Of a DNA stretch of 36,853 bases, positions 1-36,853 are shown in pieces. The stretch comes from Thermoplasmata archaeon (GTDB lineage Archaea > Thermoplasmatota > Thermoplasmata > Lutacidiplasmatales > UBA184): contig JAJZYB010000018.1 in assembly GCA_021806135.1 (NCBI GenBank), forward strand, positions 1 through 36,853. The letters run 5' to 3'. The position numbers and the translations under genes were made by a program. Every line of letters starts with the position of its first letter. Within the stretch, counting starts at the first letter, position 1. Under the pieces are notes generated by a model that ran no database searches, was not told the DNA's origin, and saw only the letters and a program-made list of their open reading frames with translations.

Positions 1-158
1 TCTCCCATGAGCCGGTGGACTTCGGAGAGGGGAATTCGTCGCATCCCTCCGAGGGTTCGTACCACCCGTATCTTTCCCTGACGGTCCCAACGCTGCAAGG
101 TGGTGACCGTGAGTCCGAGCCGGGACGCGGCATCGCCGATACGGAGGAGAGTATCCAC
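1..158 (-). CDS. IS607-type serine recombinase (TnpA-like), N-terminal fragment cut by window edge
   Basis: The minus strand from a GTG at 158 encodes a MerR-like helix-turn-helix: MDTLLRIGDAASRLG, then TLQRWDRQGKI, then TLGGMRRIPLSEV. The order IGDAA - LQRWDR.GKI - RT.GG.RR is the signature of the N-terminal DNA-binding domain of IS607-family serine recombinases. The catalytic resolvase domain would lie beyond base 1. The 52 visible codons have no internal stop. A TATA-like box on the minus strand (about 183-190) lies roughly 28 nt ahead of the GTG and no Shine-Dalgarno site is visible, so a leaderless transcript is likely. A stand-alone MerR-like regulator is possible but the RT.GG.RR ending favours IS607. 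Whether the element is intact, and whether a TnpB partner follows, cannot be seen. Confidence 0.72.
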   Translation of the reverse strand, partial: MDTLLRIGDAASRLGLTVTTLQRWDRQGKIRVVRTLGGMRRIPLSEVHRLMG

Positions 159-180
159 ACCGCAAACATACCATACCACC

Positions 181-190
181 TATGTATATT
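181..190 (-). promoter_or_regulatory. TATA-like box for the recombinase gene
   Basis: Read on the minus strand this is aatatacata, an AT-rich stretch in otherwise GC-rich DNA. It lies 23-32 nt ahead of the GTG at 158, the spacing of an archaeal TATA box to a leaderless start. Confidence 0.45.
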
Positions 191-276
191 CTTTGCCATT
201 AGCTGTCATAGCCCCCCGTGTCGTCCGTGAAGGGCGAGGGAACCCGCCGGCCCTTAGCCCTTGCTCCTCCCGCGCC

Positions 277-1569
277 CTAACCGGACGCCGGCACCCCGGC
301 CCCCGCCGCCGGCGGCGGGAGCGGATAGCGCAGGAGGGCGGCGATCCCTCCGAAGGCCTTGAGGAGCATCCCACCCTCATCGCTCTCCACGCTGACCATC
401 CGGACGGTGGCCCCGTGCGCGCCGGCCTCCTGGAAGAGACGGGAGACGTAGTCCTCCTCCTCCTTCAGGGAGAGCGCCGGGGCTCCGCAGGAGGGACAGG
501 GGCCCCACTGGGCCTGGGAGACCTGGGCATCCTCCAGGCTGCGTACCGTCTCCTTCCCGCACTGGCCGCAGCGCAGGGTCAGCCGCTTGCGCTTGAGCCC
601 GGAAGAGAGCAGGAGCACGTCCACTGCCCCCATCTCCAGGGCCCGGAGGACCTCCTTCTCCCCGTAGGCGGCCAGGCCGCCACCGGCCTTGCGGATCTCC
701 AACAGGAGGCGCTGGACCAGCCGCTTCTCCTCCGTGATCTCCAGGCCGTGGAGCGTGCTGCCGGCCTTCTCCACCAGCTCCTTGAGCCCGTATTCGTCGG
801 TGTAGCCCACGTCGAAGAGGGGTTCCACCACCTTCTCCTGGAGCTCGTACTGCAGATAGTGCTCTTTCACGAAGTACTCCTTGGTCGCTCCCGGCCCGCC
901 GATCAGGATGCCCTTGAGCCCGTCCTTCACCGGCAGGAAGATCTCCAGGGCCAGTTCGGCCGAGCGGACGAAGAAGTCGTGGGCCGCGTGCTCGATGAGC
1001 CGCTCGAACCGGTGGGCGGACTGCCCACCGCGCCCGTGCTTGCTGGGGACCTGGCTCTGGCGGTTGCGCACCGCCTCCACCCGGGTGCCCCGGAGGAAGC
1101 CCAAGGTGACTTCGGCTCGGTCGATGACGATGAGCCCCCAGAGCTCCGGCTCGTGGACCATGGCCAAGAGCGGTTCGAGAACGAACTGCGAGTCGCAGCG
1201 GTACATGTACGTGCCGAGCGGCTCCGGCGGCTCGATCACGTAGACCACCTGCTCGCTCTTGTCCGCCCCCACGGGCTTCGCCCCCACGAAGAAGGCAAGC
1301 CCGTGCTCCGGAGCCTGCCGGTACTGCTTCAGCCGGTTCATGATGGTCTCCAGGGCGGAGAGCACGCTCTTGCGGGTGGTCCGGCTCTTGATGTTGCCGG
1401 CCTGGGCGTACTCGTTCCGGAGGTAACCCATCACATCGGAGATGGCCCGGCCCGGTGGGACATAGAGGGTGACCAGTTCGGTGGCCCGGCCCCGGATGTC
1501 CTTGATCTCCTCGACCAGCCGACGGAACTCGTAGCGCCGGAGCTGGGGGTCCTTCTCCCCTTCCGCCAT
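277..1569 (-). CDS. prf1: Peptide chain release factor aRF1 (eRF1 family)
   Basis: This 430-residue protein is the archaeal class-1 release factor, which recognises all three stop codons and triggers hydrolysis of peptidyl-tRNA on the ribosome. Visible motifs are NIKS at residues 59-62 and YRCDSQF (YxCxxxF) at 123-129, both in the stop-codon-reading domain, and GGQ at 181-183 in the hydrolysis loop (HGRGGQSAHRF). The C-terminal domain carries a zinc-ribbon with Cys334/Cys337 and Cys358/Cys361, as in archaeal homologues. Length is normal for the family, with a short Pro/Ala-rich tail. The ATG gives a standard N-terminus. Thioredoxin lies 78 nt upstream on the same strand, so co-transcription is possible. 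Identification is firm. Confidence 0.97.
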   Translation of the reverse strand: MAEGEKDPQLRRYEFRRLVEEIKDIRGRATELVTLYVPPGRAISDVMGYLRNEYAQAGNIKSRTTRKSVLSALETIMNRLKQYRQAPEHGLAFFVGAKPVGADKSEQVVYVIEPPEPLGTYMYRCDSQFVLEPLLAMVHEPELWGLIVIDRAEVTLGFLRGTRVEAVRNRQSQVPSKHGRGGQSAHRFERLIEHAAHDFFVRSAELALEIFLPVKDGLKGILIGGPGATKEYFVKEHYLQYELQEKVVEPLFDVGYTDEYGLKELVEKAGSTLHGLEITEEKRLVQRLLLEIRKAGGGLAAYGEKEVLRALEMGAVDVLLLSSGLKRKRLTLRCGQCGKETVRSLEDAQVSQAQWGPCPSCGAPALSLKEEEDYVSRLFQEAGAHGATVRMVSVESDEGGMLLKAFGGIAALLRYPLPPPAAGAGVPASG

Positions 1570-1621
1570 GGTTCAGGCCCCCCGCGTCCAGGCGCGTCCC
1601 TGGGCGGACCGCTCGTCCGCT

Positions 1622-1638
1622 CCCCGGCTCCCCCGGGG
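1622..1638. other. GC-rich hairpin between thioredoxin and aRF1
   Basis: CCCCGG and CCGGGG form a perfect 6-bp stem around a 5-nt loop (ctccc), 10 nt past the thioredoxin stop. It could attenuate or separate the two genes. No T-run follows on the minus strand, so a terminator role is unproven. Confidence 0.3.
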
Positions 1639-1647
1639 CTCCCCCTG

Positions 1648-1974
1648 CTACAGCAGCTTCGAGAGGTGCTCTTCGATGACCTCTTCGGGGTAGGCCCCCA
1701 CGATCCGGTCCACGAGCTTGCCCTCCTTGTAGAAGAGCAACGTGGGGATGCTCATCACGCCCAGCTGCTGGGCGGTGGTGGAGTTGTCGTCCGAATTGAG
1801 CTTGCCGACCCCCACCTTGCCGTGGTACTTGTCGGCCAGGCGCTCCACGATGGGGGAAACCATCCGGCATGGCCCGCACCAGGGAGCCCAGACGTCCACC
1901 AAGGCAACCCGGTTCTCCTGGGGGAACTTCGCGAAGGTCTTGTCTGTGAGGTCGGGAATGGTCACGGGGATCAC
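1648..1974 (-). CDS. trx: Thioredoxin
   Basis: This 108-residue protein has the full thioredoxin fold length and is predicted to be cytosolic, with no signal peptide. The redox-active site is WCGPC (Trp32, Cys33, Cys36). The cis-proline motif SIPTLLFYKEGK places Pro77 opposite the active site, and the buried acid lies in the VDVWAPW strand. It would reduce protein disulfides using a thioredoxin reductase not present here. The start is the GTG at 1974. A TATA-like box (ctttata on the minus strand, 2001-2007) lies 27-33 nt upstream and there is no correctly spaced Shine-Dalgarno site, so the message is probably leaderless. Thioredoxin is separated from moaB by its own promoter. Confidence 0.95.
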   Translation of the reverse strand: MIPVTIPDLTDKTFAKFPQENRVALVDVWAPWCGPCRMVSPIVERLADKYHGKVGVGKLNSDDNSTTAQQLGVMSIPTLLFYKEGKLVDRIVGAYPEEVIEEHLSKLL

Positions 1975-2000
1975 CTCTGGGGAAAGTGACCCTTCCGGGC

Positions 2001-2007
2001 TATAAAG
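2001..2007 (-). promoter_or_regulatory. TATA-like box for thioredoxin
   Basis: The minus-strand sequence ctttata lies 27-33 nt upstream of the GTG start at 1974, consistent with a leaderless archaeal promoter. Confidence 0.5.
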
Positions 2008-2034
2008 CCCTCCACGGGCCGGCCGGGTAGGGGT

Positions 2035-2610
2035 TCAGCGGGCCAGTTCCTCTACCAGGTGCTCCACCGTAGGGAGGATCAACTCCCGGACGGCCAGTTG
2101 GCAGGCGCGGGCAGAACCGGGGACGGCGAAGACCGGCCGGTTGTGGAGGGCGAAGAGGCTCGCCCGGCTGAGGACCGCGAGCGGGCCCACCTCCTGGTAG
2201 CTCAGCATGCGATAGAGGTCCCCAAATCCTTCCAGCGCCTTCCCCCCTCCCCCTGCCAGGGCCTCGATGGTGACGTCCCGGGAACTCACGCCGGTCCCTC
2301 CGATGGTGATCACCGCCTCCACGTCCGGATCGGCGAGCCAGCGGTCCAGGCACTCTCGGATGTCGGCCACGCTGTTGGCCACCAGGTGGTACTCCGCCAC
2401 CCGTTGCCCGCCCTCGGTGAGGAGCTTCTTCACCAGGCTTCCGCTCTCATCGTCCTCCTCGGTATGGGTGTCGGACGTGGTGAGGACGCCGAACCCGATG
2501 GGCCGGCTGGTCCCGAGGTGGTGGCGCGAGGGGCTCTCCGGGGAGGACCCGGCACCGGACACGGACGCGTTCGCATGGGAGAGCGGGTGGTAGTTCGAAC
2601 CGGGCGTCAC
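2035..2610 (-). CDS. moaB: Molybdopterin adenylyltransferase family protein MoaB
   Basis: This 191-residue MoaB/MogA-fold protein should activate molybdopterin by adenylylation during molybdenum/tungsten cofactor synthesis. Family motifs are LTTSDT (43-48), GGTG (104-107), RDVT (111-114) and YRMLSYQEVGPLA (133-145), followed by FAVPGSARAC near 161-170. The core starts near residue 36; the preceding residues are a low-complexity Ser/Pro-rich extension. The GTG at 2610 is chosen because a GAGGG-like ribosome-binding sequence precedes it and the moaC stop is 10 nt upstream. A GTG 16 codons later is an alternative. It is the last gene of the rfcS-moaC-moaB cluster. Confidence 0.9.
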   Translation of the reverse strand: MTPGSNYHPLSHANASVSGAGSSPESPSRHHLGTSRPIGFGVLTTSDTHTEEDDESGSLVKKLLTEGGQRVAEYHLVANSVADIRECLDRWLADPDVEAVITIGGTGVSSRDVTIEALAGGGGKALEGFGDLYRMLSYQEVGPLAVLSRASLFALHNRPVFAVPGSARACQLAVRELILPTVEHLVEELAR

Positions 2611-2620
2611 GCCTTCACCC

Positions 2621-3091
2621 TCACGGAGATCGGTCCCCACCCTTCCTCTTGCGGACCACGCGCACCGGGCCGAGAAGGGTCTGGGGGTACTGCCCGCGCG
2701 CATCCTTCTCCAGATATTTGACCATGTCCCAGACCGTGAGGAGCGCCACCGATACCCCGACGAGAGACTCCATCTCCACCCCGGTGGGGCCGAGGGCCTC
2801 CGCGCGGGCGACAGCCTTCACCCCCCGCGCGGTCCGGCTCAAGGTGACGGAGCTGTGCGTGAGCGCCACCAGGTGGCAGTGCGGGAGGAGCTCGGAGGTC
2901 TTCTTCATGGCGAGGAGGCCCGCCAGCCCTCCGGCGGCCAGGGGATCCCCCTTCTCCACGGTGCCCTGCCGGAGGGCCCGCCGGCTCTTGGGTCCGAGCG
3001 AGAGGGTCCCCTCCGCCTCCGCCTCCCGTCGGATCGCGGGCTTTCCCCCCACGTCCCGCTGCCGCGTCACCACCGTCTGTGGCCCGGTCAT
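2621..3091 (-). CDS. moaC: Cyclic pyranopterin monophosphate synthase MoaC
   Basis: This 156-residue protein catalyses conversion of the GTP-derived cyclic intermediate into cyclic pyranopterin monophosphate, an early step of molybdopterin synthesis. Diagnostic segments are VEKGDP (45-50), LLPHCHLVALTH (68-79) and GPTGVEMESLVGVSVALL (101-118), followed by WDMVKYLEKD (121-130). Asp122 and Lys125 match the conserved catalytic D..K pair in the family. The ATG overlaps the stop of rfcS by ATGA, and moaB follows 10 nt after its stop. The chain has normal length and no missing key residue is apparent. Confidence 0.95.
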   Translation of the reverse strand: MTGPQTVVTRQRDVGGKPAIRREAEAEGTLSLGPKSRRALRQGTVEKGDPLAAGGLAGLLAMKKTSELLPHCHLVALTHSSVTLSRTARGVKAVARAEALGPTGVEMESLVGVSVALLTVWDMVKYLEKDARGQYPQTLLGPVRVVRKRKGGDRSP

Positions 3092-4071
3092 GCCGAGGCG
3101 CCCCCGCCCCGCCGGGCCAGGAGCCCCAGGCGGGCCAGGAAGGCCTCCAGCTGCACCCGGTCGGAGGCTCCCATGGCGAGACGGAAATCGACTTCCGCGA
3201 GGACCTCCAGCAGGCGGATCTTCTCTTCATCGGGGAGGGAGAGGTTGGGGAGGTGCCGGTGGAGTGCCCGGACCACATCCTCCCCGCTCGCCCCCCGGTC
3301 GGTCAACAGGGCGTAGAGAGCCTCTCGGGACCCCTCGAAGTCGCCGGAGAGGGCCTTTCCCATCATCTGTTCCACCTCCCGGGGGAGGGGGGTGGAAGAG
3401 CTTTCGTAGAGGCTGTCGGCCGTGATGCGTTCCGTGAGGGCGGAGGCGAGCTGGAGGAGGTTCACCGCTCGCCGGAGGTCCCCGTCGGCGAGCTTGACCA
3501 GGGCGTCCATGGCCTCCGGCTCGACCCGGCGGCCCTCGGCCTGGGCGATCCGTCCGAGGTACCCCCGCATCTCCTCGGGGCTGAAGGTCTTGAAGCGGAA
3601 GACGGCGCACCGGGACTGGATCGGCTCGATGATCCGGGAGGAGTAGTTGCAGGACAGGATGAACCGGCTGGAGGCGGAGTAGCGCTCCATCATCCTCCGG
3701 AGCGACGCCTGGGCATCGTTGGTGAGCTGGTCCGCCTCGTCGAGGAAGAGGAGCTTGAACGGGACGGAGGCGAGCGGGGCGCTCCTCACGTAGTTCTTGA
3801 TCGTGTTGCGGACCGTCTCGATCCCCCGCTCGTCCGAGGCGTTCAGCTCGAGGAAGGACTCCCGCCAGCCCTCCCCGTAGAGGTCCCGCGCGAGGGCGAG
3901 AGCCGCCGTGGTCTTCCCCGTGCCGGGGGGGCCGGCAAAGAGCAGGTGAGGGAGGGTCCGGCGGGCCACGTAGGCCTCGAGCAGGGGGACCACACGGGGT
4001 TGGCCGACCATCTCCCGGAGGGAGTGAGGCCGGTACTTCTCGATCCAGATCTCTCCCGCATGGACGTCCAT
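3088..4071 (-). CDS. rfcS: Replication factor C small subunit (clamp loader)
   Basis: This 327-residue AAA+ ATPase loads the PCNA sliding clamp at primer-template junctions, normally as the small subunit in a complex with RfcL. It begins with the RFC-specific WIEKYRP box (9-15). Walker A is GPPGTGKTT (47-55), and LELNASDERGI follows at 75-85. Walker B is LLFLDEAD (107-114), the SRC arginine-finger motif is at 153-155, and a sensor-2 segment is GDLRRAVNLLQ. The open frame extends 22 codons upstream, but the ATG at 4071 fits the family N-terminus and lies downstream of a TATA-like box at 4107-4113. The stop overlaps the moaC start by ATGA, an unusual pairing of a replication gene with cofactor biosynthesis. 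Confidence 0.96.
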   Translation of the reverse strand: MDVHAGEIWIEKYRPHSLREMVGQPRVVPLLEAYVARRTLPHLLFAGPPGTGKTTAALALARDLYGEGWRESFLELNASDERGIETVRNTIKNYVRSAPLASVPFKLLFLDEADQLTNDAQASLRRMMERYSASSRFILSCNYSSRIIEPIQSRCAVFRFKTFSPEEMRGYLGRIAQAEGRRVEPEAMDALVKLADGDLRRAVNLLQLASALTERITADSLYESSSTPLPREVEQMMGKALSGDFEGSREALYALLTDRGASGEDVVRALHRHLPNLSLPDEEKIRLLEVLAEVDFRLAMGASDRVQLEAFLARLGLLARRGGGASA

Positions 4072-4106
4072 GTATCCCCGGAGCGCGTTCTGGGTCGGGC
4101 CGGCGG

Positions 4107-4114
4107 GATATAAG
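4107..4114 (-). promoter_or_regulatory. TATA-like box for the rfcS-moaC-moaB operon
   Basis: The minus strand reads cttatatc here, 36-43 nt ahead of the rfcS ATG at 4071. Transcription would start roughly 10-15 nt before the ATG, leaving a very short leader. Confidence 0.5.
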
Positions 4115-4159
4115 GACCTTGGGCCGCGCTGCAGCACGACGGGCGGAAGGGCTCCCGCC

Positions 4160-4402
4160 TCACCCTTCCGTCAGCCGGAACTCCAGTTCATGGCCCCGAT
4201 GCTCCAGCGAGAGCTTCCCTTCGCGGGCGAGCCAGCCGATCGCCATGAGCACCCGGGGCCGGGGTCCGGGCACGCCGCGCTCCAAGGCCCGGAGGTTCAT
4301 GGGCCCTTTCTGCTTGAGGATCTGCCAGACCTCGCCCGCGGCGAGCCCGATAGCATCGACGCTCCACTCCTCGTCCTTGGGGGTCTCCACTTCTTTCGGC
4401 AT
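4160..4402 (-). CDS. Small winged-helix DNA-binding protein (DUF2582-like)
   Basis: This 80-residue protein has the layout of a lone winged helix. The first helix is IGLAAGEVWQILKQKG (18-33), then MNLRALERGV as helix-turn-helix entry, then the recognition helix RVLMAIGWLAREGKL, and a C-terminal beta-hairpin wing (SLEHRGHELEFRLTE). This matches the archaeal/bacterial winged-helix family known as DUF2582. The function is unknown; a transcriptional or chromatin role is inference. It sits between treY (75 nt upstream, same strand) and rfcS, with an AT-rich TATA-like patch at about 4432-4438, so it probably has its own promoter. It could regulate the adjacent trehalose genes, but nothing in the sequence proves this. 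Confidence 0.8.
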   Translation of the reverse strand: MPKEVETPKDEEWSVDAIGLAAGEVWQILKQKGPMNLRALERGVPGPRPRVLMAIGWLAREGKLSLEHRGHELEFRLTEG

Positions 4403-4477
4403 CGGGGGAGGGAACCGGCCGGACGGAAAGGGATTTAGGAGAACGCGTTCGAGGCGGGGGACCCCTCCCCGGCCACC

Positions 4478-7249
<2,772 letters not shown>

Positions 7250-7250
7250 C

Positions 7251-9698
7251 TCAATCCACGCGCACGGAGAGCTGCCGCCCGAGGTCAAGGAAGCCCCTTT
7301 CCCAGGTGGCGGCCTCCGGATCTCCCCGTTGGGCACGCTCCTTCACGGAGGGGTACACCTTGGTGAGCAGCTCGAAATAGAGGTTCTGGGCCTTCCAAAG
7401 GTTGGGAGTATAGGGAAGGACCTGGACGAGGGCCATGGCCCGGTTGAGTTGGGACAGGAGACGTTGGTCTCCGGGGTTCTTCGAGAAGTGTTCCAGGCTG
7501 CGCTCGAGGAAGCGTTGGGGGGCGTAGCCGAGCCCGGAGGCATCCACCGTGACCTTCCAGCGTTTCAGTTCCTTCAGGAGCGCCTCGGCCCGGTCCAGGT
7601 CGAGCTCCTCCGCGGCGAAGGTCCGTCTCAAGTTGGCGTTCAAGGTGAACTCCACCGCGGTCTGGAAGGCCCGGGGGAGAGGGAAGTTCAGGTCCTGCAA
7701 GAAGCGCATGAACGGGGTGTACTGGAGGTAGATGTTCTGGTAGCCGTTCTCGGCCTCCGTCATGCCATCCTGGATGAGGCGGCCCAGGATCGCCCGCTGT
7801 TCGTCGCGGAAGAGGGAGCGGAAGGAGTAGGTGACCCCGCCGAAGTGCTCGTCGAGCTGCCGGATGACCTGGGCCAGGTCGGCGTGAGAGAACGACTCCT
7901 CGACCTCCCGGGCGAAGGCCTCGTAGGCCTCCTTGCCCCGGAACTGCCGGATCCCGGCGTTCAAGTTGTGGTCGCCGAAGTGGACCACCCCATAGCTGAA
8001 GCGGTCGCTCTCCCCGGTCGCTTCCGAGGTGATGGTCACCCAGCCGAGGGCGAGCCGGGTCCGGCCCTGCTCCACCCGGCGGTGGTCCCCCCGCTGGACC
8101 CGGTAGCAGTAGATCCGCCGGTCCGGTTCGTAAGGCTCGAACAGGGAACTGATCGCGTAGTGGGCGGCCACCTTCCCCAGGTCCACCCGGGAGAGGAGCG
8201 CGTACCGCCGGTACACCTCGGCCCCGTCCCCCTGCTCCGGCAGGTTGCTCCGGGCCGCCCGGAGACGCTCCAGGAAAGCCGGCTCCAACCGGAGGTCGAA
8301 CAGTTCCTCGGCGAGCTGGATCACCCGGCCCGCGTAGCGCAGCACCTGGACGGTCTCGATGCCGGAGAGCTCGTCAAAGAACCACCCGCAGCTGGTGTAC
8401 ATCAGCAGGGCGTGACGCTGGAGCTCCAGGAGCTTGAGCGCCTCCGTCCTCTGCTCCGGGCTCAGCGGGATCCGGGCGTGCCGGGAGAAGAAACCCTCCC
8501 GGGTGGGCTCGGAGCGGTCGAGGACCACCTGGATGTAATCGTCCCGGGCCGCCCACGGGTCGTGGAAGAGCGTCCGGCCCTTCTCCTCGAACCGGGGAGC
8601 CACCTCGTCCCGTAGCCAGTCCAGGGCCGCCCGAAGGGGGGCGCGCCAGGCCTGGTTCCACCCCGGGTGGAGCCCGGTCTGGCAGCCGCAGTTCCCCCGC
8701 CACCGCTCCACCCCATGCGGGCAGCTCCACGAGGTGTTCTCCGCGATCTCCACCTCCTGCGCCGGAGGGACCAAGGTGAGGTACTCCCCGTAGTTGGTCA
8801 GCCGGGCCTGCGACCGGGTCTCCACCAGGTGGAGGGCGTAGGAGAGCGCCATGTCCCCGTGCCGGTGATGATGCCCGTAGGTCTCCCCATCGGTGGCGAT
8901 GTGCACGAGCTGGGGCCAGGTGCGACCGAACTTCCCCTCCTCCGAGAACGCGCCGACGAGGTGCTGGGCGAGCACCTCCCCGTTGTCCAGCAGGTGACCG
9001 AAGGCCACCGCCTGGGAGATCGGACCGTCATAGAAGAAGGCAGAGAGGGAGCGGCCGGAGGGGAGCCGCACGAGATACGCGCAGGTGGGGTCCACCCGGT
9101 TCCCCGTCACTTCGCTCCAGGGGGCGTTCCCGTTGAGCGGGCGCACCCGCCGGGCCTGATGCGGAGCCAGCAGGACGAAACGGATCCCGTGCTCCGCACA
9201 GATCTCCAAGGAGGCGAGGTCCACCGCGGTTTCCGGGAGCCAAAGCCCCTCCGGGGGGCGGCCAAACCGGTGCTCGAAGTCCCGGATGCCCCAGACGATC
9301 TCGGTCCGCTGGTCCCGGGGGTTCGCCAGCGGCAGGATCACGTGGTTGTACGCCTGCGCCAGGGCCGACCCATGTCCGCCAAAGGTCTCCTGGCTCCGTC
9401 GGTCCGCCGCTAGGATCCTGCGGTAGACCTCCGGAGCCTGGGATTCCATCCAGCCGAGGAGCGTCGGTCCGACGTTGAAGCTCATCCGGGAGTAGTTGTC
9501 CGAGATCCGGAGGATCCGGCCCTGGGGGTCCATGATCCGGGAGGCGGTGTTCGGTTCGTAGCATTCGGCGGTGATCCGGGCGTTCCAGTCGTGGTACGGA
9601 TCGGCCGAGTCCTCCACCTCCACCCGTTCCAGCCAGGGGTTCTCCCGGGGGGGTTGGTAAAAGTGCCCATGCACGCAAAGGTAACGCTCCATGCTCAT
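7251..9698 (-). CDS. Glycoside hydrolase family 57 protein with DUF3536 region
   Basis: This 815-residue protein has a GH57 (beta/alpha)7 domain in roughly its first 350 residues, followed by a helical DUF3536-type region. It opens with VHGHFYQPPRENPW (9-22), which is diagnostic. GLWLPETAVD supplies the putative nucleophile Glu156 and VHIATDGETYGHHH the putative acid Asp270. GH57 enzymes act on alpha-1,4/1,6-glucans (amylase, glucanotransferase or branching activities), but the specificity of the DUF3536 group is not established. The ATG at 9698 overlaps the treZ stop by ATGA, and treY follows one base after its stop. Trimming or transferring alpha-glucan chains for TreY is therefore a reasonable inference, not a demonstrated role. 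No signal peptide is seen, so it is probably cytosolic. Confidence 0.88.
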   Translation of the reverse strand: MSMERYLCVHGHFYQPPRENPWLERVEVEDSADPYHDWNARITAECYEPNTASRIMDPQGRILRISDNYSRMSFNVGPTLLGWMESQAPEVYRRILAADRRSQETFGGHGSALAQAYNHVILPLANPRDQRTEIVWGIRDFEHRFGRPPEGLWLPETAVDLASLEICAEHGIRFVLLAPHQARRVRPLNGNAPWSEVTGNRVDPTCAYLVRLPSGRSLSAFFYDGPISQAVAFGHLLDNGEVLAQHLVGAFSEEGKFGRTWPQLVHIATDGETYGHHHRHGDMALSYALHLVETRSQARLTNYGEYLTLVPPAQEVEIAENTSWSCPHGVERWRGNCGCQTGLHPGWNQAWRAPLRAALDWLRDEVAPRFEEKGRTLFHDPWAARDDYIQVVLDRSEPTREGFFSRHARIPLSPEQRTEALKLLELQRHALLMYTSCGWFFDELSGIETVQVLRYAGRVIQLAEELFDLRLEPAFLERLRAARSNLPEQGDGAEVYRRYALLSRVDLGKVAAHYAISSLFEPYEPDRRIYCYRVQRGDHRRVEQGRTRLALGWVTITSEATGESDRFSYGVVHFGDHNLNAGIRQFRGKEAYEAFAREVEESFSHADLAQVIRQLDEHFGGVTYSFRSLFRDEQRAILGRLIQDGMTEAENGYQNIYLQYTPFMRFLQDLNFPLPRAFQTAVEFTLNANLRRTFAAEELDLDRAEALLKELKRWKVTVDASGLGYAPQRFLERSLEHFSKNPGDQRLLSQLNRAMALVQVLPYTPNLWKAQNLYFELLTKVYPSVKERAQRGDPEAATWERGFLDLGRQLSVRVD

Positions 9699-11542
9699 CT
9701 CCCCCGGATCGGCCTCCAGAATGTCAGACCCCCACCGGACCATAACGTCCCCCCGGGGGAGGGGATGCCAAACTCGGACGGGGCCACCGGCCCGACGCCC
9801 CCCCACCGGGGCGCCTCCGAGTCCAGGCGTTTCCGCCAGTGCCCGGGGGGCAGGGGCACGGGAACCCGTTCCTGTCCCCGGGGCAGGGCAGCCACCAAGA
9901 GCCCGCCCCCCCGGGGGGGTGCGAAACGGACGACCAGCCAGTCGCCTTCGGCAACGCTACCCGCCCTCGCGTGAGGCCAATCCCGAGCGGCCTTTCCGTT
10001 CTCCCAGCGGATCCGGAGCAGTTCCCGGCAGTAGGCCCGACGTTGACGTCGGGCCGGGCCGGGCGAAGCGGAAGGGCTGAGCCGGCTCGATAGGTAGGTC
10101 TCCTCGGCCTGCGGATCCGTAGGGGCACCATCCCACCGGAAGGCGGCGAACTCCCGACGCCGTCCTTCCCGGACCGCCTCGGCGAGGGCCCGACCCTGGT
10201 AATCGCTGAAGAAGAGGAACGGATGCTCCTCCCCATACTCCTCCCCCATGAAGATCAGCGGCAGGGAGGGGTTCAGGAGGGTGAGGCCCAGCGCCAGGCG
10301 GGCGCGCCGGGGCTCCACCAGGCGGACCAGGCGGTCCCCGTCCCTTCGGTTCCCCACCTGGTCGTGATCTTGGTCGTAGACCACGAAGGCCCGGGGAGGG
10401 AGGCCGGTGGCGGGTCGTCCATGCCGTCGGCCCCGGAACCTCGATGGCTCTCCGGTGAAGACGTAGCCTTCCTGGAAGGCCTTGGCGAGGAGCGCGACTT
10501 CCCCGAAGTCCTGGTAGTACCCGTCCCGCTCGCCCGTGAGCCACGCGTGGAGCGCATGATGGAAGTCGTCGTTCCACTGGGCCGCCATCCCGTAGCCGCC
10601 CTGGCTCCGGGGCCGCATGAGCCTCGGATCGTTCAGGTCGCTCTCGGCGACCAGGAAGAGGCGACGCCCCAGTCGCCGGGACAACGACTCCACCGCCTGT
10701 TGGAGTTCCTCCAGGAAGGGCACGGCCGAGCGGTCCACGATGGCGTGTACGGCGTCCAGGCGCAACGCATCGAAGGAGAATTCCTCGAGGAAGCGGAGGG
10801 CACACTCCCGGAAGTAGCGCCGGACCGGCTCGCTCTCCGGCCCATCGAAGTTGATCCCTCGGCCCCAGGGACTTCGATGGGCGTCCGTGAAGTACGGCCC
10901 GAAGGCGTCCAGCACGTTCCCTTCGGGCCCCAGGTGATTGAAGACCACATCGAGCACGGCGGCCAACCCCCGCGCATGGAGCGCCCGGACCAGGGCCTTC
11001 AGTTCGCCCGGCCCGCCATAGGTCTCCTGGACCCCGTAGGGAAAGACGCCGTCGTACCCCCAGTTCCGGCGCCCCGGAAAAGGGCTCACGGGCATGAGCT
11101 CCACGGCGGTGATGCCCAAGTCCCGGAGGGAGGCCAGCCTCGGGACCACCCCGGCGAAGGTGCCGGAGGCCGAGAAGCATCCCACATGGAGCTCATAGAA
11201 GACGTACTCCGGTAACGGGCGGCCGGATCCCCAACGGCCCGGCACCTCAACGGGCTTGTCCGGGATCACCTCGGAGGGGCCTTCCACCCCCAGGGGCTGG
11301 CGGCGGGAGGCGGGATCCGCGAACGCTCGACGGCCCTCGAGGACGTACCGGTAGCGGTCTCCGGGGCCACAATGGTCCACCTCCCCGGAGAAGTAGCCTT
11401 CTCCGGAGGGGGTCAACGGGACGTTCCGCGGCGGCTGGCGCTCCAGGCGGACGGAGACGCTCCGCGCCTTCGGCGCCCAGACGAGGAAGTGGGTGCGCCC
11501 GGCGCCGGTGGGAACCGCCCCCAGCGGGAACCTCGCGCTCAT
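9695..11542 (-). CDS. treZ: Maltooligosyl trehalose trehalohydrolase TreZ (GH13)
   Basis: This 615-residue enzyme cleaves the alpha-1,4 bond next to the trehalose unit made by TreY and releases free trehalose. An N-terminal beta-sandwich (about 5-95, THFLVWAPKARSVSVRLE) precedes the GH13 barrel. Active-site strings are VVFNHLGPEGN (199-209), FDALRLDAVHAIVD with nucleophile Asp263, LVAESDLND with acid Glu300, and YDQDHDQVGNR with Asp394. The AVHAI and ESDLND contexts are typical of TreZ rather than branching enzyme. The ATG at 11542 overlaps the glgB stop by ATGA, and its own stop overlaps the GH57 start the same way. The open frame runs further upstream through glgB but only as a shadow. Confidence 0.96.
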   Translation of the reverse strand: MSARFPLGAVPTGAGRTHFLVWAPKARSVSVRLERQPPRNVPLTPSGEGYFSGEVDHCGPGDRYRYVLEGRRAFADPASRRQPLGVEGPSEVIPDKPVEVPGRWGSGRPLPEYVFYELHVGCFSASGTFAGVVPRLASLRDLGITAVELMPVSPFPGRRNWGYDGVFPYGVQETYGGPGELKALVRALHARGLAAVLDVVFNHLGPEGNVLDAFGPYFTDAHRSPWGRGINFDGPESEPVRRYFRECALRFLEEFSFDALRLDAVHAIVDRSAVPFLEELQQAVESLSRRLGRRLFLVAESDLNDPRLMRPRSQGGYGMAAQWNDDFHHALHAWLTGERDGYYQDFGEVALLAKAFQEGYVFTGEPSRFRGRRHGRPATGLPPRAFVVYDQDHDQVGNRRDGDRLVRLVEPRRARLALGLTLLNPSLPLIFMGEEYGEEHPFLFFSDYQGRALAEAVREGRRREFAAFRWDGAPTDPQAEETYLSSRLSPSASPGPARRQRRAYCRELLRIRWENGKAARDWPHARAGSVAEGDWLVVRFAPPRGGGLLVAALPRGQERVPVPLPPGHWRKRLDSEAPRWGGVGPVAPSEFGIPSPGGTLWSGGGLTFWRPIRGR

Positions 11543-13467
11543 CGCGCCCGGCCGGGGGTGAGGAAGACCCAGGCCAGCGGGGGCAGCGTCAGGCGGAGGG
11601 ACTGGGGAAAACCATGCTCGGCCCTGTCCTCCGTCTCCACCCCTCCGAGGTTCCCCACTCCGCTCCCCCCGTAATCCAGCGCATCCCCGTTCAGCCGCTC
11701 CGACCAGAAGCCCTTCTCCGGGACCCCGACCCGGTAGTCCCTTCGGACCTCCGGAGTGAAATTCCCGACCGCCAGGAGGAGCTCCCCCCCGGGTCCCCGG
11801 CGCAGATACGCATACACGCTCTGGAGGTTGTCGTTGGCCACGAGCCACTGGAAGCCACGGGTCTCGAACTCCAGCCCGTGGAGGGCCGGAAGGGTCCGGT
11901 AGAGCCGGTTCAGGTCCCGTACGTAGCGCTGGACCCCCCGGTGCGCGTCGTCCTTCAGGAGGTCCCAGTCGAGGCCGCCTTCGTGCTCCCATTCCCGTTC
12001 GCTCCCGAACTCCCCTCCCATGAAGAGGAGCTTCTTGCCAGGCTGGGAATACTGGTATCCCAGCAGGAGCCGGAGGTTGGCGAACCGTTGCCACCGGTCC
12101 CCGGGCATCCTCCCCAGGAGGGACCGTTTCCCATAGACCACCTCGTCATGGGAAAGGGCCAGGACAAAGTTCTCGTGGAACGCATAGAGGGTCCGGAAGG
12201 TGAGTTCGTGGTGGTGGTACTTCCGGAAGATCGGGTCCCGGGCGAGATAGTCCAGCGTATCGTGCATCCAACCCATGTCCCACTTGAGGCCGAACCCGAG
12301 GCCCCCCAGGTAGGGAGGACGGGAGACCATCGGCCAGGCCGTGGATTCCTCCGCCACCATGAGGATGGGGCGGGCATCGGCATAGGCCGACTCGTTCAGG
12401 CGACGTAGGAAGGCGATGGCCGGCAGGTTCTCCCGGCCGCCGCGCTCGTTGGGGATCCACTCCCCCGCCTTCCGGGAGTAGTCCAGGTAGAGCATGGAGG
12501 CCACCGCATCGACCCGGAGCCCGTCCGCGTGGTAGGTCTCCAACCAGAAGCTCGCGCTGCTCAGGAGGAAGGAGGGGACCTCCCGACGCCCGTAGTTGAA
12601 GATGTAGCTGTTCCATTCGGGGTGGACCCCCTGGCGGGGGTCCGCGTGCTCGTACAGGTGGGTCCCATCGAAGAAGCCCAGGGCATGCTGGTCGGTGGGA
12701 AAGTGGGAGGGGACCCAGTCCAGGATCACCCCGATGCCCCGTTGGTGCAGCAGGTCCACCAGTCCCATGAAATCCGTAGGCTCCCCGTACCGACGGGTGG
12801 GGGCGAAATATCCTGTGGTCTGGTAACCCCAGGAGCCGTAGAACGGGTGCTCCATCACGGGAAGGAACTCCACGTGGGTGAACCCCATGTCCTCGAGGTA
12901 GTCCGCGAGGGGCGGGCCGAGCTGCCGGTAGCTCAACGATCGATGCCCTTCCTCAGGAACCCGGCGCCACGAGCCCAGGTGCATCTCGTAGATGCTCACC
13001 GCGGCGTTCAGGGAGTTGGCCTGGCCCCGTTCCGCCATCCACCGCCCGTCGCCCCAGCTGTACGAGAGGTCCGCCACCTGGGAAGCGGTCCGGGGCGGGA
13101 GCTCCGAGGCAAAGGCGAAGGGATCTGCCTTGTCCACCGTGTAGCCGTTCACCCGGGACCGGATCCGGTACTTGTAGAGCGCCCCCGGGCCCACGTCCGG
13201 GTGGAACCCTTCCCAGATCCCTGAGGACGCACGGGGAGAGAGCGGGTTCCGCCCGGGGCTCCAACCGTTGAAGTCTCCGATGACGCTGATCGCTTCCGCG
13301 TTCGGCGCCCAGACCGCGAAGTAGGTCCCTTGCTCCCCCTCCCAGGTCCCCAGGTGTGCCCCCAACTTCTGGTAGAGATGGGTGTGAGTGCCCTCGTTGA
13401 ACCAGTAGAGATCCTCGCCCGTGAGCAGGCTGAACCGGCCCTCCGGGCGGGAGTGCGACGACCTCAC
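11539..13467 (-). CDS. glgB: 1,4-alpha-glucan branching enzyme GlgB (GH13)
   Basis: This 642-residue protein introduces alpha-1,6 branches into alpha-1,4-glucan. The N-terminal CBM48-like domain contains FAVWAPNAEAISVIGDFNGW (50-69). The GH13 barrel shows VEFLPVMEHPFYGSWGYQTTG (199-219), VILDWVPSHF (247-256), DGLRVDAVASMLYLDY with nucleophile Asp320, LMVAEEST with acid Glu373, and LALSHDEV. All match GlgB closely. The GTG at 13467 is preceded by a GAGGGGG Shine-Dalgarno-like run about 8 nt upstream. It leads a four-gene operon (glgB-treZ-GH57-treY) divergent from glgE. In GlgE-type pathways GlgB branches the polymer made by GlgE, matching this context. Confidence 0.96.
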   Translation of the reverse strand: MRSSHSRPEGRFSLLTGEDLYWFNEGTHTHLYQKLGAHLGTWEGEQGTYFAVWAPNAEAISVIGDFNGWSPGRNPLSPRASSGIWEGFHPDVGPGALYKYRIRSRVNGYTVDKADPFAFASELPPRTASQVADLSYSWGDGRWMAERGQANSLNAAVSIYEMHLGSWRRVPEEGHRSLSYRQLGPPLADYLEDMGFTHVEFLPVMEHPFYGSWGYQTTGYFAPTRRYGEPTDFMGLVDLLHQRGIGVILDWVPSHFPTDQHALGFFDGTHLYEHADPRQGVHPEWNSYIFNYGRREVPSFLLSSASFWLETYHADGLRVDAVASMLYLDYSRKAGEWIPNERGGRENLPAIAFLRRLNESAYADARPILMVAEESTAWPMVSRPPYLGGLGFGLKWDMGWMHDTLDYLARDPIFRKYHHHELTFRTLYAFHENFVLALSHDEVVYGKRSLLGRMPGDRWQRFANLRLLLGYQYSQPGKKLLFMGGEFGSEREWEHEGGLDWDLLKDDAHRGVQRYVRDLNRLYRTLPALHGLEFETRGFQWLVANDNLQSVYAYLRRGPGGELLLAVGNFTPEVRRDYRVGVPEKGFWSERLNGDALDYGGSGVGNLGGVETEDRAEHGFPQSLRLTLPPLAWVFLTPGRAR

Positions 13468-13736
13468 GATCCAAGACCCCCTCGAAGCGCCCCGGCGGGC
13501 GGGCGAACACCGGCAGGAAGGGCTCTTCCCGCTTCGCCGGCAAGACCGGGCGCGACGTGGTCGAACACGGACCTCGCGGAGCCTTGGGCCCGATTAAAAG
13601 TCGATGGAGAACCGATCGGCCAGGTTACCGGGGTCCCCCGTGGTCCGGCCCCATCAGGGGCCGCTCGCATCCACCTTCGCCCAGGGGCCGGGCCAGCGTT
13701 AAATAGCGGCCGCGGAGAAACGGACACCACCTTGCA
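13468..13736. promoter_or_regulatory. Divergent promoter region between glgB and glgE operons
   Basis: This spacer holds two AT-rich boxes in GC-rich DNA. The first is cttttaat on the minus strand (13593-13600), which would start the glgB message with a leader of about 100 nt. The second is ttaaatag on the plus strand (13699-13706), about 34 nt ahead of the glgE ATG, leaving a very short leader. The two boxes are about 100 bp apart, so one regulator could control both halves of the cycle. No clear operator repeat was found. Confidence 0.5.
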
Positions 13737-15785
13737 ATGGCTCCGGAAGCGGAACCCGCGGGGGCCCCGACCTCCTCCTCTCAGCGCCTGAAAGGGACCC
13801 CGCCACGCCGGAACGGACCGCCTCGCACGGAGCGTCGGACCGGGGAAGGACCCCCTCCGGGGACCATCGCCCTCGAGGCGGTCAGCCCCGTGGTGGACGA
13901 CGGGGACCATCCTGCACGACGGTTGGTCGGAGAGACCGTACGGATCTCCGTCGACGTCCTGAAACCCGGGGCGGACCTCTTGGACGCTTCGTTCACGCTC
14001 CGGGGACCTGGAGAAGCGGGCGGCAGCGAACAGTTCCTCCGGTCCGTCGGCAACGCCCGGTGGGAGGGGGAGTTCATCCCCCGCCTTCCAGGGTTGTACC
14101 ACTTCACGCTCTCCGCCTGGACGGACCGTTACCAGACCTGGATCGCGGGCATCTCCACGTGGATGGACGCGGGGGAGGAGGTCTCCCAGGACCTGGCCCC
14201 CGGATTGGAGATCCTCCGGGCCGTGCTCCCCCAGCTCTCCGGGAAGGACCGGACCGAGGCCGAGTCGGTCCTCGCGGCCTTGGAAGGGGGAGATCTCGTG
14301 AAAGCGGTCCGGCGGGCCGGGGCCGATCCGCTCCGGGAACTGGTCCGGCGGTTCCAACCCCGTCCCGACCGGATCGACTCCTCGAAGGAATACCCGGTCC
14401 GGGTGGAGCGGGTCCGGGCAGGTTTCGCCGCCTGGTACGAGGCCTTTCCCCGCTCCCTGGGGGCCAGTCCTGAGCGTTCCGCCACCTTCCGGGAGGCCGA
14501 GGAAAGGCTGCCGGAGGTCGCCGCCATGGGCTTCGACGTCCTCTACCTGCCTCCGATCCACCCGATCGGGATGACCGCCCGCCGGGGACGCGACAACCGG
14601 GCCCCGGCGGCCCCGGGGGATCCGGGCAGCCCCTGGGCCATCGGTTCGTCCGAGGGGGGCCACCAGGCCATCCACCCGGACCTGGGAACCCTGGAGGACT
14701 TCGATCATTTCCGCCGGCGGGCGGAGGAGCTGGGTCTGGAGATCGCCCTCGACCTGGCATTCCAGTGCTCACCGGACCACCCCTGGGTCCGGGAGCACCC
14801 GGAATGGTTCTACCACCGCCCGGATGGGAGCATCCGCTACGCCGAGAACCCCCCCAAACGGTACCGGGACATCTACCCGCTGGACTTTGGCAATCCCCAG
14901 TGGCGGGAGCTCTGGACCGAGCTTTCGCAGGTGGTCCGGTTCTGGGCTGACCAGGGGGTCCGGATCTTCCGGGTGGACAATCCGCACACCAAACCCTTCC
15001 CCTTCTGGGAGGAGATGATTGGGGAGGCCCAGCGGGCCTATCCGGACCTGATCTTCCTGGCCGAGGCCTTCACCCGTCCCAAGATCATGCGCCATCTGGC
15101 CAAGCTCGGCTTCAGCGAATCGTACACCTACTTCACCTGGAGGAACGAAGCGAACGAGCTAAGGGAGTACTTCCTCGAGCTGTATGCACCCCCGTTGCGC
15201 GAGTTCTTCCGGCCCATGCTCTTCGTGAACACTCCGGACATCCTGCCGCCGGTGCTCCAGCGGCTGGGGCGGCCCGCCTTCCAGGTCCGGGCGATCCTGG
15301 CGGCCACCCTCTCCCCCCTCTGGGGGGTCTACAGCGGGTACGAGTTCCTGGAAGGGGACGCGATCCCCGGGACGGAGGAGTACCGGGACTCCGAGAAGTA
15401 CCGGATCGTCCACCGGGACCCCTCGACCCCCGGGAACCTGCGCCCGCTGCTCACCCGCCTGAACCGGATCCGACGGGAGAACCGTGCGCTCCAACCCGGG
15501 GCGAGCATCGGGTTCTTCCCGGTGGACCAGCCCCGGCTGCTGGGGTACCATCGGTCCAGCCCGGACGGGAAGAACCACCTGCTGGTGATCGCGAACGTGC
15601 TGCCGGAGTCCACCGTGGAGTCCATGGTGGACGTCCCCTTGGAAGCCCTCGGCCTCCCGGAGGGGGCCGCCTACCGGGTCCGGGACCTGCTCACCGACGA
15701 GGTGTACTCCTGGACCGGCCGGCGGAACTACGTGAGGCTCGACCCTGCGTTCCGGGTGGCCCACGTGCTCCGGGTGGAAGCATGA
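13737..15785 (+). CDS. glgE: Alpha-1,4-glucan:maltose-1-phosphate maltosyltransferase GlgE
   Basis: This 682-residue GH13 enzyme transfers maltose from maltose 1-phosphate to the non-reducing end of alpha-1,4-glucan, building a polymer without ADP-glucose. Following a low-complexity N-terminal tail (1-45) there is a beta-sandwich domain and then the barrel. GlgE-specific strings include DVLYLPPIHPIG (267-278), EHPEWFYHRPDGSIRYAENP (353-372), FRVDNPHTKPFPFWE with nucleophile Asp414, LIFLAEAFTRPKIM with acid Glu443, and SYTYFTWRNEANEL (462-475). These signatures separate it clearly from amylases. Its stop overlaps the treS ATG (ATGA). GlgE is best known from bacteria such as mycobacteria and Streptomyces, so its archaeal setting is notable. 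Confidence 0.96.
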   Translation: MAPEAEPAGAPTSSSQRLKGTPPRRNGPPRTERRTGEGPPPGTIALEAVSPVVDDGDHPARRLVGETVRISVDVLKPGADLLDASFTLRGPGEAGGSEQFLRSVGNARWEGEFIPRLPGLYHFTLSAWTDRYQTWIAGISTWMDAGEEVSQDLAPGLEILRAVLPQLSGKDRTEAESVLAALEGGDLVKAVRRAGADPLRELVRRFQPRPDRIDSSKEYPVRVERVRAGFAAWYEAFPRSLGASPERSATFREAEERLPEVAAMGFDVLYLPPIHPIGMTARRGRDNRAPAAPGDPGSPWAIGSSEGGHQAIHPDLGTLEDFDHFRRRAEELGLEIALDLAFQCSPDHPWVREHPEWFYHRPDGSIRYAENPPKRYRDIYPLDFGNPQWRELWTELSQVVRFWADQGVRIFRVDNPHTKPFPFWEEMIGEAQRAYPDLIFLAEAFTRPKIMRHLAKLGFSESYTYFTWRNEANELREYFLELYAPPLREFFRPMLFVNTPDILPPVLQRLGRPAFQVRAILAATLSPLWGVYSGYEFLEGDAIPGTEEYRDSEKYRIVHRDPSTPGNLRPLLTRLNRIRRENRALQPGASIGFFPVDQPRLLGYHRSSPDGKNHLLVIANVLPESTVESMVDVPLEALGLPEGAAYRVRDLLTDEVYSWTGRRNYVRLDPAFRVAHVLRVEA

Positions 15786-17449
15786 GTTCCGGGCCGGAAG
15801 CGCCGGACCCGTTGTGGTACCGCAAGGCCATCTTCTATGAACTCTCGGTGAAGTCCTTCTTCGACAGCAACGCCGACGGAGTCGGGGACTTCCCGGGCCT
15901 CACCGAGAAGCTCGAATACCTCGTGGACCTGGGAGTGGACTGCCTCTGGCTGCTGCCCTTCTACCGCTCCCCCCTCAAGGATGACGGGTACGACATCGAG
16001 GACTACTACAACGTCCACCCGGATTACGGGAGCTTGGAGGACTTCAAGACCTTCCTGGCCGAGGCCCACCGGCGCGGGCTCAAGGTCATCGCCGACCTGG
16101 TCCTGAACCACGTCTCCGACCAATGCCCCTGGTTCCAGGAGGCCCGGGTGAACCCGAAGTCCCCGAAGCGGGACTGGTTCGTCTGGAGCGACACGGACCG
16201 GAAGTACTCGGGCACCCGGGTGATCTTCCTGGACACCGAGCGCTCCAACTGGACGTGGGACCCGGTAGCGGGGCAGTACTTCTGGCACCGGTTCTACAGC
16301 CACCAGCCGGACCTCAACTACGACAACCCCGCCGTCCGGGAGGAGGTGAAGAACGTGGTGCGGTTCTGGCTGAAGCTGGGGCTCGACGGTTTCCGCTGCG
16401 ACGCCGTGCCGTACCTGTTCGAGCGCGAGGGGACCTCCTGCGAGAACCTGCCCGAGACCCACGCCTTCCTCAAGGAGCTCCGCGCCATGGTGGACCAGGA
16501 GTTCCCGGGACGGGTGCTCCTGGCGGAGGCGAACCAATGGCCCTCGGACGTGAAGGCCTACTTCGGCCAGGAGGACGAGTTCCAGATGGCATTCAACTTC
16601 CCGCTCATGCCCCGGATCTTCATGGCGCTGAGGAAGGAGGACCGGGCCGCCGTGGTGGACATCATCCAGCAGACCCTACCGATCCCGAAGAGCTGCGCCT
16701 GGGGGATCTTCCTGAGGAACCACGACGAGCTCACGCTGGAGATGGTCACCGACGAGGAGCGGGACTTCATGTACCACGAGTACGCCCGGCACCCGAAGAT
16801 GCGCCTGAACCTCGGGATCCGCCGCCGCCTGGCCCCGCTCGTGGACGACGACCGGGCGACCTTGGAGATGCTCCACGGGCTGCTCTTCAGCCTCCCCGGC
16901 GTCCCCATCCTCTACTACGGGGACGAACTGGGAATGGGGGACAACGTCTACCTCGGGGACCGCAACGGGGTCCGGACCCCCATGCAGTGGTCCCCCGACC
17001 GGAACGCCGGATTCTCCCGGGCGGATGCGGAACTGCTCTACAACCCGGTCATCGTGAACCCCAACTTCCACTACGAGGCCCGCAACGTGGAGGCGGAGAT
17101 GCGACTGCCCACCTCGCTCCTTCGGTGGGTCCGCTACCTGATCCAGGTCCGCCACGAGCTCAACCCGATCCTCGGCGAAGGGGAGATCCGCTTCCTGGAC
17201 CTGCCCAACCCGAAGGTGCTTGCCTACCTGCGCTCCCGGGGCCCGGAGCATCTGCTCTGCGTGTACAACCTTTCGAAGAGCCCCACCGCGGCCGAGCTGT
17301 CGCTCCCGGAGTTCAACGGGTGGACCCCCGTCGAAGCGCTCAGCGGGACCCGGTTCCCGAAGATCGGCGAGCTTCCGTACTTCTTCACCCTCACCCCGCA
17401 CGCCTTCTTCTGGTTCGAGCTCAAGGGTCCCCATGAGCCCAGCGACTGA
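15782..17449 (+). CDS. treS: Trehalose synthase TreS (maltose alpha-D-glucosyltransferase)
   Basis: This 555-residue GH13 enzyme reversibly isomerises trehalose and maltose. It starts YRKAIFYELSVKSFFDSNAD (13-32), the classic TreS N-terminus. Barrel motifs are VIADLVLNHVSDQCPWF (102-118), DGFRCDAVPYL with nucleophile Asp207, LLAEANQWP with acid Glu249, and LRNHDELTLE (311-320). MGDNVYLGDRNGVRTPMQW is a TreS hallmark further on. The C-terminal beta-domain is present; no fused maltokinase domain follows, because that activity is encoded by the next gene. ATGA overlap with glgE and a 17-nt overlap with pep2 make this a tightly coupled operon. In the GlgE pathway TreS supplies maltose from trehalose. 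Confidence 0.97.
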   Translation: MSSGPEAPDPLWYRKAIFYELSVKSFFDSNADGVGDFPGLTEKLEYLVDLGVDCLWLLPFYRSPLKDDGYDIEDYYNVHPDYGSLEDFKTFLAEAHRRGLKVIADLVLNHVSDQCPWFQEARVNPKSPKRDWFVWSDTDRKYSGTRVIFLDTERSNWTWDPVAGQYFWHRFYSHQPDLNYDNPAVREEVKNVVRFWLKLGLDGFRCDAVPYLFEREGTSCENLPETHAFLKELRAMVDQEFPGRVLLAEANQWPSDVKAYFGQEDEFQMAFNFPLMPRIFMALRKEDRAAVVDIIQQTLPIPKSCAWGIFLRNHDELTLEMVTDEERDFMYHEYARHPKMRLNLGIRRRLAPLVDDDRATLEMLHGLLFSLPGVPILYYGDELGMGDNVYLGDRNGVRTPMQWSPDRNAGFSRADAELLYNPVIVNPNFHYEARNVEAEMRLPTSLLRWVRYLIQVRHELNPILGEGEIRFLDLPNPKVLAYLRSRGPEHLLCVYNLSKSPTAAELSLPEFNGWTPVEALSGTRFPKIGELPYFFTLTPHAFFWFELKGPHEPSD

Positions 17450-18908
17450 GCAGCGAGGACCGGGGCCGTTGGTCCCTGGTTGGGGGGAGGAGGCCGGAGC
17501 GCAGGTACTCGAGTCCGTGAGGGAGACCCTCCCCGAGCAGCGCTGGTTCGCGGAGAAGTCTGCCCACATCTCCGGCATCTCGGTGGCGGACCACGGGTCC
17601 CTCGGAAGCGGGGCGACCCCCTACGCCTGGGTCCTGCTCCAGGTGACCTTCCAGGACCGGCCGGGCTCTCTCTATAGTGCCTTCTTCCGAAGGGAGGGGG
17701 GCCGGGTTCGGCCCGCCGAGGACGATCCTGGACTGGTGGACGCCTTGTTGGCCGGGCTCAAGTCCTCGGCCCGGGTATCCACCGCGAAGGGGACCCTCAC
17801 CTTTCGGGCCACCGCCGGGAGCGAAGGGGTGCTCGAGCACGCCGGCCCGGTCCGGGAGGTCCGCCGGATCACCTCGGAACAGAGCAACACCTCGGTGGTG
17901 ATCGACGGGCAGCTCATCCACAAGCACCTCCGGCGGATCGCTCCCGGGGAGAACCCGGACGTGGAGGTCCCGGAGTACCTCTGGACTCGCACTTCGTTCC
18001 GGAACGTTCCCCGCCCGCTGGGTTCCCTCGTCTACTCCGCTCCGGGCTTCCCCCGGGCCCTCGTCGGGACCACCCAGGCTTTCGTCCCGAACGAGGGGGA
18101 CCTCTGGACGTATTTCCTGGGGGAGCTCGCCGGCACTGGGGGGCGGGTCCCTCCCAGTCTCCTCACCCTGGCAACGGAACTCGGGTCCGTCACCGGCCGG
18201 CTCCACGCGGCCCTGGCCTCCGCGCCGCCGGATCTTCCCGCGTTCTGCGCCGAACCGGTCCGGGAGGAGGAGGTGGCCCACTGGCAGGCCGGATGGGACG
18301 CCACCTACCAGCGGGCACGTCTCGCACTCCCCGAGGGGTTGGACCGGCTCCTCCCCGGAACCCGTACCCTGGCGGAGGAGGTCGGCAGGAGGCTCCCTCT
18401 GCTCCCCCCGAAGGTCGCCCTCGCCCGGGGAGCGAGGTTGGGGGATTCCCTCCAGACCCGGATCCACGGGGACTACCACCTCGGCCAGGTCATGCGGACG
18501 CCTACGGGGCTGATCATCCTGGATTTCGAGGGAGAACCGCTTCGGTCCCTGGACGAACGACGCGCCAAGCAAAGTCCGCTCAAGGACGTGGCGGGGATGC
18601 TGCGGTCATTGGACTATGCGGCTCACGTTGCCCTTCGCCCTCCACTCCCTCCGGGCGTCGGGCCCTCAGGGGACCCGTCGATCCCGGACCGATCCTCCCG
18701 CCAGGTCCAAGACCGGTTCCTGGAGGGGTACTGGTCGGTCGCCGGGAGCTCCCGGCCGCGCTGGGTGGATCCGAAGGACCCGGATCTCCCGCGGCTCCTG
18801 GAGTTCTTCGTGACGGAGAAGGTGCTCTACGAGCTCTGTTACGAGCTCCAGTACCGCCCGGCCTGGACGGACATCCCGTTGAGGGCGCTCCTTAAGGCCA
18901 TCGGATAG
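17433..18908 (+). CDS. pep2: Maltokinase (Pep2/Mak)
   Basis: This 491-residue protein phosphorylates maltose with ATP to maltose 1-phosphate, the donor used by GlgE. The N-lobe has RWFAEKSAHI (37-46), SEQSNTSVVIDGQLIHKHLRR (148-168, with Lys164 in the ATP site) and PGENPDVEVPEYL. The C-lobe carries the phosphotransfer motif IHGDYHLGQ (344-352) and the metal-binding DFEGEP (364-369), then SPLKDVAGMLRSLDYAA (381-397). All are characteristic of Pep2/Mak maltokinases. The ATG at 17433 lies inside the treS 3' end, and no nearer ATG fits the family start. It is the third gene of glgE-treS-pep2. A 41-nt inverted-repeat structure follows its stop. Confidence 0.94.
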   Translation: MSPATEQRGPGPLVPGWGEEAGAQVLESVRETLPEQRWFAEKSAHISGISVADHGSLGSGATPYAWVLLQVTFQDRPGSLYSAFFRREGGRVRPAEDDPGLVDALLAGLKSSARVSTAKGTLTFRATAGSEGVLEHAGPVREVRRITSEQSNTSVVIDGQLIHKHLRRIAPGENPDVEVPEYLWTRTSFRNVPRPLGSLVYSAPGFPRALVGTTQAFVPNEGDLWTYFLGELAGTGGRVPPSLLTLATELGSVTGRLHAALASAPPDLPAFCAEPVREEEVAHWQAGWDATYQRARLALPEGLDRLLPGTRTLAEEVGRRLPLLPPKVALARGARLGDSLQTRIHGDYHLGQVMRTPTGLIILDFEGEPLRSLDERRAKQSPLKDVAGMLRSLDYAAHVALRPPLPPGVGPSGDPSIPDRSSRQVQDRFLEGYWSVAGSSRPRWVDPKDPDLPRLLEFFVTEKVLYELCYELQYRPAWTDIPLRALLKAIG

Positions 18909-18912
18909 GGGC

Positions 18913-18953
18913 AGCGGACCCATCTCTTGGCGGAGCTACGGGGAAGGTCCGCT
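18913..18953. terminator. Inverted repeat between convergent pep2 and the exported-protein genes
   Basis: AGCGGACC (18913-18920) and GGTCCGCT (18946-18953) form a perfect 8-bp stem around a 25-nt loop, exactly between two convergent genes. It could be a shared bidirectional terminator. There is no long T-run, so this is inference. Confidence 0.35.
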
Positions 18954-18963
18954 TTGAAGTGCA

Positions 18964-19896
18964 TCAGCACGGTTCGTAGTTGAATGACAGGAAGCCTAGG
19001 GTGTCGTTTCCGGCAAAGGAGTAGATCTGCCAAATGCCGAAGTACCCCGGGAAATCGTAGGTGAGCGTCGGTGCGAGGAAAGGTTCTCCGGAGTACCCCT
19101 GCCAGAGCAGTTGGCCCATCACGGTCCGGTTTTGACCTTCGTAGGTGAAAGGGATTCCGATAGGGACCTGCGCCAGGCCATTGAATGTTAACGACTGCCC
19201 GGGGGAACTACACGTATCAATCTCCGGATAATTGGATGTGTTATAGGCAGTGTAAACTTTGCTGAAGTACAAACCATTAGCTATTAAGTTAGGTGTTTCC
19301 ACTGGTTGGGTCGATTCGCCGACATCCGTGGTGTTGTTGGGCAGCAACAGATTGGCATTCCCAACGGGGGGCAAGAGGGCGGTGAGCTCGGCAATGAACG
19401 GTGCCGTACACGGATGAAGCGGTTCAAAGGCGTGCATCGTCGCGTTGCGGACAGAGTATATCGTCCAGTGACCCGTCATGTAGTAAGGACCCGTGGGCCA
19501 AAACTTGCCGCTTAGCAAACCAGTGAAAGAGCCCATAATCGAGAGATTCGTTTGAAGAGGTTGGCTTCGAAGATTCAGGGACCCCGATTCGAACTGGAAC
19601 AACGGTGAACTGCGCGTATATCCGTTCGTGGCCGCGTTGCCCATGTAAGGCGCGTTCAGGGCGAAAATGGGCGTTTCCAAGTGCTCATTGGTTACCACCG
19701 CCTTCCCTATCTCGCACCCCGTCTGCTCCGTCAAGAAGTAGGTCAGGCCCAGCCCGGCCACGGTCACGATCACCGCCACCGCGATGGCGGTCACCAAACT
19801 GCGAGTTCGGACCTCCCGAAGGTTCCGGAGGCGTTTCCGGAGAAAGGCCCTACTCGGGCCGGACGCCTCCGGGGCCGGCGCGTTCAACTGGGACAT
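18964..19896 (-). CDS. Predicted exported/membrane-anchored protein, function unknown
   Basis: I do not recognise this 310-residue protein. It has a basic N-terminus with RKRLRNLREVRTRS, then one hydrophobic segment SLVTAIAVAVIVTVAGLGLT (about 34-53), then a long polar domain predicted to lie outside the cell. Six N-glycosylation sequons are visible (NLS, NAT, NNT, NTS, NRT, NDT), and there are few charged residues but many Tyr, Phe, Pro and Thr, as in archaeal surface proteins. Cysteines are sparse, in the Cys-containing segments TGCEIG, HPCTAPF, DTCSSPG and the final YEPC. Its ATG overlaps the end of the preceding frameshifted gene by 13 nt, suggesting one transcript. Base composition is less GC-rich than the flanking metabolic genes. 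Confidence 0.7.
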   Translation of the reverse strand: MSQLNAPAPEASGPSRAFLRKRLRNLREVRTRSLVTAIAVAVIVTVAGLGLTYFLTEQTGCEIGKAVVTNEHLETPIFALNAPYMGNAATNGYTRSSPLFQFESGSLNLRSQPLQTNLSIMGSFTGLLSGKFWPTGPYYMTGHWTIYSVRNATMHAFEPLHPCTAPFIAELTALLPPVGNANLLLPNNTTDVGESTQPVETPNLIANGLYFSKVYTAYNTSNYPEIDTCSSPGQSLTFNGLAQVPIGIPFTYEGQNRTVMGQLLWQGYSGEPFLAPTLTYDFPGYFGIWQIYSFAGNDTLGFLSFNYEPC

Positions 19897-20338
19897 GTTG
19901 CGGGGGCACCTGTTGGGACCAGCTGGAGGGGGCCCGGTTGATACTGACCGTTGACAAAGTCGTGCTCTTGAAACAAGGCGAATCCCTCACGGGGGACTCC
20001 AGGGTTCGAAGATGGGTATTGAAGCTGTATCGTGACAGTATGTGACGTAGAGGAGAAGTACGTTGCACTATAGCCAAACGAAAATGCGACCTGAACGCCC
20101 TCAAAGTTTGCACTCAGCCCGAGGTTCACCCCGTCTCCAGATGCCTGCATTTCGGTCAGTGTAGACACCTCGGTCGGACCCGAACCCGCGCTCACGGTCC
20201 AGTAACCTGGCGGTTGAAGCAGGTATAATCCGACGGCATGTTGTTCGGGTACCTGTAGGGGTCCGAGAACCGTGGACTACTCCACGCGGCCCAAGGCTGT
20301 CGGACGAGGTTGAGGTAGAAGCCAAGGTCGCAGGACAC
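19884..20338 (-). pseudogene. Frameshifted remnant of an exported-type protein gene
   Basis: Two adjacent minus-strand frames look like one broken gene. From a GTG at 20338 a frame reads SCDLGFYLNLVRQPWAAWSS and on to CFNRQVTGP before a stop near 20192. A second frame, open from about 20277, reads QHAVGLYLLQPPGYWTVSAG, continues through LSANFEGVQVAFSFGYSATY and TVTIQLQYPSSNP, and ends ATCPS at 19884. The second part is Ser/Thr-rich and beta-strand-like, similar in style to neighbouring exported proteins. A shift near 20195-20215 would join them. No convincing signal peptide precedes the first part, so the 5' end may also be lost. The downstream gene starts within its last codons. It may instead be a short intact gene starting at GTG 20195. 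Confidence 0.45.
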
Positions 20339-20593
20339 CCTGGATCATAACACAGGCTCGACTTAAACTATACTACTAGAACCGACTGCGGCCCATACTA
20401 CACGGGCGACTCTCCGAGAGAGCAAAGTGCAATTTGCCGATGTTCGGCTCGAGGATTCGCGAATCCCTGGGGGGAGTATCGGCGGTCGGCGAGGTCCCCA
20501 CGAAGAAGTTGATGATAGCGAGCGATTGGTCAAATTTGGGAATCGCCCGTTTCCACGACGCGAAATGCAGGTAGTGTTGCCTTCAGCGTTGGC

Positions 20594-21079
20594 CTAAACT
20601 AGTGCTTGATGTATTGTAGTGTTTCCAAACATATAGGTGGCCATGTATGATGAATTTCCTAAGACACCAATCCATATGATATACCATTGAGAGTTCGAGT
20701 GACTTCCTAGTGGATTACTACCGGGGACATTAAACGAGAAGCGTCCACCCGTGCCAGAGGCTACGTAAACCAGTTGGTGACCTGCGGTTGAGATTGAGAG
20801 ATTACCCATTACGTTGGCGGAATTAACGAACCACTCTCCCTGGACGTGGGCCCCCGCCGGGAAATCCCAGTGAGACCCCTGGAAAGCACCGGTTGTGCCC
20901 TCTGAACCGGGCCCCTCTGCGACTATTCCCCAGTGGAAGGTAACAATTCTTGTTCCCCAGGGTACGAGAACGGTGGTTGTCAGCGCTACAGTTGCAATGA
21001 CCAAGGAAACTACTACGATGCAAGCGCGGCGCCTACGGTCGTTTACGACCGATGAGCCTCTCAGCGAAGCAGGCTTCAT
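20594..21079 (-). CDS. Small exported protein with N-terminal membrane segment, function unknown
   Basis: This 161-residue protein is unrecognised. A basic start (DRRRRAC) leads into a hydrophobic helix CIVVVSLVIATVALTTTVLV (about 20-39), so it is probably membrane-anchored with the rest outside. The outer domain is rich in Gly, Ser, Trp and Tyr, with sequons NLS, NSS and NTT and predicted beta strands (HQLVYVASGTGGRFSFNVPG, QWYIIWIGVLG). Its ATG overlaps the stop of the larger upstream protein by ATGA, so the two are probably made together and may form one surface structure. The codon and base composition is more AT-rich than the surrounding metabolic genes. Confidence 0.68.
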   Translation of the reverse strand: MKPASLRGSSVVNDRRRRACIVVVSLVIATVALTTTVLVPWGTRIVTFHWGIVAEGPGSEGTTGAFQGSHWDFPAGAHVQGEWFVNSANVMGNLSISTAGHQLVYVASGTGGRFSFNVPGSNPLGSHSNSQWYIIWIGVLGNSSYMATYMFGNTTIHQALV

Positions 21080-22161
21080 AGAACTCTATAGTCAATTGAA
21101 TCGAACGTGAAAGCTGTTGGAGGAGATCCGCTTCCCGTACCGGCCGCTGTACTAGGGGACCCGCATTCCGCATAGGTGGTTGTGCTGGTCAAGACGAACA
21201 CCGTGAATTTGTAGGAGTTGGTGTCACCCCGAGGTACGCTGACTTGTAGTAGCTGAGACTCGAGGCCCGGCCCGTAAAGCCCTTCGCCGATGCTACTGCT
21301 GCCGTTGGCAATCGTTACGGTTCGGGTGGGAGAGAAAACCGCTAACTTCGTGGTTAGGTCGTAGAGGTTAGCCCCTATATCTACAGTTGCTGGTGCAGTA
21401 GCCAGATGTCCGCCACAGCCAGTACTGGCCCCAGAGTAAAAGGAGGAGAATGCGGTCCAGTTGAACCAGATATCACAGGTGACTCCGGTCACGTAGAAGC
21501 TATACCCGCCACCACTATCTCCACTAAAGTCGAACCCGGCGGAATTTGTGAACCCCTCCGCTCCCCCGGGGTAGAACGCATTAAGTGTTGTTTGCTGTTG
21601 AAGGGCTATGTTTCCGTGGGAAGACACCTCCCCGAGATAGTTCAGAGTGTTTGATCCCCCCCCGGTCTGCTTCACATTCAGGTTCGTCGATTGAACCCCA
21701 GCACCCAATACAGTGCGGAGCGAGTTGCAATCGCAAGAGACCGTTTCTGCCGTACATTCCCAGGAGCAATGTTGACTTGTACAGTATGGATGTGATACAG
21801 TAACTGTAAAACAGTAGCATATTACTGGTTTAACACTCTTGTGGAAGGCATCAAACCCGCTTACCCATTCCCCGCCCATCCACCAAGAGACAAAAATGTA
21901 ACGGTTAGGGCTGAAGATTTGTCCCTCCGAAGAGGTTCCTGGCACGACAGTGCTCGAGGCTCCGTATGGTGTAACCCCCCATTCGATGGCTACTTGGGAC
22001 CCCGTGTTGGAGGCAACGTATGGCACAACGGGCCAAGTAATTCCTCCAGTAGGGCATTGTCCTCCTCCCCCCCGGCAACCGGGATTGGGCGAACTGGGTG
22101 AGGTTCCGCAATGCATTGCTTGGGCACCACCTGTGGTTAACTCACCCACGAACAATGCCAC
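21076..22161 (-). CDS. Cysteine-rich exported protein, function unknown
   Basis: The reported frame starts at GTG 22161 and encodes 361 residues that I do not recognise. It is Gly/Ser/Thr-rich and carries an unusual cysteine cluster, seven Cys between residues 115 and 145 (pattern CxC-x9-C-x4-C-x3-C-x6-CxC), plus Cys18, Cys29 and Cys36. Two sequons (NWT, NGS) are seen. From the GTG the protein would begin halfway through a hydrophobic segment. The same frame is open upstream to a stop and reads RWRPK followed by VHAATVIAIFSVALFVGE, a convincing signal or anchor. The only plausible start including it is an ATT at 22222-22224, about 23 nt after a TATA-like cctaaac. The true start may therefore be AUU. 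Its stop overlaps the next gene by ATGA. Confidence 0.66.
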   Translation of the reverse strand: MALFVGELTTGGAQAMHCGTSPSSPNPGCRGGGGQCPTGGITWPVVPYVASNTGSQVAIEWGVTPYGASSTVVPGTSSEGQIFSPNRYIFVSWWMGGEWVSGFDAFHKSVKPVICYCFTVTVSHPYCTSQHCSWECTAETVSCDCNSLRTVLGAGVQSTNLNVKQTGGGSNTLNYLGEVSSHGNIALQQQTTLNAFYPGGAEGFTNSAGFDFSGDSGGGYSFYVTGVTCDIWFNWTAFSSFYSGASTGCGGHLATAPATVDIGANLYDLTTKLAVFSPTRTVTIANGSSSIGEGLYGPGLESQLLQVSVPRGDTNSYKFTVFVLTSTTTYAECGSPSTAAGTGSGSPPTAFTFDSIDYRVL

Positions 22162-22224
22162 GGAGAAGATGGCAATGACGGTTGCGGCGTGAACCTTGGG
22201 TCGCCACCGTTCTCCCCGAGAAAT

Positions 22225-22483
22225 CCTTCGGGCGGACGTGATGGTTTAGGTCGGGTCCCCTTCTCCTTCGAACGCCGGTGGGGCCGGACCCTCGGGGACC
22301 GCCGTAAGGAGGAGGGAGAACCCCTCTCGACCGACCGGAGCTAAACACACCCACCTCGATGACCAAGAGGGGAACGGGCGCGTTCGGGATCCCCCCGATC
22401 CCCCGACCTGGGTCAACGGCGCCTCGGGCCAGGAGCAGGGCACTTGTCAGCCTCGACAACCTCCCGTCCGGCCCCACCCTCTC
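22225..22483. other. Spacer without a convincing gene
   Basis: The stretch between the exported-protein operon and the glycosyltransferase gene holds a possible minus-strand TATA box (cctaaac, 22244-22250) for the exported-protein genes. Open frames here have no recognisable protein character and no tRNA-like arms were found. Confidence 0.4.
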
Positions 22484-22502
22484 TCAACGTGTGGTGGGGC
22501 CG
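22469..22502 (-). terminator. Strong hairpin overlapping the glycosyltransferase stop codon
   Basis: CGGCCCCACC and GGTGGGGCCG form a perfect 10-bp stem with a 14-nt loop, straddling the stop at 22484-22486. Its place at the end of the four-gene minus-strand group suggests transcription termination or 3' end protection. No T-run follows. Confidence 0.4.
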
Positions 22503-23314
22503 CTCGCCTCACGCGGACGCCCCCGTCGGGCATGCAGCGCGCTCGAAAGGAGGGCCTGGATGAGGCGGCTCTGGCTCGCCACGAGCTTGCTCTCTCCCTG
22601 CTCCCTCCGATGGAAGAGGATGGGGACCTCCCGGATCCGGGAGGCCGGCACACGGACGAGAAGATAGAACAGGAACTTCATCCCCTGGGGGAGGATCGGG
22701 GGCCCGTCTAGCACCTCCCGGCGGAAAGCGAAGAAACCGCTCATGGGGTCAGACCGTCCGCGGGTCTCGGGCAGGATGAGCCGGGCCAGGAGTTCCCCGC
22801 TCCGGGAGATGAGCCCGCGCAGGGGAGGGCGCTTCTCGAACCCCCCTCCGGGCAAGTACCGGGAACCGATGGAAAGGTCGGCGACCCCGAATAGGACCGG
22901 CCCCACCACCGCGGGGACATCCTCGGGCCGGTGCTGCAGGTCCGCGTCCATGACCACCATGATCCTGCCCCGGGAGAGTCTCCAACCGTCATATTGCGCC
23001 GATGCGGTCCCCCCTCGGTCAGGCCGCCTCAGCAGTCTCACCCGGGGATCCCGGCGCATGAGCGCCTCCACCCTCTCAAGGGTCCCGTCGTCGCTGGCGT
23101 CGTCGATGACGATGGCCTCCCAGGAGACCCCTTCCAGCGCCCGCGTGAGTCGATCGTAGAAGGGAAGGACGTTCTCCCGCTCGTTCAGCATCGCGGCCAG
23201 GACGCTCAGCTCCGGAGAGCTCGACGCCGACCCCGGATCCAGCTGGAGGGCAGGTCCCGGCACGGGCGCGCTCTGCGCCGGCCCCAGCCCCTGGACCCGG
23301 GCATCCGGGGTCAA
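22484..23314 (-). CDS. Family 2 glycosyltransferase (dolichol-phosphate mannosyltransferase-like)
   Basis: This protein of about 276 residues has a GT-A fold like DPM1/polyprenyl-phosphate sugar transferases. Key strings are ELSVLAAMLNERENV (35-49), IVIDDASDDGT (68-78) and MVVMDADLQHRPED (119-132), whose DAD forms the metal/nucleotide-sugar site. GSRYLPGGG, DPMSGFFAFRREVLD and FHRREQGESKL follow. No C-terminal membrane helices are seen. It would charge a lipid carrier or glycan with a sugar from a nucleotide donor at the inner membrane face. The start is uncertain: a TTG at 23314 overlaps the dehydratase stop (TTGA), and an internal GTG is an alternative. The upstream nucleotide-sugar gene and membrane protein point to surface-glycan assembly. 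Confidence 0.88.
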   Translation of the reverse strand: MTPDARVQGLGPAQSAPVPGPALQLDPGSASSSPELSVLAAMLNERENVLPFYDRLTRALEGVSWEAIVIDDASDDGTLERVEALMRRDPRVRLLRRPDRGGTASAQYDGWRLSRGRIMVVMDADLQHRPEDVPAVVGPVLFGVADLSIGSRYLPGGGFEKRPPLRGLISRSGELLARLILPETRGRSDPMSGFFAFRREVLDGPPILPQGMKFLFYLLVRVPASRIREVPILFHRREQGESKLVASQSRLIQALLSSALHARRGRPREASGPTTR

Positions 23315-24247
23315 GTCTCCGCGCTCCGCCAGTACTCCACGATATCCTCCAACGTCTTGGAAAGAGGGACCCGGGGCTGCCAGTCCGACACGGACCGCAG
23401 CCGTGCGTTGCTCCCCACGATCCATGATTCATCGGAAGGCCGCCGGAGCGCGGAAGGTCGCTCGATGGGAATCGGGGTTCGCGCGGCCGCCAGGATCCCC
23501 TCCAGCAGTTCCTGGATGCTGGTGGGGTGCCCGCTGCACAGGTTGTACACCTCGCCCGGTCTCCCGCGGGCCGTCACGTGGCGGATCGCCTCCACCATGT
23601 CCCGGACGTCCGTGAAGTCCCGGACCGTTTCGGTGTTACCCACCGCCAGGGAAGAGCGCTCCCCGCGTTCAACGGCCACCAGCTGCCGTGCGAAGTCGCT
23701 GGGCGCATCGATGACCTTCCGGGGACCGATGGTGTTGAAGATCCGCCCCCGGATGGTCGCCATCCCGTAGGCCCGGAAGTACTGGAGGCCCAGGAGGTCC
23801 ACCGCGAGCTTGCTCAGGCCATACGGATGGACCGGGAGCAGCGGATCACCCTCCTCGAGAGTATGGTGCTTCCGACAGGAAAACCCGTACTCCGCGCTGG
23901 AACCCGCCAGAAAGATCCTCGCCTGGACCCCTTCGGCCCGGATCGCCTCCAGGAGATGGAGCGTCCCGCCCGCGTTGATCTAGTGCGTCGGCGGGCCGGG
24001 ACCAAGAGAGCATCGGGTTGCTCATCCCCGCCAGATGGTAGACCACCTCCGGGCGGACATCGGCGATGGCGCGACGGACCTCCTCCGGCTGCGTCACGTC
24101 CAAGGGGAGCTTCCTGGCCCGATCCACGGACTCGTAACGCCCCGTGGGGTTGTAGACGCCGGCCACAACCTCCTCCCCATCGTCCAAGAGCACATTGACG
24201 AGCCGACTCCCGATGAATCCCTCGGCCCCCGTCACCAGCGCCGGCAC
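23311..24247 (-). pseudogene. GDP-mannose dehydratase / GDP-deoxymannose reductase-like SDR, frameshifted
   Basis: The extended short-chain dehydrogenase is split over two frames. The N-terminal part from GTG 24247 has the Rossmann motif VTGAEGFIGSRL, then LPLDVTQPEEV and EVVYHLAGMSNPMLSW. The C-terminal part, in another frame, reads INAGGTLHLLEAI, LAGSSAEYGF (active-site Ser), HPYGLSKLAVDLL (YxxxK), RGRIFNTIGP, VRDFTDVRDMVEAI and GEVYNLCSG. The sequence resembles GDP-6-deoxy-mannose reductases and dehydratases. The span of 937 nt is 3n+1, and the frames meet at about 23977-23985 beside a TAG, so one extra base explains the break. It may be a true inactivation or a sequencing/assembly error, since both halves look well conserved. 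It would make a nucleotide sugar for the adjacent glycosyltransferase. Confidence 0.8.
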
Positions 24248-24309
24248 GAGCCTCGCGCAGGGCGGGGGACCTATGAAAGCACTCCGTACCGAGAAAAGGA
24301 GGCATCCTC

Positions 24310-24328
24310 GAGGGGGGTCTCCCCCCTC
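24310..24328. terminator. Perfect short hairpin after the membrane protein gene
   Basis: GAGGGGGG and CCCCCCTC form an uninterrupted 8-bp stem with a 3-nt loop, 65 nt past the end of the membrane protein gene and 63 nt before the dehydratase start. It may terminate or pause transcription between them. Confidence 0.35.
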
Positions 24329-24392
24329 CTGGTCCCAGGCAAGCGGAAAGGCCCGGGTCTCGACCTCTCCTCCGGTGGAGGGTCCTCCCGGC

Positions 24393-25565
24393 TCACGGGG
24401 TCGGGTCGGGACTCGGGGGAGAGGGGGGAGACCAGTCCCCGAACGGGTTCTCCGGTGGGGGGACGGGCGACGGCCGCGAGGCGCCCGAGTCTCCACCGGC
24501 CTTTCCCTCCGCCGGGGCATAGTGAGGCCGGAACCACCAGTGGAGGTAGGCCAGGGCGAAGGCGATGGTCAAGCGGAGGTGTCCCCCGTGACCGGTCCGC
24601 TCTGGACGGACCCATCCCGCTGCCCAGGCGTAATGTGGGCGGCCCACCTCCGAGCGGACCCACCGGTAGAGGCGCGGCAGGAAGATCGCTCCCAACCAGA
24701 CCGGCCAAAAATAGTAGTTCCAGTGCACGTAGGCCGCCCCGGGCAGCGGGTACGAGGCCGGACAGGAGTGGAGCGGGACCACCACGAACGCGGTGCAGAG
24801 CACGTCGAAGGCCGGGCCCCAGAGGAGGAAGGGGAGCAGGATGAGAAGGGTCACGCCGAGGGTGATCCCGATGTTCAGCCACTGCCGCCGGGCGAGGTAG
24901 TACACGCCCATGAGGTAGGGCGCGAACTGTTTCATTCCGAAGGAAACGTACTCGGCCGCCTTCGAGGTGGCCAGGGGGCCTGGACGGACGAGGGCCACGG
25001 TCAGGAGCAGGATGGCCACCGTGTCGTTGAAGCCGTTCGCGGCCATCAGCGCGATCACCGGGCTTCCCCACACCAAGGCGGTCCAGCGTTCCCGGCGGAC
25101 GAGATAGAGCGTGCCGGCCCACAGCAAGAGCGAGAAGGCCTTGAAGCCCGTCCCCCCTCCCGGGATGACCAGGAAGGCCGCGAGGGGAAGGTACACGAAG
25201 GTGGTGGTCGGGGAGAGGGTCCGGAGCTCCGGGGGGGGGAAGAGCTGGAACTGCGTGTAGGTGATGGTCAGGTGGTAGACGTACGGATTGTGCCCGTTGA
25301 GGAGGACCGAAAGCCAGTAAGCGGCCGCGTACGGCTCGTCGGTCCCGTTATTGAATATCCCGGTCCCGATGGAAAAGATCCCCAGCGCGAGGGAGAACGC
25401 CGCCACGTATGGAAGGGCCTTCCCGTACGCGACGTTCGCCCGCCGGATCAGCGTGGGGACCAGGAAGGAGGCCAGGGCCAACAGGTCGAGCGCGATGAAG
25501 AAGGAGCTCTTTGCGGCCATGTACCCCAGAAACGAGCTGCCGAGGCCCAGGGGAACGGCGGTCAC
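24393..25565 (-). CDS. Multi-spanning membrane protein, possible glycosyltransferase-C type
   Basis: This 390-residue protein is strongly hydrophobic, with about eight to ten predicted membrane helices, for example SFFIALDLLALASFLVPTLI, ALPYVAAFSLALGIFSIGTG and IGITLGVTLLILLPFLLWGP. An early external loop holds NNGTDEPYAAAYWLSVLLNG, where the acidic Asp-Glu pair between the first helices resembles GT-C lipid-sugar-dependent transferases. A Pro/Ser-rich tail ends it (from about 350). The GTG at 25565 has a well-placed GGGAGGT a few bases upstream. The neighbouring GT2 and nucleotide-sugar genes support a role in glycan assembly, but no family-defining motif is certain; a transporter or uncharacterised membrane protein remains possible. 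Confidence 0.7.
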   Translation of the reverse strand: MTAVPLGLGSSFLGYMAAKSSFFIALDLLALASFLVPTLIRRANVAYGKALPYVAAFSLALGIFSIGTGIFNNGTDEPYAAAYWLSVLLNGHNPYVYHLTITYTQFQLFPPPELRTLSPTTTFVYLPLAAFLVIPGGGTGFKAFSLLLWAGTLYLVRRERWTALVWGSPVIALMAANGFNDTVAILLLTVALVRPGPLATSKAAEYVSFGMKQFAPYLMGVYYLARRQWLNIGITLGVTLLILLPFLLWGPAFDVLCTAFVVVPLHSCPASYPLPGAAYVHWNYYFWPVWLGAIFLPRLYRWVRSEVGRPHYAWAAGWVRPERTGHGGHLRLTIAFALAYLHWWFRPHYAPAEGKAGGDSGASRPSPVPPPENPFGDWSPPSPPSPDPTP

Positions 25566-25603
25566 CGTACCTCCCGAATCCTGGGAGGTAGATGAACGGA
25601 ATC

Positions 25604-26578
25604 CTACCGACCGGCCCCTGCCCGAGGCGCCCGCGGCGCCCGCGGGGCCGTGGGCTCATCTTCCCCGCTCTTCGTTGCGCTCCGGACCACCGCGATGAGG
25701 GTCATCAAGATCGAGCTACGGGGAGGGTCTTCCAGCGTGCCCCGGCAATGGACGTCCAGGGAGATCACGTAGCTGGTCTGGGTGGCCTGGTTCACGTAGA
25801 CCTGCATCCGGTCCGGCTCGAGGATCCACGGGTCGTGGGCCAGGGCCTCCTTGATCCGGGGAATGAGCAGCGCCGGGTCCACGCTGGGCGGGACCTCGTA
25901 CTTCACCCGGATCCACCGTCCGTCGACCGGGTGCAGCACCACGGCGGCCTGAATGAGGACGTTGTTGGGGATCTTGATGAGGGTCCCGTCGTCCAGGCGG
26001 ATATCGGAGTACATGATCCCCAGCCGCACCACCTCCCCGGTGAACCCGGGGATCAGGAAGTCCTGGGAGTAGAACTTCGGCGGGTAGGCCGGGGCGAGGA
26101 GACCGTACTGCCAGGTGGTGACGGTCACCCGGTCCTGCGGGGCCATGGGGCGGACGAAGAGCAGCACCACTCCCGCCACCAGATTGGAGAGGGCGGTCTG
26201 GCTGGCGAGACCCAAGATGATCCCCAGGAAACCCCCGGCCGCCAGGAGCCCCACCCCTCCCACGCCCACCTCGCCGATGACCACGACCGCGAGCAGGATG
26301 TACGCCGCGAGGCTGACCACGCTGCGGGCCAGGGACGTCCGTCGGGGGTTCTGCCACCGGCCACCCGCCCGCACCACCGCCCGGTCCAGCAGGCGGACGA
26401 CCAGGGCACCCAGGACAATGGTCAGGAGGATGAGAAAGACCTCGTGAAAGGAGAGGGGAAGGAGGTGGTAGGTGGAGACCACATCGTAGGCCACGAACCC
26501 GAAGACGAGGAGGAGGACCAGGCCGAGGACGGCCCATTCCAGCGCCCGAAGCGGATGGGAGGCCTGAGCCATGCGCAT
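25604..26578 (-). CDS. mscS: Small-conductance mechanosensitive channel, MscS family
   Basis: This protein of about 324 residues has membrane helices ALEWAVLGLVLLLVFGFVAY, VFLILLTIVLGALVVRLL and SVVSLAAYILLAVVVIGEVG. The pore-lining TM3 is GFLGIILGLASQTALSNLVA, rich in Gly/Ala as in MscS. A beta domain follows with RLGIMYSDIRLDDGTLIKIPNN, the standard MscS cytosolic signature, then an alpha/beta C-domain and a Thr/Pro/Arg-rich tail. It would release solutes on hypo-osmotic shock at the cell membrane. ATG at 26578 is used; an ATG two codons later is equally likely. It lies opposite sppA, with a shared AT-rich box between. Trehalose genes elsewhere in the window fit an osmotic theme but no link is shown. 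Confidence 0.92.
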   Translation of the reverse strand: MRMAQASHPLRALEWAVLGLVLLLVFGFVAYDVVSTYHLLPLSFHEVFLILLTIVLGALVVRLLDRAVVRAGGRWQNPRRTSLARSVVSLAAYILLAVVVIGEVGVGGVGLLAAGGFLGIILGLASQTALSNLVAGVVLLFVRPMAPQDRVTVTTWQYGLLAPAYPPKFYSQDFLIPGFTGEVVRLGIMYSDIRLDDGTLIKIPNNVLIQAAVVLHPVDGRWIRVKYEVPPSVDPALLIPRIKEALAHDPWILEPDRMQVYVNQATQTSYVISLDVHCRGTLEDPPRSSILMTLIAVVRSATKSGEDEPTAPRAPRAPRAGAGR

Positions 26579-26668
26579 TCCCACCGCACGAGGGAGATAG
26601 GGCTTACGGCGAACTCCGGCCCTGGCCGGAGCGTTGGGAGCGCCCTTTCCTCCGCTCCCCCGGAGTTC

Positions 26669-26675
26669 CATATAG
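26669..26675 (+). promoter_or_regulatory. TATA-like box for sppA
   Basis: The sequence catatag lies 22-28 nt ahead of the sppA GTG at 26697, the classic spacing for a leaderless archaeal transcript. It is almost symmetrical (ctatatg on the minus strand), so it could also drive mscS with a leader of roughly 70 nt. Confidence 0.5.
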
Positions 26676-26696
26676 CTCCCGGGGCGTTGCCCGGGC

Positions 26697-27497
26697 GTGG
26701 TCGGACCTCTCCTCGCCCATCTCAAGATCCGGGGAACCCTCCGAGAACGATCGGTGGAACCTCTGCTCCGCCGGCTCGAGGAGGTCCGGCGCCGCCCGAA
26801 GTTCCGGGGGCTGCTCCTCGACATCTCCAGCGGGGGTGGGGAGGTGGTGGCCTCCCAGGATCTCTACCTGGGGGTCAAGAGGGTGGCCGCGGCCAAACCG
26901 GTCGTCGCCTCGGTGGGATCGCTGGCCGCGTCGGGCGCCTACCTGGCGGCCTTGGGCGCCCACCGGATCTTCGCCTACGAGGAGTCGGAGGTCGGTTCCA
27001 TCGGGGTGGTCCTGCCCCACATCGCGGTCCAAGGACTGCTCAACCGGCTGGGCATCCAGGTGGAGTTGCTCCACCAGGGCCGGCACAAGGATGCCTACCA
27101 GGGGCTTCGCCCGCTGACCGACGAGGAACGCGAGAAGCTCGGCCGCGTCACCGACGTGATCTATCAGAGCTTCATCGACACCGTGGCCCGGGAGCGCAGG
27201 ATGCCCCGGGAGAAGGTGCTCCCGCTGGCCACCGGGGAGTTCTGGACCGGGCGGCAGGCACTCGCCCTCGGGTTGGTCGATGCGCTGGGGGACCGGGAGG
27301 CCGCGTGGGAAGAGCTGGCCCGGAGCACGGGGATCTCCTCCCGGCGGCGCCTGGAGCTCTCCCCCCCGAGACCGCTGCTCGAACGGCTGCTGGGAGGACC
27401 TCTATCCTCTCTCGGCCGAGGGATGGGGGAGGGGCTGGGGGCCTCCCTCGGCGAGAGGTTCTCCGAGCTCTGGATGAACGGCGGCCGTTTCCGGTAG
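26697..27497 (+). CDS. sppA: S49-family peptidase, signal peptide peptidase SppA-like
   Basis: This 266-residue protein has the crotonase-like fold of S49 serine peptidases with a Ser-Lys dyad. SVGSLAASGAYLAALGAHR (72-90) carries the nucleophile Ser79 in SGAY, and HQGRHKDAYQGLRPLTDEER contains the probable general base Lys131. LLLDISSGGGEVVAS (39-53) and EVGSIGVV (98-105) are standard family segments. SppA normally degrades cleaved signal peptides in the membrane; here no N-terminal membrane helix is seen, so the protein may be soluble or peripherally bound. Starting at GTG 26697 suits a leaderless message. The ACT-domain gene follows after 48 nt. Confidence 0.92.
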   Translation: MVGPLLAHLKIRGTLRERSVEPLLRRLEEVRRRPKFRGLLLDISSGGGEVVASQDLYLGVKRVAAAKPVVASVGSLAASGAYLAALGAHRIFAYEESEVGSIGVVLPHIAVQGLLNRLGIQVELLHQGRHKDAYQGLRPLTDEEREKLGRVTDVIYQSFIDTVARERRMPREKVLPLATGEFWTGRQALALGLVDALGDREAAWEELARSTGISSRRRLELSPPRPLLERLLGGPLSSLGRGMGEGLGASLGERFSELWMNGGRFR

Positions 27498-27501
27498 CGG
27501 C

Positions 27502-27525
27502 CCAGGGCACACCTTGAAGCCCTGG
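27502..27525 (+). other. Inverted repeat between sppA and the ACT-domain gene
   Basis: CCAGGGC and GCCCTGG form a 7-bp stem with a 10-nt loop just after the sppA stop. A terminator or leader structure is possible; no T-run is present. Confidence 0.25.
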
Positions 27526-27545
27526 CAGGCGTCCGGAACAGGACC

Positions 27546-28268
27546 ATGCCCCGCCGGGTTTCCAAGCCGGAAGGCCCCACCGCCGCCGACGTGACACGCC
27601 GGTACATCGACGAGCACCCTTCCATCCGGGACTGCCTGAGCCTGGATGTGGTGAACTTCACCGCGCTGGCCCGGAGGATCCAGGAGGAGCGCGGGCTCAA
27701 GAACGAGGAGGCCGTCACCGTGGCCTGCCGCCGGTACCAGCGACAGATGACCCAGGAGGCGCTCCAGGACGTGGGGCTCCTCAAGGTCATCCGGGGCAGC
27801 CGGCTCGAGGTGCGGACCCGGGTGGCCATCGTGACGGCCCGGAACGATTGGGAGGCCTTGCTCAAGGTGGACGAGGCGGCCGGCGCCCTTCTGAAGGACC
27901 GTCGCCACCTCCTCCAGCTCATCCAGGGGCCCGGGGCCCTCACCGTGCTCCTGGAGGATGACCTTCTCACCGACGTGGTCCACGGGCTCGGCAAGGATTT
28001 CGTTCTCGAGGTCTTCCGAGGTCTGGCCGCGCTCACCGTGCGCTCCCCGAAGACCATCGTGGAGACGCCGGGAGTCCTGGCGTTCCTCTCCGGAGCCCTC
28101 TCCCGCCGGGGGATCAATTGCCTCGAGATCGTGAGCTCGCACACGGACAGCACGTTCGTTCTCAAGGAGAAGGACCTGCTCAACGCCTTCCAGGTGCTGG
28201 GCGAACTCATCCATCCCCATCCCGGCGACGAGATGGATGACCCGGAGTCGCTCCTGCGACATCCGTGA
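27546..28268 (+). CDS. ACT-domain protein with N-terminal helical/HTH-like domain
   Basis: This 240-residue protein is of an archaeal type with an N-terminal helical region. SIRDCLSLDVVNFTALARRI (26-45) is a recurrent start in these proteins, and the following EEAVTVACRRYQRQ could be part of a DNA-binding fold. The C-terminal part, TIVETPGVLAFLSGALSRRG then NCLEIVSSHTDSTFVL, is an ACT domain, the small-molecule (often amino-acid) sensing module found in aspartokinases and regulators. No kinase domain is present. It lies just upstream of the arginine operon on the same strand (164-nt gap), so amino-acid-responsive regulation of argCJBGH is an attractive inference, but ligand and target are unknown. 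Confidence 0.8.
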   Translation: MPRRVSKPEGPTAADVTRRYIDEHPSIRDCLSLDVVNFTALARRIQEERGLKNEEAVTVACRRYQRQMTQEALQDVGLLKVIRGSRLEVRTRVAIVTARNDWEALLKVDEAAGALLKDRRHLLQLIQGPGALTVLLEDDLLTDVVHGLGKDFVLEVFRGLAALTVRSPKTIVETPGVLAFLSGALSRRGINCLEIVSSHTDSTFVLKEKDLLNAFQVLGELIHPHPGDEMDDPESLLRHP

Positions 28269-28432
28269 GCCGTGGACGACCCCGGCCCCTCCGGGCGACC
28301 CGGGGGGGACAGGACGCTCGCTAGGGGACCGCCGCTCCGGGTCCCGTCCCCTCCGGGACTGAAGGGAAAAGAGGCTGGCCCCCACTCTCCTGTCTGGACC
28401 CCAGAGATCCCACAGCTTCGGAGCGACAGAAC

Positions 28433-29443
28433 GTGCACAACGTGGGCGTAGTGGGGGCCACCGGCTACCTGGGCGGGGAGTTGCTCCGTCTCCTTGCCGA
28501 GCACCCGGAGCTCCGGGTGACCCAGGTGGTCAGCCGGAGCCACGGCGGCGCCCGTCTCTCCGAACTCCTCCCGTTCCTCGGCGATGCGGACGACCTGGTC
28601 CTCCTCGACGACCCGGGAAAGCTCACCGGGGAGCTGGTCTTCCTTGCCCTCCCGCCGGGGGAGGCGCTGGCCCTGGTCCCGGGGCTTCGTGCCCGCGGTA
28701 TCAAGGTGGTGGACCTGGGACCGGATTACCGGCTTCGCGACCCCCATCGTTACGAGGAGACCTACGGCCGGCCGCATACGGATCCGGACGGGCTCTCCGA
28801 GGCCGTCTACGGCCTCACCGAGCTGAACCGGGAGCGGATCCGGACCTCCAGCCTCGTGGCGAACCCCGGCTGCTACCCCACTTCGGCTCTCCTCGCCCTC
28901 GCCCCCCTCGCCCGGGCCGGGCTGCTGCCGGGACAGGTGGTCATCGACGCGAAGAGCGGGAGCTCTGGGGCGGGCGCCAGCCCGGGACCGGCGACCCACC
29001 ACCCGGTGGTCGCGGCCTCGGTGAACCCCTACGGAGGCGGGCACCACCGGCACCTCCCGGAGATCCTGCAGGAGCTGGCCGCGCTGGGAGAGGTCCCGGG
29101 GATCACGTTCTCCCCGCACCTGGTCCCCCTGGTACGGGGACTGCTCTGCTCGGTCTACCTCCCCGGCGTCAGCCCCAAGCAGTTCGATGCCTGGGGTCCA
29201 GCGTTCAAAGGGTTCTATGACCAGAGCCCGTTCGTCCGGGTGGGGTCGGTCCCCCGGCTCCCCTGGGCGGTCGGATCCAACCGCTGCCTCCTGGCGCTGG
29301 AGTCCTCCCCACCCTCCGGGATCGTTTACAGCGCCATCGACAACCTTGTCAAGGGGGGAGCCGGGCAGGCGATCCAGAACGCCAACCTCATGCTGGGGCG
29401 GCCGGAGGCCGAGGGACTCCCCCGGGGGGGGCTCGGGCCATGA
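28433..29443 (+). CDS. argC: N-acetyl-gamma-glutamyl-phosphate reductase ArgC
   Basis: This 336-residue enzyme performs the NADPH-dependent reduction of the acyl phosphate made by ArgB, giving the semialdehyde in arginine synthesis. The Rossmann motif VVGATGYLGGELLRLL is at 6-21. The catalytic cysteine is Cys147 in ANPGCYPTS, and KSGSSGAGASPG and FSPHLVPLVRGL are standard family segments. The GTG at 28433 has GGAG about 9 nt upstream. The stop overlaps argJ by ATGA. In some archaea the homologue (LysY) acts on LysW-carried substrates; the presence of argJ next door and the absence of lysW here favour the acetylated route. The 164-nt upstream gap has a GGGGAC/GTCCCC inverted repeat at 28324-28351. 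Confidence 0.94.
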   Translation: MHNVGVVGATGYLGGELLRLLAEHPELRVTQVVSRSHGGARLSELLPFLGDADDLVLLDDPGKLTGELVFLALPPGEALALVPGLRARGIKVVDLGPDYRLRDPHRYEETYGRPHTDPDGLSEAVYGLTELNRERIRTSSLVANPGCYPTSALLALAPLARAGLLPGQVVIDAKSGSSGAGASPGPATHHPVVAASVNPYGGGHHRHLPEILQELAALGEVPGITFSPHLVPLVRGLLCSVYLPGVSPKQFDAWGPAFKGFYDQSPFVRVGSVPRLPWAVGSNRCLLALESSPPSGIVYSAIDNLVKGGAGQAIQNANLMLGRPEAEGLPRGGLGP

Positions 29444-30684
29444 GCGCCCCCGCCCCGGGGATCACCCTTCCGAAGGGGTTCCTGGCCGGGGGCGCATCCT
29501 GCGGGATCAAGCGTTCCCTCCGACCGGACCTGGCCCTCCTCGTGAGCGAGCGGCCTGCCACGGCCGCGGGCCTCTTCACCACCAACCGGGTGAAGGCGGC
29601 CCCGGTGGTCCTCACCGCCCAGCAGCTGAGGGACCACGCCGAGGAGGCCCGGGCGGTGGTGGTGGTCTCCGGCGTGGCGAACGCCATGACGGGGTCCGAG
29701 GGCCAGGAGGACAGCCGGCAGGTGATGGACGCCACCGCGAAGGCGCTGGGGATCCCCTTCGGTTCCGTCCTCCATGCGGCCACGGGCGTGATCGGCCCGC
29801 GCATCCCTGTGCCGAAGGTCCTCAGCGCGCTCCCTGCGCTCGCCGCCGGGCTGGAGCGGTCCCCCGAAGCCGCGCACCGGGCCGCTCAGGCCATCCTCAC
29901 CACGGACACCGCGGCCAAGGAAACCGGCGTCTCGGTCCGACTCTCCGACGGCACCCGGGTGCACGTGGGGGGGATGGCCAAGGGGAGCGGGATGATCGCC
30001 CCGGCCCTGGGACCTGCCCACGCGACCACGCTCGCCTTTCTCACCACCGATGCGCGGGTGAGCCGCCCCGGTCTCGAGCAGATCCTGCACCGGGAGGCCG
30101 ACCGCACGTTCAACATGATCAGCGTGGATGGGGACACCTCCACGAACGACACCCTCTTGGCCCTCGCCAACGGGGCCGCCGGAGGGCCGTTGGCTGACGA
30201 CGAGCCCACCCTTCGACAGGCCTTCGGGGCCGTCCTCGAGCACCTGGCCCGGGCCGTGGCCCGGGACGGGGAAGGGGCCACCAAACTGCTCACCGTCCGG
30301 GTCGAAGGGGCCCACGATGTCCGGGAGGCGCGTCGTGCTGCCCGTGCGGTGGCCAGTTCTCTCCTGGTGAAGACCGCGCTCTTCGGGGCCGACCCCAACG
30401 TCGGCCGGATCGCGGCGGCCCTGGGGTACTCCGGGGCGGACTTCGAGGCGGAACGCCTGGGGGTGGACCTGGTGGAAGGGCCCCGTCGCTGGCCCCTGAT
30501 CAGCGCGGGCATGCCCATGCCCGGGCTGGAGAACGGCCAGGGGAAGCGGCTGCACTCCGTCCTCCAGCGGCTGGAGGAGGTGGTCCTCGAGGTGAAGCTC
30601 GGGAAGGGCCCCGCCGCGGCGACCGCCTGGGGCTGCGACCTGTCCTACGCCTACGTCCAGATCAATGCACAGTACCGGACATGA
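29440..30684 (+). CDS. argJ: Bifunctional ornithine acetyltransferase/N-acetylglutamate synthase ArgJ
   Basis: This 414-residue protein transfers acetyl from N-acetylornithine to glutamate, recycling the acetyl group. ArgJ is made as a precursor that cuts itself at a conserved threonine. Here KGSGMIAP leads to AHATTLAFLTTDA, so the cleavage/nucleophile Thr is in the HATT stretch; relative to the usual MIxPNMATML there are extra residues. The oxyanion motif ATGVIG is present. The normally invariant SGNANACTG appears as SGVANAMTG, two substitutions near the active site. C-terminal SYAYVQINAQYRT is typical. Overlaps argC and argB by ATGA on each side. Whether it also uses acetyl-CoA cannot be told. 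Confidence 0.94.
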   Translation: MSAPAPGITLPKGFLAGGASCGIKRSLRPDLALLVSERPATAAGLFTTNRVKAAPVVLTAQQLRDHAEEARAVVVVSGVANAMTGSEGQEDSRQVMDATAKALGIPFGSVLHAATGVIGPRIPVPKVLSALPALAAGLERSPEAAHRAAQAILTTDTAAKETGVSVRLSDGTRVHVGGMAKGSGMIAPALGPAHATTLAFLTTDARVSRPGLEQILHREADRTFNMISVDGDTSTNDTLLALANGAAGGPLADDEPTLRQAFGAVLEHLARAVARDGEGATKLLTVRVEGAHDVREARRAARAVASSLLVKTALFGADPNVGRIAAALGYSGADFEAERLGVDLVEGPRRWPLISAGMPMPGLENGQGKRLHSVLQRLEEVVLEVKLGKGPAAATAWGCDLSYAYVQINAQYRT

Positions 30685-31556
30685 CGCGAAGTTCAGGGAC
30701 CCCCCCGAGGGTCCGGGTGGTCAAGGTCGGAGGACGCGAGATCGCTCCCGGTCCGGCGCTCGGAGACCTCGCGCGTTGGGTCCGGCGGCAACTGGACCAG
30801 GGGCTCGCTCTGGTGCTGGTCCACGGGGGCGGGGAGGAGGTGACCGAGTGGGCCCGACGGTTTCACCTCGGCACGGAGAAGGTGGACGGGCAACGCAAGA
30901 CCACCGCGGAGCTGCTTCCCCTGGTGGAGGCCGTCCTCCTAGGGCCCGTCCAGATCCGGCTCCTCCAAGGGTTGAGCGCCGCCGGGGTCGAAGCCCTGGG
31001 CACCTCAGGCGTTGGGGGTTCGCTGGTGGAGGCGGAGTTCTTGGACGAACCGCGCCTCGGATTCGTGGGAAGACCGAAGCGGGTGCGGGCGGCTCGTCTT
31101 GACGCTTGGCTCCGCCAGGGGCTCGTCCCTGTGCTAGCCCCCCTCGCAGCGGGACCCGGAGGGGAGGTGCTCAACGTGAACGCCGACCTCTTCGCGGGGA
31201 GCGTGGCCCGGGCCTTGGCCGCTCCCCTCCTCATGATCACCGATGTTCCCGGGGTACGGGATGGCGCGGGAACGTACCGTGCCTCGTTGGACCTCTCCGA
31301 GGCCCGGGCCCTGGTGGAGGACGGAACGGCCCGCGACGGGATGATCCCGAAGCTCACCGGAGCGATCGAGGCGCTTCAGGGCGGAAGCCCCTGGGTGGGG
31401 ATCGGACAACTCTCCCTGGCGCCGGGCGGCATCCTGCAGGGGACCGGCATCCCCCACCCTCTCCCTCCGACCCCCCGGTTGCGGCCTCCCTCCCCCCCCG
31501 GAAAGGGTCTCCCGTCCCTCTTCTCCCCCGCCCGTACCCGGAGCGGGGGAGCCTAG
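30681..31556 (+). CDS. argB: Acetylglutamate kinase ArgB (LysZ-like amino-acid kinase)
   Basis: This 291-residue amino-acid kinase phosphorylates the gamma-carboxylate of N-acetylglutamate. VVKVGGREI (13-21, with Lys15), VLVHGGGEEV (45-54), LNVNADLFAG (164-173), LLMITDVPGV (183-192) and RDGMIPKLTGAI (218-229, with Lys224) are the expected ATP and substrate sites. The enzyme domain ends near residue 255; a Pro/Arg-rich tail of about 35 residues with no family counterpart follows. Archaeal LysZ kinases acting on LysW-bound substrates are close relatives, so specificity cannot be decided from motifs alone; argJ in the operon supports the acetyl route. ATGA overlap with argJ, and argG follows 8 nt after its stop. 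Confidence 0.9.
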   Translation: MTRSSGTPPRVRVVKVGGREIAPGPALGDLARWVRRQLDQGLALVLVHGGGEEVTEWARRFHLGTEKVDGQRKTTAELLPLVEAVLLGPVQIRLLQGLSAAGVEALGTSGVGGSLVEAEFLDEPRLGFVGRPKRVRAARLDAWLRQGLVPVLAPLAAGPGGEVLNVNADLFAGSVARALAAPLLMITDVPGVRDGAGTYRASLDLSEARALVEDGTARDGMIPKLTGAIEALQGGSPWVGIGQLSLAPGGILQGTGIPHPLPPTPRLRPPSPPGKGLPSLFSPARTRSGGA

Positions 31557-31564
31557 GAGCAAGC

Positions 31565-32836
31565 ATGAACGGAAAGCTCGAGCATGTGGTCTTGGCCTAC
31601 TCCGGCGGACTGGATACCTCCGTGGCCATCCCCTGGATCCGTGAACATTACGGGGCCGAGGTGACCACGCTCACGGTGAACGTGGGCCAGGAAGGGGAGC
31701 TCGGTGATGCCCTGGAGCGAGCGCGGGCGAACGGAGCCCGGGAAGCGCTCTTCGTGGATGCCCGGGAGACGCTGGCGGAGGAGTTCCTCTTCCCGGCCCT
31801 GAAGGCGAACTGCCTGTACCAGGGGACCTACCCGCTCTCCACAGCGCTCGCCCGCCCGCTCATCGTCCGCCACCTGGTGAATGCGGCGCTCCGCCACAAG
31901 GCCGACGCCGTGGCCCACGGCTGCACTGGCAAGGGCAACGACCAGGTCCGCTTCGACCTGGGGGTCCAGACGCTCGCCCCCCACCTGAGGGTGGTGGCAC
32001 CGGTACGGGAATGGAACATGAACCGCGCCGACGAGATCGCCTACGCCGCGGAACACCGGCTACGCATCCACGTCAAGCCGGAATCGCCCTATTCGGTCGA
32101 CGAGAACCTTTGGGGGCGGTCGATCGAAGGAGGCGTGCTGGAGGATCCGGGAAGCCCCCCGCCGGAGGAGGTCTTTCAGTGGACGGGACACCCTGACCTT
32201 TGGCCCCGCGAACCGGAGGAGGTCACGGTGGGTTTCGTCCGGGGGACACCGGAACGGCTAGACGGGCGGTCCTTGGCCCCGGTCCCGCTCATCCAGGAGC
32301 TCAACCGGCGGGCCGGTGCCCACGGGGTCGGTCGGATCGACCATGTGGAGGATCGGGTGGTGGGCATCAAGTCCCGGGAGACCTATGAGTGCCCGGCGGC
32401 CCTGGTGCTGGTGGCGGCGCATCAATCCCTGGAGTCCCTGGTCCTGTCCCGGGACGTGCTCTCCTTCAAGTCGATGGTGGAGCGTCGCTACTCGGAGGTG
32501 GTCTACGATGGCCTCTGGTACTCCCCGCTCAGGGAGGCGCTCTCGGCCTTCGTGGAGGATACCCAGAGCACGGTCACCGGCGAAGTGCGCTTGCGCCTCT
32601 TCCAGGGGTCCGCCCGGGTGGTGGGACGCTCCTCACCCTACTCCCTGCTCTCCCACCGGCTCGCCACCTACGGCCGGGACTCCACCTTCCGGCAGGACGC
32701 CTCCGAGGGCTTCATCCACCTGTTCGGCCTTGCCCCCAAGCTGGCCTATGCGAAGCGACGGGCGTCCGGGACCCCTTCCGGGGAAGGAGAGGAGACCGCT
32801 GCTCCGCGCGCGGTTTCGCCGGCCACCCCACCCTGA
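31565..32836 (+). CDS. argG: Argininosuccinate synthase ArgG
   Basis: This 423-residue enzyme joins citrulline and aspartate with ATP to give argininosuccinate. The N-terminal ATP pyrophosphatase loop is AYSGGLDTSV (11-20). Family segments include AVAHGCTGKGNDQVRF, PVREWNMNRADEIAYA, PYSVDENLWGRSIEGG, GRIDHVEDRVVGIKSRE and YDGLWYSPLREAL. The ATG at 31565 has GGAG about 8 nt upstream, while the longer open frame is a shadow of argB. The last 25 or so residues are a low-complexity Ala/Pro/Glu tail whose DNA also encodes the probable start of argH in another frame. Confidence 0.96.
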   Translation: MNGKLEHVVLAYSGGLDTSVAIPWIREHYGAEVTTLTVNVGQEGELGDALERARANGAREALFVDARETLAEEFLFPALKANCLYQGTYPLSTALARPLIVRHLVNAALRHKADAVAHGCTGKGNDQVRFDLGVQTLAPHLRVVAPVREWNMNRADEIAYAAEHRLRIHVKPESPYSVDENLWGRSIEGGVLEDPGSPPPEEVFQWTGHPDLWPREPEEVTVGFVRGTPERLDGRSLAPVPLIQELNRRAGAHGVGRIDHVEDRVVGIKSRETYECPAALVLVAAHQSLESLVLSRDVLSFKSMVERRYSEVVYDGLWYSPLREALSAFVEDTQSTVTGEVRLRLFQGSARVVGRSSPYSLLSHRLATYGRDSTFRQDASEGFIHLFGLAPKLAYAKRRASGTPSGEGEETAAPRAVSPATPP

Positions 32837-34268
32837 GGCGGTGGCCTTCGGCTCCTCCATCGCCGAAGACGCGGACCTCCTGGTCTACGACCTCCTCGGG
32901 AGCCTCGCCCACGCCGCCGGCTTGGTCCGGGCCGGCCTCCTGACCCCATCGGAGGGAAGGCGACTGGCCCGGGGCCTTCGGCAGATCCTTCGGGACGCCC
33001 ACCAGGGCCGCTTCCGCCTCGATCCGGCCCTGGAGGACGTCCACATGAACGTGGAGGCGACCCTGACGACCCGCCTGGGGCCGGTCGGGGAAAAGCTCCA
33101 CACCGGGCGCAGCCGCAACGACCAGGTGGCGACGGACCTTGCCCTCTACCTGCGGGATGCCCTCACCATGATCCAAGGAGAGGTCCTGGCCGTGGCGGCT
33201 GCCCTCCTCGAACAGGCCTCAGCCCCGGGAGGCAAGGAGACCGTCCCGGCCTCCACCCATCTGCAGGGCGCCCAGCGGGTCCACCGGGCACAGCTCCTGC
33301 AGGTCCACGCCAGCCGTCTGCTCGCCGATGCCGGACGGATGGGCGATCTCCGATCCCGGATCTCCGAATACTCCCCCCTCGGGGCCGGCGCGGTGGCCGG
33401 GAGCTCGCTCCCCCTGGACCGGGCGTACACGGCCCGGTTGCTGGGATTCCGGGCCCCTCACCCCAACTCCGTGGAGGCCACGTCTGACCGGGACCCGGGG
33501 GCCGAGGCGCTCTTCCTCCTCGCGCTCCTCGGTGCCCATGCCTCCGGACTTGCGGAGGAGCTCGTCCTCGGATCGACCCCCCAGTTCGCTCGGGTAGAGC
33601 TCGATGATGCCTTTGTGACCACCTCCAGCCTGATGCCGCACAAGCGGAACCCGGACCTGGCGGAACTCGTCCGGGCGGAGGCGGGCCCTTTCCTCGGGCT
33701 CCTGGTGGCCTACCTCACGGTCCTCAAAGGGCTCCCGCTCGCGTACAACCGGGACCTCCAACGGGTCAAACCCCTGCTTCTGGAAGGGGTGAGACGGGGA
33801 CGCGCCACCTGTCGCGTCCTCGCGCCCATGATCCAGTCCGCCCGGTTCGTTCCCGGTCCTTCCGACCGAGGGGAAGGGGAGGCCACGTTCAGCGTGGAGC
33901 TCGTCGATGCGCTCGTCCTGCGCGGGATCCCGTTCCGGGAGGCGCACGGACGGGTGGCCCGGCTGCTGGCGCAAGTCCCCGCGGGATCCCTGGTCCGGAG
34001 CTATCTCACCACCGAACGGCTCCGCCAGGCGTTCCCGGAGCTCGGCCCGACCGGCTGGAAGGTCCCTACCCCGCTGGACGAGCCGGAGCTCCGTCGCACC
34101 CGGGGGGGAAGCGCCTGGAAGGAGGTCCGGCGGGACCACCAGCGTCTCCAACGGGAGCTCGGCCGCCAGCGACGGGAACTCGCCATCGCCCAGCGCCGAT
34201 GGAAGACCCTCGTCCAGCGACTGGGAGGCGGGGTCCGGGCCCGTTCCAAAGCGGCGAAAGGGTTTTGA
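32748..34268 (+). CDS. argH: Argininosuccinate lyase ArgH
   Basis: This fumarase-superfamily enzyme (506 residues from ATG 32748) splits argininosuccinate into arginine and fumarate. Motifs are DVHMNVEATL (97-106), KLHTGRSRNDQVATD (116-130), THLQGAQRVHRAQ (170-182) and the catalytic loop TSSLMPHKRNPD (292-303). The start is a judgement: GTG 32841, just after argG, would drop the family's opening block. The frame inside argG reads LLRARFRRPPHPEAVAFGSS and aligns with the usual LWGGRF...P.PE...F..S opening. ATG 32748 retains it, overlapping argG by 89 nt. No good Shine-Dalgarno site precedes that ATG. The final 60 or so residues are highly basic. Confidence 0.92.
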   Translation: MRSDGRPGPLPGKERRPLLRARFRRPPHPEAVAFGSSIAEDADLLVYDLLGSLAHAAGLVRAGLLTPSEGRRLARGLRQILRDAHQGRFRLDPALEDVHMNVEATLTTRLGPVGEKLHTGRSRNDQVATDLALYLRDALTMIQGEVLAVAAALLEQASAPGGKETVPASTHLQGAQRVHRAQLLQVHASRLLADAGRMGDLRSRISEYSPLGAGAVAGSSLPLDRAYTARLLGFRAPHPNSVEATSDRDPGAEALFLLALLGAHASGLAEELVLGSTPQFARVELDDAFVTTSSLMPHKRNPDLAELVRAEAGPFLGLLVAYLTVLKGLPLAYNRDLQRVKPLLLEGVRRGRATCRVLAPMIQSARFVPGPSDRGEGEATFSVELVDALVLRGIPFREAHGRVARLLAQVPAGSLVRSYLTTERLRQAFPELGPTGWKVPTPLDEPELRRTRGGSAWKEVRRDHQRLQRELGRQRRELAIAQRRWKTLVQRLGGGVRARSKAAKGF

Positions 34269-34292
34269 GACCCCGCCCGGTACGCCGGACCG

Positions 34293-34457
34293 ATGGCCGA
34301 CCGCGACCGCCGCAGTGGATTCCAGTCCGCCGCTGGTCTCATCCAATACTACGACATGGAGGAGACCAAGGCCCTGAAGATACCTCCCGAAGCAGTGGTC
34401 GCCATGGGGATCGCCTCCGCGGTCCTTGTGGAGATCCTGTCTTGGAGGTTCATCTAG
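34293..34457 (+). CDS. secG: Preprotein translocase subunit Sec61-beta (archaeal SecG)
   Basis: A 54-residue open frame begins MADRDRRSGFQSAAGLIQYY and continues DMEETKALKIPPEAVVAMGI, then a hydrophobic helix MGIASAVLVEILSW near the C-terminus. The order SGFQS.AGLI.YY..EE..A.KI.P is the archaeal Sec61-beta pattern: a cytosolic N-terminal tail with one C-terminal membrane anchor. It would be the small non-essential beta subunit of the SecYE translocon. The gene is only 165 nt and lies in the 231-nt gap between argH and the potassium channel. An AT-rich ggttttgag at 34261-34269 lies about 27 nt before the ATG and may be a TATA-like element. The ending is shorter and more polar than some homologues. 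Confidence 0.87.
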   Translation: MADRDRRSGFQSAAGLIQYYDMEETKALKIPPEAVVAMGIASAVLVEILSWRFI

Positions 34458-34499
34458 GCCCGCTGCCTCCCACGGGCGGCGGGGACTTCCTCGGGAACC

Positions 34500-35615
34500 G
34501 TGCGGATCACCCGGGTCCTCCATTATATCTGGCGTCCTCTCGCCCTGATCGGGGGGGTCTACAGTTTCTCGGTCATCGGGTTCATCCTGACCCAGAAGGT
34601 GAGCGTCTTCACCGGGGTGTACTGGGGGGTCATCACGATGTCCACGGTGGGCTACGGGGACGTGGTGCCCACCAACGACCTCTCCAAGGTGTTCGCGATC
34701 ATCCTCGCCGCCTCCACAATCGGTATCTTAGGGTACGTCATCTCCAGCATCAACACCTTGGCGCTCAAGGCCCGCGAGGAGGAGGCCCTCGGCTTGGACG
34801 GGACCAAGTTCTCGGACCACACGCTCATCCTCGGCTGGACCCCCGTCTCCCTGGCCGCGCTCCAGGAACTGATCCTCTCGGGACGTCGGGTCGGGGTCAT
34901 GACCCGCCGGCAAGAGTCCTTGCCCGAGATCCGGACCTTCATCTCGAACTTCCTGCGGGTGAGCCGGAAGGACCCCAAGCTCCGGGGTCGGCTCTCCCGG
35001 GACGACGATATCTTCGTGGCGTTCGGCGACTACTCCGAACGGGGTTCCCTCGACCTGCTCAACGTGAGCGCTGCCCGGGAGGCCATCGTGGCCAGCGACG
35101 ACGACGCGCGGAACGTCCTCACCGCCCTCATCCTCAAGGAGCTCGCCCCCCATCTCCGGATCGTGGTGGCGGTCCTGCGTGAGCAGCTCCGGGAGACCCT
35201 GCGGGCGGCGGGGGTCACCTACGTGATCAGCCCATCGGACCTCGGGGGCCGGATGGTCTCCGCCGCCGCGGTCCAGCCCGAGGTGGCCCAGGCCATCGAC
35301 GACGTCACCACCAACGCCTACGGGTCCACCATCGACGAATATCTGCTGGGGACCGAGAACCCCCTCACGGGGCTCTCCTTCTTGGAAGGGCTCCGGAAGC
35401 TCCAGGAAGGGACGGGGGCCCTTCTCATCGGGGTGGCGCACCCGACGATGACTGCGAGCCGAGCGAGTGGGAATGAGTTCAAGGTGCAAATGAACCCGCC
35501 CGTCGATGTCCGACTGTCCCCGGGGGGGTACGTCCTCATCCTCTCGTCCCTGGACAACTTGGACCGGCTCCGGACGTGGATCCGGACCCCGCCGGGCCGC
35601 CGCCGGTCCTCCTGA
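34500..35615 (+). CDS. Two-TM potassium channel with RCK (TrkA-N/TrkA-C) domains
   Basis: This 371-residue protein has a first membrane helix at about 12-31, a pore loop with the K+ selectivity filter TVGYGD at 49-54, and a second helix (VFAIILAASTIGILGYVISS, 64-83), the minimal MthK-like pore. A cytosolic RCK domain follows from about 105 with HTLILGWTPVSLAALQELI, in which the usual GxGxxG nucleotide motif is degenerate (GWTPVS). VAFGDYSERGSLDLLNVSAA and EAIVASDDDARNVLTALILK continue the Rossmann fold. A TrkA-C-like domain covers about 280-362. It would gate potassium in response to a cytosolic ligand such as Ca2+ or a nucleotide. The GTG at 34500 gives the shortest sensible N-terminus. Confidence 0.93.
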   Translation: MRITRVLHYIWRPLALIGGVYSFSVIGFILTQKVSVFTGVYWGVITMSTVGYGDVVPTNDLSKVFAIILAASTIGILGYVISSINTLALKAREEEALGLDGTKFSDHTLILGWTPVSLAALQELILSGRRVGVMTRRQESLPEIRTFISNFLRVSRKDPKLRGRLSRDDDIFVAFGDYSERGSLDLLNVSAAREAIVASDDDARNVLTALILKELAPHLRIVVAVLREQLRETLRAAGVTYVISPSDLGGRMVSAAAVQPEVAQAIDDVTTNAYGSTIDEYLLGTENPLTGLSFLEGLRKLQEGTGALLIGVAHPTMTASRASGNEFKVQMNPPVDVRLSPGGYVLILSSLDNLDRLRTWIRTPPGRRRSS

Positions 35616-35977
35616 AGATCATCCGGGGGCCCCCGGTACTCCACCCGACCGCCAGTCGCGTTCGGCTCCCGTGACCCTACGGATCGCGGGGAAGAACGCG
35701 CTCGGCGGAAGGTCTGCCGAGGAGCCGGATGGCCGGGGCGCTCCGTTAGTCCCATCGTGGGGGAAGCCGGACGAAGGGGTAAATACAATGAGGCCGTCGC
35801 CCTGTCAGAGTCAGGAACGCTGGGGTCTCACATGGGCGTTTGGGAAATTGAACGGCTGTCCAGCTCCCGTTGGATCCAGCCGCTCCGAGGCCGTAGCGGT
35901 TGGCCCGGGACCCCCGTAGGGAGCGCCCGGGGGCCCCGAAGCGTTTACCCCAGTGACCCCCGTCGGGTCAAAGGAGG
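35616..35977. other. Intergenic region with promoter-like box and several hairpins, no clear gene
   Basis: There is no convincing protein in these 362 nt; short open frames are low-complexity. A perfect 14-bp palindrome ccgggggcccccgg (35623-35636) lies just after the channel stop. A TATA-like gtaaatac is at about 35779-35786. A long GC-rich hairpin (35907-35937; 10-bp stem with one mismatch, 11-nt loop) follows, and a smaller one precedes the DsrE gene. It could be a long structured leader or a small RNA locus for the sulfur genes; no known RNA family was recognised. Confidence 0.45.
35954..35977 (+). promoter_or_regulatory. Hairpin plus strong Shine-Dalgarno ahead of the DsrE-like gene
   Basis: TGACCC and GGGTCA (35954-35970) form a 6-bp stem with a 5-nt loop directly before AGGAGG (35972-35977). 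The ribosome-binding site touches the ATG at 35978 but sits 9 nt ahead of the GTG at 35987, which decides for the GTG. Strong Shine-Dalgarno sites are rare in this window. Confidence 0.45.
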
Positions 35978-35986
35978 ATGAGGTCC

Positions 35987-36421
35987 GTGGGGGACTCCTC
36001 AAGCCCGTCTCCCAAGATGGCGTTGCTCCTGGCCTCGGGGACGGCCGAACGCCTGCTCACCGCCTCGACCCTGGTCAGCGGCGCGGCCGCCCTCGGGTAC
36101 GAGGTCACCATCTTCGCGAGCTACTGGGGACTCGACGCCTTGCGGACCTCCGGGTCGGAGGTCCACCCGCCAGTGGAACCCGGTCACGGGGAAGCCTCCC
36201 AACGGCTGGAACAGACCCTCCGGGACCGGAAGGTCCCGACCTGGCGGACTATCCTGAGAACCGCCAAGGCGCTTGGGAACGTGAAGGTCTTTGCCTGCTC
36301 CCAGTCGATGGAGGTCTTGGGCCTCCGCCGCGCCGACCTCGATCCCCTGGTGGATGAGGTTCTGGGGATCACCTCCTTCGTGGACCGGACCCGGGGGGCC
36401 GAGGCCACCTACTTCGTATGA
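35987..36421 (+). CDS. DsrE/DsrF/DrsH-like sulfur-relay protein
   Basis: The protein has 144 residues from GTG 35987, or 147 from ATG 35978. It shows the DsrE-like alpha/beta fold, with KMALLLASGTAERLLTASTL early, GYEVTIFASYWGLDAL next, and the C-terminal block KVFACSQSMEVLGL then RADLDPLVDEVLGITSFVDR. The single conserved Cys in FACSQSME matches the persulfide-carrying cysteine of DsrE2-type proteins. Such proteins receive or hand on sulfane sulfur, often with TusA. The stop overlaps the TusA ATG by ATGA and an SQR-like flavoprotein follows. Partner and direction of sulfur flow are inference. Unlike larger DsrE2 proteins, no membrane segment is seen. Confidence 0.85.
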   Translation: MGDSSSPSPKMALLLASGTAERLLTASTLVSGAAALGYEVTIFASYWGLDALRTSGSEVHPPVEPGHGEASQRLEQTLRDRKVPTWRTILRTAKALGNVKVFACSQSMEVLGLRRADLDPLVDEVLGITSFVDRTRGAEATYFV

Positions 36422-36690
36422 CCGATCCGGTAGCGAGCCCCTCCGCCGGGGGAGCCCCCCAACCCCCCCATCGTCTGGTGGATGCCCGGGGCGCCTGGTG
36501 CCCCGGTCCGCTCATGGAACTCATCGGGGCCATCCAGCAGGAGGATGCTGGGGCGGAGATCGAGGTGCTCTCGTCGGATCAGGGCTCCCGGCAGGACATC
36601 CCGCTGTGGGTCCGAAAGGCCGGGCACGATCTCGTGAAGGTCGAGGAGGGATCGGAGTTCGACCGGTACCTCGTTCGAAAGACGCACTGA
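36418..36690 (+). CDS. tusA: TusA-family sulfur carrier protein
   Basis: This 90-residue protein carries the TusA/SirA core DARGAWCPGPLMELIGAIQQ (23-42) with the CPxP motif, where Cys28 binds sulfur as a persulfide. EIEVLSSDQGSRQDIPLWVRK leads to the C-terminal strand. A Pro/Ser/Gly-rich N-terminal tail of about 17 residues precedes the core. It is translationally coupled to the DsrE-like gene (ATGA) and is followed 20 nt later by the flavoprotein. In sulfur oxidisers DsrE-TusA pairs pass cytosolic sulfur between enzymes; in other organisms TusA serves tRNA thiolation or molybdenum cofactor sulfuration. The context favours energy-related sulfur metabolism. Confidence 0.92.
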   Translation: MTDPVASPSAGGAPQPPHRLVDARGAWCPGPLMELIGAIQQEDAGAEIEVLSSDQGSRQDIPLWVRKAGHDLVKVEEGSEFDRYLVRKTH

Positions 36691-36710
36691 AAGCAAAGGG
36701 GGAACCACGG

Positions 36711-36853
36711 ATGAAGAGAATCGTCGTATTGGGAGGCGGCATCGGCGGAACCACGGTGGCCAACCGGATCCAGCGGCTCCTGGCCCGGGAGATCGACCAG
36801 GGGCAGGTCCAACTGGAGGTGGTGGACCGGGACGGGATCCACGCCTATCAGCC
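36711..36853 (+). CDS. FAD/NAD(P)-dependent oxidoreductase, SQR-like, N-terminal part
   Basis: Only the first 47 residues are inside the window. They begin MKRIVVLGGGIGGTTVANRI, the dinucleotide-binding GxGxxG motif. They continue VQLEVVDRDGIHAYQ, where the acidic residue after the second strand and the H-x-YQ ending match sulfide:quinone oxidoreductases and type II NADH dehydrogenase-like proteins. A GGGGG run lies 9-13 nt ahead of the ATG. After DsrE and TusA, oxidation of sulfide or a persulfide is the likeliest role. The catalytic cysteines lie outside the window, so the exact enzyme is undecided. Confidence 0.82.
   Translation, partial: MKRIVVLGGGIGGTTVANRIQRLLAREIDQGQVQLEVVDRDGIHAYQ

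Follow-up and report, generated by a model that had tools for sequence, protein, structure and literature searches.

The contig analyzed here, from a Thermoplasmata archaeon, carries a short accessory block that is best read as an islet encoding variable cell-surface proteins, one of which, ORF1, is a candidate component of an unordered exterior layer of proteins; judging from sequence features, we place the probability of this reading at about 0.55. The window is the whole contig G000:C3, 36,853 bases long; the genome (G000) measures 1.85 Mb. Its high GC content (~69%) and a size near 2 Mb agree with what has been described for the order Lutacidiplasmatales (PMC9287336), to which it most likely belongs. 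Within it, the block holds three genuine minus-strand genes and one decayed remnant (Table 1), and it is missing from a collinear genome of the same genus, G001. A sequence-only reading of the same stretch had described an AT-richer island of four consecutive genes for sequon-rich exported proteins of no nameable family, coupled by short overlaps, possibly acquired, and, next to glycan genes as it is, perhaps encoding a surface structure, adhesin, or secreted complex.

Table 1. Coordinates of the block, its genes, and its immediate flanks within the window
Feature	Position	Strand	Description
Left flank, maltokinase-like gene (APH domain)	17469..18908	+	End of the conserved glgE-treS-maltokinase cluster; outside the block
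Accessory block	18913..22483	.	3.6 kb, GC 0.56; maltokinase-like gene on one side, glycosyltransferase on the other
ORF1, 310 aa	18964..19896	-	Basic N-terminus, TM at ~residues 34-52, predicted ectodomain; unnamed patchy family
ORF2, decayed gene remnant	19884..20276	-	Frame open; upstream frames broken
ORF3, 161 aa	20594..21079	-	Single N-terminal TM, small ectodomain; start in ATGA overlap with ORF4
ORF4, ~382 aa	21076..22224	-	13 Cys, predicted exported; frame open to 22245
Right flank, GT2 glycosyltransferase	22484..23425	-	Outside the block; adjoins the maltokinase-like gene in G001

Composition, gene content, and boundaries of the block

GC content along the window drops from ~0.67–0.70 outside to 0.53–0.60 within ~18.9–22.3 kb, and the GC3 values of ORF1 (0.706), ORF3 (0.509), and ORF4 (0.545) compare with 0.876 ± 0.042 (minimum 0.724) for the 26 other genes of the window, bearing out the island first noticed from base composition. 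The frames of ORF1, ORF3, and ORF4 are all open, and the longest open run, at 389 codons, is longer than any obtained in 500 first-order Markov simulations of the island. Three of the four proposed genes are therefore real, whereas ORF2 is decayed, and the count of four intact genes was wrong. The coupling ascribed to these genes holds for the ATGA overlap of ORF4 with ORF3 and for the 13 nt by which ORF2 overlaps the start of ORF1, but more than 300 bp lie between ORF3 and the ORF2 frame. No credible homolog of ORF2 was found; a match in genome G019 was dismissed as chance because its alignment runs in an unlikely frame.

The comparison with related genomes that the sequence-only reading had proposed defines the extent of the block. 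Its flanks align with G001 on both sides, at 81% DNA identity over window positions 8970–18912 and 82% over 22512–32413, and the aligned ends at 18912 and 22512 sit 178 bp apart in G001, which is without exactly this block. Because all of these are drafts split over many contigs, missing genes may reflect incompleteness; the absence from G001 is not explicable in this way, since the junction is contiguous there. The maltokinase-like gene and the GT2 glycosyltransferase, both conserved, converge on the block, which lies between their 3′ ends. In G001, the trehalose/maltose genes and the glycosyltransferase stand next to each other even though the block is missing; what they do in glycan metabolism is therefore uninformative about the function of the block. 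Relatives of ORF1 elsewhere lie beside unrelated genes, and a functional tie to the glycan genes is not supported. In the outgroups G002 and G003, the glgE-treS-maltokinase cluster is retained, with different genes past the maltokinase-like gene; as synteny stops at that gene, they cannot polarize the locus. Composition favors, short of proof, a gain of the block in G000.

Two features of the flanks deserve separate mention. The maltokinase-like protein is 68% identical to that of G001 (G001:C10) and 44% to that of G002, thus diverging much faster than its neighbors treS and glgE, which stand at 94% and 82% to G001. Beyond the glycosyltransferase, a minus-strand NAD-dependent epimerase/dehydratase gene (23311–24247) is split by one frameshift near 23978, and its G001 counterpart is a single intact gene of 312 aa; the frameshift is either real decay or an assembly error.

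ORF1 belongs to a patchy family with conserved cysteines and sequons

In line with the sequence-only reading, ORF1, ORF3, and ORF4 each carry a hydrophobic segment near the N-terminus, consistent with exported or membrane-anchored proteins, and their families could not be named: searches of Pfam, NCBIfam, PHROG, and PADLOC returned no family above cut-off for the block proteins, nor did solved structures searched by sequence yield a credible match. The predicted ectodomain of ORF1 carries four conserved cysteines (C61, C163, C229, and C310) and seven sequons, against a shuffled mean of 3.25 (p = 0.02). Most ORF1 homologs likewise show a sequon excess over composition, in several cases stronger than in ORF1 itself. 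The label sequon-rich therefore fits ORF1 and, weakly, ORF3 (three, not significant alone), but not ORF4 (two, below expectation) or ORF2 (none).

Among 400 genomes searched as a sample of the class Thermoplasmata, ORF1 homologs occur in 46, of which 39 belong to the same Lutacidiplasmatales-like family as G000 and the rest to three other families, some of these hosts having a GC content of 31–44%. The remaining 354 genomes have no homolog, and ORF1 is thus not a core building block. A scan of named genomes using a five-member alignment recovered, among other relatives, the Thermoplasmata MAGs YP2.bin30, FK3.bin56, and YS4.bin60. Between ORF1 and a homolog, differences fall chiefly at third codon positions (dN ~0.5, dS ~2.1). 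The four cysteines are kept in all full-length members checked from three families (f1, f25, and f31), of 13 members, 12 have a sequon at alignment column 151 and 9 have one at column 143, and most members with complete N-termini have a TM helix with a positive N side, as judged by hydropathy and charge. Given these fixed sequons and a gene for the STT3 oligosaccharyltransferase in G000, ORF1 has the sequence characteristics of an N-glycosylated archaeal surface protein. Two divergent relatives from a fourth family (L087 and L088; f19, GC 31–44%) mostly lack the four cysteines.

Two more specific assignments for ORF1 found no support. A type IV pilin was rejected upon inspecting the alignment by eye, as no conserved class III prepilin peptidase site directly precedes the helix, and no known S-layer family model in Pfam or NCBIfam gave a match. 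Structure prediction for ORF1 with four sequences gave a mean pLDDT of 37, too poor for use.

Loci of the ORF1 family are scattered beside unrelated genes, with no conserved neighborhood save one context common to G005 and G020, and copies stand in tandem or close together in G002, G033, G042, and G049. The homologs in G002, which represents a sibling species within the genus, lie between two genes that are directly adjacent in G000, G001, and G003; with this gene row intact in three genomes, the interruption is assigned to G002. At that site (L018, positions 3757–6645 of G002:C88), a prolyl-tRNA-synthetase-like gene accompanies two ORF1 copies, one of them truncated, inside the conserved row. 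A second, distant member of the family is encoded in G000 itself, near a contig end (L030, positions 178–1266, plus strand, of G000:C58). In the tree, ORF1 groups with its G002 relative (support 98/99), and the two proteins are 45% identical, compared with ~70–82% between G002 and G000 for the syntenic genes of the row. Taken together, the tree, the positions, and the identities point to a shared lineage, different loci, and fast divergence.

These relationships bear on whether the block was imported at all. With the closest relative of ORF1 in the same genus, relocation or loss would explain the data no worse than import, so that the suggestion of acquisition stays uncertain for this gene. 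The corresponding alternative for the whole block, namely that the genus had these genes ancestrally and G001 has lost them, their low GC arising from amino-acid composition and relaxed codon selection, with no insertion at all, draws on the same grouping, on ORF1-family GC3 values of 0.55–0.82 in other genomes too, and on the fact that the locus cannot be polarized. It accommodates poorly the G002 copies, which lie elsewhere, at a site left intact in three genomes, and ORF3 and ORF4, whose GC3 of 0.51–0.55 goes with a clear homolog in one other genome only, of another genus. We therefore hold this alternative unlikely.

ORF3 and ORF4 form a pair of probable foreign origin

Clear homologs of ORF3 and ORF4 are confined to G003, where they form an adjacent pair that keeps the ATGA overlap, has low GC as in G000, and lies near a DDE transposase gene; ORF4 is 5′-truncated there, its N-terminal part being missing. 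Relative to these homologs, differences at third codon positions are about twice those at other positions in both genes. In G000, no ATG, GTG, or TTG codon precedes the hydrophobic segment of ORF4, and the codon at 22224 is ATT, indicating a rare start, an assembly frame error, or a damaged gene. The C-terminal ~139 aa of ORF4 constitute a conserved domain, of which G043 encodes a distant relative whose N-terminus is signal-like (19.2 bits, versus at most 8.0 in 2,000 shuffles).

Once a third member was added to the ORF3 profile, relatives were recovered from 29 of the 81 genomes of the family. In these, a single TM leads into a small, probably beta-rich ectodomain, and in some of them a zinc ribbon precedes the TM; the ectodomain of ORF3 itself is probably beta-rich as well. 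The arrangement of zinc ribbon, TM, and probably beta-rich ectodomain is an unnamed archaeal architecture that is common in the family (e.g., L031, positions 6913–7482, minus strand; L068; L071). A structure prediction for ORF3 alone (pLDDT 37) was too poor for use.

The equal low GC in two genera and the transposase gene beside the pair in G003 make acquisition of ORF3 and ORF4 likely. The same two observations, along with the decay of ORF2, the lack of a standard start in ORF4, and the truncation of ORF4 in G003, would also suit a remnant of a virus, plasmid, or mobile element, its cargo bringing the cell no lasting benefit and being in the course of loss. Within the block, however, no integrase, transposase, tRNA, convincing terminal repeat, or target duplication was seen, the repeats present being imperfect and short; no viral relatives of ORF1, ORF3, or ORF4 were found in IMG/VR, and no relatives of ORF1 or ORF4 in phage records. 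On these grounds, the block is not classed as a mobile element or provirus. Moreover, relatives of ORF1 are spread over the class and show constraint on their cysteines and sequons. A remnant appears improbable, to about the same degree as ancestral loss. The dead ORF2, together with the two sequons and the missing normal start of ORF4, also weighs against the islet reading, in that some of the block may be in decay.

Only the coupled ORF4–ORF3 pair could plausibly form a secreted complex, as the sequence-only reading had envisaged among other possibilities. A coupled pair of an exported, cysteine-rich protein and an anchored, probably beta-rich protein, patchy in distribution, also recalls anti-microbe or self/non-self recognition, for which the hypervariable Ig-domain modules of Thermococcales (VARTIG) offer an archaeal precedent (PMC8416519). 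We consider such a role very improbable: the pair is known from two examples only, no toxin, immunity, or hypervariable domain was recognized, and PADLOC, Pfam, and PHROG gave no match.

A proposed role at the cell surface

Returning to the islet of surface-protein genes, the hydrophobic N-termini, cysteines, and sequons are what the sequences themselves offer; export, disulfide bonding, glycosylation, a place at the surface, and any role are inferred from them. ORF1 would be inserted by Sec, with its N-terminal helix retained as an N-in signal anchor; two disulfides would hold its ectodomain, which the STT3/AglB-type enzyme encoded in G000 would N-glycosylate, and the protein might then stand in an unordered exterior layer such as Thermoplasmatales have in place of an S-layer. 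ORF3, anchored in the membrane and coupled to ORF4 in translation, would be the partner of an exported ORF4. As such genes are gained, lost, moved, or duplicated in tandem and diverge fast, they would make the surface differ between closely related cells, plausibly under pressure from viruses or competitors. A bolder version, in which the ORF1 family, as dispersed, disulfide-bonded, N-glycosylated proteins with a single anchor, supplies a main material of the unordered exterior layer in S-layer-less Thermoplasmata and, being mobile among loci and quick to diverge, produces lineage-specific coats, strikes us as a long shot, less probable than either ancestral loss or a remnant. The family nevertheless provides a searchable candidate for the outer layer, defined by four cysteines, fixed sequons, and a putative signal anchor, and a sibling genome pair is at hand, one with the block and the other without.

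Comparison with known systems

One point of reference is the dense, unordered, likely glycoprotein exterior layer that Thermoplasmatales possess instead of an S-layer, observed in Cuniculiplasma and Oxyplasma and stated to be of unknown composition (PMC12448462). It occurs in the same class, and single-TM, sequon-bearing ectodomains of the ORF1 type would suit it; it was, however, seen outside the order of G000 and its proteins are unnamed, so that the membership of ORF1 is proposed here as a hypothesis. The VARTIG loci of Thermococcales are variable and encode Ig-type beta-sandwich proteins (PMC8416519). In the block, neither a large multi-Ig protein nor a hypervariable C-terminal domain nor such a module organization was recognized. 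A possible likeness to small GOLD/PKD-like beta-sandwich domains is hinted at by sub-threshold matches of an ORF3 relative (Pfam PF01105 and PF22352); ORF3 itself has no Pfam match even at an E of 1.

In Haloquadratum walsbyi, a genomic island associated with the cell wall has been described, whose variation its authors relate to predating viruses (PMC4535781). No genes common to the block and either this island or VARTIG were recognized. The Haloquadratum island holds genes for the surface layer and envelope formation, whereas the block spans 3.6 kb and encodes unnamed one-TM or exported proteins, with relatives of ORF1 at scattered loci. Both are nonetheless accessory and archaeal, with surface-protein genes (glycoproteins in the island, predicted for the block) that differ between close relatives. 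The block also suggests that small surface-gene islets, besides large cell-wall islands, distinguish close relatives in the class.
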